The notes under the pieces: model-generated
The model's database searches: none
What the model saw: the letters and a program-made list of their open reading frames with translations, nothing else
Told to the model about the DNA's origin: nothing
Shown here: positions 1 to 64,000 of the stretch, piece by piece
Layout of the letters: each line of letters opens with the position of its first letter
How positions within the stretch are numbered: the first letter of the stretch is position 1
Assembly: GCA_023333565.1 (NCBI GenBank)
Contig: JAJKFH010001548.1
Coordinates: forward strand, 2,046,001 to 2,110,000
Direction of reading: 5' to 3'
DNA from: Puffinus mauretanicus
Lineage: Eukaryota > Chordata > Aves > Procellariiformes > Procellariidae
DNA: 64,000 nucleotides
Translations under genes and position numbers: made by a program

Positions 1-969
1 AAGCCCCAAGTCTCTGGTCAGATCTTTGCCAAATGCTGGGGACTGTACAAATCCACATAAACCAATTTTGCTGGCCAAATCACATAGGTTGCCATTGATT
101 TCCCATCTCCGCCATAAAGTACATGAGTATTTTATTGGATATAGTCCTTTAATTTATGCCAAGTTCAGTTCATGTTCTCCCATTTTAATGTTGCATAGCC
201 AAATAAACATCTGTCAACAGCAGAGACAGAATGTAGACCACGTGCCCCTGAAAATATGTGAAGAGCAGATTCTGCTAGCTGAATTACTGGGATTGTCTCT
301 GTGAGATAGCAATAATGGAGGATAGTCTGACCCCACGCTCCAAATGGCAGTAGTGCGTTAACTCTATCATTATGCATGTTTCCTAACACGAATACTGGAT
401 TCTACTTTTAAATGTCAGAGCAGCCACGTGCTGTGTGCCCAGTTCAGAGCAATTCCTGTTGAGTTTAAGGGAAAATGCACACAGAGTTAAAGGACAGTAT
501 ATGGACTCCCCCAAAGTGCATGCATGAGAGCAGCATACTTTGACAGTTGTATATAAATTTAAGAAGTAGTGAGAATGGGTGAATGGTCTGCAATTAAGTA
601 GTGCAAATAGAAGGGTAGACTTGTAGAAACTTCGACTTACAGTTCTGAAATAGATAAGGTTAGTTGTAGCTGCTCTCACCTTACTGTTACTTTTGCCAGG
701 TTCTTTCTTTCTTGGGAGATCTCTAGAGCTCTAAACTGAAGTATGCTTAAGGATGCACCATTTACTAATTTGGTATGGCATTTTCGTATTTTTACTCTTT
801 TAAACTCGTCTCTTGTGCCCTCGTGTTTAACAAGGTTTGTTTTTTTTTAAAAAAAGAAAAAAAATGTGAATATGACATACTGTGTTTGTATCAATCATGT
901 ACTAGCGTTTACAAATCTGTTTTCACATCCTTTACAAAGTTCTGCCATATGAATAGCCTGCATTGCTGA
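1..969. other. AT-rich non-coding DNA
   Basis: No reading frame here resembles a known protein and the longest open stretches are under 100 codons. A short A/T-rich run lies near 840-870. I see no gene, RNA or repeat that I can name. Confidence 0.6.
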
Positions 970-1632
970 GAACGAGTCTAACTGAATATGAGTCAACAGT
1001 GTGCCCTGGCAGCCAAAAGGGCCAAGCACGTCCTGGGGTGCATCGAGCACAGCACAGCTAGCCAGCTGAGGAAGGTGACTGTCCCACTCTACACTGCACT
1101 GGTGCGGCCTCAAGTACGGTGCACAGTTTTGGATGCCTCAATGTAAGAAGGACATCAAACTATTAGAGAGTGTCCAGAGGAGGGCAACCAAGATGGTGAA
1201 GGGTCTCGAGGGCAAGACTTAGAAGGAGCGGCTGAGGTCACTTGGTTTGTTCAGCTTGGAGAAAAGAAGACTGAGGGGGGACCTCATGGCAGTCTACACC
1301 TTCCTCAAGGTGGGCAGCGGAGGGGGAGGTGCTGATCTTCTCTCTCTGGTGACCAGCGACAGGACACAAGGAAATGGAATGAAGCTACGCCAGGGGAAGT
1401 TCAGACTGGACATTAGGGAAAGATTCTTCACTGAGAGGGTGGTCGGTCACTGGAACAGGCTCCCCAGGGAAGTGGTCACAGCACCAAGCCTGTCAGAGTT
1501 CAAGGAGTGTCTGGACAACACTCTTAGTCATACGGTTTAGTGCTAGATAGTGCTGCGAGGAGCAGGGAGTTGGCCTTGATGATCCTTATGGGTCCCTTCC
1601 AACTCGAAATGTTCTATGATTCTATGATTCTA
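970..1632 (+). mobile_element. CR1 LINE fragment, 3' end
   Basis: This is a 5'-truncated CR1 non-LTR retrotransposon in sense orientation. The translated remnant of the ORF2 C-terminus is recognisable ([10 protein letters not shown] near 1255-1285, [10 protein letters not shown] near 1449-1478), but a stop and frame shifts break it between about 1140 and 1250. It ends in the CR1 3' UTR (GGGTCCCTTCCAACTC near 1590) and two or three ATTCTATG-type octamers, the usual CR1 terminus. It is a dead copy. The family is diagnostic of birds and other reptiles. Confidence 0.93.
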
Positions 1633-3600
1633 ACTATTTCAAGGAGACAAAATCTGTATTAGGTATTAAGGGATACTAGGGGTGAGTGGAGGGAGGTAAG
1701 CAGTATCTTCCATAGAGAACCAGTATTCTCCTTTTCTCTCACAGATTAACTAGAGAAGTTTAACTGAAGAGCTCTTCTTGTGACAGCCCCAGGCCCTTTT
1801 CTCCCAGGCACCTTTCTCAAGAGACTAGAGGGATCATTATGAAATACTGATTTCTTGTCTTTTAGTCAGAGGAGGAAGCTGTCTGAAGTACAGTTCTTAC
1901 CACAAGTCTACTGCATTTTTGCTCCGTGGAGCAACAACGGCCTTTTCCTTTGTACCTAAGGTTCTTTGAGGATACTTCTTCACCTGGCTTAAATTCATTC
2001 TTATTTGGGTTAATTTCTCTTAATAGTCACAAAGAGACTCTTCTCAAAGCTTATAAGACTTATATTACTAAAGTCTGCTTTAACCCTGGCTTTGTCATTC
2101 CCTTTTCAATGAGTATTCAAGTGACAACAAAATCACTGGATTCTTTTGTTATAGATGGTTTCCAGAATCTTTTCCTAGTTCCTCACTTGCCTCAAAGGAC
2201 AGTCCTCTTGTTCTGCAACCAAATGGCAAAAAAATCACAAGCCTCTCCCCCACCTTAAGCTCATGCTAAAAGGATGCGAACACTCTACTGTGTCTAAAGG
2301 CTTTGCTATAAAAATTTTCATACTCAAGCTGGGGTAGATCAGTTGTTCGAACTTTAGTGCCAAGGACCCCATTAACTATAGAGAAAATGTAAGCCAAATC
2401 TTAATACTTGCACTTCCTGAAGTCAACTTTAGCTTTCTAAACAGGACACTGACTGACTGAACTTGCCAATGGCTTCAAGTTATAGAATCTGGTTTTGAAA
2501 GAATAGCCATTGATGTGTTACTCTAAATAGCAGACTAGTCAAGAAATTAAGACCTTACTAGCACTTTAAATACATAAAAGTGCTTTCCTTTATTTTACAG
2601 TTTTCTAATTCTTCCGACATAGGTTTTCATTTAGCATTTAGATATTTTAGCAATATCTGGCATTTTCACTGGCTTCTATGTTTTAAATATTTTACTCCTG
2701 TGCCCAGTAGGAATAACAGTGTGCTCCCTGTTTAATTTGTCTGTACAGTCCTTTTTAATAAATGTTTGTTTCATGTCATGCTTTCTTCCTGTAGAGTATT
2801 TCCACATCTGTTATTTGCTTATGCTACTGAGAAGCAGCCACATCCCAAAAGGTAAACCCCAGCTCTCTCATTTTACAGGGTGCAATTAGCCACAATTCTG
2901 TTATACCCTTATAGAAACTTTATGGAGATAAATATGGGGAAAGAGATATTCATTCTAAGGAGCTTTAGAAAATAGAAAGGAAAAGGAGTTAGCAAGACAG
3001 GTTTTAACCTAGCCAAACTTCTCGGTCACATTTCCACACCACAGACCTGTGTGCTTAAGCTCCAACATTTCTGCATCTGCGGAAAAGTCACAGAAACAGT
3101 GTCTAATTCCCCAAGCCAGCTACTTCTGAAACAAACCTATCCTCTGTTACCACTGGCTACTAACACTGAAACTGGATAGTTTGCATGCATAAAGATGCCT
3201 AATTTACATTTGCAGGTGTCCAGTTATGAAACTCAGACACAGAAAAATATCAAGGAAATCATGTCCCTCTGCTGCAGTTCAACCACTGAAAGCTCTGACT
3301 GGGGCGTTTATTTCCGTTTGTGACCAATTCACAGAGCTTCAGCTTGAACTAGTCAATTTAAACTAATTCAAAACAAACCACTCTTAGGTGGGAACAAGTC
3401 TTACTCAGACAGGTTTCAGTTTAAAGAAGAGAGTCATATCCAACACCTTCTGTCAGGTGCTAGATTGCCAAGAGGCCAAAACCCAGATGTATTCTTCACA
3501 ATTCTTTACTACTGAGGAACCTCCTGTTTTGTTTTGCTTTCTAAAGTTAAACTGGAAGCAGCAAGAGACATGATTCCCTCTCTGATTTAAGGGAGGGGAT
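1633..3600. other. Non-coding, no feature recognised
   Basis: AT-rich sequence lies between two CR1 fragments. A 110-codon open frame at 1926-2258 has no recognisable motif and is probably chance. No convincing splice pairs or RNA genes were seen. Confidence 0.5.
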
Positions 3601-4512
3601 AGAATCATAGAATCATAGAATCAGTAAGGTTGGAAAAGACCTCTAAGATCATCGAGTCCAACCGTCAATCCAACACACCATGCCCACTACACCATGTCCC
3701 TAAGGGCCTCATCTACACGTCTTTTAAATACCTCCAGGGATGGTGACTCTACCCTTCCCTGGGCAGCCTGTTCCAAGGCCTGACCACTCTTTCAGTAAAG
3801 AAATTTCTCCTAATGTCCAATCTAAACCTCCCTTGGCGCAACTTGAGGCCATTTCCTCTTGTCCTATCGTGTTACTTGGGAGAAGAGACCAACACCCACC
3901 TCGCTACAACCTCCTTTCAGGGAGTTGTAGAGCGCGATGAGGTCTCCCCTCAGCCTCCTCTTCTCCAGGCTGAACACCCCCAGTTCCCTCAGCCGCTCCC
4001 CATCAGACTTGTGCTCCAGGCCCTTCACCAGCTCCGTTGCCCTCCTCTGGACAGCCAGCACCTCCATGTCATGCTTTGTAGTGGGGGCCCAGAACTGAAC
4101 ACAGTATTCAGTGCGGCCTCACCAGTGCACCCGTGGGGAGCCACGATCCCCTCCTACTCCTGCTGGCCACACTATTCCTAATACAGGCCAGGATGCCATT
4201 GGCCTTCTTGGCCACCTGAGCACACTGCCGGCTCATGTTCAGCCGACTGTCAACCAGCACCCCAGGTCCTTTTCCTCCGGGCAGCTTTCCAGCCACTCTT
4301 CCCCAAGCCTGTAGCGTTGCCTGGGGTTGTTGTGGCCGAAGTGCAGGACCCGGCACTTGGCCTTGTTGAACCTCATACATTGGCCTCAGCCCATTGATCC
4401 AGCCTGTCCAGGTCCCTCTGCAGAGCCTTCCTACCCTCCAGCAGATCAACACTCCCGCCCAGCTTGGTGTCATCTGCAAACTTACTGAGGGAGCACTCGA
4501 TCCCCTCGATAG
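3601..4512 (-). mobile_element. CR1 LINE fragment, antisense
   Basis: A CR1 fragment in reverse orientation begins with the inverted octamer tail (AGAATCATAGAATCATAGAA) at 3601. The minus-strand translation shows the CR1 ORF2 C-terminal region, including [20 protein letters not shown] near 3900-3960 and an upstream stretch ([20 protein letters not shown]) near 4180-4240, now in different frames. It is 5'-truncated within the reverse transcriptase region. A different CR1 subfamily from the 970 copy is likely from its diverged 3' UTR. Confidence 0.92.
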
Positions 4513-7190
4513 CTGTCTTCCAAACAGCCCTGCTTTGCCATTAGGAGATTATATCTTCTGCTAGTGCTTGCTGGAAATTACTTCTCTCAACAAACTAGTG
4601 ACTGAGGAACGTATGGGAGCACTCCCTAACCCAGCTCTGTCAGGAAAGCCCACATACGATGTACGCTGCCAGTAGAGGAGGTAACCTACTACAAGGGAAT
4701 GAAAACAGTTCTGAGAAATAACCTACTCCATTGGCATACCTGGGTTCAGAGAAGAATGTCTGCCCCAGACCTCACAGAGCTCAGAACCTGAGCTTGGTTA
4801 AATATAAGCAGCACGATTTTTTTTCCATCAGTACTGTCTTCAAACACACAAACCACAAAACCTAACGACTGCCGTAATCTTCGTTTGTACCATGACAGCC
4901 ATCCCAAGATAAGAGAAATTATTTTGATTTCTGATGATTTTGTTTACTGCCACCTGAATTGTGCAAACTTTGAAACATCCTGCACTAATCTCTGTTCATC
5001 CAGCTGCTCTTTTCAGTTCCTTAATCCTAACCCCAGCTGTAACATTACTTATAACATTAGTCACACAGCTAATGCACTGATTCATACCTTCCTAAGAACT
5101 AACCCTGAAATATTCCCTATAACCGACATCAGCTTCCATCATATTCTCCTGAGCTTAGCAAGATCCTGCAGTAAAATGAGCTCTCAAACCCCTGATCTTC
5201 TTAACTCTAATATTAAAGTGTAGCATTAAAAATCGCCTATTTCAAGGGGCGGGGGGGGGAAGGCACTGAAGCCTGTACCAGCCTTAAATCCACTCCTTAA
5301 AAATTTCTACTATTGTGCTCTTCAGCCTTTACTCTCACTAACCATACTCTAACTTCCCTCTCTTCCCAGAAACCAGTAAAAAACCAAAAGATCAGCAATA
5401 TCTACTTATTTGTGACCCACTGAAGATCTTCAGTGTCTTGCAGTACTTGAGTTTTTCTATTTATTCTGTCCCACTGCCTAATTCTTTGTTCTTTGCCCTC
5501 CTTTAATTGACACTGGTTTATATGTTTGTCATTGAGACAAAATTGCCCTGACCACGTAACAATAACTGAATCCAGTAGACCACAGTAGCTCTCACGATGA
5601 GGAGGGAAGGAGAATACTGGAAATACAGCCTTTTTTTCGCTACAGTCAAAACGGTAATTTGTACAGACAAATTTTAAAGACTCATTTTCTGAATGGAAAC
5701 AGAGCTTTAGAAGGGCTTTTTTTCTGTTCCCGATGCACGCAAACTTCTATCACAGTATAGACATTACATGTATGTAGTTAGAAGAGATGTTTTCTTACAC
5801 AGGTTTTCTCTAAGAGGTCTGCAGCATCTTAGTTCTGTTAGTTTGCTATTCTGATCAAGCATTCAGACTGAAGTTGCATTTCCAATGGTTTAAGCTTCAA
5901 AATTAATTCCACTTAATATAAACATCATTAAATACATAGTCTCATCTGTGATATAAACCTCATTTAATTCAGCTAAACACCAGTACAGTCATCTGTGTTG
6001 AAGCTCTGAGTAATGGATGAAAATTGCACATTTCTGTGTCCATTTTCCTGGAAAACTACCGTCCTCTGCATCCTTATTTCCATCTTTTTTCCCCTAATTT
6101 ACCTAAAGAGATCCACAAATAGTCTCCGTTTTTCAGACAAATGTCATCACTGTTTGGTTTGTTTTCATTCATATTTGTAAGAAAATAATAAAAACTAAAA
6201 AGTTTGAATCAGTGAGCAAACTTGGTTCTGTCACAGCTCCAAGCAGCTTCTGGTGTTCTTTTGCTCAGTACTCCCTCTCAAACTTCCATATAGAAACACT
6301 TAACTCGCATTTCTTTCAATGCTTAACTGCCTAGAAGAGCGATAGCACTTAACTAATTTCTGCTGTTTTAAACCTATTACCTTTTTGATACGTCTCCTAT
6401 ACTTGGATGCTTGCCTCAAAGAAAACGACTGAAATGAACTACTGTATTACTACGTCCAGCTCCTTCTCTTTAAGTGTCCTCCTTTGGAGGATTACCCTGC
6501 AAAACAAAGCAAAAAGAATGTTGAGACCAGTTAGGCTATCATACTTTCAGAGAGCTTTTCCAAAGCTTTAACTGTGATTGATGGAATAACTTCTCAATAC
6601 ACAAAGCTACAAAATTCTGTTACTGAAGCCTAAATAGTTTGCTTTAGGTTAACTGCTTGGCATGTTCTGTTGTTCTTGGGGGTTTTTGTTTGGTTGGTTG
6701 GTTTGTTTTTAAAGCTTCACATGTGCTCCATGATCTGCTGGGCCAGAGCACCAGATATCTATAGTTCCTTCTGCTTTTACAACACTTGTGTTATTTAAAG
6801 TTGGTAATTAATAGTGCCCATTATCCCATCAGCTGGAGTAACACACTTCTCCTTCCCCAAGGACGTGCCTAAAACCCATGCTGTGTCCTGCAGCATGGCT
6901 GAGATTTCTCATAGTCCTTCAGTGTTCTCTTTGGCTCTTCCTGACCCTTTTATTTTCTTAGGCTATTCCTTAGCTTGAAATTTTATCTTCATGTTCCCCT
7001 TAAGGATTTTGCAATGTGATACTATACCAGACCGGGAACATTTAGAGAGTTATATAGACAGAGTGTTCTGAAAGACGGCTTGGAAGAAAAAGACAAAAAC
7101 CAACCAACCAACCAAGCAAATATCATCTATGAATCCACCCATCATCTTGTTTACCAAAATATCCTGAAAATTCCTTTCTCTCCATTAGGA
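4513..7190. other. Non-coding AT-rich DNA
   Basis: I recognise no gene. A minus-strand segment at about 6386-6498 has a polypyrimidine tract with AG on one side and a GTAATA donor-like site on the other, but all three frames contain stops, so at best it is a UTR or lncRNA exon. A G run near 5250 and a GGTTGGTTGGTTTG repeat near 6690 are simple sequence. Confidence 0.5.
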
Positions 7191-7840
7191 AAAAAAAAAA
7201 GGGATTGGGGGGGGGGGGGCCGGGACGCGGGGCGGGGGGATAACACAGATGACATGTAATATCCATTAGAAAACATTTCAGAAATCAATGTTGTTACTAA
7301 GAAACCCAAGGTGTTATGCTTAGCAGCAGGTAACTACACCGGGGGTTTGGGGGCAGGGTTTGAGGCCGGTGCAGGGGGTTGAGGTTAGCAGTGGATATGG
7401 GGCCACTGGGCGCGCTGGGGCAGGCACGGGGCTCAGAGCTTTTGGGGGGAGTGCCGAGTTCACTGCTACAACACGACCCTTGCCCTCCCCTGCCCCGGAA
7501 CCTTCCCAACACCATCTCAGCCCAGCCCACCTGCATCCACCAGCGCAAACGCTCTTGGCCCACGCCAGCCCTCCCCAGGTGGCACCTCACGAGGCAGCCA
7601 GTCCCAGACCGCTGCCAGCTGCCGGCCCACAGCAGCCCTGCTCGCCAGCGGGCACCCCGCACCCGCCGCTCCCTCGCGCGGGGCGGGGTGGACCTTCCCC
7701 GCACGCCGCAGGTGAAGTGCGTCACGGGCCTTGCCCCCACCGACGGGCCGATCGGGCCTCCGGCAGCACCCGCCCCACCAGCGGCACCCGCCGAAGTATT
7801 CCGAGCAACCCACCGCTACCCCGAACTGCCGAATACATTG
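7191..7840. other. GC-rich patch with poly-A/poly-G start
   Basis: A run of A then G at 7191-7220 is followed by about 500 bp of strongly GC- and CpG-rich sequence inside an otherwise AT-rich region. Several overlapping frames are open on both strands, which is expected from composition, and none looks like a known protein. It may be a small CpG island or an inserted GC-rich retrocopy; I cannot decide. Confidence 0.4.
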
Positions 7841-9190
7841 CGAGGTTAGACAAGGAGCTGCAAGTCAAAGCGATCTGCACAAAAGCCAGACTTGTTCGTA
7901 CAATCACAAAGGTATTTAGTTATTCTTACAGGTGCCAAAGGAAATAGGGAAATTAATCCCCATATGTCTAAAGGCTCCTACTCTGCCTTCCCACTTCTAC
8001 TACTCTCAGTCTTTCATGGCTCTCTTTTTGACCAGCTCCTCTCTCAGCTTGTAAGCATATACTCACCACTCCTCTACTGCAAAATCCATATTGGGCAACT
8101 CTGCACCCCTTCCTTTCAGTGAATTTCACATCTGGTGTCTCAGTTTGGGCACTGCAGCGTAAGGCGAAATTCTTTCTTCTCAGTCTCCAGTCTCCCAGTT
8201 TCTGTTCATAACTCCATCAAATATACAGGGCAAAAAAGGTTGTACCCAATGCCAGTAACTCACATCAGGAACTTGACCAACGCACTGGCATCATCCTGAC
8301 AAAGCTGCAGAAACAAACAAGTGAAACATACCCTTCTTTACTCCAGCTGTAATAAAGAAATCTTCAGAAGACAAAACAGGCTGATGAGATTCTGTTCTGG
8401 AGTCTTATTACAAATCGCAGCAGAACAAGACTGAGAATAGCATTGTGCATCAGGAGAAAGCTATATGGACTACAGCTGTAGTAACTATCCACACTAAAGT
8501 GTGTGGTATGGTTAAAATTCAAAATGCCAGACGTCAACATCCAGACTTTCTTTTCTCACAGAAGACATTCATACGTTACTGATATAATTCAAAATATTTT
8601 CATAAACAGGTAGTTTTGAGGCTTTTGCTGAGCTTCCTGCTCTCTGCTTTCTACTTGCCATAGATTCCCTGCCTGTAAGGGAATCCCTGCCTATAAGGGA
8701 ATCATGACATCAGTCTCTCCAGAGACAACAGCAAAAGTTTCTGAAAACAAACAGGTTACATTGCAAAGCACACAGAAAAACAGCTATTGAGAACTATGCG
8801 CAAATTAAAGAAAACCCACCTTTTCCAACTTGCATAGTTTTTCAGTGGACCAAAAATCATCTATCTTCTCAGGCATTTTAGTACCTACTCCATTCTAAAT
8901 ATCAGAGGAGGGTGGGGGAGAACCAGCATACAATTTAACTTCGGGGTCACTTGTAGATTCTTACATCTAGAAAAAAAAAACCCACAGAATTCAGAATTCA
9001 TGAAAAACTATGACTATTTACTGAGACGCCAACCGGGTAGCGGGCAGTAAGGGACAGCCAGTGCCCCAGGGTACCATAGGAGGAGCAAAATACAACGTAA
9101 ATCCAGGGATGTATTAGAAGTTCCCTGGAAGCATGTTTTGAACCTTACTAATAAAGTTCACTGAATTACATGAGGAGAGCACTAACAGAG
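7841..9190. other. Non-coding, no feature recognised
   Basis: Composition returns to AT-rich. A short direct repeat (CCCTGCCTGTAAGGGAAT and a near copy) lies near 8667-8703. No gene, RNA or known repeat is supported. Confidence 0.5.
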
Positions 9191-9786
9191 CGTTGCTCCG
9201 ACAGAAACCCTGGGGCAGGGCCACAGACGGACTGACCAGGCAGCCCCCGTTCCAGCTGTAAGACCCCCACTGAGCTCCCCAGGCGCCACTCCTGCCCAAG
9301 GCCCCGAGCAGCGGCCCCGTCGCCGGGCAGACGAGCGCCGCGGGCTCGGCGAGGAGGGGCCGCTCCCGCGCCGCTCCGCCCCTTCCCAGGGCCCCGCAGC
9401 TACCGCGCCGCGGACCACGCTGGAGGGATCCTCCCACCACCGCGGCACAGCCACAGCCACCAGCCCCACTTCGGGTCCTGCCGGGTCACCGAAACGCCAT
9501 CGAGACTGCTTGTCTGCAGAACGGCACTGCTGTCACCCGAACCGGGCAGCGGCGGCCCCGGACTGGGAGGGCGGGCGGGTCCTGTGCACTTGCCGATGGG
9601 CCCGGTTCAGGCTGCGCCCGTAGCTCGCCAGCCCCCGGAGAAACAACCGCGACGGAGCAGCCGCACCGGACCCAGCCACCGCTGAGGGAGCCCCCGCGGC
9701 CCTCGCTAGCGCTCCCCCGTGGAGCCTTCCGCTCACGCGCCACAGGCGCCCGCACGCCGGATATCACCGGGAAGCGCTTCCGGCAA

Positions 9787-9794
9787 TGACGTCA
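9787..9794. promoter_or_regulatory. CRE palindrome TGACGTCA
   Basis: A perfect 8-bp CREB/ATF site lies a few bases 3' of an ETS-type CTTCCGG, inside the CpG island. This arrangement is common near the start sites of TATA-less promoters. Confidence 0.6.
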
Positions 9795-9849
9795 GCACAG
9801 CAGGAACGGCTTCGGTACACGAGTGAGCTGGCACGCGCCCCAGCAGCCG

Positions 9850-10145
9850 GACTGGTCACTGCTGACCTCACGTGCTCAAAGCCCGGTACTGCAGCCTGCC
9901 GGCCGACGCACGCATGCGCAATGACGACTTATTTGGAGCAGTACTGCGCACGGCAGTACCACGCGCGCAGTGCAACCTGCCAGGTGCTCTGCTGCTGTGT
10001 CTTGATTGCAACGAAGGACTGCAGCCGCCGAGAGCACGCATGCGCAGTGTGGCCTGCCGCGCACTGCTGCCCTCGACTGAGTACACCGGGCACTGCCGCC
10101 GGCGGCGTGACGCATGCGCAGTACAGAGTGCCCGCACTGCGGCGC
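9850..10145 (+). repeat. Diverged NRF1-palindrome minisatellite
   Basis: Three CGCATGCGCA motifs (about 9911, 10037 and 10110) are interleaved with GTACTGCAGC or GGACTGCAGC segments. These two elements also define the ~79-bp monomer of the arrays at 15.6-16.0 and 42.8-44.6 kb. Here the spacing is irregular and the intervening sequence is strongly diverged, so this looks like an older relic of the same repeat family within a CpG island. Confidence 0.55.
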
Positions 10146-10635
10146 CTGCGGGCTTTCGGCGGCGCGCAGCTCACCGCCGTCTTCGCTGCTGCGCTGGTGT
10201 TTCGGTAGCGGGTCAGGCAACCGGCCGCTCCCGCCACCCCTTCCTGCCGTGTTCGCGGCAGGCGCAGGCGTCATGCCCGGGAGTAGCGCGGGAGCAGCGC
10301 GGGAGCGAGCGGGGGCGGGCGGCGCTCGGTGCTGAGGGCACGAGAACAGCGGTGACGCGAGCGCATCCGCGGGAGGAGTGCGGCCCGGCGGCGGCCGCTG
10401 CCTGCGGGCAGGGGTGCGGGGCGGGCTCGGCCCCGCCACGCTCAGCGCTGGGACACTCGGGGAAGACTTTCCCTTTTCCTTATCTCGCTTTTGGGTCCCG
10501 AAGGCTCTTCCCCAGCGTGGGCCTGTGCGCGCACAGGGCTCTTCGGACCCCCTGGAGCTGCGGGGAAGCAGATAGGCCCTGGAGCAGAATTTTGGCACGG
10601 CATCCCTGGGAGGAGGTCAGCTCGTTGTGGCAAGC

Positions 10636-10651
10636 ATGCCCAAGAGTGCTG
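10636..10651 (+). other. Possible first coding exon end with splice donor
   Basis: An ATG at 10636 opens a 16-nt coding stretch that meets a good donor (CTG|GTGAGC) at the downstream edge of the CpG island, where first-exon ends are expected. The next exon was not found. An AATAAA at 12539-12544 could end such a transcript. The product is unknown and this is a weak call. Confidence 0.25.
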
Positions 10652-11316
10652 GTGAGCAACATGAAAGTTTAAAACTGGTGAACTAAACAGATTTAAGGTA
10701 CTTTTGAGTAAGGGACAATTAGTGCAGCCCCAGCTTAGTTACCTGAGAACTGAGGAAACAAAAACAGAGGGGAAAGACATCCTTGGGCACTCTGAAGCTA
10801 CTTCTGTCCCTGCACACAAAACACGGGCACCGGCTAAACCAGGTGCTAATTAATTAAAACCTCCACTGAGCATCCACAAGCCTTGCACAGCTTGTACAGC
10901 TGCTCCAAAGCATAAGGATCCCCTGTCCCCGAGGCATCCACACACCACGCTGGGATCTGGATATTTCCAGCGCTGGCACAGCAGCCTGATGCCTTCTCCT
11001 CCTCAGGGACATAGTGGTCCCCTATGGCTCTTCTGGGATATGAGTTCCTCAGTGAGTTCCGTGATGCCTCTTTTGGGCTTCCCCGTGAGTTCTTTGCCAT
11101 CACCATCTCCTCCTGTGTTGTGCCCAAGCATTGGGCCAATCTGTGAGATACTTCCCGGTGAATGCTCAGGGTGGGATTTGCTTGCCAGAGGAAAAGGCTT
11201 TTGAGGCAGCATTAGTGACTGCGGGAATTGTCTTACTGGTTGTCATAAATGCTTCTCTCTCTCTCAGCAGGTACCACTTCCTTTAGAGAGGTGCTGGTTG
11301 GTGGTTATAGGTGCCA
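10652..11316. other. Non-coding, no feature recognised
   Basis: Mixed-composition sequence between the CpG island and the third CR1 fragment. A 97-codon minus-strand frame at 10846-11139 has no recognisable motif. No feature is supported. Confidence 0.45.
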
Positions 11317-12290
11317 TAGAATAGAATAGAATATTTCGGTTGGAAGGGATGTACAACGATCATCCAGTCCAACTGCCTGACCACTTCAGGGCTGACCAAA
11401 AGTTGAAGCATGTTACTAAGGGCATTGTCCAAGTGCCTCTTAAACACTGACAGCCGTGGGGCATCGACCACCTCTCTCCAGGGAGCCTGCTCCAGTGTTT
11501 GACTACCCTCTGGGTAAAGAAATGTTTCCTCATGCCAAGTCTGATCCTCCCCTGACGCAGCTTTGAGCCATTCCCAGGCGTCCTGTCCCTGGATCCCAGG
11601 GAGAAGAGCTCAGCACCTCCCTCTCCACGTCCCCTCCCCAGGAAGCTGCAGAGAGCAATGAGGTCGCCCCTCGGCCTCCTTCTCTCCAAAGGAGACAAAC
11701 CCAGAGTCCTCAGAGGACATGCCTTCCAGCCCTGTCATCAGCTTGGTTGCCCTCCTCTGGACGTGTTCAAGCACCTTAACATCCTTAAATGGTGGGGCCC
11801 AGCGCTGCACACAGTGCTCCAGATGAGGCCGCACCAACACTAAATACAGTGGGATAATCTCCGCTCTTGACCGGCTGGTCACGCTGTGTTTGATGCACCC
11901 CAGGATGTTTTGCTGCCAGGGCACACTGCTGACTCCTGTTGAGCCTGCTGCCCACCAGCACCCCCAGATCCCTTTCTGCAGGGCTGCTCTCCAGCCACTC
12001 CTCTCCCAATTTAGACTTGTGCCCGGTGTCACTTCCTCCCAGGTGCAGAATCCGGCATTTATGCTTGTTAAATGTCATGCTGTTGATGATTGCCCAATGC
12101 TCCAGTCTATCTAGATCCCTCTGCAAGGCCTCATGTCCCTCAAGAGAGTCAACAGCACTTCCCAGTTCGGTATTGTCAGTAAACTTGCTAATGGTGCATT
12201 CAACTCCTGCATCCAGATCATTGACAAATATATTGAACAGCACTCGCCCTAGGATTGAGCCCTGAGGAACACCGCTGGTGACTGGTCACC
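11317..12290 (-). mobile_element. CR1 LINE fragment with RT remnant, antisense
   Basis: This is the longest CR1 copy in the window. The tail at 11317-11335 is an ATAGA-type repeat, not the ATTCTATG octamer, pointing to another CR1 subfamily. On the minus strand the C-terminal part of the reverse transcriptase is readable from about 12243 (MLFNIFVNDLD near 12211-12243), followed by the thumb/connection region and the usual CR1 C-terminal motifs. The palm motif expected as FADD-like reads FTDN here. Two frame changes (around 11790 and 11610) break the frame. It is 5'-truncated and inactive. Confidence 0.93.
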
Positions 12291-14640
12291 AGCCAGATGT
12301 AGCCCCACTGGCTCTGGTTTTTTCCCCATGGAGCTGAGAGGACCACAAATATTAATTGTCTGCAGTGGAGATGAATCAGTGCTCTCAGTGTTGCAGGTAG
12401 GTTCTGTGGAAGTGCAGCTTACTGCAACCATAGGGGCCGATTCATGCATATGGTCACATATGAATGGTGGCTGAAACCGAGCCTGTGAACAGTGACTGTA
12501 AAGTGTTCTTGGTGTGTTCATGTTCTGCTGCTCTGCCAAATAAAGCAGAAGCTTTTAAAACTATGGGCTGAAGTTACTCAGCTTCTCATTACTGTCTTCC
12601 TGGTCATACACGCTTTGGTATTTGTCCCTTAAAACTGAGAGTTCAGAGTTTTTCACTTAAGGTTTATTGTTTAAAGTTTGTTTTGCATGGTTTCTCCCTC
12701 AAGAGTTGAGCTTTATTACTTTATTTTGTAGGGCTCCGTGTTTATCAACCGGAGTTTACAGTTTACTCTTACTGATCAGGGCACAGGATTTTAGATCTAA
12801 CCTCATAAACAAATTCTAAATCCCCAATGATCGTTTGGGTTCCGAGATTTGCAGTTTATCAAATTATTTAGGGTTCAAGTTTGATGGCATACTGTTGAAA
12901 GGTCTAAATCCTTAGAAAATAAACTGTAAGCCGTCAACCATAAACAGTAGCCTATGAAACCTTCTTTGGAGTTTGTAACTGTAATGCACCAGGGGTAGTT
13001 TTTGTTGTGATCCCAGAGGGAAAGGCACTTGGAGTCCATAAGGTATTGACTGAAATTCCATTTATTGAAGCTAACTCTAGAGGGAAAAAGGGAATAGTAT
13101 AGACAATCTTACATCTCTTCAAATGCCGGGAACCCCAAGTTGTGCAGAGTCAGAGGGACCTCCAGTCAGGGTATGGCACACGGTGCAGATCCTGTCTGTG
13201 GGGGAGATTCTGCAGGCATCTTTGTCTTTAGAGCTCTTATGGGATTCTCTTAGAAGAAAATAATTCCATTCATTATTTCTACTATCAAACAAAAGAATGT
13301 TCACATGACAAACTGCTGCTTTGCTTTAAGATAAAAGACAAGGACGTGCAGGTGGTGTAATTGCCAATGTGAAGTGGGAGCTGCCTACAGACTCCTTTGT
13401 TACGATTAGCTGGCTAAATTTATCCTATGAGCAAGGAATATGCTTGAAAACCAACTTATACATGCAGCACAGCACAGACCTGCGCCTTCTCAGGTTAACT
13501 GTTGTGTGGATCACCAACTCCTCGATGCGCAAGAGTCTTCTGGTTAGGATCACCACGGTTACCTCCCCTGTGCCCCCTGTTCAGTTCTGTGCTTGATCTG
13601 AGGTCTAGGATCGATACGGTGCAGGCACAGGGTAGTAAGCCAAACTGCTGTGGTGGCGGGGAGGTAAGAGCTGTGAAAATTTCTTGCAGGGCTCTTGCCC
13701 AGGGGTAGGGCAGAAGCACATATAGATCAGATCCTCTCAAATACCAGACCTGAATCCTACCTTTGAAGGAGAAAGCTTGGAGGATGTGGACAGCTCCTCA
13801 GTGATTTGCCACATCGAAAGCAGTAACCCGAGCCGACTTTTGGCAACTGGATTGATGAACGCTGGTCCAGTAATGACTCTTAAGGTGCTGCAGGTAAACT
13901 GGGAGTGTATTGGCACAGAGCCCCGTGGCAGACTGACTCTCAATTGTTGCTTTTGTGCATTAATTAATTGACTGCTTTATTCTTTGCACTCATGGCTATG
14001 GTTCTTGTGGTCCCTTTGCACTCAGAAAAAAGTATGTCAGGACAGTGTCTGGGGGAGGAGGTTACACACTGTATGAGGGGCTTGGTCCCAAGGTTTTATG
14101 GACCACCTCGGAGGAAGCCCTGTGCTGTTCACAGGGTTGTGGGGGATTTCCCTTTTGGGATTTCCCGAAGTTCCCCTTTGCTATGGAAATCTGAGAGTTG
14201 TCAGTGGCATTTCCAATCATCCTGACAGCACCTGGGACCACTCCAGCGCCTTGTGAAGTCCCCAGGCTGCTCCTGGATTTGCTGTCAGTACTCTCGGCTA
14301 TGTGGGCAATGTCTGGAGTTGAGGGCCAGGGCCAGCAAAAGCAGTGCTGGGAGACAGGGTTCCCACAGGGTCAGGGGCTGCCTGCAGGGAATGTTCTGTG
14401 AGCCACATTGAGCCCCACGACAGGCCTTAGGGCCCTTTTGCTGTGCAGCAAGGTCCTTCATTTGTGTTGTGAGTGTGCCCCAGTGCCCTCTGTACTTCTC
14501 AGTTCACATTCTGGGTTGCCCCTGAGCCTTTTTGTGTGCTTCAGGTCCTTGTTTATCTTACAATGTGCCATAAAGTTTTCTGTTTATCTTTTTCCCATTG
14601 AAGAGTTTTCCCAATGCTTTCCTGTGTGCTCTGGGGCTAT
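12291..14640. other. Unassigned region with a polyA signal
   Basis: An AATAAA lies at 12539-12544 on the plus strand. Several stretches (13.0-13.35 and 13.5-13.75 kb) look like old transposon or LTR debris, but I could not match them to a family. Open frames are all under 90 codons and unconvincing. Confidence 0.4.
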
Positions 14641-15295
14641 ATTTTGACGTAGCCCAGGGGGGGAGGTGATGTGCTGTGGGGGTCGGGTGATGGCCCCCCG
14701 TTCCTGCTGGGCTCCAGCTGTGGGCCGGGGCTGGACGAGCCCCAGGTGCAGGCAGTGAGGCTGATGGTGACTGCCCCTCCCTGTAAAGGGGTGGCTGCTG
14801 GTGGAGGGGCTGATCCTGTCCTGCCCCGGGTGGCTGTGGCGGGGCCGGTGTCAGCCGAGGGAGGAGCAGAGCGGTCGCCGGGCTGCGGCTGCACCGAGGG
14901 AGAAGGCGAGAGGGGAGCGGGCGGGCGTCCCTTGGACCGCGAACGTCCCGGGTGGCACCGAGTGCCGAGGCCGAGTGGGAGCGGGCGCTGGGGGATCACC
15001 GAGGCGTGGAGAGCACCGGGGGGGGCACTCTGGGTCTGGTGGCAGGGCCGCGTGATCGACCAGCGGGTCCCGGGGAAGGCGGGGGGGCGGCGGGGTCCAT
15101 GGCGGAGGCTCGGAGCGGCGGGTGCAGGAGGACCGCGGGGTGCCTGAGCCGGAGCCATGGCAAGCCCGGACCCGCGCTGGGGAGCGCAGGTCTGCGCTCA
15201 AGGCTGGGCGTAGCTTCCGGCGCGTCGGCGGGGAGAAGGACGTGGGGGAACGGTGTCCCCGCAGGGTCAGAAAGCAGGGAAGGCTGCCTCTCGCG
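14641..15295. promoter_or_regulatory. CpG island
   Basis: This strongly GC- and CpG-rich sequence contains two ATG codons in good Kozak context (GTCCATGGCGG at about 15098 and GCCATGGCAAG at about 15154). Overlapping open frames exist on both strands. None gives a protein I recognise, so I call it an island/promoter and leave coding potential open. Confidence 0.5.
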
Positions 15296-15430
15296 GCATG
15301 CCGGGAGCTGCAGTCCTGGGGCCCGGGGCTGCCGGTCGGCCCTGTTGGGCATGCCGGGAGGTGTAGTCTTCCGGCACCCGGCTGCTAGGTGGCCATTCTC
15401 TCCTCCCCAGTGCATGCTGGGAGATGTAGT
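15296..15430 (-). promoter_or_regulatory. Three ZNF143/SBS-like motifs in a row
   Basis: Three copies of a 19-bp motif of the form GCATGCYGGGAGNTGYAGT lie at 15296-15314, 15349-15367 and 15412-15430, spaced 53 and 63 bp apart and all in one orientation. They read as the complement of the SBS element (ACTACAAYTCCCAGCATGC-type) bound by ZNF143/STAF and THAP11-HCFC1. A weaker fourth (GCACGCGGTGTAGTTTT) is at about 15519-15535. Such elements are strong TSS-proximal activators. Confidence 0.7.
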
Positions 15431-15619
15431 TTTTACGGACTTCACTGCCTGGCGGCTGCATTGCTCTCCCCCGCGCGCAGGGAGGCGTACTCCTTGCTAC
15501 CGCCGCGGCCGGCACGGCGCAGCACGCGGTGTAGTTTTGTGGCCGGTTTCTGTTGGTTTTCAGCGGGCTTCTCGCTACGGTCATCCCCCAAAATCCCCCA
15601 AAATGCGTTGCGGAGGCGC

Positions 15620-16012
15620 CTCGAGAGCGAATGCGCGTTGGCGCACCGCCCGTCCCCCGAACCGCCGTGCCGCGAAATGCAGCTCCCACGAGGCGCATGT
15701 GCGGTGGCTCTCCTACCGACGCTCGCTGCAGCTCGGGAACCGCGCATGCGCGGTGGCGCGCTTTGCCGCCCTCGCTGCTGCCACCTGGCGACCAGAGTTG
15801 GGTACTGCAACCCGGGACCCGCGCATGCGCAGAGGAGGGCTTTGCCGTGCTCGCTGCTGCCGTCAGGCGACCAGAATTCGGTACTGCAGCTAAGGAGCTG
15901 CGCATGCGCAGTGGCGCTCTTGCCGCGCTCCCTGCTGCCACCCGGCGACCAGAATTCGGTACTGCCGCTCTTGAGCTGCGCATGCGCAGTGACGCACTTT
16001 TCTTTCCTCATC
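15620..16012 (+). repeat. NRF1-palindrome ~79-bp minisatellite, short array
   Basis: Four monomers carry a perfect GCGCATGCGC at 15742, 15821, 15900 and 15978, at 78-79 bp spacing. Two diverged monomers lie upstream (about 15628 and 15697). Between the palindromes is the conserved CGCTGCTGCCACC ... CCAGAATTCGGTACTGCAG segment. It is the same family as the large array at 42.82-44.58 kb, and it stops within ten bases or so of the segmental-duplication boundary. Confidence 0.9.
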
Positions 16013-16022
16013 CCCCCCCCCG

Positions 16023-16465
16023 CTAAAGTCTTGCACCATGCTCTGCTCCTTGGGGGGAGTGCCCACAGTCAGGGGGGGTGGGGGCTCCCCTCCTCCCCAG
16101 GGAACCCCCCCAACCTGTCCAGGGCACCCTCTGCCACCTCCCCAGCATCCGATCACCGTACCAGGGTCTGACCCTGGGATCCCACTGGTTAACGTCAGGT
16201 GTGAGAGAAGGTTCCTCATTACTCCTTGATTAGTTCCTAGGTGCCAGCTCGATCTGGGTGCCTCCAGAGAGGGACCCCTACCCTGGATCGCCCTCCTTGC
16301 ACACCTGCACCCGTTGCAGGAGGGTCCCCACACACCATGGGAGCCACGTGAGAACCGGAGGGGGCCTTGAGCCTGCCCAGCAGCAGTCAAAACACCCCAG
16401 TGGTTTCAGGCACTGGCTGTTTTGCTCCCGAACCCAAGGGTACGGCCGAGAAAAATAACCACCGT
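16023..16465. other. Non-coding start of duplicated unit
   Basis: C-rich, moderately GC-rich sequence precedes the VNTR. No gene or known repeat is recognised. The same segment recurs at 46080-46500 with scattered substitutions. Confidence 0.5.
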
Positions 16466-16965
16466 CACACGAGGGTCCTGCACAACTACTGCTGCCACAC
16501 GAGGGTTCTGCACAATCACCATCGTGGTACAGGGCTCCCTACACAACCACAACCATTGTACAGGGGTCCTGCACAATCACCACCATCGCATGAGGGTTCC
16601 CTGCACCCACTCCTCATTGCATGAGGGTCCCTGCCCCATCACCGCCATTGTACAAGGGTCCTGCACAGCCGTTACTGTCGCATAAGGGTCGCTGCACATC
16701 CACAACCATTGCATGGGGGTCCTACACAGCCACCACCATTGCACGAGGGTCCTGCACAATCACAACCATCGCACAAGGGTCCCCGTGCACCTGCCTGCCA
16801 TTGCACGAGGGTCCCCTGCACACCAAGCAATTGCGTAAGGGTCCTCCTGCACTGCCCCCCCCATCGCACGGGGGTCTCCACACACCGACCCTCCGTTGCG
16901 CAAGGATCCCTGCACAATCACCACCGTTGCACGGGGGTCCCTGTACAGCCAGCCGCACTGCACAA
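16466..16965 (+). repeat. ~30-bp VNTR, about 16 units
   Basis: Tandem units follow the pattern CAYGAGGGTCCTGCACAATC plus about ten bases ending ACCATTG, mostly 30-32 bp long. I count about 16 GGGTCC-type cores. The array abuts promoter a. The equivalent array in copy 2 has about eight units, so the locus has changed length since duplication. One more isolated unit lies before promoter b (17370-17410). Confidence 0.88.
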
Positions 16966-17100
16966 GTCGCCGTGCGCATGCGTACTTCCGGGGCGGGGAC
17001 TACAACTCCCGGCGTGCCCCCCGCGGGCGGCCCGGTGGAGCCGCACGCTGATTGGCTGCGGAGGATATTTCAACGGGGCGCGCGGCGGCGGCGGCGCTGC
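16966..17100 (+). promoter_or_regulatory. Promoter a, copy 1 (NRF1, Sp1, ZNF143, CCAAT)
   Basis: In order: an NRF1-type GTGCGCATGCGTA (about 16973), GGGGCGGGG (about 16989), a ZNF143/SBS-like ACTACAACTCCCGGCGTGCC (16999-17018), and an inverted CCAAT box (GATTGGCTG, about 17050). A GATATTTCAACGGGGCGCG segment and a short CGG run of about five units follow. This is the grammar of a TATA-less housekeeping or cell-cycle promoter firing to the right. It is paralogous to promoter b, 475 bp downstream. Confidence 0.75.
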
Positions 17101-17435
17101 TGCTGCGTACCCAAGGGGGGCTGGGGAGTGGGGCTGGGGGGGGTTGTGTGCTAGGGGGGCTGGGGATTAGGGCTGGCGGAGGGCTGCGGTGACCCAAGGA
17201 GCTGGGGAGTGGGGCTGGGGGTCCTGGCGGGACTTGAGAGTGGGGCTTTCCTCCCTCTTCCAGGGAGCTGGAAAATGGTATGGGTCGGGTGCTGTGAACA
17301 CCGGGGGTCCTGGGGCTGGGAGGTGCTTGCAAACGCTGGGGAGGGGCTGCGAGCAGGGGGGGCACAAGGGTTGCACCAGGGTCGGTGCACGATCACCTCC
17401 ATTGTACGGGTGTCGATGTAGAGGCAGCCGCGCTG
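17101..17435. other. G-rich spacer between promoters
   Basis: Imperfect GGGGAGTGGGGCTGGGGG repeats lie between promoters a and b. The corresponding stretch in copy 2 is expanded. No gene is supported. Confidence 0.5.
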
Positions 17436-17589
17436 CACGAGGCGCCGTGCGCATGCGCGCTGCCGGGGCGGGGACTACAACTCCCGGCGTGCCCCGCGCG
17501 GGCGGTCCGGTGGAGCCGCGCGCTGATTGGCTGCGGAGGGTATTTCAACGGGGCGCGCGGCGGGCTCTGCACCGAGGCGGCGGCGCAGC
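17436..17589 (+). promoter_or_regulatory. Promoter b and first exon end, copy 1
   Basis: This is a second copy of the promoter a cassette: NRF1 palindrome GTGCGCATGCGCGC (about 17447), GGGGCGGGG, ZNF143-like ACTACAACTCCCGGCGTGCC (17474-17493), inverted CCAAT (GATTGGCTG, about 17524), TATTTCAACGGGGCGCG and GGCGGCGGC. It ends at a strong splice donor, GCAGC|GTGAGT, with the intron starting at 17590. A first exon therefore probably ends at 17589. No convincing start codon is visible in it. The same cassette is at 47496-47649. Confidence 0.7.
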
Positions 17590-19245
17590 GTGAGTGTGAG
17601 GGGCCGCGGGCCCGGGGAGCCGAGGAGTGGGGCTGTGACGGGGGGGGCGGTCCTGGAGGCTCCGGGGACGGGGGCTGGGGGGGCTCCAGGCGGGGGAGGG
17701 GCTGTGAGCATCTGGGGGGGGTGGGGGGGGGGAGTGCTGCGTGCCCTAGGGGGGCCGCGCGGTGGGCCCGGGGGGAGGGGGGGTGCGCTGTGTGCAAACA
17801 GACGCTCCCTGCGAGTCCCAGCTGTCGCCCCGTGGGGCCGGGGACCCCCCAGCCCTCCCTGCAGGCAGACTGGGGGCTTCGCGGGCCGAGTCGAGGGAGG
17901 AGCTGCTGGAGAGAGGGCTTAGAAACGGCCTTCTGCCCCCGAAACTCCTGGAGCATTTGAAGGGGAGGGACAGGTCCGCCCCAGGGCCCCAAGGGGAAGA
18001 CCTCGGAGCAGGGACTTGGGGTTGTTCCAGGAGCAAAAGCTGGCCCCAGCCAGCTCGCCTCTGCTCCCCCGGCACCGGGATCAGACCTTTCAGCCCCGTT
18101 TCTGCCCGAAGCATCACACAAGCGCTTGCCCTCCCCGGGGGCATCTTTGGGACTTGAGAAGAGGCGCAGCAGCTGGGTTTTTGGGCTCAGAAATGGGTGC
18201 TAAGTGAGCTGGTTTGGGGGCCCAAAGCAGAAGCCGGTTTGGCCGTTTGTGCGGGGGGGTGGGAGGGCATTGGGGGCTGCAGGGGAAAGCAGGGGGTGGG
18301 CAGGGTGCGTGGACCCTCCCCAGGGGTGGGGGTCTGGTCCTGCTGGACCCCGAAGTGCGGGAGGCCGGCATGCACCAGACCAAACTCAACGTCTGAGGTG
18401 GTCTCTGGGGGGAAGAGGTGGTCCCTGCTTTTCAGACCCCGCACGCCTTCTTCGAGTCCAGCTCTTCCTTGTCGACTGCTTAGAATAGTTATTAACTAAT
18501 TAATCATACAAGCTAATTAATATTTATACAATGTACAACTATGATATTTAATCCTAATAGTCAAGTTTTGACGACGATTGGTTTACGACCTTGCCAAAAG
18601 CCCAGGCTGTTGCAAATAGCTGGAGCTTGTAAGGAGAAGGAGCTGAAATCAACGGGAGCTTCCATGTAGAGCTGGAGGTTCAATTAACCAGAACTGTAGC
18701 AAGCAGGAGCTCGAACGAGACAGGGTGTCCGCTGTCTGGGGCATGCCTTAGCCAGAGGCAAAATTACCAGCAGCTGTAACGAGCAGGAGCGGCGATTCGC
18801 TGCAGCGTCTGTTTGCTGGAGCATCCGTCGGCCAGGCTGCACTCCCAGCACGGCTGAAGAGCAGCCAGGCGCAGGCAGGGCTGTCCCCAGCGAGGAGCTC
18901 TGAGCGGCAGGGAGGCGAGTTGTCCTTTGGCCAGCGGGGAGCCCGGCCTCCTCCCTTGGGGATTAAATCCACGCCACGCGTGGATCCGCTCTCTTTGCGT
19001 GGAGGCTCTCTCCTGGTCCCGTTCCCGAGGGCTGAAGTGAGGTGGGGGTCCCCCGGCTCTCCCCGAGGGGCAGGCGGCAGCACGAGGCGGCGGTGTCTCC
19101 CCGGTACCCGGCAAAGGGGAGCGAAACTGGCTGGCTGGAGCTCCCGGGGTGCACAGCCCGGCCCCGCACGGCAGAATCCTTCCCTGGGTTTTACCGTTGG
19201 CTGGGTGTGACAAACAGGTTCATTTTGTGCCTCCTCTTTTCCCAG
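17590..19245. other. GC-rich putative intron 1, copy 1
   Basis: G-rich, CpG-island-like sequence continues for about 900 bp, then composition becomes more AT-rich. Multiple overlapping open frames on both strands reflect composition. No protein family is recognisable. Confidence 0.45.
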
Positions 19246-19304
19246 CGTCACCTTCTGCGTCACGTGAAGAAAATCCTGCGTGGTTGACGCCGCTTGCTGC
19301 TCAG
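19246..19304 (+). other. Candidate exon 2 of unrecognised gene, copy 1
   Basis: A pyrimidine tract and CCCAG acceptor precede 19246 and a GTAATG donor follows 19304. One frame is open throughout (19 codons, SPSASREENPAWLTPLAAQ), entering at phase 1 and leaving at a codon boundary. That phase agrees with exon 1 ending in a single codon base at 17589. I do not recognise the peptide. Copy 2 changes the Arg of SASREE to Cys. It is exon-like by splice sites and phase only. Confidence 0.4.
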
Positions 19305-21160
19305 GTAATGGCACGTGTGGGGCCGGGGGAGCCGGGAGAAACATTGGCGAGTTCAAGGACGCTGCAGCTACTCCACGTCAAACCCAGGGAAAAGGCAAAT
19401 TTGCTGCCGGTGCAGAAAAGCTGATGAACAGTTGCCGTTAACAGAGTGTGCCTCGTTCCCGAATCGGTCCCTGGGTAGTTACGAGTGTTTTCCTTTCAGG
19501 GAAAAGAATGAGCTTTCATCTACGATAAATTAAGAGCTGCCTGTTACCTTCTTTAGGGTCAAGTATTTCTCTTTTGTTTGTTCATACTGATTTTATGGGC
19601 AGGTTGGAAATAGCCTTTTATTTTTATATGCATAACTCAATTTTTAGTAATATGTGGTGTCAGTATAGTTAATTTTTGAGCACCCAGGTGCCACTAGAAA
19701 TGTAATGAATGAACACGATGGAAACTGATATTTAAACTTGATTTTTACTTGATTTTTTTTTTCATTAGAGTGTTTATGGCATGTTGCCCTGTGGCTCAAT
19801 CAACATTCTGTTCAGTGGAGTCTTCAATCTAGGACTTTAACACAAAAAAAAAAGTTGGTCCTTCCAAAAAAAGGGCTAGTCATTCATAGGATCGAGGTAT
19901 AGACTTGGAGAGTCGCTTAAGTATGTAATTAGAATTAAAGCCAAATGTCGCTTCATGTTGCTGCTGTTGGTCTTCACTTTCATTAATTTCCCCGCTACTC
20001 CGTCATGGCTGGGAGCTCCGAATCTGAATTTTTTTCACTCCCTAACGCATTTTTCTCCCCAAGGAGAGGCTACGTTTAAAAGTTCATTAGTTTCCTCACA
20101 AATGCATCGGTCAATAAAATTGAGTTATGGTTATTAAAACCACAAAAATGACACCAGTCTTACAGATCTGGACTATTTCTGAACATGTGTTCATCACGTG
20201 CAGATGTCATCGGGATACAGATCATCTGCACTTCATGCTCCGACGAGACAATCTGCTGAGACAGGGACGAGCTCCAAAAGAAAAAAAAGGTACAACATCA
20301 AGGTTTTGTTTTGTTGTTGGTTTTTGTGGTTTTTTTGTGTTTGTGGTGTTGGCTTTTTTTTTAAGAGTGCGATGTTGACTGGTGGCAGCCTGCAGAGCTC
20401 TCGTGCTGCCTGACCTCTCCTTTTCTTCTCTGTCACTCCTCTTTCGTGGCTGTAATTTTCACTCGGGTAGTTTTAGAAGAGCAATTTAGTTCCTCGCCTG
20501 TGTAAATGTGCTGGTAATACCCGGAAGGTAAATGCGTGAACCAGTAGCGAATAACTTGGCTACAAGTAGAATTTCTGAAGGAAGAACAATGACAACAGGA
20601 AGCAAGTAGCAAGTTACCACAAATTTGTGTGTGTCAAACACATCGAAGTCTTATTGCCAAACGTTGTTTGGCAATGTGTTCCAAATGGCTCGTTTTGGTA
20701 AACATAAATTTTCAGGAAGTTCAGGGTTGTGTGTGGAAAAACGTGCCCCTCTGTCTAGGTGTCCTGCTACGTAAATAGCATCAGTCAGTAGCCCATCCAG
20801 TGGCAGGGCTGTTGTTCCCTGCTCTCGATCTTGCCATAGTAGTGTTGTGATATTTCGACCTAAGAGGCAGCTTTAGGAATGGAAGGAGAATGCCTGTGTT
20901 CTGTAAGGGCTACGAGTGCCGACCCTTTTCTCTGCCTGCTGCTTACCTGTGCATGAGATGAAACTGTATTGTTTTTCTCCCTTGTTCCCGGTCGAAATAT
21001 TTCTGAAGCTGTCGCTGCTGTGGGTTTGCAATTTGTGTTACTGCATTTTTGTAGAGTTCTAGTTATGGATTGTTTCTGCCGTGGCAAAGTGTCAAGATAC
21101 GGTTTTCAGTTTAAAGCTTCAGAAACGGCATTCGCTGAAATCAGCGTAGGCGAAACTGAT
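19305..21160. other. Putative intron, no feature recognised
   Basis: AT-rich sequence with homopolymer runs. No coding signal, RNA gene or repeat that I can name. Confidence 0.45.
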
Positions 21161-21696
21161 TGTTGTGGTTTAACCTGGCAGGCAGCTAAACACCACGCAG
21201 CTGCTGGCTCACTCCCCCTGCCCCCACAGTGGGATGGGGGAGAGAATCGGAAAAAAAAGTGAAGCTCATAGGATGAGGTAAAGACAGTTTAATAGGACAG
21301 AAAAGGAAGGGGAAATAATCATAACGATAAAAGAATATACAGAATAAGCGATGCACAATGCGATTGCTCACCGCCCGCCAACTGATGCCCAGCTGGTTCC
21401 CGAGTGGCGGTCGCCGCCCCCCGGCCAACTCCCCCAGCTTATATGCTGAGCGCGACGTCATATGGTATGGACTGTCCCTTTGGCTGGTTTGGGTCATCTG
21501 TCCCGGCTAAGGTCCCTCCCAGCTTCTCGCTGGCAGGGCATGAGAAGCTGAAAAGTCCCCGACTAGCGTAAGCACTGCTTAGCCACAACTAAAACATCAG
21601 CGTGTTATCCACATTTTTATCGTACTAAATCTAAAACATAGCACTATACCAGCTACCAGGAAGAAAATTAACTCTATCCCAGCCGAAACCAGGACA
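21161..21696 (-). mobile_element. Solo LTR, antisense, copy 1
   Basis: An LTR runs in reverse. On the minus strand it begins TGTCCTGGTTTCGGCTGGGA and ends AACCACAACA, with TG...CA ends. A TATAAG box lies near 21440 on the minus strand, with a CRE-like TGACGTC just upstream. An AATAAA-type signal is not obvious. No perfect target-site duplication is seen (CTGAT against CTGGT). No internal region is attached, so it is a solo LTR formed by LTR-LTR recombination. I know this LTR type as abundant in many neoavian genomes. Confidence 0.85.
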
Positions 21697-22284
21697 CTGG
21701 TCTTGTGTATGATCCCGCTGTGCTCGCAGGGGTGCTCAGTGGCTCCTCATCAAAACAGCGAAGTGTGTGTGGATGTCCGTAGGGTCGCGCTCGGGGTCTG
21801 GGGGCGTTATGTATTTTTGCTATTGGAAGACGGAATAGAGCGTGTGCCTGTTAAATCTAACGACAGTCGAAGGTTGGGAGGGACCCTGAGCAGGTTTGGT
21901 GGCACAACTGCAGTTTTCAAAGATCTTGACCATTTGGAGAAACGGCCTGGAAAAAAGGATTCCTCATTTGCAGCGAGTTCACAAGGACAGACGGGTTGCC
22001 GTACTCTTTAACAAAAACACTCAACTTGGGACGTATAGGGTGAGGAAATCGCGGCTCTACTTAGGCTTGAGAAACTGTATGTAGGTATCTGTGCCTGTCA
22101 CCTGCATGTATCTAGGAAAGCGAGTTCTAGCGAAACTAAAGCTGCCAATGAGCCAAAAAAAAGGCACGGTTGTCTAAAACATGCAGAAGCTCTAGTGGCC
22201 TGTATCAACAACTGCACCAAGGATGATGCAAAATACTTTCTCCTCCCCTCAGTTGTAGTCTTCACAGAAAAGGAAGCTTTCTGC
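21697..22284. other. Putative intron, copy 1
   Basis: A 102-codon open frame at 21703-22011 is present in both copies but has no recognisable domain. It lies directly next to the LTR and is probably chance or transposon debris. Confidence 0.35.
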
Positions 22285-22350
22285 TAAACTTTTCCTTTTT
22301 TTTTTTTTTTTTGTTGTTGTTGTTGTTGTTTGTGGTTTTTTTTTTTTTTC
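22285..22350 (+). repeat. Poly-T / (TTG)n microsatellite
   Basis: A run of T followed by about six TTG units and a second T run directly precede candidate exon 3, where they also serve as its pyrimidine tract. Copy 2 has a longer T run and fewer TTG units; this accounts for a 5-bp change in offset between the copies. Confidence 0.85.
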
Positions 22351-22361
22351 CCTCTCAGCAG

Positions 22362-22457
22362 AATGTCAACGGCCACCATTTCGCCACGGTCGCCCTGTCT
22401 TCTGCCGTGAAAGTACGAGACAGATGGAAAGGATCCATAGTGGTCTGCAAGTACAAG
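22362..22457 (+). other. Candidate exon 3 of unrecognised gene, copy 1
   Basis: A long pyrimidine tract and CAGCAG acceptor (either AG usable) lead into a segment of exactly 32 codons. The donor AAG|GTACGC follows 22457. The open frame starts and ends at codon boundaries, compatible with exon 2. The peptide, starting NVNGHHFATVALSSAVKVRD and ending VVCKYK, is protein-like but I do not recognise it. It is identical in copy 2 (52417-52512). Confidence 0.45.
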
Positions 22458-23093
22458 GTACGCCTGTAATATGTGTCTGCATTTTTCCTAAGGTGCTTGT
22501 AGTGTGGACTTCACAGTTAACATGAAGAATGTGGTAGCTCTCCTTCTATATGATTTTTTACCGTGAAATATTTTAACACAAATACTAAAAATAAAGGTCT
22601 GTTCTGGAGCGTGGTACGCCTATGCAAAGCTTGCTTCCCTCCGTCTATTTTCTCCTCCTGCAAGCACAGTCTTCTGTTTCTGTGTGCTTGCTATTAAAGG
22701 GTGCTGTGAAAATAATGTTGGACTAGAAGAGGAGAGGAACAGTTTGTAAGAGTTCGGGTGTGCGGGAGAAACCGACTTTATTTTCATGATAAAAGCTTTA
22801 TGCTTTTTCGGTCAGTAAGTTTTTAAAATACCTTACAGTAGTACTCGAAAACCTTTCTGAGATACTAGCATCTGCGCTAAAAGCAATCAAGGTCAAAGAA
22901 GAGGCGTGGACAAAACGGGACAAATCGGCGTCGCTTCGGTGTGTTTTCGAGGCTTTCCCAAGAAGCGTTAGCAGCCTCGTAACTAGCGACAGAGAGTCCT
23001 GATGTGTTTTTGGTGAGTTACTGCTTCTATAATGTCCTCTTTCCTTAACCTGCAGTGTGTAATTTTGACTTCGGTTGGAAAGAGATTTTCCAG
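22458..23093. other. Putative intron, copy 1
   Basis: AT-rich sequence with no recognisable feature. An alternative acceptor (CTGCAG, 23050-23055) precedes the next candidate exon but would not keep the reading frame. Confidence 0.4.
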
Positions 23094-23232
23094 AATGGAA
23101 ATCTTTCTCATTCAAAGGAGTTGCCTTTTACGAACTTCCCATCGGAATGGATCTTCAGAGATGACGTGCGTGGCAGTAGAAGTCATCCGCAACGAGACTT
23201 TTCGCGCCCTCTGGAAAGAAAAAAAAAAAGGG
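23094..23232 (+). other. Candidate exon 4 of unrecognised gene, copy 1
   Basis: The acceptor GATTTTCCAG precedes 23094 and the donor GGG|GTAAGC follows 23232. The frame continuing from exon 3 is open for 46 codons plus one base (NGNLSHSKELPFTNFPSEW ... PLERKKKR). The C-terminal part is basic and ends in a lysine run encoded by an A tract. Two other frames are also open, and the upstream CTGCAG acceptor is stronger by pyrimidine content, so the exact exon is uncertain. Confidence 0.35.
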
Positions 23233-24057
23233 GTAAGCCGATTTCCTTGCAAAGACCCGAGCGCAGCACGTCTTCCAGTAGTCGACGTATGGCTGATCTT
23301 TGGTTCTCGGGTGTAACGGTCGAGAGATCGTAAAGACGCGTTCCTCCGCACGCTCGGGTACGGCCAACAGCATTAGCAAACCTGCCAGTCCTTTTTGGTA
23401 GCCTGATGTATTGCAGCACCGGGGATTTGATATTCCCCACTGCCTGCCCCCCGCCCCCCCCCCCCAAAAAAAAAGTAAAACCATATGGGAGATCTCTTAT
23501 CTCACTGATTTTTCCATCATAAATGAAATTTTAAAAAGAAAGTTAAAGTTGTATAACTTCCAAACTGACTTGCATTGTTTAAACTGCAACTGCCAAATAG
23601 CTGTAGCGTATAATTTATTAGGTGTGCTTAAGCAGTTGGGTAGTTGCTCTAAACGTTTAAAAAGAGAGGCAACTGAACGTTACGGGTTTTTTTCCCGACC
23701 TTTTGGCAGAGTGCTCTGAAGTCCTTTATTTCTGTCTCGCTTTCGACGGCGCGTTTCCCTGGCAGTTCGGTAGCATCGGTCTCGGCGCAGCTGGCCAGGC
23801 GTCCCTCCTGGTCATGTAACGCACGCAAAACCCCTGGTCAAATGATAGCTGTGTAGTTTGGAGGTAGATAATTTAACGGTATGAATTCACAGCTTCGCAA
23901 TTTCAATTAACGCAAAAGGAAAACCAAATATTTTTGTAGTATAAGTCTTCTTATTGTACGTATGTAAACGTACGCACACCTTTTTAGCATAAAATGAATT
24001 GCTGAGATTTGTTCTTTCTTTTTCATTTTACTCTTCAGTTTTACACTTCACTTTCAG
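23233..24057. other. Putative intron with elevated copy divergence
   Basis: No feature is recognised. From about 23440 onward this stretch differs between the two duplication copies much more than the sequence on its left (see findings). Confidence 0.45.
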
Positions 24058-24146
24058 CTTTATCGGCCAAGCAAGCGAGATGCGCAGCAGCAGCAGCAGC
24101 GCAAGGGCTGGAGCTGTTGCGGTGGATCCGTGAGCGTAGATGCTGA
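24058..24146 (+). other. Candidate exon 5 with stop, copy 1
   Basis: A CACTTTCAG acceptor precedes 24058. Joined at phase 1 to exon 4, the frame reads 29 codons including a six-alanine run encoded by a CAG/GCA repeat, then stops at TGA 24144-24146. A different frame is open to 24258 (with a glutamine run) but would not match the exon 4 phase and is stopped early in copy 2. The TGA of the phase-compatible frame is kept in both copies although the codons before it change. The protein is not recognised. Confidence 0.3.
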
Positions 24147-24481
24147 TTACGGCACGCCCTCGTCCTGCAGCCTCACGGGGTTATCTCCCGGCAGCGGTGC
24201 TGTAAGGAAGGGACGAGGCGTTTTCCGACCCCAGCGAGAGCGTTTACTTCTCTGCTAAGGACGTGTTCAGAATCGTGTCAATTAGTCCTCACGCGGATTT
24301 TAAGCGGTCGAATCGCTCGAGCTTTTAAAGGCCGCGTTGTATTTCGAGCTGACCCGTTTGCCTGGCACCCTCCTTTAGCTCGACTGCTACCCTCTCCCTT
24401 ATCCTGACTGAATTCCTCTGCTGCCTTCGGTGCTGTTTTTTTTAATGTGCTGAAATATCCGTTGGGATTTTTGTTTTTCAG

Positions 24482-24785
24482 ATGCCTTGCTGTGAGCGTC
24501 CCGTGGTGCTCAGGAGAGACCCCCAGCCCAGGTTTGCCTGCCGGTCATTGGGCGTGCTGAGGGTAAGGGGCTGGCTGCCAGCCTGCGGGACGGGGGCTGG
24601 GGGGGGCTGCAAGCGTTTGAGGGGGGCCGCCCCTCCTTTATCTTTCTAGCAGAGCCCCCCTTTTTGGCAGGGGTGCGTGTGTACCTATGTAAATAGCATT
24701 ATTAAAGTAACGAGCTGCCGGTTGGGGCTGTTTCCCTCATGTTGTGCCTTTTTTGGGGCTGAATAAAAAGGGGGGGTTGCGGGGC
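24482..24785 (+). other. Candidate terminal exon with AATAAA, copy 1
   Basis: A TTTTTGTTTTTCAG acceptor ends at 24481. Downstream are a possible donor (GAGG|GTAAGG, about 24562) and an AATAAA at 24762-24767, so this could be an alternative 3' exon and polyadenylation region. An ATG opens the exon but its frame is not tied to the upstream candidate exons. Confidence 0.35.
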
Positions 24786-25620
24786 ATGGAGGGGTGATGA
24801 TGTCATTTGGGGCACCCCAACATCACCGGGGGGGTGATGATGCCGTGGAGGAGCAGATGAGTGGGGAATGGGGGGCCACGGGGGGTCCCCCCAAAAAAGG
24901 GGGTCACAGCCCAGAAATGCCTGAAAATTCATGGGGAGGGGGTGTTCAGAAATTTTTAAAAACTGTAAATATATGTGTGAGGCCTTGAAATAGAGAAAAA
25001 TCTCTCCTTGTTCTATATATTGAAAAATAATATTCATTTATACGTACAAAGGGATTTCAAAATAAGAACCTGTATCTGCCATATTATATAAAGGATTTTA
25101 GAGTATAAAAAAATTCAGAAGACACATATAGGGTTTTAAAATACAAAAATAACTCATGTGTATATATAAATTAAAAAATAAAGGACTTTAAAATGCAAAA
25201 AGGATGATATATTTTATATATGAAGGAATTTAAAATAGAAAAAAGTCTGGATATCGCTATCTACACTTACTACGTGTTATGTAGAGAGTCTAAATAGACG
25301 TTATATGTAATCTAAGAGATGATATATAAGTGTAAATAGATATCTAAGTCTAAATAGATATCTAAGTCTGTAAAGACATAGGTGTAAATATATGTAAGTG
25401 TAAATAGAGAAGTCTATAAAGACATTTGGTGTCAAAATACGTAAGTCAACAGATATATGGTCTGAATAGGTATTATATATAATAAGTGGGAAATAGGGGG
25501 GATAAGTGGGAAATAGGGGGGTATAAGTGAAACAAATATATTCACTAAATATATATATGTGTGTGTAAATACATTACATGTAAATGTCTATGATCGATAA
25601 GGTTTTTAAAATGCAAAGAA
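24786..25620. repeat. AT-rich degenerate tandem repeats
   Basis: From about 25000, motifs such as AAAGGATTTTAAAATACAAA, TATATATA and GTCTAAATAGATATCTAA recur at irregular spacing. Direct repeats GATAAGTGGGAAATAGGGGG occur near 25490-25520. No coding sequence. The block is almost unchanged in copy 2 (54840-55670). Confidence 0.65.
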
Positions 25621-26426
25621 ACCCTGTTTATAGAAAGGATTTAAGAAGCGCTTTCAAAAGCTGCCTCTTCCCTGTTCTCCTTTTCCGCCTTTTCCCATCC
25701 TGATTGGGGGCCAGTTCCCCCAACAGGGACTTTCCCCTGCAGGGCCGTGCACACGGAGCAGGACCTGCCGCCATGTCCTAAAAATACCACAAAACCCCTA
25801 ATTCGGGGCCTGCAAGGGGTGGAAAAAAAAACCCCCGCAATTTTGGGGGAAAAATACCCAACTTGGAGCCCCCGGGAAAGCCAAATCCACCAGGATTGGT
25901 GCAGCCGGAAAGCAAAAAAAAACCCCATTTTCATGCACAAAACGAAAAAGCAAAAATCACCAATTTTTGTTGTGAAATAGCGTTGAAAAAACCTCCAAAT
26001 GGAATATTTTGGAAAAGGAAAAAACCCCAGTTTTGATATTATAGAAAAGCAAAAAACCCCCCAGTTTGGGGAAGATTTGGGGTGAAACACCAGCCATTTG
26101 AGGGGCATCGCCGTAACCCCTCTGCCCCGGACCCCTGAGGTGCTGCCTGCCCCGCCAACCTGCCCATTGCCCCCCGCCCAAACTCTGGCAACCCCCTCCT
26201 GCTCCCCCGCACCCCGCGCTCCCTCCTCCTGCGTTTTGGGTTTGTGCTGAAAAGGGCGTTGGTGACGTGGGGCCGCGTGAGTTCCTGCTGAGCAGCGCTT
26301 GCAGGGCGCGGGGGGCTGTTCTGCTCCTCGCCCCGCCCTGCCAGCGAGCAGGCTGGGGGTGCGCGAGGGCCTGGGGGGGGGGGGGCACCGCTGGCAGAGC
26401 TGACCCCGACGGACCCAAGGGATGTT
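25621..26426. other. Degenerate GGGG/AAAA-rich non-coding DNA
   Basis: Short alternating runs of A and C/G (CCCCAAAATTTTGGGG-like) are followed by a CpG-richer segment at about 26.1-26.4 kb. Composition-driven open frames exist on both strands. No gene is recognised. Such sequence is common on avian microchromosomes. Confidence 0.45.
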
Positions 26427-26717
26427 CCAGACCCTATGACGTCAGGAAATAAAACTCGGGGGGAGGTTGGCGGGGGGGCCGCTGCTGGGCTGCGGCTGGC
26501 TGGGCATCGGTCGGTTGGTGGCAAGCCGTTGTTTTCATTTGTACCGCTTGTCTGTCTGGGGTTTTTCTCTGTTGTTTGGGGGTTTTTCCCCCCCTTTTCC
26601 TTACAAGTGGAGTTTTTTCACTTTTGCCCTTCCAATTCTCTCCCCCCTCCCACTGAGGGGGAGCGAGTGAGCGGCTGTGTGGTGCTGAGTTGCCGGCTGG
26701 GATTAAACCACGGCACA
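26427..26717 (+). mobile_element. Partial LTR, sense orientation, copy 1
   Basis: This is the 3' part of an LTR from the same family as 21161-21696, in opposite orientation. It shares the TATGACGTCA segment (26435-26444), the GCTGGGCATCGGTCGG segment (near 26500), the AATTCTCTCCCCCCTCCCAC segment (near 26630) and the end GGGATTAAACCACGGCACA. Its U3 start is missing. Confidence 0.8.
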
Positions 26718-27750
26718 AGGTGAGTGGCAAGCCCTGCCTGGCTAAACGCTTTAGGCTCCCCGTGTTATTCCTGCCATCTTGCGAGGCCATCCTTGTTCTT
26801 TCCGGCTGCTTTCAAGTGCCTTGTGCTCCAGCAGCAGGCTGGGAAGGAGGGTTGTGGCAGGAGCTGCTGCACCCTGTGACTCCTTGTCAGGCTGTTAGCT
26901 TTGCCCCGCGTGTGGGCTGCCGAGGATCGTCGGCTCTGCAGGGGCCACAGGCAGCCCGCAGAGCTTGACGCCAAGCCATTCCTTTCCCGTCTGCGCAGCA
27001 GCGGTTCTGCCGCTGCTACAGGCAGCCGCTTGCTCAAGGGCGAGGGGCTGGGATGACGACAGGCTGCTTGCACGCTTCAGTCAAACTAAGACGCCGTTCT
27101 CTGGGGAGCCGGTGCAAGGAGAGCTCAGGTACGTTCTGTACTGCCGATGGCTCTTCACAAGGGAAGCGTGCTCTGGTTTTAGCAGAAAAAGGTGTCAGTC
27201 ACAGGCAGCCACCTATCGCTGTGCACAGCTCAGCTATTTGGCAGGTGTCTTGCTTGTTCAAGTAGAGGCATATTCCTCGCCTTGCAGTCTCGATGGCAAA
27301 ACAATCGGGGGTTCAAGCTACAAAAGCCCTTTGACAACGGAGCGAGGTGGCAGCTGGGTTTCTACCAGCACCGTACTTAGCTGTGTTGCTAGCTGAAAAT
27401 GGCTCGCAGGCCAGGAGATGTGCAGAGGGGTCTAAAATAAAGAAACCAAGTGTTGAAGTGCTTGTTTCAAGGAGGCAAATTAGGCAGCTAAAGGAACCGA
27501 GCTGCTCACCTGTCACGTTGGCAGAACAGCCCCTCCAGCCTACTAAGTGCTGCGTGTTGCAGGCAGCAAAGTGCAACTGTGATACTTGCTGGCAGGAGCG
27601 GCAAGGAGTGCAGAGCTACGCGCCCTGTACAGAGCAAGCATGGAACCTGCTGGGCTCCACGGTCATCTGCTGAGGACACCTAATACACCAACAGGCCTCT
27701 TGGCTTTCCCTGCTTCATTTCTAATTACTTTGCATGCTGGAGGGCAGGGT
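26718..27750. other. Non-coding flank of the ERV
   Basis: Moderately GC-rich sequence with a 143-codon plus-strand frame (26965-27396) that is present in both copies but has no recognisable motif. A 16-bp segment near 27625 is missing in copy 2. It ends with GGGCAGGGT, whose last four bases are the ERV target-site duplication. Confidence 0.45.
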
Positions 27751-28286
27751 TGAAAGGGTGAATGAGAAGGGATGAGTGATTAAAGAATTGAAACTATGGG
27801 TGAAATAACTTAGTACATTAGTTGCAACATTTTTGTAAGGCTCAGCGGAGGAATCGCAACAACAGTTCCTGATAAGAACCAGGAGTTTGTTTGAAGCTAG
27901 TTGAAACCAACCCTGTGATTTGGGTAAAGGCCAAGGAACAACTGAGTCTGTGCAAAGACGGGGGTTATTAGCGGTGACGAAGAGGAACCACTAACCTTCA
28001 TCCCCACGACCCCTGACGACCACCACCAGGAGGCAATGCGCAAGCGTAGATAGGAGGGGCTCATGGAAATAGCGTCTTGAAGCTTATTTTAATACAAAGC
28101 GGGGATAGGTCATGCATATGTATAGGCGAATTATGTATATGCAACATTTCGCTGTATATATTTCTGGCAAGTACCGTGTTGCGGCGCGCACGACTTTGGT
28201 GGGGTTACCCCCCGTGCCGCCCAGCGCTGAATAAACATACCTACTTTACAATCTCACAGATTGTGGAGTCTGTTTTCCGCAAGTCA
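27751..28286 (+). repeat. ERV LTR 1 (5' outer)
   Basis: 536 bp, starting TGAAAGGGTG and ending CGCAAGTCA. A possible TATA element (GTATATATTTC, about 28153) and the polyadenylation signal AATAAA (28230-28235) mark U3 and R. At the two variable sites it has T at LTR position 13 and T at position 201. Confidence 0.95.
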
Positions 28287-28290
28287 GATT

Positions 28291-28308
28291 TGGCGAGCCA
28301 GCCAGGAG
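28291..28308 (+). other. Primer-binding site, tRNA-Arg type
   Basis: Four bases after the LTR, TGGCGAGCCAGCCAGGAG matches the complement of the 3' end of vertebrate tRNA-Arg(ACG), including CCA, over 18 bases as I recall that tRNA. This would be the minus-strand DNA primer site. The identical site follows LTR 2 (35227-35244) and LTR 4 (58340-58357). Confidence 0.8.
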
Positions 28309-28447
28309 ATTTCTTTGCTTCACTGCGGGATCGGCTGAGGAGCGGACGCCCCTGGGCGCGCCCCGAGCACTTTCTCGGAGGGGACTCCACTACCAGCCGC
28401 TCACCCTGGGAGTAGATAAGAACCTCCTGAGCCCGCGGAAAGGAAAA

Positions 28448-28456
28448 GGTATGTTT
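28448..28456 (+). promoter_or_regulatory. Leader splice donor candidate
   Basis: AAAAG|GTATGT lies about 160 bp after the LTR, the usual place for the major retroviral splice donor. A second donor-like GAAGG|GTAAGC lies at about 28706. With env lost, any spliced RNA would serve other frames or be vestigial. Confidence 0.4.
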
Positions 28457-28801
28457 TAGGAGAAGGGCCTGTAAGTCGTACGCGTGGCCGGGGCTGCTGG
28501 TAAATCGCGCAGAGACGTCTGGCGTGCAGCATAGTCCCCGTACGGTAGGAGGGTACCCTGCATGGTAATAGGGGGATCCGCTGACCGATAGAGCGGCCGC
28601 TAGCGATCTTGGGAGTAGATCGAGTGGATCCGAGGTTTTCGCTGCATCCCAGTGTTGGGAACCAGGACGGACCTGCTGATGACTGGTATATAAGAAGCAG
28701 GAGAAGGGTAAGCGGACCTCCCCGCAATTGCGGTTGGGCTATTTTTATATTTGCAGCTGCTGGAGGGATAACAGCCAGAATATGAATTGTATACTTTATC
28801 T

Positions 28802-28957
28802 ATGAAACGCCCGGGTATTTTATGTTACAACCATTTGTGTGTCTGGGACGCAGCTGCGCTGTGGAGTGAGTGCAGAGTTTTGTTTTGTGATCTTTGCAAG
28901 GAGAGGCTGGCAATTATGTCTTTGTCTTTATGTGTGCGTAATGTATGGAAAGATTGA
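28802..28957 (+). CDS. Small Cys-containing leader ORF, internal 1
   Basis: A 51-codon frame in the leader, upstream of the larger pre-gag frame. It has six cysteines, including C29-x2-C32 and C8-x4-C13. The same 51 codons are kept in all three internal regions (35736-35891 and 58851-59006); in internal 2 an upstream single-base change extends the frame to an earlier ATG at 35544. I know no homologue. It could be non-coding leader sequence, and conservation among near-identical copies is not evidence for selection. Confidence 0.3.
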   Translation: MKRPGILCYNHLCVWDAAALWSECRVLFCDLCKERLAIMSLSLCVRNVWKD

Positions 28958-29088
28958 AAGATTGTAAATGTGTCTATATGTTAATGAAGGAGCAAGACGG
29001 AGGGGATCGCTTCTTCGGTGGTTTGGGCTCAAACCCTGGCAATATTTAAACGAAGGAGGGAATTTGGATAAGGAGGGGGAATAAGCGA

Positions 29089-29523
29089 TTGTATCTGGGA
29101 GGAGTATATGTAACTCCTGCGGGAAAAACAGTAACCCTAGATTGGGAACAGCCTGTAGACATTTTTAGGAACCCTTGTGTTGGTGGACTGAGGGGAGTGA
29201 TTCCCTGTTTTGTATGCGGACTTGTTCGTAAACAATACGACATTTGGCACCAGGCTTGGGTTTTGTTAAGGTGTAAATTCTGTAGGGAAAGATGGTATTG
29301 TATTTCCAGTAAACGGAGAGCGGAGTGTCCCAAGTGCCGTCTCAAGACTTCACAATTTCGTGATAGGGAAGAAGTCCAGCAAGAGCCTGAAATAGTGAAG
29401 TTTGTGTGTGGGAAAGGGAAATTAGTTCCGGAAATCTGGGAAGTGTCAGAAAGGGACTGGGAGAAAACCGTAAAAAACTGTAAGAGGCGATTTGGGTGGA
29501 AACTCAAAGAAAGGCAAAAATAA
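29089..29523 (+). CDS. Pre-gag cysteine-rich ORF, internal 1
   Basis: A 144-codon open frame lies between leader and gag, in a different frame from gag, ending 27 bases before the Gag ATG. The predicted protein has three CxxC pairs (C40/C43, C62/C65, C80/C83) plus C30, C71, C107 and C131. The C62-C65 and C80-C83 pairs, 14 residues apart, look like a zinc ribbon or treble-clef core. The C-terminus is basic (KNCKRRFGWKLKERQK). No signal peptide or membrane segment is visible. Standard gammaretroviruses have no separate ORF here; murine leukaemia virus uses an in-frame upstream Gag extension instead. Function is unknown. Internal 2 carries a one-base deletion in it; internal 3 is intact. Confidence 0.55.
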   Translation: MYLGGVYVTPAGKTVTLDWEQPVDIFRNPCVGGLRGVIPCFVCGLVRKQYDIWHQAWVLLRCKFCRERWYCISSKRRAECPKCRLKTSQFRDREEVQQEPEIVKFVCGKGKLVPEIWEVSERDWEKTVKNCKRRFGWKLKERQK

Positions 29524-29549
29524 AGCTCAATAATAGAGGGAGTTACGAA

Positions 29550-30998
29550 ATGGGTAACACTCAAAGGGAAATCTTGAAGAAAAGCCCCTTAGGCTGTGTG
29601 CTTGCCCATTGGAAGGATATTGTTGGAACTGGAGGGACAGAAAGTAAAAAGACTCTCATTAAGTATTGTAACCAATGGTGGCCGTTGTATAAATTGGAAA
29701 GTGAGGCTAAATGGCCATTCAACGGATCTATAGATTACAATACTCTCTTACAATTGATGCTGTTTTTAAGGAGGGAAGGGAAGTGGGATGAAGTTTCATA
29801 TGCAGATATGTTTTTCACCCTCCGAAATCATCCGGAGTGGCAAAGGGACTGCGGGATGGTGCTGCCGCAGGACCCTATGGTACTTGCACTTGAGCGAGAA
29901 AATAACAAAAAATCTGAAAGTAAATTGAGACGATGCTGTTCAGCATGCAGTATTGGGCACCGGTGTATTAAAGTAAACAAAATCCATCAGGCACCGGAGC
30001 CAGACTTAACTGACCTGTTTAAGCCTCCCCCTCGACCACAGGAACGGGACTTGGATGAAGCTTCCACTCCCCCGGATAGCCCAGTATCTTCCCGCACCAG
30101 AAAGAAATCTGTCCCAACAGCCTTGCAGGCACCCCTTCGAGAAGCAGTAGGACCCGAGGGTGGGACAATTCTAATCAAGGTACCTTTTTCCACTACTGAC
30201 TTAAGGGAATGGAAAAAAGTTGCAAAGGATTATAGGAGTGATCCGATAGGGGTAACCAAGCATTTTCAGTTTATAATAAAACAGCACAACCCTGATTGGA
30301 GGGACATACAACTGCTATTAGAATATATGACGGAAACAGAGAAGCAGTTGATTTTAAAAACAGCAGGAGATTTGGCTGAGGATCACTACAAAATCACAAG
30401 AGAGGATGTAAAGGAATTTTTCCCCCTCCAGGATCCAAAATGGGACCCAAATAGATCAGCAGATATAGAAAAACTACAAGGCTATCAAGAATGGATCTCA
30501 AGAGGAATGGAAAGGGCCATCCCCAAAACTATAAATTGGTCAGTTTTGTATGCAGTGAAACAGGGTCCCTCTGAGTCGCCATCCGAATTCCTGGATCGAT
30601 TGAGAGATGCAATGCGCCGTAATACGCCACTGGACCCTGGGTCTGAAGTAGGGATACAACAGCTAGTTTCTTTGTTTCTAGGTCAGTCCACCGGGGACAT
30701 TAGACGTAAGCTCCAGAAATTACGCACTACAGAAAGTAGGAATTTGGAAGTATTGTTGGATGAAGCGTGGAGAGTGTTTAGCAATAGAGAGGAGGGTTAT
30801 AGGCAAGGGCAGAGGAGAATAATAGCGGCTGTTAGGGAAGAGGAAGAAAGGATACTTAGGCGGCTAGGCAAAGATCAGTGTGCGTTTTGCAAAAGATTTG
30901 GTCATTGGAAGAATGAATGTCCGGAGAAATGGAAAAGGCAGGAAAAGGAGTGGAATAATCAGAAGAGGAGGATAGTGGCCCATGTGAAAAAGGACTGA
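29550..30998 (+). CDS. gag: ERV Gag polyprotein, internal 1
   Basis: 482 codons from the ATG at 29550. I chose this start because it gives MGNTQ, a glycine-2 N-myristoylation signal typical of retroviral matrix; an ATG 18 codons upstream is in frame but lacks it. Order: matrix-like region (about 1-130); a Cys cluster (RRCCSACSIGHRC, about 128-140); a proline-rich linker with PPPRP, a possible late domain (about 155); a gammaretrovirus-type capsid with the major homology region around ESPSEFLDRLRDAMRRN (about 345) and DIRRKLQKL; and a nucleocapsid with one CCHC knuckle (CAFCKRFGHWKNEC, about 448-461). Gag assembles immature particles at the membrane and packages RNA. It ends in UGA, followed by Pro-Pol in the same frame. 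It is intact. Confidence 0.93.
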   Translation: MGNTQREILKKSPLGCVLAHWKDIVGTGGTESKKTLIKYCNQWWPLYKLESEAKWPFNGSIDYNTLLQLMLFLRREGKWDEVSYADMFFTLRNHPEWQRDCGMVLPQDPMVLALERENNKKSESKLRRCCSACSIGHRCIKVNKIHQAPEPDLTDLFKPPPRPQERDLDEASTPPDSPVSSRTRKKSVPTALQAPLREAVGPEGGTILIKVPFSTTDLREWKKVAKDYRSDPIGVTKHFQFIIKQHNPDWRDIQLLLEYMTETEKQLILKTAGDLAEDHYKITREDVKEFFPLQDPKWDPNRSADIEKLQGYQEWISRGMERAIPKTINWSVLYAVKQGPSESPSEFLDRLRDAMRRNTPLDPGSEVGIQQLVSLFLGQSTGDIRRKLQKLRTTESRNLEVLLDEAWRVFSNREEGYRQGQRRIIAAVREEEERILRRLGKDQCAFCKRFGHWKNECPEKWKRQEKEWNNQKRRIVAHVKKD

Positions 30999-31724
30999 TG
31001 GGAACCGGGGGAATCTACCCTAGCAGATCCACTGGTTATAATGCAGCTAGGGAAGGAGCAAAAGAAAGTAGAATTTCTGGTTGACACAGGGGCAACGTAT
31101 TCGGTTTTGAATCAAGCCTTGATGCCCCTGGGAAGTGACTATATTATGGTAAAAGGGGCAACTGGCCAAAGTGAAAAGGCATATTTTTGTGAACCTCTGA
31201 GATATAAACTGGGAAAACAATGGGGCATCCACAAATTTCTGTACATGCCTAACTCCCCAAAAGCACTTCTGGGAAGGGATTTATTGGAACAATTGGGTGC
31301 AATAATTAAATTTGAAAAGGGAGAAATTACTCTGGAGGTAAATGACCAGCAGTATATCCAAATAATGAGTTTATCCCTAACTAGTGTTCCTACAGAAGGA
31401 AAAATCAGCGAAGAAATCATGAACCAGGTATATCCCGGGGTATGGGCCACCGATGTGCCCGGGAAAGCAAAGAATGCTTCACCTGTTGAGGTTAAGCTCA
31501 AAGACGGACGACAGCCGGTAAGAATCAAACAATATCCCCTAAGGAAGGAGGACAGGGAGGGAATTCGGCCAATAATAGAAAAATTTTTGCAACTGGGATT
31601 ATTAAAGGAATGTGAATCCGACTTTAACACTCCCATACTACCTGTCCGTAAACCCGACGGGTCATATCGGGTGGTCCAGGACCTACGGGCTATAAATAAG
31701 ATAACTGAGGATCTCTACCCCTAG
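30999..31724 (+). pseudogene. pol: ERV pro and RT N-terminus, internal 1, frame-broken
   Basis: This frame continues directly from gag after the UGA at 30996-30998, so synthesis would need stop-codon readthrough as in other gammaretroviruses; the first ATG is at 31041. The aspartic protease active site [11 protein letters not shown] lies about 15 codons after that ATG and a LLGRDLL motif about 80 codons on. The reverse transcriptase fingers follow ([20 protein letters not shown]). The frame ends at a TAG (31722-31724) caused by a net one-base loss relative to internal 3, where RT continues without interruption. The rest of pol follows in the -1 frame. Confidence 0.9.
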
Positions 31725-34546
31725 TGGCTAATCCATATACTCTGTTAACTGTATTAACGCCTGAGCTAACTTGGTTTACTGTTTTAGACCTGAAGGATGC
31801 CTTCTTTTGCCTCCCTCTCCATAAAGCCAGCCAGAAAATATTTGCATTCGAATGGGAAAACCCCAAAACCGGTCGCAAGACTCAACTCACCTGGACGGTG
31901 TTGCCACAAGGATTCAAAAATAGCCCTACCATTTTTGGCAATCAGCTTGCAAAGGACTTGGAATCATGGGAAATCCCGTCTGAAAAGGGAAAACTGCTAC
32001 AATACGTGGATGATATCCTGATTGCCACCGAAACAGAGAACGATTGTATCACCTGGACAGTGAGTCTATTAAATTTCTTGGGGCTCCAAGGGTACCGGGT
32101 GTCTAAGAAGAAAGCCCAAGTAATACAGCGCAAGGTGATTTATTTGGGCTATGAAATCAGTGCTGGACAAAGGACTTTGGGACAGGCCCGAAAAGAAACA
32201 ATATGCCAAACTCCGAGACCGCAAACGGTGAAGGAGTTACGAACTTTCCTGGGGATGACTGGGTGGTGCCGACTGTGGATCTACAACTATGGACTGCTTG
32301 TTAAACCCCTGTACGCACTAACAACCACTGAGCAGAAAACCCTTAAATGGAACAAAGAGACCATACGGGCCTTTGAGCTGTTAAAAAAGGCCCTGATGTC
32401 GGCCCCAGCCTTGGGACTCCCAGATGCAAGTAAGCCATTTTTCCTTTTTTCCCACGAGAAGCAGGGGATTGCCCTAGGAATATTAGCGCAAGATCTGGGC
32501 CCATATCGACGAGCAGTTGCCTACCTTTCCAAACAATTGGATGCAACTGCAAAGGGTTGGCCTGGATGCTTGCGAGCGATCGCGGCCGTAGTATTAAACA
32601 TCCAGGAAGCCCGAAAATTCACCCTGGGCCAGAAGATGACTGTGTTGGTGTCCCATACAGTATCTGCAGTACTAGAAGCGAAAGGTGGACACTGGCTTTC
32701 CCCACAAAGATTCTTGAAATACCAGGCTATAATGGTAGAACAAGATGATGTGGAGATTGTAGTCACTAACATTGTCAATCCAGCCTCTTTCCTCAGTAAA
32801 AACACAGGAGAACCAGTGCATCATGACTGTCTGGAAACCATAGAAGCAACATATTCGAGCCGTTCGGACCTGAGAGACAGTCCTATGGAAAACACGGAAA
32901 ACTGGTTCACGGATGGAAGCAGCTATGTCCTAAGTGGTAAAAGACATGCCGGATATGCCATTACCACCAGTCAGGAAGTAATAGAGTCAAGGCCTTTGCC
33001 TATGAATACCTCTGCACAGAAGGCAGAAATAATTGCTCTAACTCGCGCCTTGGAGTTGGCCCGAGGCAAAGCTGTGAATATCTATACAGACTCGAAATAT
33101 GCCTTTGGAGTTGTACATGCGCATGGAGCAATCTGGAAGGAGAGAGGATTATTGAACGCACAGGGTAGAAACATCAAACATGCAGAGGAGATCCTGAAAC
33201 TGTTAGAGGCAGTCCAACTCCCTGAGAAAGTGGCGATCATGCACATTAAAGCGCACCAGAAAGTGAATTCGGAGTTGGAAAGAGGAAATGAGCTGGCAGA
33301 CAGAGAGGCAAAACAGGCAGCCAAAGCAAAGGTAAAAACAGAAGGAGCTTTAGTCCCTGGCGGGCGAATCTCCCTAGAAGGTAAGCCAGAATATACAAAA
33401 GAAGATCAAAAGCTTATTACGGATTTAGAAGGGACATATAATAAAGAGGGGTGGGCTCTCACCCCACAAGGGAAACTAATCATTCCCTCCTATCTAACAT
33501 GGTCTCTGATAAGGGAGGAACATAAGAAGAGACATTGGGGGGCAGAAGCCTTATCTAAACACCTAATTAGAGAGATCGTAGCCAGAAATCTATACACCAC
33601 TGTGAGACAAGTAACTCAACAGTGCGATCTTTGCCTCCAGATTAATCCTAAGAATACCCCCAAACCAGAAATGGGCCAAATTGGGAAAGGCAATGGGCCT
33701 GGACAACAATGGCAGATCGACTTTTCAGAACTCCCAAGAAAAGGGGGGTATCGATATTTATTGGTGTTAACTGATACCTTTTCAGGTTGGCCAGAGGCAT
33801 TCCCTACCAGAACAGCCAAGGCTCGGGAGGTAACTAGAACTTTAATACAAGAAATAATACCACGTTTTGGGGTTCCAGCAACCATATCTTCTGACAGAGG
33901 ACCACATTTCATCTCCAAAGTAGTACAACAAATTAGCCGTTATTTGGGCATAGATTGGCAGCTTCATACCCCATATCGCCCTCAGTCAAGTGGCCAAGTA
34001 GAAAAAATGAACCACTTAATCAAACAGCAGATCGTGAAATTGGGACAGGAAACTAACTTGGCCTGGCCTCAGTCTCTTCCTTTGGCCCTTTTGCGCATAC
34101 GAACTAGGCCAAGAGCAAGAGAAGGACTGAGCCCTTTTGAAATCTTGTATGGACGACCCTATAGAATACAGAAAGGGATGTCTACACAAGTTGGGGATGA
34201 AATCATGACCTCCTATATGGTGGCATTAGGCAAACAACTCAGCAAAATTGAGAAGCATGTGGTTGGGACTCGAAGTAGGGGTTTGGATGGGCCTGTACAT
34301 AACATACAACCTGGAGACTATGTGTATATAAAGTCTCTTACAGAAAAGACTTTGGAGCCACAGTGGGAAGGACCATTCCAGGTACTCCTTACCTCCTTCA
34401 CGGCAATCAAGATTGAAGAACAGAGCGCCTGGATCCATCATACCAGAGTGAAAAAGGCCCCTCGGTCACTATGGAAATCAACGCCAACTGGGCCCCTAAA
34501 ATTACGCTTTCAACGAAAAATGGGTATTCATGGGTATTCATCATAG
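31724..34546 (+). pseudogene. pol: ERV RT-RNase H-integrase segment, internal 1
   Basis: 940 codons are open after the frame break. Using residue 1 = 31724: RT LDLKD (D22) and YVDD (94-97) are intact; RNase H has D397, E434 and D456 (TDGSS, AEIIAL, YTDSK) and D526; integrase has the HHCC zinc site (H600, H604, C634, C637) and the DDE triad D666, D724 and E760. A C-terminal GPF-type motif near 880 suggests a gammaretroviral integrase C-terminal domain. All catalytic residues are present, so the only visible lesion in pol is the break at about 31720. The end overlaps the start of the env remnant by 76 bases. Confidence 0.92.
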
Positions 34547-34623
34547 GTATAATAGGACTATGGGCAAGAACAGTGTATACGTGGGAAAGTAATACCTTTT
34601 TACAGCTCCATAATAATAGATAA
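34471..34623 (+). pseudogene. env: Env N-terminal remnant, internal 1
   Basis: A 50-codon frame starts with an ATG inside the pol end, the usual position and overlap for a gammaretroviral env start. It contains one hydrophobic stretch ([11 protein letters not shown]) that would fit the signal peptide. It stops at TAA (34621), and only about 60 bp remain before the LTR. Surface and transmembrane subunits are absent, so the element is env-less. The identical remnant occurs in internal 2. Confidence 0.6.
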
Positions 34624-34672
34624 AGAAACACTATGTTAAACCAAACATAGTAAAAGAATTTACTAACTCTTC

Positions 34673-34686
34673 AGAAAAGGGGGGAA
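34673..34686 (+). other. Polypurine tract before LTR 2
   Basis: AGAAAAGGGGGGAA lies directly upstream of the LTR start. It would prime plus-strand DNA synthesis. The same tract precedes LTR 3 (41606-41619). The flank before LTR 1 is host DNA and lacks it. Confidence 0.85.
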
Positions 34687-35222
34687 TGAAAGGGTGAACG
34701 AGAAGGGATGAGTGATTAAAGAATTGAAACTATGGGTGAAATAACTTAGTACATTAGTTGCAACATTTTTGTAAGGCTCAGCGGAGGAATCGCAACAACA
34801 GTTCCTGATAAGAACCAGGAGTTTGTTTGAAGCTAGTTGAAACCAACCCTGTGATTTGGGTAAAGGCCAAGGAACAACTGAGTCTGTGCAAAGACGGGGG
34901 TTATTAGCGGTGACGAAGAGGAACCACTAACCTTCATCCCCACGACCCCTGACGACCACCACCAGGAGGCAATGCGCAAGCGTAGATAGGAGGGGCTCAT
35001 GGAAATAGCGTCTTGAAGCTTATTTTAATACAAAGCGGGGATAGGTCATGCATATGTATAGGCGAATTATGTATATGCAACATTTCGCTGTATATATTTC
35101 TGGCAAGTACCGTGTTGCGGCGCGCACGACTTTGGTGGGGTTACCCCCCGTGCCGCCCAGCGCTGAATAAACATACCTACTTTACAATCTCACAGATTGT
35201 GGAGTCTGTTTTCCGCAAGTCA
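34687..35222 (+). repeat. ERV LTR 2 (central, shared)
   Basis: 536 bp, with a polypurine tract on its left and a primer-binding site on its right, so it serves as 3' LTR of internal 1 and 5' LTR of internal 2. Variable sites: C at position 13 and T at position 201. Confidence 0.95.
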
Positions 35223-35226
35223 GATT

Positions 35227-35244
35227 TGGCGAGCCAGCCAGGAG
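35227..35244 (+). other. Primer-binding site, internal 2
   Basis: The same 18-base tRNA-Arg-type site, four bases after LTR 2. Confidence 0.8.
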
Positions 35245-35735
35245 ATTTCTTTGCTTCACTGCGGGATCGGCTGAGGAGCGGACGCCCCTGGGCGCGCCCC
35301 GAGCACTTTCTCGGAGGGGACTCCACTACCAGCCGCTCACCCTGGGAGTAGATAAGAACCTCCTGAGCCCGCGGAAAGGAAAAGGTATGTTTTAGGAGAA
35401 GGGCCTGTAAGTCGTACGCGTGGCCGGGGCTGCTGGTAAATCGCGCAGAGACGTCTGGCGTGCAGCATAGTCCCCGTATGGTAGGAGGGTACCCTGCATG
35501 GTAATAGGGGATCCGCTGACCGATAGAGCGGCCGCTAGCGATCTTGGGAGTAGATCGAGTAGATCCGAGGTTTTGGCTGCATCCCAGTGTTGGGAACCAG
35601 GACGGACCTGCTGATGACTGGTATATAAGAAGCAGGAGAAGGGTAAGCGGACCTCCCCGCAATTGCGGTTGGGCTATTTTTATATTTGCAGCTGCTGGAG
35701 GGGAACAGCCAGAATATGAATTGTATACTTTATCT

Positions 35736-35891
35736 ATGAAACGCCCGGGTATTTTATGTTACAACCATTTGTGTGTCTGGGACGCAGCTGCGCTGTGGAG
35801 TGAGTGCAGAGTTTTGTTTTGTGATCTTTGCAAGGAGAGGCTGGCAATTATGTCTTTGTCTTTATGTGTGCGTAATGTATGGAAAGATTGA
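35736..35891 (+). CDS. Small Cys-containing leader ORF, internal 2
   Basis: The 51 codons are identical in sense to the frame at 28802. Small indels upstream (for example GGAGGGATAAC in internal 1 against GGAGGGGAAC here) remove a stop and extend the open frame back to an ATG at 35544, giving 115 codons. That extension is specific to this copy and probably incidental. Confidence 0.25.
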   Translation: MKRPGILCYNHLCVWDAAALWSECRVLFCDLCKERLAIMSLSLCVRNVWKD

Positions 35892-36021
35892 AAGATTGTA
35901 AATGTGTCTATATGTTAATGAAGGAGCAAGACGGAGGGGATCGCTTCTTCGGTGGTTTGGGCTCAAACCCTGGCAATATTTAAACGAAGGAGGGAATTTG
36001 GATAAGGAGGGGGAATAAGCG

Positions 36022-36456
36022 ATTGTATCTGGGAGGAGTATATGTAACTCCTGCGGGAAAAACAGTAACCCTAGATTGGGAACAGCCTGTAGACATTTTT
36101 AGGAACCCTTGTGTTGGTGGACTGAGGGGAGTGATTCCCTGTTTTGTATGCGACTTGTTCGTAAACAATACGACATTTGGCACCAGGCTTGGGTTTTGTT
36201 AAGGTGTAAATTCTGTAGGGAAAGATGGTATTGTATTTCCAGTAAACGGAGAGCGGAGTGTCCCAAGTGCCGTCTCAAGACTTCACAATTTCGTGATAGG
36301 GAAGAAGTCCAGCAAGAGCCTGAAATAGTGAAGTTTGTGTGTGGGAAAGGGAAATTAGTTCCGGAAATCTGGGAAGTGTCAGAAAGGGACTGGGAGAAAA
36401 CCGTAAAAAACTGTAAGAGGCGATTTGGGTGGAAACTCAAAGAAAGGCAAAAATAA
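36022..36456 (+). pseudogene. Pre-gag cysteine-rich ORF, internal 2, one-base deletion
   Basis: This equals the frame at 29089-29523 but lacks one G at about 36151 (TATGCGACTTG here, TATGCGGACTTG in internals 1 and 3). The loss falls right after the first CxxC pair. The region encoding the two later CxxC pairs stays open from an ATG at 36109 (115 codons). The frame is therefore broken only in this copy. Confidence 0.55.
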
Positions 36457-36482
36457 AGCTCAATAATAGAGGGAGTTACGAA

Positions 36483-37931
36483 ATGGGTAACACTCAAAGG
36501 GAAATCTTGAAGAAAAGCCCCTTAGGCTGTGTGCTTGCCCATTGGAAGGATATTGTTGGAACTGGAGGGACAGAAAGTAAAAAGACTCTCATTAAGTATT
36601 GTAACCAATGGTGGCCGTTGTATAAATTGGAAAGTGAGGCTAAATGGCCATTCAACGGATCTATAGATTACAATACTCTCTTACAATTGATGCTGTTTTT
36701 AAGGAGGGAAGGGAAGTGGGATGAAGTTTCATATGCAGATATGTTTTTCACCCTCCGAAATCATCCGGAGTGGCAAAGGGACTGCGGGATGGTGCTGCCG
36801 CAGGACCCTATGGTACTTGCACTTGAGCGAGAAAATAACAAAAAATCTGAAAGTAAATTGAGACGATGCTGTTCAGCATGCAGTATTGGGCACCGGTGTA
36901 TTAAAGTAAACAAAATCCATCAGGCACCGGAGCCAGACTTAACTGACCTGTTTAAGCCTCCCCCTCGACCACAGGAACGGGACTTGGATGAAGCTTCCAC
37001 TCCCCCGGATAGCCCAGTATCTTCCCGCACCAGAAAGAAATCTGTCCCAACAGCCTTGCAGGCACCCCTTCGAGAAGCAGTAGGACCCGAGGGTGGGACA
37101 ATTCTAATCAAGGTACCTTTTTCCACTACTGACTTAAGGGAATGGAAAAAAGTTGCAAAGGATTATAGGAGTGATCCGATAGGGGTAACCAAGCATTTTC
37201 AGTTTATAATAAAACAGCACAACCCTGATTGGAGGGACATACAACTGCTATTAGAATATATGACGGAAACAGAGAAGCAGTTGATTTTAAAAACAGCAGG
37301 AGATTTGGCTGAGGATCACTACAAAATCACAAGAGAGGATGTAAAGGAATTTTTCCCCCTCCAGGATCCAAAATGGGACCCAAATAGATCAGCAGATATA
37401 GAAAAACTACAAGGCTATCAAGAATGGATCTCAAGAGGAATGGAAAGGGCCATCCCCAAAACTATAAATTGGTCAGTTTTGTATGCAGTGAAACAGGGTC
37501 CCTCTGAGTCGCCATCCGAATTCCTGGATCGATTGAGAGATGCAATGCGCCGTAATACGCCACTGGACCCTGGGTCTGAAGTAGGGATACAACAGCTAGT
37601 TTCTTTGTTTCTAGGTCAGTCCACCGGGGACATTAGACGTAAGCTCCAGAAATTACGCACTACAGAAAGTAGGAATTTGGAAGTATTGTTGGATGAAGCG
37701 TGGAGAGTGTTTAGCAATAGAGAGGAGGGTTATAGGCAAGGGCAGAGGAGAATAATAGCGGCTGTTAGGGAAGAGGAAGAAAGGATACCTAGGCGGCTAG
37801 GCAAAGATCAGTGTGCGTTTTGCAAAAGATTTGGTCATTGGAAGAATGAATGTCCGGAGAAATGGAAAAGGCAGGAAAAGGAGTGGAATAATCAGAAGAG
37901 GAGGATAGTGGCCCATGTGAAAAAGGACTGA
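36483..37931 (+). CDS. gag: ERV Gag polyprotein, internal 2
   Basis: 482 codons with the same MGNTQ start, capsid and CCHC knuckle as internal 1. The only protein difference I noticed is Leu to Pro near the start of nucleocapsid (EERILRR against EERIPRR, codon at about 37789). It ends in UGA with the pol frame continuing in phase. It is intact. Confidence 0.93.
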   Translation: MGNTQREILKKSPLGCVLAHWKDIVGTGGTESKKTLIKYCNQWWPLYKLESEAKWPFNGSIDYNTLLQLMLFLRREGKWDEVSYADMFFTLRNHPEWQRDCGMVLPQDPMVLALERENNKKSESKLRRCCSACSIGHRCIKVNKIHQAPEPDLTDLFKPPPRPQERDLDEASTPPDSPVSSRTRKKSVPTALQAPLREAVGPEGGTILIKVPFSTTDLREWKKVAKDYRSDPIGVTKHFQFIIKQHNPDWRDIQLLLEYMTETEKQLILKTAGDLAEDHYKITREDVKEFFPLQDPKWDPNRSADIEKLQGYQEWISRGMERAIPKTINWSVLYAVKQGPSESPSEFLDRLRDAMRRNTPLDPGSEVGIQQLVSLFLGQSTGDIRRKLQKLRTTESRNLEVLLDEAWRVFSNREEGYRQGQRRIIAAVREEEERIPRRLGKDQCAFCKRFGHWKNECPEKWKRQEKEWNNQKRRIVAHVKKD

Positions 37932-38657
37932 TGGGAACCGGGGGAATCTACCCTAGCAGATCCACTGGTTATAATGCAGCTAGGGAAGGAGCAAAAGAAA
38001 GTAGAATTTCTGGTTGACACAGGGGCAACGTATTCGGTTTTGAATCAAGCCTTGATGCCCCTGGGAAGTGACTATATTATGGTAAAAGGGGCAACTGGCC
38101 AAAGTGAAAAGGCATATTTTTGTGAACCTCTGAGATATAAACTGGGAAAACAATGGGGCATCCACAAATTTCTGTACATGCCTAACTCCCCAAAAGCACT
38201 TCTGGGAAGGGATTTATTGGAACAATTGGGTGCAATAATTAAATTTGAAAAGGGAGAAATTACTCTGGAGGTAAATGACCAGCAGTATATCCAAATAATG
38301 AGTTTATCCCTAACTAGTGTTCCTACAGAAGGAAAAATCAGCGAAGAAATCATGAACCAGGTATATCCCGGGGTATGGGCCACCGATGTGCCCGGGAAAG
38401 CAAAGAATGCTTCACCTGTTGAGGTTAAGTTCAAAGACGGACGACAGCCGGTAAGAATCAAACAATATCCCCTAAGGAAGGAGGACAGGGAGGGAATTCG
38501 GCCAATAATAGAAAAATTTTTGCAACTGGGATTATTAAAGGAATGTGAATCCGACTTTAACACTCCCATACTACCTGTCCGTAAACCCGACGGGTCATAT
38601 CGGGTGGTCCAGGACCTACGGGCTATAAATAAGATAACTGAGGATCTCTACCCCTAG
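37932..38657 (+). pseudogene. pol: ERV pro and RT N-terminus, internal 2, frame-broken
   Basis: Same content and same terminal break as internal 1: DTGA protease active site, RT fingers, then TAG at 38655-38657. One protein difference from internal 1 is Leu to Phe (VEVKLKDG against VEVKFKDG, about 38430). The shared break shows internals 1 and 2 have a common parent for this segment. Confidence 0.9.
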
Positions 38658-41479
38658 TGGCTAATCCATATACTCTGTTAACTGTATTAACGCCTGAGCT
38701 AACTTGGTTTACTGTTTTAGACCTGAAGGATGCCTTCTTTTGCCTCCCTCTCCATAAAGCCAGCCAGAAAATATTTGCATTCGAATGGGAAAACCCCAAA
38801 ACCGGTCGCAAGACTCAACTCACCTGGACGGTGTTGCCACAAGGATTCAAAAATAGCCCTACCATTTTTGGCAATCAGCTTGCAAAGGACTTGGAATCAT
38901 GGGAAATCCCGTCTGAAAAGGGAAAACTGCTACAATACGTGGATGATATCCTGATTGCCACCGAAACAGAGAACGATTGTATCACCTGGACAGTGAGTCT
39001 ATTAAATTTCTTGGGGCTCCAAGGGTACCGGGTGTCTAAGAAGAAAGCCCAAGTAATACAGCGCAAGGTGATTTATTTGGGCTATGAAATCAGTGCTGGA
39101 CAAAGGACTTTGGGACAGGCCCGAAAAGAAACAATATGCCAAACTCCGAGACCGCAAACGGTGAAGGAGTTACGAACTTTCCTGGGGATGACTGGGTGGT
39201 GCCGACTGTGGATCTACAACTATGGACTGCTTGTTAAACCCCTGTACGCACTAACAACCACTGAGCAGAAAACCCTTAAATGGAACAAAGAGACCATACG
39301 GGCCTTTGAGCTGTTAAAAAAGGCCCTGATGTCGGCCCCAGCCTTGGGACTCCCAGATGCAAGTAAGCCATTTTTCCTTTTTTCCCACGAGAAGCAGGGG
39401 ATTGCCCTAGGAATATTAGCGCAAGATCTGGGCCCATATCGACGAGCAGTTGCCTACCTTTCCAAACAATTGGATGCAACTGCAAAGGGTTGGCCTGGAT
39501 GCTTGCGAGCGATCGCGGCCGTAGTATTAAACATCCAGGAAGCCCGAAAATTCACCCTGGGCCAGAAGATGACTGTGTTGGTGTCCCATACAGTATCTGC
39601 AGTACTAGAAGCGAAAGGTGGACACTGGCTTTCCCCACAAAGATTCTTGAAATACCAGGCTATAATGGTAGAACAAGATGATGTGGAGATTGTAGTCACT
39701 AACATTGTCAATCCAGCCTCTTTCCTCAGTAAAAACACAGGAGAACCAGTGCATCATGACTGTCTGGAAACCATAGAAGCAACATATTCGAGCCGTTCGG
39801 ACCTGAGAGACAGTCCTATGGAAAACACGGAAAACTGGTTCACGGATGGAAGCAGCTATGTCCTAAGTGGTAAAAGACATGCCGGATATGCCATTACCAC
39901 CAGTCAGGAAGTAATAGAGTCAAGGCCTTTGCCTATGAATACCTCTGCACAGAAGGCAGAAATAATTGCTCTAACTCGCGCCTTGGAGTTGGCCCGAGGC
40001 AAAGCTGTGAATATCTATACAGACTCGAAATATGCCTTTGGAGTTGTACATGCGCATGGAGCAATCTGGAAGGAGAGAGGATTATTGAACGCACAGGGTA
40101 GAAACATCAAACATGCAGAGGAGATCCTGAAACTGTTAGAGGCAGTCCAACTCCCTGAGAAAGTGGCGATCATGCACATTAAAGCGCACCAGAAAGTGAA
40201 TTCGGAGTTGGAAAGAGGAAATGAGCTGGCAGACAGAGAGGCAAAACAGGCAGCCAAAGCAAAGGTAAAAACAGAAGGAGCTTTAGTCCCTGGCGGGCGA
40301 ATCTCCCTAGAAGGTAAGCCAGAATATACAAAAGAAGATCAAAAGCTTATTACGGATTTAGAAGGGACATATAATAAAGAGGGGTGGGCTCTCACCCCAC
40401 AAGGGAAACTAATCATTCCCTCCTATCTAACATGGTCTCTGATAAGGGAGGAACATAAGAAGAGACATTGGGGGGCAGAAGCCTTATCTAAACACCTAAT
40501 TAGAGAGATCGTAGCCAGAAATCTATACACCACTGTGAGACAAGTAACTCAACAGTGCGATCTTTGCCTCCAGATTAATCCTAAGAATACCCCCAAACCA
40601 GAAATGGGCCAAATTGGGAAAGGCAATGGGCCTGGACAACAATGGCAGATCGACTTTTCAGAACTCCCAAGAAAAGGGGGGTATCGATATTTATTGGTGT
40701 TAACTGATACCTTTTCAGGTTGGCCAGAGGCATTCCCTACCAGAACAGCCAAGGCTCGGGAGGTAACTAGAACTTTAATACAAGAAATAATACCACGTTT
40801 TGGGGTTCCAGCAACCATATCTTCTGACAGAGGACCACATTTCATCTCCAAAGTAGTACAACAAATTAGCCGTTATTTGGGCATAGATTGGCAGCTTCAT
40901 ACCCCATATCGCCCTCAGTCAAGTGGCCAAGTAGAAAAAATGAACCACTTAATCAAACAGCAGATCGTGAAATTGGGACAGGAAACTAACTTGGCCTGGC
41001 CTCAGTCTCTTCCTTTGGCCCTTTTGCGCATACGAACTAGGCCAAGAGCAAGAGAAGGACTGAGCCCTTTTGAAATCTTGTATGGACGACCCTATAGAAT
41101 ACAGAAAGGGATGTCTACACAAGTTGGGGATGAAATCATGACCTCCTATATGGTGGCATTAGGCAAACAACTCAGCAAAATTGAGAAGCATGTGGTTGGG
41201 ACTCGAAGTAGGGGTTTGGATGGGCCTGTACATAACATACAACCTGGAGACTATGTGTATATAAAGTCTCTTACAGAAAAGACTTTGGAGCCACAGTGGG
41301 AAGGACCATTCCAGGTACTCCTTACCTCCTTCACGGCAATCAAGATTGAAGAACAGAGCGCCTGGATCCATCATACCAGAGTGAAAAAGGCCCCTCGGTC
41401 ACTATGGAAATCAACGCCAACTGGGCCCCTAAAATTACGCTTTCAACGAAAAATGGGTATTCATGGGTATTCATCATAG
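38657..41479 (+). pseudogene. pol: ERV RT-RNase H-integrase segment, internal 2
   Basis: 940 open codons, as far as I can see identical in protein sequence to the internal 1 segment, with YVDD, the RNase H DEDD residues, HHCC and the DDE triad all present. It is disconnected from protease by the upstream frame break. Confidence 0.92.
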
Positions 41480-41556
41480 GTATAATAGGACTATGGGCAA
41501 GAACAGTGTATACGTGGGAAAGTAATACCTTTTTACAGCTCCATAATAATAGATAA
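41404..41556 (+). pseudogene. env: Env N-terminal remnant, internal 2
   Basis: The 50-codon env start, overlapping the pol end and followed by about 60 bp to the LTR, as in internal 1. The shared deletion predates the tandem arrangement. Confidence 0.6.
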
Positions 41557-41619
41557 AGAAACACTATGTTAAACCAAACATAGTAAAAGAATTTACTAAC
41601 TCTTCAGAAAAGGGGGGAA

Positions 41620-42155
41620 TGAAAGGGTGAACGAGAAGGGATGAGTGATTAAAGAATTGAAACTATGGGTGAAATAACTTAGTACATTAGTTGCAACATT
41701 TTTGTAAGGCTCAGCGGAGGAATCGCAACAACAGTTCCTGATAAGAACCAGGAGTTTGTTTGAAGCTAGTTGAAACCAACCCTGTGATTTGGGTAAAGGC
41801 CAAGGAACAACTGAGTCTGCGCAAAGACGGGGGTTATTAGCGGTGACGAAGAGGAACCACTAACCTTCATCCCCACGACCCCTGACGACCACCACCAGGA
41901 GGCAATGCGCAAGCGTAGATAGGAGGGGCTCATGGAAATAGCGTCTTGAAGCTTATTTTAATACAAAGCGGGGATAGGTCATGCATATGTATAGGCGAAT
42001 TATGTATATGCAACATTTCGCTGTATATATTTCTGGCAAGTACCGTGTTGCGGCGCGCACGACTTTGGTGGGGTTACCCCCCGTGCCGCCCAGCGCTGAA
42101 TAAACATACCTACTTTACAATCTCACAGATTGTGGAGTCTGTTTTCCGCAAGTCA
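41620..42155 (+). repeat. ERV LTR 3 (3' outer)
   Basis: 536 bp, preceded by a polypurine tract and followed by host DNA beginning GGGTGGTAAG, whose first four bases duplicate the target site. Variable sites: C at position 13 and C at position 201. Confidence 0.95.
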
Positions 42156-42815
42156 GGGTGGTAAGTGACATTGTGCAGTGTCTCTCCTCCAAGTGACAAG
42201 CCCTGCGTGGCAAGCCTTGTGTGTGTGCAGGGTGAGGAGAGCAGAGTGCTGATAGCACAGAGGCGAGGAAAGGTGCAAACAGCACAACAAAGCCCCAGGA
42301 CCACCAGCGTATCGCTCGTTTGCAGATCAGCCACTGGCGCCGGGTCTGCTCAGAAGCGCGGTTTCCTGATGGACATAGCTGCCCCTCCCCTGCTTTCAGG
42401 GTGTCACCCGTGTGGCCTTGTTTTTTAAATCTCTCTCCAGCATCTGTTGAGTTGCTGCTGTCACTCCCAGAACCCCGATGCCACCTGCAGACCGAGACAG
42501 CGATCCCTGGGGCTTCCTCCGGGTTAGAAAGAAACCTGTTCCACAGGTTCCCCGTGCTGCTTCTCCTCCCCGGGCACTGGGCTGGGGGGCACGGGCAGAA
42601 ACAACCACGGGACTTTTAAAGCGGCCAAAGGGAAAGGACTGAAATGCGGGAGCTACCGGGTGCTTTTTGGTACAGAGGTGATGAAGATTCGTGCCCGGGC
42701 CGCGAGTGGGAAAAGGGCAGGGAAATCTAAGCCCAGTACTGCCAGTAAGCAGTTACCGTCTTTCGGTGGTACAAACTGGGCGGAGAGATGGGGAAAGGGC
42801 CGGTGAGGCGACGGT
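42156..42815. other. Non-coding host flank after the ERV
   Basis: This sequence was contiguous with position 27750 before ERV insertion. It is mixed GC with no recognisable gene. CpG content rises towards the array from about 42640. Confidence 0.45.
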
Positions 42816-44575
42816 GGCACCCGGCGGCCGGAATTGGGTACTGCAGCTCTTGAGCCGCGCATGCGCGGTGGCGCGCTTTTCTTTGCTCACTGCTGCCACC
42901 GAGCGGCCAAAACTCGGTACTGCAGCCCTCGAGCCGCGCATGCGCAGAGGCGCGCTCTTTCTTTGCTCGCTGCTGCCACCGAGCGACCAAAACTCGGTAC
43001 TGCAGCCCTCGAGCCGCGCATGCGCAGTGGCGCGCTTTTCTTTGCTCGCTGCTGCCACCGAGCGCACTCGGTACTGCAGCATGGCGCGCTTTTCTTTGCT
43101 CGCTGCTGCCACCGAGCGACCAGAATTCGGTACTGCAGCCCTCGAGCCGCGCATGCGCAGTGGCGCGCTTTTCTTTGCCACCGAGCGCGTACTGCAGCCC
43201 TCGAGCCGCGCATGCGCAGTGGCGCGCTTTCCTTTGACTGCTGCCACCGAGCTACCAAAGCTGGGTGCTGCAGGTCTTGAGCCGCGCATGCGCGGTGGCG
43301 CGTTTTTCTTTGCTCGCTGCTGCCACCGAGCGACTAAAATTTGGTACTGCAGCCCTCGAGCCGCGCATGCGCAGTGGCGCGCTTTTCTTTGCTCGCTGCT
43401 GCCACCGAGCGACCAGAATTCGGTACTACAGCTCTTGATCTGCGCATGCGCGGTCCGCGCTTTTCTTTGCTCGCTGCTGCCACCCAGCGACCAGAATTCG
43501 GTACTGCAGCCCTCGAGCCGCGCATGCGCGGTTGCGCGCTTTTCTTTGCTCGCTGCTGCCACCGAGCGACCAGAATTCGGTACTGCAGCCCTCGAGCCGC
43601 GCATGCGCGGTTGCGCGCTTTTCTTTGCTCGCTGCTGCCACCGAGCGACCAGAATTCGGTACTGAAGCTCCTGAGGCGCGCATGCGCAGTTGCGCGCTTT
43701 TCATTGCTCGCTGCTGCCACCGAGCGACCAAAACTGGGTACTGCAGCCCTCGAGCCGCGCATGCGCGGTGGCGCGCTTTTCTTTGCTCGCTGCTGCCACC
43801 GAGCGACTAAAATTTGGTACTGCAGCCCTTGATCTGCGCATGCGCGGTGGCGCGCTTTTCTTTGCTCGCTGCTGCCACCGAGCGACCAGAATTCGGTACT
43901 GAAGCTCCTGAGGCGCGCATGCGCGGTGGCGCGCTTTTCTTTGCTCGCTGCTTCCACTGTGCGACCAGAATTCGGTACTGCAGCTCTTGAGCCGCGCATG
44001 CGCAGTTGCGCGCTTTTCATTGCTCGCTGCTGCCACCGAGAGACCAAAACTCGGTACTGCAGCCCTCGAGCCGCGCATGCGCAATGGCGCGCTTTTCTTT
44101 GCTCGCTGCTGCCACCGAGCGACCAAGACTCGGTACTGCAGCTCTTGCGTCGCGCATGCGCGATAGCGCGCTTTTCTTTGCTCGCTGCTGCCACCGAGCG
44201 ACCAGAATTCGGTACTGCAGCCCTCGAGCTGCGCATGCGCAGTGGCGCGCTTTTCTTTGCGCGTTGATGCCACCGAGCGACCAAAACTGGGTACTGCAGC
44301 CCTCGAGCCGCGCATGCGCAGTGGCGCGCTTTTCTTTGCTCGCTGCTTCCACCGAGCGACCAGAATTCGGTACTGCAGCCCTCGAGCCGCGCATGCGCAG
44401 TGGCACGCTTTTCTTTGCGCGTTGATGCCACCGAGCGACCAAAGCTGGGTGCTGCAGGTCTTGAGCCGCGCATGCGCGGTGGCGCGTTTTTCTTTGCTCG
44501 CTGCTGCCACCGAGCGACTAAAATTCGGTACTGCAGCCCTTGAGCCGCGCATGCGCGGTGGCGCCCCCCTTCTCC
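42816..44575 (+). repeat. Large ~79-bp minisatellite with 22 NRF1 palindromes
   Basis: Tandem monomers of 78-80 bp; a few are shorter through internal deletions. Each has GCGCATGCGC, then a GTGGCGCGCTTTTCTTTG stretch, CTCGCTGCTGCCACCGAGCG, and a GAATTCGGTACTGCAG stretch. I count the perfect palindrome at 42857, 42936, 43016, 43149, 43208, 43284, 43363, 43442, 43520, 43599, 43678, 43757, 43836, 43915, 43994, 44073, 44152, 44231, 44310, 44389, 44468 and 44547. One monomer near 43080 has lost it. GCGCATGCGC is the core of the NRF1 (nuclear respiratory factor 1) consensus, so the block could bind many NRF1 dimers and behave as a CpG-rich regulatory array. Long open frames across it on both strands are a composition effect. 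Confidence 0.92.
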
Positions 44576-44990
44576 GCGCTGCCGTCCGCCGGTAACGGCA
44601 ATGCTGTACTGTGGTGCCTGCGGGGTGATGCCGCCGCGTTCATTGCTTCGTCCCGGTAAGGAAACGCCGCTGCCGCCCCACGTGCGCGCTGCCGGCGGGC
44701 GCTGGGCGCCCAAAGCGCGGACCTGCAGCGCCGCTGCCGCCCCCGGGCACGCGCCGCCCGGCGGCTGCTCGCTGCTGCTGCCGCCCCGTGGCCGAATCGC
44801 GGTACTGCAGCGCCGGCACCGCACAGGTGCGCAGCAGCGCCGCCGCCTTCGCTGCTGCCGCCGCGAAGCCGAAGCGTGGTCCTGCAGCCCGGCGTTCGTG
44901 CGCCGGCTCTGGCCCCTCCACGCGCCGTCCCCATCCCGGTGCATCCCTCATCCCGGTGCATTCGTCTTCCCGGGCGGCAACGGTTAGGGT
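44576..44990. promoter_or_regulatory. CpG island with decayed array monomers
   Basis: Very CpG-rich sequence in which fragments of the monomer (GGTACTGCAGCGCCGG, CGCTGCTGCCGCC, GTCCTGCAGCCCGGCG) recur with strong divergence and without the full NRF1 palindrome. It looks like the degraded edge of the array merging into a promoter-like island. Confidence 0.5.
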
Positions 44991-46077
44991 GCCCCCCCCC
45001 ACATGCCAGCACCCCCAAGAGTGTCGGCGTGTCCCGGTGCTGTCCCCATCCCTGGGGCAACTCCCCATCCCCTGTCCCTGCGGCTGGTGGTTGGGCTCTG
45101 TGTTCCCCCAATAAAACACAGGGACGGAGGGCACCCCTGGGGACAGGGGGCGGGGACCCCCAGAGAGTGGGCTGTCCTGCCATCGCTCCTTGCTGCTTGT
45201 CCCCTGACCCCCCAGCGGTGATGAGCTCCGGGCCACTGGCAGGGACCCTCACTGTCACCTTCCCCCCATGCCGGTTGCCACCAGCGACAGGGACAGCGAT
45301 GCCCCCCCCCTGCCACGTACAGGGGTGTGCAGGGGCACAGGCCACCCCCGTCAGGTGGACACGCTGGGGACACCGTCTGCCCCAGGGGTGTTTGGGAGCT
45401 GCAGGATGCCAGGTCTCCCCTGCTCAAGCCCTGCAGACCCAGGTGGAGCGCAGGCATCCCCCAGCCCTGTCTCTGCGTGGCCGTGGGTCGCTGCTGCCAT
45501 TGCGTGGCCAGCGGCTGCAAGGACACGGCTCCCGCCGGCTGGGGCCAGAGGAGCCCGGCAGCCTGGAGACCCCTGGGAAGGGCTGGCTGTGGTGGGGACT
45601 CGGCACCCAGGGCCCAGGGCACCCCAGAGACCCGACAACAGGGTGCAGCATGAACTATTTTATTATCTGTGCAATATCCATGAGTGAGTCCCCATCGTTC
45701 CCATCCTGGTCCCCCAGTGGGTTGGGGTCCCAGCTGCCCCTGGGGGTGGCTGCAGGTGTGGGGGGTGGGATCCCTTCTCCCCAGAGTGCCCCCCACCTCC
45801 CCAGGGTCATCCCTCCCAGTCTCAACCCCCCACATGGTGTCCCCAATCTCCTGAGAAACACCTCTGTCCCCAAATGTCCCCCTACCCCACTCCCAGGGTC
45901 CCTCTCGGACCCCAGGATTCCCCCCCGCCCCATCCCGAGGCCCCCCCCCATCCCCACAGTCACCCCCAGCCCTGAGACACACACACACCCCACCTCCTCT
46001 CAGCACGGCAGGTGCCTGGGGAGGTGCTGGGAAGAGCCGGCACCGCCATCTCGGGGTCCCGCTGACCCTCATCCCCC
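44991..46077. other. C-rich region with possible transcript ends
   Basis: C-rich, minisatellite-like DNA. A plus-strand AATAAA lies at 45110-45115. A minus-strand AATAAA lies at 45659-45664, next to the end of a minus open frame (see the separate entry). No protein family is recognised. The block ends at the join to duplication copy 2. Confidence 0.4.
45655..45749 (-). other. Possible minus-strand terminal exon with very short 3' UTR
   Basis: On the minus strand a CTGCAG acceptor candidate (45750-45755) leads into about 29 open codons ending in an acidic, non-repetitive C-terminus (GDQDGNDGDSLMDIAQIIK) and a TAG at 45655-45657. An AATAAA overlaps the last codons, and the following sequence is GT-rich, as expected after a cleavage site. 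The protein is not recognised and no upstream exon was identified. It may be chance. Confidence 0.25.
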
Positions 46078-46503
46078 CTAAAGTCTTGCACCATGCTCTG
46101 CTCCTTGGGGGGAGTGCCCACAGTCAGGGTGGGTGGGGGCTCCCCTCCTCCCCAGGGAACCCCCCCAACCTGTCCAGGGCACCCTCTGCCACCTCCCCAG
46201 CATCCGATCACCGTACCAGGGTCTGACCCTGGGATCCCACTGGTTAACGTCAGGTGCGAGAGAAGGTTCCTCATTACTCCTTGATTAGTTCTTAGGTGCC
46301 AGCTCGATCTGGGTGCCTCCAGAGAGGGACCCCTACCCCGGATCGCCCTCCTTGCACACCTGCACCCATTGCAGGAGGGTCCACACACACCATGGGAGCC
46401 ACGTGAGAACCAGAGGGGGCCTCGAGCCTGCCCAGCAGCAGTCAAAACACCCCAGTGGTTTCAGACACTGGCTGTTTTGCTCCTGAACCCAAGAGAAAAA
46501 TAA
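46078..46503. other. Non-coding start of duplicated unit, copy 2
   Basis: Counterpart of 16023-16465. No gene is recognised. A 24-base-scale loss near 46470-46500 shortens the approach to the VNTR relative to copy 1. Confidence 0.45.
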
Positions 46504-46745
46504 CCACCACTGTCACACGAGGGTCCTGCACAATCACCACCATCGCACAAGGGTCCCCGTGCACCTGCCCGCCATTGCATGAGGGTCCCCTGCACACCAA
46601 CCAATTGCATAAGGGTCTTCCTGCACTGCCCCCCCATTGTACGGGGGTCTCCACACACCGACCCCCTGTTGCGCAAGGGTCCCTGCGCAATCACCACCGT
46701 TGCACGGGGGTCCCTGCACAGCCTGCACGGGGGTCCCTGCACCGC
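46504..46745 (+). repeat. ~30-bp VNTR, about 8 units
   Basis: Same unit as 16466-16965 but with only about eight GGGTCC cores. It abuts promoter a of copy 2. The last two units are near-identical (CACGGGGGTCCCTGCAC twice). Confidence 0.88.
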
Positions 46746-46884
46746 AAAAGGCGCCGTGCGCATGCGCACTTCCGGGGCGGGGACTACAACTCCCGGCGTG
46801 CCCCCCTAAGGCGGCCCGGAGGAGCCGCGCGCTGATTGGCTGCGGAGGATATTTCAACAGGGCGCGCGGCGGGGTCTGCACCCA
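46746..46884 (+). promoter_or_regulatory. Promoter a, copy 2
   Basis: The same cassette as 16966-17100: NRF1 palindrome GTGCGCATGCGCAC (about 46756), GGGGCGGGG, ZNF143-like ACTACAACTCCCGGCGTGCC (46783-46802), inverted CCAAT (about 46834) and ATATTTCAACAGGGCGCG. The NRF1 site is a better palindrome here than in copy 1. It runs directly into a long GGC repeat. Confidence 0.75.
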
Positions 46885-47495
<611 letters not shown>

Positions 47496-47649
47496 CACGA
47501 GGCGCCGTGCGCATGCGCGCTGCCGGGGCGGGGACTACAACTCCCGGCGTGCCCCGCGCGGGCGGTCCGGTGGAGCCGCGCGCTGATTGGCTGCGGAGGG
47601 TATTTCAACGGGGCGCGCGGCGGGCTCTGCACCGAGGCGGCGGCGCAGC
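47496..47649 (+). promoter_or_regulatory. Promoter b and first exon end, copy 2
   Basis: Identical in layout to 17436-17589, with the ZNF143-like motif at 47534-47553 and the splice donor GCAGC|GTGAGT at 47649/47650. I see no base changes in the core elements relative to copy 1. Confidence 0.7.
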
Positions 47650-49305
47650 GTGAGTGTGAGGGGCCGCGGGCCCGGGGAGCCGAGGAGTGGGGCTGTGACG
47701 GGGGGGGCGGTCCTGGAGGCTCCGGGGACGGGGGCTGGGGGGGCTCCAGGCGGGGGAGGGGCTGTGAGCATCTGGGGGGGGTGGGGGGGGGGAGTGCTGC
47801 GTGCCCTAGGGGGGCCGCGCGGTGGGCCCGGGGGGAGGGGGGGTGCGCTGTGTGCAAACAGACGCTCCCTGCGAGTCCCAGCTGTCGCCCCGTGGGGCCG
47901 GGGACCCCCCAGCCCTCCCTGCAGGCAGACTGGGGGCTTCGCGGGCCGAGTCGAGGGAGGAGCTGCTGGAGAGAGGGCTTAGAAACGGCCTTCTGCCCCC
48001 GAAACTCCTGGAGCATTTGAAGGGGAGGGACAGGTCCGCCCCAGGGCCCCAAGGGGAAGACCTCGGAGCAGGGACTTGGGGTTGTTCCAGGAGCAAAAGC
48101 TGGCCCCAGCCAGCTCGCCTCTGCTCCCCCGGCACCGGGATCAGACCTTTCAGCCCCGTTTCTGCCCGAAGCATCACACAAGCGCTTGCCCTCCCCGGGG
48201 GCATCTTTGGGACTTGAGAAGAGGCGCAGCAGCTGGGTTTTTGGGCTCAGAAATGGGTGCTAAGTGAGCTGGTTTGGGGGCCCAAAGCAGAAGCCGGTTT
48301 GGCCGTTTGTGCGGGGGGGTGGGAGGGCATTGGGGGCTGCAGGGGAAAGCAGGGGGTGGGCAGGGTGCGTGGACCCTCCCCAGGGGTGGGGGTCTGGTCC
48401 TGCTGGACCCCGAAGTGCGGGAGGCCGGCATGCACCAGACCAAACTCAACGTCTGAGGTGGTCTCTGGGGGGAAGAGGTGGTCCCTGCTTTTCAGACCCC
48501 GCACGCCTTCTTCGAGTCCAGCTCTTCCTTGTCGACTGCTTAGAATAGTTATTAACTAATTAATCATACAAGCTAATTAATATTTATACAATGTACAACT
48601 ATGATATTTAATCCTAATAGTCAAGTTTTGACGACGATTGGTTTACGACCTTGCCAAAAGCCCAGGCTGTTGCAAATAGCTGGAGCTTGTAAGGAGAAGG
48701 AGCTGAAATCAACGGGAGCTTCCATGTAGAGCTGGAGGTTCAATTAACCAGAACTGTAGCAAGCAGGAGCTCGAACGAGACAGGGTGTCCGCTGTCTGGG
48801 GCATGCCTTAGCCAGAGGCAAAATTACCAGCAGCTGTAACGAGCAGGAGCGGCGATTCGCTGCAGCGTCTGTTTGCTGGAGCATCCGTCGGCCAGGCTGC
48901 ACTCCCAGCACGGCTGAAGAGCAGCCAGGCGCAGGCAGGGCTGTCCCCAGCGAGGAGCTCTGAGCGGCAGGGAGGCGAGTTGTCCTTTGGCCAGCGGGGA
49001 GCCCGGCCTCCTCCCTTGGGGATTAAATCCACGCCACGCGTGGATCCGCTCTCTTTGCGTGGAGGCTCTCTCCTGGTCCCGTTCCCGAGGGCTGAAGTGA
49101 GGTGGGGGTCCCCCGGCTCTCCCCGAGGGGCAGGCGGCAGCACGAGGCGGCGGTGTCTCCCCGGTACCCGGCAAAGGGGAGCGAAACTGGCTGGCTGGAG
49201 CTCCCGGGGTGCACAGCCCGGCCCCGCACGGCAGAATCCTTCCCTGGGTTTTACCGTTGGCTGGGTGTGACAAACAGGTTCATTTTGTGCCTCCTCTTTT
49301 CCCAG
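47650..49305. other. GC-rich putative intron 1, copy 2
   Basis: Nearly identical to 17590-19245. No recognisable gene. Confidence 0.4.
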
Positions 49306-49364
49306 CGTCACCTTCTGCGTCATGTGAAGAAAATCCTGCGTGGTTGACGCCGCTTGCTGCTCAG
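49306..49364 (+). other. Candidate exon 2, copy 2
   Basis: Same splice sites and 19-codon frame as 19246-19304. One base change (CGT to TGT at about 49322) alters Arg to Cys. Confidence 0.4.
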
Positions 49365-51220
49365 GTAATGGCACGTGTGGGGCCGGGGGAGCCGGGAGAA
49401 ACATTGGCGAGTTCAAGGACGCTGCAGCTACTCCACGTCAAACCCAGGGAAAAGGCAAATTTGCTGCCGGTGCAGAAAAGCTGATGAACAGTTGCCGTTA
49501 ACAGAGTGTGCCTCGTTCCCGAATCGGTCCCTGGGTAGTTACGAGTGTTTTCCTTTCAGGGAAAAGAATGAGCTTTCATCTACGATAAATTAAGAGCTGC
49601 CTGTTACCTTCTTTAGGGTCAAGTATTTCTCTTTTGTTTGTTCATACTGATTTTATGGGCAGGTTGGAAATAGCCTTTTATTTTTATATGCATAACTCAA
49701 TTTTTAGTAATATGTGGTGTCAGTATAGTTAATTTTTGAGCACCCAGGTGCCACTAGAAATGTAATGAATGAACACGATGGAAACTGATATTTAAACTTG
49801 ATTTTTACTTGATTTTTTTTTTCATTAGAGTGTTTATGGCATGTTGCCCTGTGGCTCAATCAACATTCTGTTCAGTGGAGTCTTCAATCTAGGACTTTAA
49901 CACAAAAAAAAAAGTTGGTCCTTCCAAAAAAAGGGCTAGTCATTCATAGGATCGAGGTATAGACTTGGAGAGTCGCTTAAGTATGTAATTAGAATTAAAG
50001 CCAAATGTCGCTTCATGTTGCTGCTGTTGGTCTTCACTTTCATTAATTTCCCCGCTACTCCGTCATGGCTGGGAGCTCCGAATCTGAATTTTTTTCACTC
50101 CCTAACGCATTTTTCTCCCCAAGGAGAGGCTACGTTTAAAAGTTCATTAGTTTCCTCACAAATGCATCGGTCAATAAAATTGAGTTATGGTTATTAAAAC
50201 CACAAAAATGACACCAGTCTTACAGATCTGGACTATTTCTGAACATGTGTTCATCACGTGCAGATGTCATCGGGATACAGATCATCTGCACTTCATGCTC
50301 CGACGAGACAATCTGCTGAGACAGGGACGAGCTCCAAAAGAAAAAAAAGGTACAACATCAAGGTTTTGTTTTGTTGTTGGTTTTTGTGGTTTTTTTGTGT
50401 TTGTGGTGTTGGCTTTTTTTTTAAGAGTGCGATGTTGACTGGTGGCAGCCTGCAGAGCTCTCGTGCTGCCTGACCTCTCCTTTTCTTCTCTGTCACTCCT
50501 CTTTCGTGGCTGTAATTTTCACTCGGGTAGTTTTAGAAGAGCAATTTAGTTCCTCGCCTGTGTAAATGTGCTGGTAATACCCGGAAGGTAAATGCGTGAA
50601 CCAGTAGCGAATAACTTGGCTACAAGTAGAATTTCTGAAGGAAGAACAATGACAACAGGAAGCAAGTAGCAAGTTACCACAAATTTGTGTGTGTCAAACA
50701 CATCGAAGTCTTATTGCCAAACGTTGTTTGGCAATGTGTTCCAAATGGCTCGTTTTGGTAAACATAAATTTTCAGGAAGTTCAGGGTTGTGTGTGGAAAA
50801 ACGTGCCCCTCTGTCTAGGTGTCCTGCTACGTAAATAGCATCAGTCAGTAGCCCATCCAGTGGCAGGGCTGTTGTTCCCTGCTCTCGATCTTGCCATAGT
50901 AGTGTTGTGATATTTCGACCTAAGAGGCAGCTTTAGGAATGGAAGGAGAATGCCTGTGTTCTGTAAGGGCTACGAGTGCCGACCCTTTTCTCTGCCTGCT
51001 GCTTACCTGTGCATGAGATGAAACTGTATTGTTTTTCTCCCTTGTTCCCGGTCGAAATATTTCTGAAGCTGTCGCTGCTGTGGGTTTGCAATTTGTGTTA
51101 CTGCATTTTTGTAGAGTTCTAGTTATGGATTGTTTCTGCCGTGGCAAAGTGTCAAGATACGGTTTTCAGTTTAAAGCTTCAGAAACGGCATTCGCTGAAA
51201 TCAGCGTAGGCGAAACTGAT
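49365..51220. other. Putative intron, copy 2
   Basis: Counterpart of 19305-21160. No feature recognised. Confidence 0.4.
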
Positions 51221-51756
51221 TGTTGTGGTTTAACCTGGCAGGCAGCTAAACACCACGCAGCTGCTGGCTCACTCCCCCTGCCCCCACAGTGGGATGGGGG
51301 AGAGAATCGGAAAAAAAAGTGAAGCTCATAGGATGAGGTAAAGACAGTTTAATAGGACAGAAAAGGAAGGGGAAATAATCATAACGATAAAAGAATATAC
51401 AGAATAAGCGATGCACAATGCGATTGCTCACCGCCCGCCAACTGATGCCCAGCTGGTTCCCGAGTGGCGGTCGCCGCCCCCCGGCCAACTCCCCCAGCTT
51501 ATATGCTGAGCGCGACGTCATATGGTATGGACTGTCCCTTTGGCTGGTTTGGGTCATCTGTCCCGGCTAAGGTCCCTCCCAGCTTCTCGCTGGCAGGGCA
51601 TGAGAAGCTGAAAAGTCCCCGACTGGCGTAAGCACTGCTTAGCCACAACTAAAACATCAGCGTGTTATCCACATTTTTATCGTACTAAATCTAAAACATA
51701 GCACTATACCAGCTACCAGGAAGAAAATTAACTCTATCCCAGCCGAAACCAGGACA
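51221..51756 (-). mobile_element. Solo LTR, antisense, copy 2
   Basis: Counterpart of 21161-21696. I noticed one base difference (GACTGGCG against GACTAGCG, about 51625). Its presence at the same site shows that it predates the segmental duplication. Confidence 0.85.
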
Positions 51757-52359
51757 CTGGTCTTGTGTATGATCCCGCTGTGCTCGCAGGGGTGCTCAGT
51801 GGCTCCTCATCAAAACAGCGAAGTGTGTGTGGATGTCCGTAGGGTTGCGCTCGGGGTCTGGGGGCGTTATGTATTTTTGCTATTGGAAGACGGAATAGAG
51901 CGTGTGCCTGTTAAATCTAACGACAGTCGAAGGTTGGGAGGGACCCTGAGCAGGTTTGGTGGCACAACTGCAGTTTTCAAAGATCTTGACCATTTGGAGA
52001 AACGGCCTGGAAAAAAGGATTCCTCATTTGCAGCGAGTTCACAAGGACAGACGGGTTGCCGTACTCTTTAACAAAAACACTCAACTTGGGACGTATAGGG
52101 TGAGGAAATCGCGGCTCTACTTAGGCTTGAGAAACTGTATGTAGGTATCTGTGCCTGTCACCTGCATGTATCTAGGAAAGTGAGTTCTAGCGAAACTAAA
52201 GCTGCCAATGAGCCAAAAAAAAGGCACGGTTGTCTAAAACATGCAGAAGCTCTAGTGGCCTGTATCAACAACTGCACCAAGGATGATGCAAAATACTTTC
52301 TCCTCCCCTCAGTTGTAGTCTTCACAGAAAAGGAAGCTTTCTGCTAAACTTTTCCTTTT

Positions 52360-52405
52360 TTTTTTTTTTTTTTTTTGTTGTTGTTGTTTGTGGGTTTTTT
52401 TTTCC
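52360..52405 (+). repeat. Poly-T / (TTG)n microsatellite, copy 2
   Basis: A longer T run and fewer TTG units than copy 1, immediately before candidate exon 3. Confidence 0.85.
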
Positions 52406-52416
52406 CCTCTCAGCAG

Positions 52417-52512
52417 AATGTCAACGGCCACCATTTCGCCACGGTCGCCCTGTCTTCTGCCGTGAAAGTACGAGACAGATGGAAAGGATCCATAGTGGTC
52501 TGCAAGTACAAG
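52417..52512 (+). other. Candidate exon 3, copy 2
   Basis: The 32-codon open segment is identical to 22362-22457, with the same acceptor and donor. Confidence 0.45.
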
Positions 52513-53148
52513 GTACGCCTGTAATATGTGTCTGCATTTTTCCTAAGGTGCTTGTAGTGTGGACTTCACAGTTAACATGAAGAATGTGGTAGCTCTCCTT
52601 CTATATGATTTTTTACCGTGAAATATTTTAACACAAATACTAAAAATAAAGGTCTGTTCTGGAGCGTGGTACGCCTATGCAAAGCTTGCTTCCCTCCGTC
52701 TATTTTCTCCTCCTGCAAGCACAGTCTTCTGTTTCTGTGTGCTTGCTATTAAAGGGTGCTGTGAAAATAATGTTGGACTAGAAGAGGAGAGGAACAGTTT
52801 GTAAGAGTTCGGGTGTGCGGGAGAAACCGACTTTATTTTCATGATAAAAGCTTTATGCTTTTTCGGTCAGTAAGTTTTTAAAATACCTTACAGTAGTACT
52901 CGAAAACCTTTCTGAGATACTAGCATCTGCGCTAAAAGCAATCAAGGTCAAAGAAGAGGCGTGGACAAAACGGGACAAATCGGCGTCGCTTCGGTGTGTT
53001 TTCCAGGCTTTCCCAAGAAGCGTTAGCAGCCTCGTAACTAGCGACAGAGAGTCCTGATGTGTTTTTGGTGAGTTACTGCTTCTATAATGTCCTCTTTCCT
53101 TAACCTGCAGTGTGTAATTTTGACTTCGGTTGGAAAGAGATTTTCCAG

Positions 53149-53287
53149 AATGGAAATCTTTCTCATTCAAAGGAGTTGCCTTTTACGAACTTCCCATCGG
53201 AATGGATCTTCAGAGATGACGTGCGTGGCAGTAGAAGTCATCCGCAACGAGACTTTTCGCGCCCTCTGGAAAGAAAAAAAAAAAGGG
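53149..53287 (+). other. Candidate exon 4, copy 2
   Basis: Same frame and splice sites as 23094-23232, with no coding change noticed. Confidence 0.35.
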
Positions 53288-54111
53288 GTAAGCCGATTTC
53301 CTTGCAAAGACCCGAGCGCAGCACGTCTTCCAGTAGTCGACGTATGGCTGATCTTTGGTTCTCGGGTGTAACGGTCGAGAGATCGTAAAGACGCGTTCCT
53401 CCGCACGCTCGGGTACGGCCAACAGCATTAGCAAACCTGCCAGTCCTTTTTGGTAGCCTGATGTATTGCAGCACCGGGGATTTGATATTCCCCACCGCCT
53501 GCCCCCCTCCCCGCCCCCTCAAAAAAAAGTAAAACCGTATGGGAGATCTCTTATCTCACTGATTTTTCTATCGTAAATGCAATTTTAAAAAGAAAGTTAA
53601 AATTGTATAACTTCCAAACTGACTTGCGTTGTTTAAACTGCAACTGCCAAATAGCTGTAGCGTATAATTTATTAGGTGTGCTTAAGCAGTTGGGTAGTTG
53701 CTCTAAACGTTTAAAAAGAGAGGCAACTGAACGTTACGGGTTTTTTTCCCGACCTTTTGGCAGAGTGCTCTGAAGTCCTTTATTTCTGTCTCGCTTTCGA
53801 CGGCGCGTTTCCCTGGCAGTTCGGTAGCATCGGTCTCGGCGCAGCTGGCCAGGCGTCCCTCCTGGTCATGTAACGCACGCAAAACCCCTGGTCAAATGAT
53901 AGCTGTGTAGTTTGGAGGTAGATAATTTAACGGTATGAATTCACAGCTTCGCAATTTCAATTAACGCAAAAGGAAAACCAAATATTTTTGTAGTATAAGT
54001 CTTCTTATTGTACGTATGTAAACGTACGCACACCTTTTTAGCATAAAATGAATTGCTGAGATTTGTTCTTTCTTTTTCATTTTACTCTTCAGTTTTACAC
54101 TTCACTTTCAG

Positions 54112-54200
54112 CTTTATCGGCCAAGCAAGCGAGATGCGCAGCAGCAGCAGCAGCGCAAGGGCTGGAGCTGTGGCGGCGGATCCGTGAGCGTATATGCTGA
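54112..54200 (+). other. Candidate exon 5 with stop, copy 2
   Basis: The phase-compatible frame keeps its TGA (54198-54200) but three codons before it change (Leu to Trp, Trp to Arg, Arg to Ile). The alternative glutamine-run frame gains a TAA at about 54199. This small segment is a hotspot of differences between the two copies. Confidence 0.3.
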
Positions 54201-54535
54201 TTAAGGCGCGCCCTCGTCCTGCAGCCTCACGGGGTTATCTCCCGGCAGCGGTGCTGTAAGGAAGGGACGAGGCGTTTTCCGACCCCAGCGAGAGCGTTTA
54301 CTTCTCTGCTAAGGATGTGTTCAGAATCGTGTCAATTAGTCCTCACGCGGATTTTAAGCGTTCGAATCGCTCGAGCTTTTAAAGGCCGCGTTGTATTTCG
54401 AGCTAACCCGTTTGCCTGGCACCGTCCTTTAGCTCGACTGCTACCCTCTCCCTTATCCTGACTGAATTCCTCTGCTGCCTTCGGTGCTGTTTTTTTTAAT
54501 GTGCTGAAATATCCGTTGGGATTTTTGTTTTTCAG

Positions 54536-54839
54536 ATGCCTTGCTGTGAGCGTCCCGTGGTGCTCAGGAGAGACCCCCAGCCCAGGTTTGCCTGCCGGTC
54601 ATTGGGCGTGCTGAGGGTAAGGGGCTGGCTGCCAGCCTGCGGGACGGGGGCTGGGGGGGGCTGCAAGCGTTTGAGGGGGGCCGCCCCTCCTTTATCTTTC
54701 TAGCAGAGCCCCCCTTTTTGGCAGGGGTGCGTGTGTACCTATGTAAATAGCATTATTAAAGTAACGAGCTGCCGGTTGGGGCTGTTTCCCTCATGTTGTG
54801 CCTTTTTTGGGGCTGAATAAAAAGGGGGGGTTGCGGGGC
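54536..54839 (+). other. Candidate terminal exon with AATAAA, copy 2
   Basis: Counterpart of 24482-24785, with acceptor and AATAAA (54816-54821) unchanged. Confidence 0.35.
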
Positions 54840-55680
54840 ATGGAGGGGTGATGATGTCATTTGGGGCACCCCAACATCACCGGGGGGGTGATGATGCCGT
54901 GGAGGAGCAGATGAGTGGGGAATGGGGGGCCACGGGGGGTCCCCCCAAAAAAGGGGGTCACAGCCCAGAAATGCCTGAAAATTCATGGGGAGGGGGTGTT
55001 CAGAAATTTTTAAAAACTGTAAATATATGTGTGAGGCCTTGAAATAGAGAAAAATCTCTCCTTGTTCTATATATTGAAAAATAATATTCATTTATACGTA
55101 CAAAGGGATTTCAAAATAAGAACCTGTATCTGCCATATTATATAAAGGATTTTAGAGTATAAAAAAATTCAGAAGACACATATAGGGTTTTAAAATACAA
55201 AAATAACTCATGTGTATATATAAATTAAAAAATAAAGGACTTTAAAATGCAAAAAGGATGATATATTTTATATATGAAGGAATTTAAAATAGAAAAAAGT
55301 CTGGATATCGCTATCTACACTTACTACGTGTTATGTAGAGAGTCTAAATAGACGTTATATGTAATCTAAGAGATGATATATAAGTGTAAATAGATATCTA
55401 AGTCTAAATAGATATCTAAGTCTGTAAAGACATAGGTGTAAATATATGTAAGTGTAAATAGAGAAGTCTATAAAGACATTTGGTGTCAAAATACGTAAGT
55501 CAACAGATATATGGTCTGAATAGGTATTATATATAATAAGTGGGAAATAGGGGGGATAAGTGGGAAATAGGGGGGTATAAGTGAAACAAATATATTCACT
55601 AAATATATATATGTGTGTGTAAATACATTACATGTAAATGTCTATGATCGATAAGGTTTTTAAAATGCAAAGAAACCCTG
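54840..55680. repeat. AT-rich degenerate tandem repeats, copy 2
   Basis: Near-identical to 24786-25620. Confidence 0.6.
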
Positions 55681-56490
55681 TTTATAGAAAGGAGAAAGGA
55701 TTTAAGAAGCGCTTTCAAAAGCTGCCTCTTCCCTGTTCTCCTTTTCCGCCTTTTCCCATCCTGATTGGGGGCCAGTTCCCCCAACAGGGACTTTCCCCTG
55801 CAGGGCCGTGCACACGGAGCAGGACCTGCCGCCATGTCCTAAAAATACCACAAAACCCCTAATTCGGGGCCTGCAAGGGGTGGAAAAAAAAAAACCCCGC
55901 AATTTTGGGGGAAAAATACCCAACTTGGAGCCCCCGGGAAAGCCAAATCCACCAGGATTGGTGCAGCCGGAAAGCAAAAAAAAACCCCATTTTCATGCAC
56001 AAAACGAAAAAGCAAAAATCACCAATTTTTGTTGTGAAATAGCGTTGAAAAAACCTCCAAATGGAATATTTTGGAAAAGGAAAAAACCCCAGTTTTGATA
56101 TTATAGAAAAGCAAAAAACCCCCCAGTTTGGGGAAGATTTGGGGTGAAACACCAGCCATTTGAGGGGCATCGCCGTAACCCCTCTGCCCCGGACCCCTGG
56201 GGTGCTGCCTGCCCCGCCAACCTGCCCATTGCCCCCCGCCCAAACTCTGGCACCCCCCTCCTGCTCCCCCGCACCCCGCGCTCTCCCTCCTCCTGCGTTT
56301 TGGGTTTGTGCTGAAAAGGGCGTCGGTGACGTGGGGCCGCGTGAGTTCCTGCTGAGCAGCGCTTGCAGGGCGCGGGGGGCTGTTCTGCTCCTCGCCCCGC
56401 CCTGCCAGCGAGCAGGCTGGGGGTGCGCGAGGGCCTGGGGGGGGGGGGGGCACCGCTGGCAGAGCTGACCCCGACGGACCCAAGGGATGT
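55681..56490. other. Degenerate GGGG/AAAA-rich DNA, copy 2
   Basis: Counterpart of 25621-26426. A 7-bp tandem gain (AGAAAGG) near 55690 and small homopolymer changes are present. No gene is recognised. Confidence 0.45.
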
Positions 56491-56782
56491 TCCAGACCCT
56501 ATGACGTCAGGAAATAAAACTCGGGGGGAGGTTGGCGGGGGGGCCGCTGCTGGGCTGCGGCTGGCTGGGCATCGGTCGGTTGGCGGCGAGCCGTTGTTTT
56601 CATTTGTACCGCTTGTCTGTCTGGGGTTTTTCTCTGTTGTTTGGGGGTTTTTCCCCCCCTTTTCCTTACAAGTGGAGTTTTTTCACTTTTGCCCTTCCAA
56701 TTCTCTCCCCCCTCCCACTGAGGGGGAGCGAGTGAGCGGCTGTGTGGTGCTGAGTTGCCGGCTGGGATTAAACCACGGCACA
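56491..56782 (+). mobile_element. Partial LTR, sense orientation, copy 2
   Basis: Counterpart of 26427-26717, with a few substitutions (for example GGTTGGCGGCGAG here). Confidence 0.8.
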
Positions 56783-57799
56783 AGGTGAGTGGCAAGCCCT
56801 GCCTGGCTAAACGCTTTAGGCTCCCCGTGTTATTCCTGCCATCTTGCGAGGCCATCCTTGTTCTTTCCGGCTGCTTTCAAGTGCCTTGTGCTCCAGCAGC
56901 AGGCTGGGAAGGAGGGTTGTGGCAGGAGCTGCTGCACCCTGTGACTCCTTGTCAGGCTGTTAGCTTCGCCCCGCGTGTGGGCTGCCGAGGATCGTCGGCT
57001 CTGCAGGGGCCACAGGCAGCCCGCAGAGCTTGACGCCAAGCCATTCCTTTCCCGTCTGCGCAGCAGCGGTTCTGCCGCTGCTACAGGCAGCCGCTTGCTC
57101 AAGGGCGAGGGGCTGGGATGACGACAGGCTGCTTGCACGCTTCAGTCAAACTAAGACGCCGTTCTCTGGGGAGCCGGTGCAAGGAGAGCTCAGGTACGTT
57201 CTGTACTGCCGATGGCTCTTCACAAGGGAAGCGTGCTCTGGTTTTAGCAGAAAAAGGTGTCAGTCACAGGCAGCCACCTATCGCTGTGCACAGCTCAGCT
57301 ATTTGGCAGGTGTCTTGCTTGTTCAAGTAGAGGCATATTCCTCGCCTTGCAGTCTCGATGGCAAAACAATCGGGGGTTCAAGCTACAAAAGCCCTTTGAC
57401 AACGGAGCGAGGTGGCAGCTGGGTTTCTACCAGCACCGTACTTAGCTGTGTTGCTAGCTGAAAATGGCTCGCAGGCCAGGAGATGTGCAGAGGGGTCTAA
57501 AATAAAGAAACCAAGTGTTGAAGTGCTTGTTTCAAGGAGGCAAATTAGGCAGCTAAAGGAACCGAGCTGCTCACCTGTCACGTTGGCAGAACAGCCCCTC
57601 CAGCCTACTAAGTGCTGCGTGTTGCAGGCAGCGAAGTGCAACTGTGATACTTGCTGGCAGGAGCGGCAAGGAGTGCAGAGCTACGCGCCTGGAACCTGCT
57701 GGGCTCCACGGTCATCTGCTGAGGACACCTAATACACCAACAGGCCTCTTGGCTTTCCCTGCTTCATTTCTAATTACTTTGCATGCTGGAGGGCAGGGT
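56783..57799. other. Non-coding flank of the ERV, copy 2
   Basis: Counterpart of 26718-27750. A 16-bp deletion near 57690 is specific to this copy. It ends in GGGT, the ERV target-site bases. Confidence 0.45.
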
Positions 57800-58335
57800 T
57801 GAAAGGGTGAATGAGAAGGGATGAGTGATTAAAGAATTGAAACTATGGGTGAAATAACTTAGTACATTAGTTGCAACATTTTTGTAAGGCTCAGCGGAGG
57901 AATCGCAACAACAGTTCCTGATAAGAACCAGGAGTTTGTTTGAAGCTAGTTGAAACCAACCCTGTGATTTGGGTAAAGGCCAAGGAACAACTGAGTCTGC
58001 GCAAAGACGGGGGTTATTAGCGGTGACGAAGAGGAACCACTAACCTTCATCCCCACGACCCCTGACGACCACCACCAGGAGGCAATGCGCAAGCGTAGAT
58101 AGGAGGGGCTCATGGAAATAGCGTCTTGAAGCTTATTTTAATACAAAGCGGGGATAGGTCATGCATATGTATAGGCGAATTATGTATATGCAACATTTCG
58201 CTGTATATATTTCTGGCAAGTACCGTGTTGCGGCGCGCACGACTTTGGTGGGGTTACCCCCCGTGCCGCCCAGCGCTGAATAAACATACCTACTTTACAA
58301 TCTCACAGATTGTGGAGTCTGTTTTCCGCAAGTCA
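57800..58335 (+). repeat. ERV LTR 4 (5' outer, copy 2)
   Basis: 536 bp. Variable sites: T at position 13, as in LTR 1, and C at position 201, as in LTR 3. Confidence 0.95.
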
Positions 58336-58339
58336 GATT

Positions 58340-58357
58340 TGGCGAGCCAGCCAGGAG
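58340..58357 (+). other. Primer-binding site, internal 3
   Basis: The same 18-base tRNA-Arg-type site, four bases after LTR 4. Confidence 0.8.
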
Positions 58358-58850
58358 ATTTCTTTGCTTCACTGCGGGATCGGCTGAGGAGCGGACGCCC
58401 CTGGGCGCGCCCCGAGCACTTTCTCGGAGGGGACTCCACTACCAGCCGCTCACCCTGGGAGTAGATAAGAACCTCCTGAGCCCGCGGAAAGGAAAAGGTA
58501 TGTTTTAGGAGAAGGGCCTGTAAGTCGTACGCGTGGCCGGGGCTGCTGGTAAATCGCGCAGAGACGTCTGGCGTGCAGCATAGTCCCCGTACGGTAGGAG
58601 GGTACCCTGCATGGTAATAGGGGGATCCGCTGACCGATAGAGCGGCCGCTAGCGATCTTGGGAGTAGATCGAGTGGATCCGAGGTTTTCGCTGCATCCCA
58701 GTGTTGGGAACCAGGACGGACCTGCTGATGACTGGTATATAAGAAGCAGGAGAAGGGTAAGCGGACCTCCCCGCAATTGCGGTTGGGCTATTTTTATATT
58801 TGCAGCTGCTGGAGGGATAACAGCCAGAATATGAATTGTATACTTTATCT

Positions 58851-59006
58851 ATGAAACGCCCGGGTATTTTATGTTACAACCATTTGTGTGTCTGGGACGC
58901 AGCTGCGCTGTGGAGTGAGTGCAGAGTTTTGTTTTGTGATCTTTGCAAGGAGAGGCTGGCAATTATGTCTTTGTCTTTATGTGTGCGTAATGTATGGAAA
59001 GATTGA
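58851..59006 (+). CDS. Small Cys-containing leader ORF, internal 3
   Basis: 51 codons, identical in sense to 28802-28957. The upstream leader matches internal 1, not internal 2, at the indel sites. Confidence 0.3.
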   Translation: MKRPGILCYNHLCVWDAAALWSECRVLFCDLCKERLAIMSLSLCVRNVWKD

Positions 59007-59137
59007 AAGATTGTAAATGTGTCTATATGTTAATGAAGGAGCAAGACGGAGGGGATCGCTTCTTCGGTGGTTTGGGCTCAAACCCTGGCAATATTTAAAC
59101 GAAGGAGGGAATTTGGATAAGGAGGGGGAATAAGCGA

Positions 59138-59572
59138 TTGTATCTGGGAGGAGTATATGTAACTCCTGCGGGAAAAACAGTAACCCTAGATTGGGAACAG
59201 CCTGTAGACATTTTTAGGAACCCTTGTGTTGGTGGACTGAGGGGAGTGATTCCCTGTTTTGTATGCGGACTTGTTCGTAAACAATACGACATTTGGCACC
59301 AGGCTTGGGTTTTGTTAAGGTGTAAATTCTGTAGGGAAAGATGGTATTGTATTTCCAGTAAACGGAGAGCGGAGTGTCCCAAGTGCCGTCTCAAGACTTC
59401 ACAATTTCGTGATAGGGAAGAAGTCCAGCAAGAGCCTGAAATAGTGAAGTTTGTGTGTGGGAAAGGGAAATTAGTTCCGGAAATCTGGGAAGTGTCAGAA
59501 AGGGACTGGGAGAAAACCGTAAAAAACTGTAAGAGGCGATTTGGGTGGAAACTCAAAGAAAGGCAAAAATAA
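59138..59572 (+). CDS. Pre-gag cysteine-rich ORF, internal 3
   Basis: The 144-codon frame is intact, with the three CxxC pairs at the same positions as in internal 1. I noticed no protein differences from internal 1. Confidence 0.55.
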   Translation: MYLGGVYVTPAGKTVTLDWEQPVDIFRNPCVGGLRGVIPCFVCGLVRKQYDIWHQAWVLLRCKFCRERWYCISSKRRAECPKCRLKTSQFRDREEVQQEPEIVKFVCGKGKLVPEIWEVSERDWEKTVKNCKRRFGWKLKERQK

Positions 59573-59598
59573 AGCTCAATAATAGAGGGAGTTACGAA

Positions 59599-61047
59599 AT
59601 GGGTAACACTCAAAGGGAAATCTTGAAGAAAAGCCCCTTAGGCTGTGTGCTTGCCCATTGGAAGGATATTGTTGGAACTGGAGGGACAGAAAGTAAAAAG
59701 ACTCTCATTAAGTATTGTAACCAATGGTGGCCGTTGTATAAATTGGAAAGTGAGGCTAAATGGCCATTCAACGGATCTATAGATTACAATACTCTCTTAC
59801 AATTGATGCTGTTTTTAAGGAGGGAAGGGAAGTGGGATGAAGTTTCATATGCAGATATGTTTTTCACCCTCCGAAATCATCCGGAGTGGCAAAGGGACTG
59901 CGGGATGGTGCTGCCGCAGGACCCTATGGTACTTGCACTTGAGCGAGAAAATAACAAAAAATCTGAAAGTAAATTGAGACGATGCTGTTCAGCATGCAGT
60001 ATTGGGCACCGGTGTATTAAAGTAAACAAAATCCATCAGGCACCGGAGCCAGACTTAACTGACCTGTTTAAGCCTCCCCCTCGACCACAGGAACGGGACT
60101 TGGATGAAGCTTCCACTCCCCCGGATAGCCCAGTATCTTCCCGCACCAGAAAGAAATCTGTCCCAACAGCCTTGCAGGCACCCCTTCGAGAAGCAGTAGG
60201 ACCCGAGGGTGGGACAATTCTAATCAAGGTACCTTTTTCCACTACTGACTTAAGGGAATGGAAAAAAGTTGCAAAGGATTATAGGAGTGATCCGATAGGG
60301 GTAACCAAGCATTTTCAGTTTATAATAAAACAGCACAACCCTGATTGGAGGGACATACAACTGCTATTAGAATATATGACGGAAACAGAGAAGCAGTTGA
60401 TTTTAAAAACAGCAGGAGATTTGGCTGAGGATCACTACAAAATCACAAGAGAGGATGTAAAGGAATTTTTCCCCCTCCAGGATCCAAAATGGGACCCAAA
60501 TAGATCAGCAGATATAGAAAAACTACAAGGCTATCAAGAATGGATCTCAAGAGGAATGGAAAGGGCCATCCCCAAAACTATAAATTGGTCAGTTTTGTAT
60601 GCAGTGAAACAGGGTCCCTCTGAGTCGCCATCCGAATTCCTGGATCGATTGAGAGATGCAATGCGCCGTAATACGCCACTGGACCCTGGGTCTGAAGTAG
60701 GGATACAACAGCTAGTTTCTTTGTTTCTAGGTCAGTCCACCGGGGACATTAGACGTAAGCTCCAGAAATTACGCACTACAGAAAGTAGGAATTTGGAAGT
60801 ATTGTTGGATGAAGCGTGGAGAGTGTTTAGCAATAGAGAGGAGGGTTATAGGCAAGGGCAGAGGAGAATAATAGCGGCTGTTAGGGAAGAGGAAGAAAGG
60901 ATACTTAGGCGGCTAGGCAAAGATCAGTGTGCGTTTTGCAAAAGATTTGGTCATTGGAAGAATGAATGTCCGGAGAAATGGAAAAGGCAGGAAAAGGAGT
61001 GGAATAATCAGAAGAGGAGGATAGTGGCCCATGTGAAAAAGGACTGA
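59599..61047 (+). CDS. gag: ERV Gag polyprotein, internal 3
   Basis: 482 codons from MGNTQ to UGA. It matches internal 1, including Leu at the site where internal 2 has Pro. Matrix, proline-rich linker, capsid MHR and CCHC knuckle are intact. Confidence 0.93.
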   Translation: MGNTQREILKKSPLGCVLAHWKDIVGTGGTESKKTLIKYCNQWWPLYKLESEAKWPFNGSIDYNTLLQLMLFLRREGKWDEVSYADMFFTLRNHPEWQRDCGMVLPQDPMVLALERENNKKSESKLRRCCSACSIGHRCIKVNKIHQAPEPDLTDLFKPPPRPQERDLDEASTPPDSPVSSRTRKKSVPTALQAPLREAVGPEGGTILIKVPFSTTDLREWKKVAKDYRSDPIGVTKHFQFIIKQHNPDWRDIQLLLEYMTETEKQLILKTAGDLAEDHYKITREDVKEFFPLQDPKWDPNRSADIEKLQGYQEWISRGMERAIPKTINWSVLYAVKQGPSESPSEFLDRLRDAMRRNTPLDPGSEVGIQQLVSLFLGQSTGDIRRKLQKLRTTESRNLEVLLDEAWRVFSNREEGYRQGQRRIIAAVREEEERILRRLGKDQCAFCKRFGHWKNECPEKWKRQEKEWNNQKRRIVAHVKKD

Positions 61048-64000
61048 TGGGAACCGGGGGAATCTACCCTAGCAGATCCACTGGTTATAATGCAGCTAGG
61101 GAAGGAGCAAAAGAAAGTAGAATTTCTGGTTGACACAGGGGCAACGTATTCGGTTTTGAATCAAGCCTTGATGCCCCTGGGAAGTGACTATATTATGGTA
61201 AAAGGGGCAACTGGCCAAAGTGAAAAGGCATATTTTTGTGAACCTCTGAGATATAAACTGGGAAAACAATGGGGCATCCACAAATTTCTGTACATGCCTA
61301 ACTCCCCAAAAGCACTTCTGGGAAGGGATTTATTGGAACAATTGGGTGCAATAATTAAATTTGAAAAGGGAGAAATTACTCTGGAGGTAAATGACCAGCA
61401 GTATATCCAAATAATGAGTTTATCCCTAACTAGTGTTCCTACAGAAGGAAAAATCAGCGAAGAAATCATGAACCAGGTATATCCCGGGGTATGGGCCACC
61501 GATGTGCCCGGGAAAGCAAAGAATGCTTCACCTGTTGAGGTTAAGCTCAAAGACGGACGACAGCCGGTAAGAATCAAACAATATCCCCTAAGGAAGGAGG
61601 ACAGGGAGGGAATTCGGCCAATAATAGAAAAATTTTTGCAACTGGGATTATTAAAGGAATGTGAATCCGACTTTAACACTCCCATACTACCTGTCCGTAA
61701 ACCCGACAGGTCATATCGGGTGGTCCAGGACCTACGGGCTATAAATAAGATAACTGAGGATCTCTACCCTGTAGTGGCTAATCCATATACTCTGTTAACT
61801 GTATTAACGCCTGAGCTAACTTGGTTTACTGTTTTAGACCTGAAGGATGCCTTCTTTTGCCTCCCTCTCCATAAAGCCAGCCAGAAAATATTTGCATTCG
61901 AATGGGAAAACCCCAAAACCGGTCGCAAGACTCAACTCACCTGGACGGTGTTGCCACAAGGATTCAAAAATAGCCCTACCATTTTTGGCAATCAGCTTGC
62001 AAAGGACTTGGAATCATGGGAAATCCCGTCTGAAAAGGGAAAACTGCTACAATACGTGGATGATATCCTGATTGCCACCGAAACAGAGAACGATTGTATC
62101 ACCTGGACAGTGAGTCTATTAAATTTCTTGGGGCTCCAAGGGTACCGGGTGTCTAAGAAGAAAGCCCAAGTAATACAGCGCAAGGTGATTTATTTGGGCT
62201 ATGAAATCAGTGCTGGACAAAGGACTTTGGGACAGGCCCGAAAAGAAACAATATGCCAAACTCCGAGACCGCAAACGGTGAAGGAGTTACGAACTTTCCT
62301 GGGGATGACTGGGTGGTGCCGACTGTGGATCTACAACTATGGACTGCTTGTTAAACCCCTGTATGCACTAACAACCACTGAGCAGAAAACCCTTAAATGG
62401 AACAAAGAGACCATACGGGCCTTTGAGCTGTTAAAAAAGGCCCTGATGTCGGCCCCAGCCTTGGGACTCCCAGATGCAAGTAAGCCATTTTTCCTTTTTT
62501 CCCACGAGAAGCAGGGGATTGCCCTAGGAATATTAGCGCAAGATCTGGGCCCATATCGACGAGCAGTTGCCTACCTTTCCAAACAATTGGATGCAACTGC
62601 AAAGGGTTGGCCTGGATGCTTGCGAGCGATCGCGGCCGTAGTATTAAACATCCAGGAAGCCCGAAAATTCACCCTGGGCCAGAAGATGACTGTGTTGGTG
62701 TCCCATACAGTATCTGCAGTACTAGAAGCGAAAGGTGGACACTGGCTTTCCCCACAAAGATTCTTGAAATACCAGGCTATAATGGTAGAACAAGATGATG
62801 TGGAGATTGTAGTCACTAACATTGTCAATCCAGCCTCTTTCCTCAGTAAAAACACAGGAGAACCAGTGCATCATGACTGTCTGGAAACCATAGAAGCAAC
62901 ATATTCGAGCCGTTCGGACCTGAGAGACAGTCCTATGGAAAACACGGAAAACTGGTTCACGGATGGAAGCAGCTATGTCCTAAGTGGTAAAAGACATGCC
63001 GGATATGCCATTACCACCAGTCAGGAAGTAATAGAGTCAAGGCCTTTGCCTATGAATACCTCTGCACAGAAGGCAGAAATAATTGCTCTAACTCGCGCCT
63101 TGGAGTTGGCCCGAGGCAAAGCTGTGAATATCTATACAGACTCGAAATATGCCTTTGGAGTTGTACATGCGCATGGAGCAATCTGGAAGGAGAGAGGATT
63201 ATTGAACGCACAGGGTAGAAACATCAAACATGCAGAGGAGATCCTGAAACTGTTAGAGGCAGTCCAACTCCCTGAGAAAGTGGCGATCATGCACATTAAA
63301 GCGCACCAGAAAGTGAATTCGGAGTTGGAAAGAGGAAATGAGCTGGCAGACAGAGAGGCAAAACAGGCAGCCAAAGCAAAGGTAAAAACAGAAGGAGCTT
63401 TAGTCCCTGGCGGGCGAATCTCCCTAGAAGGTAAGCCAGAATATACAAAAGAAGATCAAAAGCTTATTACGGATTTAGAAGGGACATATAATAAAGAGGG
63501 GTGGGCTCTCACCCCACAAGGGAAACTAATCATTCCCTCCTATCTAACATGGTCTCTGATAAGGGAGGAACATAAGAAGAGACATTGGGGGGCAGAAGCC
63601 TTATCTAAACACCTAATTAGAGAGATCGTAGCCAGAAATCTATACACCACTGTGAGACAAGTAACTCAACAGTGCGATCTTTGCCTCCAGATTAATCCTA
63701 AGAATACCCCCAAACCAGAAATGGGCCAAATTGGGAAAGGCAATGGGCCTGGACAACAATGGCAGATCGACTTTTCAGAACTCCCAAGAAAAGGGGGGTA
63801 TCGATATTTATTGGTGTTAACTGATACCTTTTCAGGTTGGCCAGAGGCATTCCCTACCAGAACAGCCAAGGCTCGGGAGGTAACTAGAACTTTAATACAA
63901 GAAATAATACCACGTTTTGGGGTTCCAGCAACCATATCTTCTGACAGAGGACCACATTTCATCTCCAAAGTAGTACAACAAATTAGCCGTTATTTGGGCA
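61048..64000 (+). CDS. pol: ERV Pro-Pol, internal 3, partial (window end)
   Basis: In phase with gag after the UGA; the first ATG is at 61090. Protease DTGA, RT (YVDD), RNase H and the integrase region through the HHCC site and the first two DDE acids (QIDF and SSDRG) are in one uninterrupted frame up to the window edge. At about 61768 this copy reads CCT GTA GTG, where internals 1 and 2 have the frame break. It carries its own change, Gly to Arg, in the conserved KPDGSYR motif of the RT fingers (base 61708). The remainder of integrase, the env remnant and the 3' LTR lie outside the window. Confidence 0.92.

Follow-up and report, generated by a model that had tools for sequence, protein, structure and literature searches.

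What keeps 22 copies of one exact 10-bp palindrome in a 79-bp minisatellite of Puffinus mauretanicus, and what might such an array do? The locus lies in a 64,000-nucleotide stretch of contig JAJKFH010001548.1 (assembly GCA_023333565.1, positions 2,046,001 to 2,110,000), the whole of which we call the window. The array belongs to a genome-wide family that lies at contig ends, runs in one direction and is linked to a promoter-like module downstream; an earlier, sequence-only reading of the locus had missed this, along with a second conserved block in the monomer.

Palindrome conservation within the 79-bp monomer

The palindrome GCGCATGCGC occurs exactly 29 times in the window, against a mean of 0.03 and a largest count of 1 in dinucleotide shuffles of the same DNA, and 22 of these copies lie inside the main array (Table 1). 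The sequence-only reading had described 22 palindromes at 78-80 bp spacing: all 22 are exact, and the spacing holds in 18 of 21 intervals but not in the other three (133, 59 and 76 bp), the 133-base interval containing an extra monomer with an internal deletion and no palindrome. Decayed palindromes adjoin the sister array (GCGAATGCGC at 15627 and GCGCATGTGC at 15693), a diverged monomer without a palindrome lies at 44801-44866, and single palindromes, one of them decayed, are embedded in promoter-like sequence. The CpG island that houses the very diverged monomer relatives also carries ETS- and CRE-like words, and its similarity to the array monomers is weak. A coding minisatellite was considered and rejected: 79 bp is not a whole number of codons, and several frames on both strands contain long open reading frames.

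Table 1. Features of the 79-bp arrays, their flanks and the promoter-like modules, in window coordinates
Feature	Positions	Strand	Details
Very diverged monomer relatives	9884..10125	+	in another CpG island (9151-10600), three ACGCATGCGC copies
Sister array, proximal unit	15676..16022	+	four intact palindromes at 15742, 15821, 15900, 15978
P2-type module, proximal unit	16960..17100	+	palindrome decayed to GCGCATGCGT (16974), SBS-like 16999-17017
P1-type module, proximal unit	17440..17600	+	palindrome 17449, SBS-like 17474-17492, GTGAGT donor-like ~17590
Upstream flank	42157..42833	+	matched in 18/20 other array loci
Main 79-bp array	42834..44564	+	22 intact GCGCATGCGC at 42857-44556 and one deletion monomer
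Downstream flank	44565..46500	+	44600-45130 array-like, rest like methylated DNA
Promoter-like module P2	46740..46880	+	palindrome 46758, CCGGAAG/GGGGCGGGG, ZNF143(SBS)-like 46783-46801, GATTGG 46834
Promoter-like module P1	47500..47660	+	palindrome 47509, GGGGCGGGG, SBS-like 47534-47552, GATTGG 47585, GTGAGT donor-like ~47650

The identification of the palindrome as an NRF1 dimer site agrees with published structural work: the same 10-mer is the sequence of an NRF1 dimer crystal, bound by the homodimer, and base changes within it are reported to weaken NRF1 binding, for example fourfold for ACGCATGCGC (PMC10810270). In the window, where monomer copies were anchored on the palindrome (the main array contains no one-mismatch version of it), none of the 220 palindrome cells of the main array is changed, compared with 107 of 1437 cells elsewhere; with the sister array at 15726-16009 included, the counts are 0 of 260 and 158 of 1678. 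Left out here are the monomer with the deletion and the truncated portions of m04, m05, m22, s1 and s4. All 10 palindrome columns of the main array are invariant, as are 32 of the 69 others (hypergeometric P 0.001), and the number of other invariant columns falls to 21 of 69 when both arrays are combined (P 3e-5). The sister array taken alone is less informative, since another 10-column run in it is likewise invariant. In all 26 window copies the palindrome is flanked by Y on one side and R on the other, a combination that the NRF1 consensus permits and that CpG decay would also yield.

The same pattern extends across the family. An HMM-extracted set from the window and 20 further loci (L009-L028) comprised 464 monomer hits, 428 of them with at least 70 aligned positions, and most of these units (363 of 428, from 21 loci) retain the exact NRF1 dimer site. 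Variation amounts to 1.7% of palindrome cells (72 of 4267) versus 10.4% elsewhere (2745 of 26322, not counting columns 1-3 and 76-79 at the edges). The palindrome is the least variable 10-column window, 58 of 200000 random column sets being as low, and it varies less than the rest of the monomer in 19 of the 19 loci with at least 10 monomers. When a single monomer is drawn per locus, the palindrome falls below the rest in 2000 of 2000 draws but is the best or tied window in only 921, because a second block, columns 52-67 (GCTCGCTGCTGCCACC), is nearly as conserved (2.3% variation); in L012, L015 and L024 this block varies less than the palindrome itself. A weaker third block occupies columns 4-13 (GGTACTGCAG; 3.1%). 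The earlier claim that the palindrome is among the best-conserved parts of the monomer therefore holds at per-position resolution, and the outcome of a palindrome no better conserved than its surroundings is contradicted. Since columns 52-67 are also conserved, at least one further constraint must act on the monomer, and NRF1 is not the sole one.

A multicopy family near contig ends

A search of the assembly to which the window belongs (1.212 Gb in 2370 contigs) with 1376 bases of the array returned at least 65 array matches on at least 32 contigs, with 40 of 48 candidates scored. This genome-wide count identifies a multicopy family. Palindrome pairs 60-85 bases apart number 521 genome-wide versus 0 for a reversed control pattern, at least 13 of those listed being other repeats or isolated pairs. 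Arrays contain 4-31 palindromes across loci, some being cut by contig ends, and the loci are related by duplication, so that locus counts are not independent. Among the open-access titles and abstract starts listed by our literature searches, none concerned an avian NRF1-site satellite.

On seven other contigs, array clusters follow one another at intervals of about 8.5-17.6 kb, and those of the window are 27 kb apart with a 14.4-kb retroviral insertion in between. This endogenous retrovirus occupies 27751-42156, in tandem form between the two units, and 57800-64000, where the second-unit copy extends to the window end. The tandem form has three LTRs (27751, 34687, 41620) and two internal regions. 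Its gag frame matches bird proteins with Gag_p30 (the organism-named matches listed are all from birds except one labelled Klebsiella), and the retrovirus is bordered by bases that fit a 4-bp GGGT target duplication.

The window's contig ends 34 bases past the window, and proximity to an end is a family trait. Direction, taken as read on the window's plus strand, was scored at one place per contig for all 32 contigs listed, none of which was of mixed strand. The array points at the nearer contig end in 30 of the 32; both exceptions are short contigs, one of which (C1688) has a telomere-side ETS module toward its far end. On contigs longer than 200 kb, 16 of 16 arrays lie within 100 kb of the end they point at, where random placement and direction would give 2.3. 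Even with non-independent loci, contig breaks at repeats would not produce a single direction.

The pointed-at ends were seen for 14 of the 16 large contigs. Five carry degenerate telomere repeats (clear on C348, C300 and C1181, weaker on C840, and over 60 bases only on C406), on the strand expected for a chromosome end, and on these five contigs 37-72 kb separate the arrays from that end. Nine have none, which may reflect assembly breaks. The opposite ends sampled, 60 bases each of C331 and C783, are not telomeric, and no two adjacent telomere hexamers occur within the window. Together, the uniform end position and direction and the telomere repeats at 5 of 14 ends suggest that the array family is probably subtelomeric and telomere-directed. 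At some contig ends, CCGGAAGT-type (ETS-like) repeats adjoin degenerate telomere repeats (L039:1-110 and L035:300-600), with a 41-bp period in L039, and several other contigs have the L039 module at, or close to, an end.

Flanks, promoter-like modules and CpG preservation

The arrays share their surroundings. The upstream flank is 79-95% identical to that of the window in 17 of the 18 matching loci, and only 70% identical over 357 bp in L027. A junction of the 30-kb duplication inside the main array was rejected, as the main array has the usual family flanks on both sides and it is the proximal sister array that is rearranged. Between array and modules, both window units contain a 30-bp minisatellite of CACAAGGGTCCTGCACAA type (16498-16966 and 46516-46663) that differs in length between them. 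Upstream of the sister array, at 15296-15430, the minus strand carries three ZNF143/SBS-like motifs.

The downstream modules P1 and P2 consist of words that we take to be NRF1-, SP1-, ZNF143/SBS- and CCAAT-like, arranged in P1 in the order palindrome, GGGGCGGGG, ACTACAACTCCCGGCGTGC (SBS-like), GATTGG and GTGAGT. Seven SBS-like matches occur in the window versus 0.12 expected. Of 30 module copies, 29 keep the SBS-like word, 29 GATTGG, 18 GGGGCGGGG, 15 the single palindrome and 14 the donor word. A promoter-like module lies 1.4-3.3 kb downstream on the same strand in 19 of the 40 array clusters listed, on 16 contigs; of the 14 loci whose retrieved sequence extends 3 kb or more past the array, 12 have it at about 2-3.4 kb, with no match in L019 and L027. 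Searching the genome with the P1 module returned at least 42 matches on at least 28 contigs (40 of 149 candidates scored). P2 is closely followed by a perfect (GGC)33 tract (46885-46984), which the proximal unit lacks at the corresponding position. CTCF-core, BANP- and YY1-type words are absent from the window.

The downstream region appears non-coding. In comparison with L043 and L044, none of the open reading frames of 70 aa or more at 17295-24505 resembled a coding sequence: almost every comparison showed more non-synonymous than synonymous differences, and many contained frameshifts or stops. Rfam gave no match at gathering thresholds, and Pfam searches in six frames of 1-15700 and 17600-27500 (minus strand 4001-5799 excepted) recovered a reverse transcriptase piece of CR1 type only.

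On contig C38, three more distal units contain 5, 7 and 8 palindromes within P1, 26-29 bp apart (one interval is 34), which directly abut the GGGGCGGGG/SBS/GATTGG part; the window has a single palindrome at this place. The site has thus been amplified twice, with different repeat units, in the same kind of unit. A 50-bp tandem repeat also lies directly upstream of P1 in these three C38 units (L065:1-497, L066:1-320 and L067:1-444, reverse complement).

CpG content separates the arrays from most of their flanks. The median observed/expected CpG ratio is 1.22 in arrays and 0.57 in the 700 bp upstream (21 loci each), and 0.335 at 600-1600 bp downstream (16 of 21 loci). Upstream values are near 1 at L018 and L019, both of which are without the usual flank, and the lowest array value is 0.90 (L027). 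Transitions at consensus CpG relative to those at other C/G give a ratio of 1.6 for the 428 monomers, 2.0 without the palindrome columns and 0.43 for the palindrome. The corresponding flank ratios are 6.1 upstream (18 rows), 2.2 for 44600-45130 (15 rows), 8.6 for 45131-46072 (13 rows) and 9.5 for 46073-46500 (12 rows). Low ratios in the arrays and high ones in three of four flank segments suggest germline hypomethylation: the arrays and the first half kilobase downstream look germline-unmethylated, and the next stretch does not. The suggestion of a CpG-rich element gains substance, the array being an island that has kept its CpGs and whose mutations point to hypomethylation in the germline. 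The mutation pattern speaks against the opposite case, a fully methylated array, in germ cells.

Candidate explanations and known NRF1-site systems

Our preferred reading, to which we give about an even chance, is that NRF1 would bind the array, which would be unmethylated in the germline and serve as the upstream element of a telomere-directed, subtelomeric transcription unit that is apparently non-coding. Several observations weigh against it: columns 52-67 are almost as conserved as the palindrome, the module's single NRF1 site is intact in only 15 of 30 copies, nine of the 14 pointed-at ends are free of telomere repeats, and L019 and L027 have no promoter-like module. Binding of NRF1 is reported to be inhibited by methylation (PMC6600276), and NRF1 dimers would occupy the palindromes wherever the DNA is unmethylated. 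Bound NRF1 may in turn keep the CpG island open in the germline and help P2 and P1, 1.4-3.3 kb downstream, to produce an apparently non-coding transcript that runs toward the telomere. Arrays would lengthen and shorten by tandem duplication and unequal exchange, which germ-cell occupancy by NRF1 may promote.

That last step could also operate without any benefit to the host locus. In human spermatogonia, NRF1 sites are reported as structural-variant hotspots at which short insertions duplicate the motif (PMC8559717), and NRF1-bound sites in the bird's germ cells might likewise break and duplicate in tandem, low variation then reflecting protection from methylation plus homogenisation rather than usefulness. 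The presence of two different NRF1-site arrays within one kind of unit fits such mutational drive, as does the spread of array lengths among loci, some of them cut by contig ends. However, drive of this kind predicts unconstrained columns 52-67, which are conserved, and the near-complete retention of the SBS-like and GATTGG words among module copies suggests a working promoter nearby; we regard drive without benefit as unlikely. Slightly more unlikely, in our view, is an ordinary GC-rich minisatellite carried along by subtelomeric duplication, its palindrome kept by gene conversion or another factor and NRF1 inactive here. GC-rich minisatellites are common near chromosome ends, flanks and array travel together in this family, and the second conserved block indicates that the palindrome is not special by itself. 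Against this stand the invariant block of the main array, which stops exactly at the 10-bp NRF1 site, the low CpG decay in arrays and high decay in most flank segments, and the amplification of the same 10 bases by an unrelated 26-29-bp unit.

Two further alternatives assign the palindrome other functions. Its perfect purine-pyrimidine alternation could be kept for DNA shape (Z-DNA or a hairpin), as a breakage or recombination element, and two monomers do fold a little better than their shuffled versions (z -2.1, with 9 of 200 of these folding as well). This fold signal is weak, though, and other alternating tracts would be equally suitable, yet the exact 10-mer is kept, making this account highly improbable. 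The most improbable of all, we think, is an NRF1 sink or decoy that titrates the factor, a role proposed among others in the sequence-only reading: the 521 palindrome pairs, a few of which belong to other repeats, speak for it, but some hundreds of sites would compete with thousands of ordinary NRF1 sites, and the linked promoter-like module would be left unexplained.

The nearest analogue of the bird array is the human promoter of telomere RNA (TERRA), built of 61-29-37 bp repeats with two putative NRF1 sites per 29-bp unit and reported to depend for its activity on NRF1 and the unmethylated state (PMC6600276). Both systems combine tandem sites for the same factor (predicted in the bird), a CpG-rich repeat tract near chromosome ends and telomere direction, and by this analogy the bird array may work like a TERRA promoter. 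Human TERRA promoters lie within a few kb of the telomere tract, whereas the bird arrays stand tens of kb from the five telomere-like ends; the bird units are 79 bp (and 26-29 bp) long with exact dimer palindromes; and a separate promoter-like module intervenes downstream of the array. In view of its distance from the telomere and its repeat unit, we do not file the array as a TERRA promoter. That the arrays are themselves direct TERRA promoters, like the human 29-bp repeats, is very unlikely given this distance, the intervening module and the different, ETS-like repeat that adjoins the telomere repeats.

Two other systems bear comparison. Homotypic NRF1-site clusters in human spermatogonia likewise contain repeated sites, whose multiplication is ascribed to tandem duplication where NRF1 is bound in the germline, but they arise from 5-20 bp insertions and form local clusters (PMC8559717), whereas the bird sites form arrays of dozens in a duplicated subtelomeric unit. 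By analogy, motif-duplicating insertions at germline NRF1 sites are a plausible source of both bird arrays. The PO41 repeat of chicken and quail is also avian, subtelomeric and tandem, and is reported to be transcribed; it differs in its 41-bp unit, compared with 79 bp here, and the available part of its description makes no mention of NRF1 (PMC4301066).

Taken further, and only tentatively, bird chromosome ends may possess a methylation-sensing, NRF1-addressed transcription system with an origin separate from that of the human TERRA promoter. In this rather doubtful extension of our preferred reading, a single kind of subtelomeric unit would have seen two or more amplifications of NRF1 sites (79 bp upstream, 26-29 bp at the promoter) as germline occupancy both shields them from methylation and breeds copies, yielding a self-expanding regulatory satellite. 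If NRF1 does bind, bird and human subtelomeres have converged on tandem NRF1 sites, a CpG island and telomere direction by way of unrelated repeats. Birds would then be a second vertebrate lineage in which energy signalling and DNA methylation are tied to transcription at chromosome ends, and with hundreds of like sites in one genome, the idea that occupancy by a germ-cell factor drives tandem duplication of its own sites becomes directly testable.
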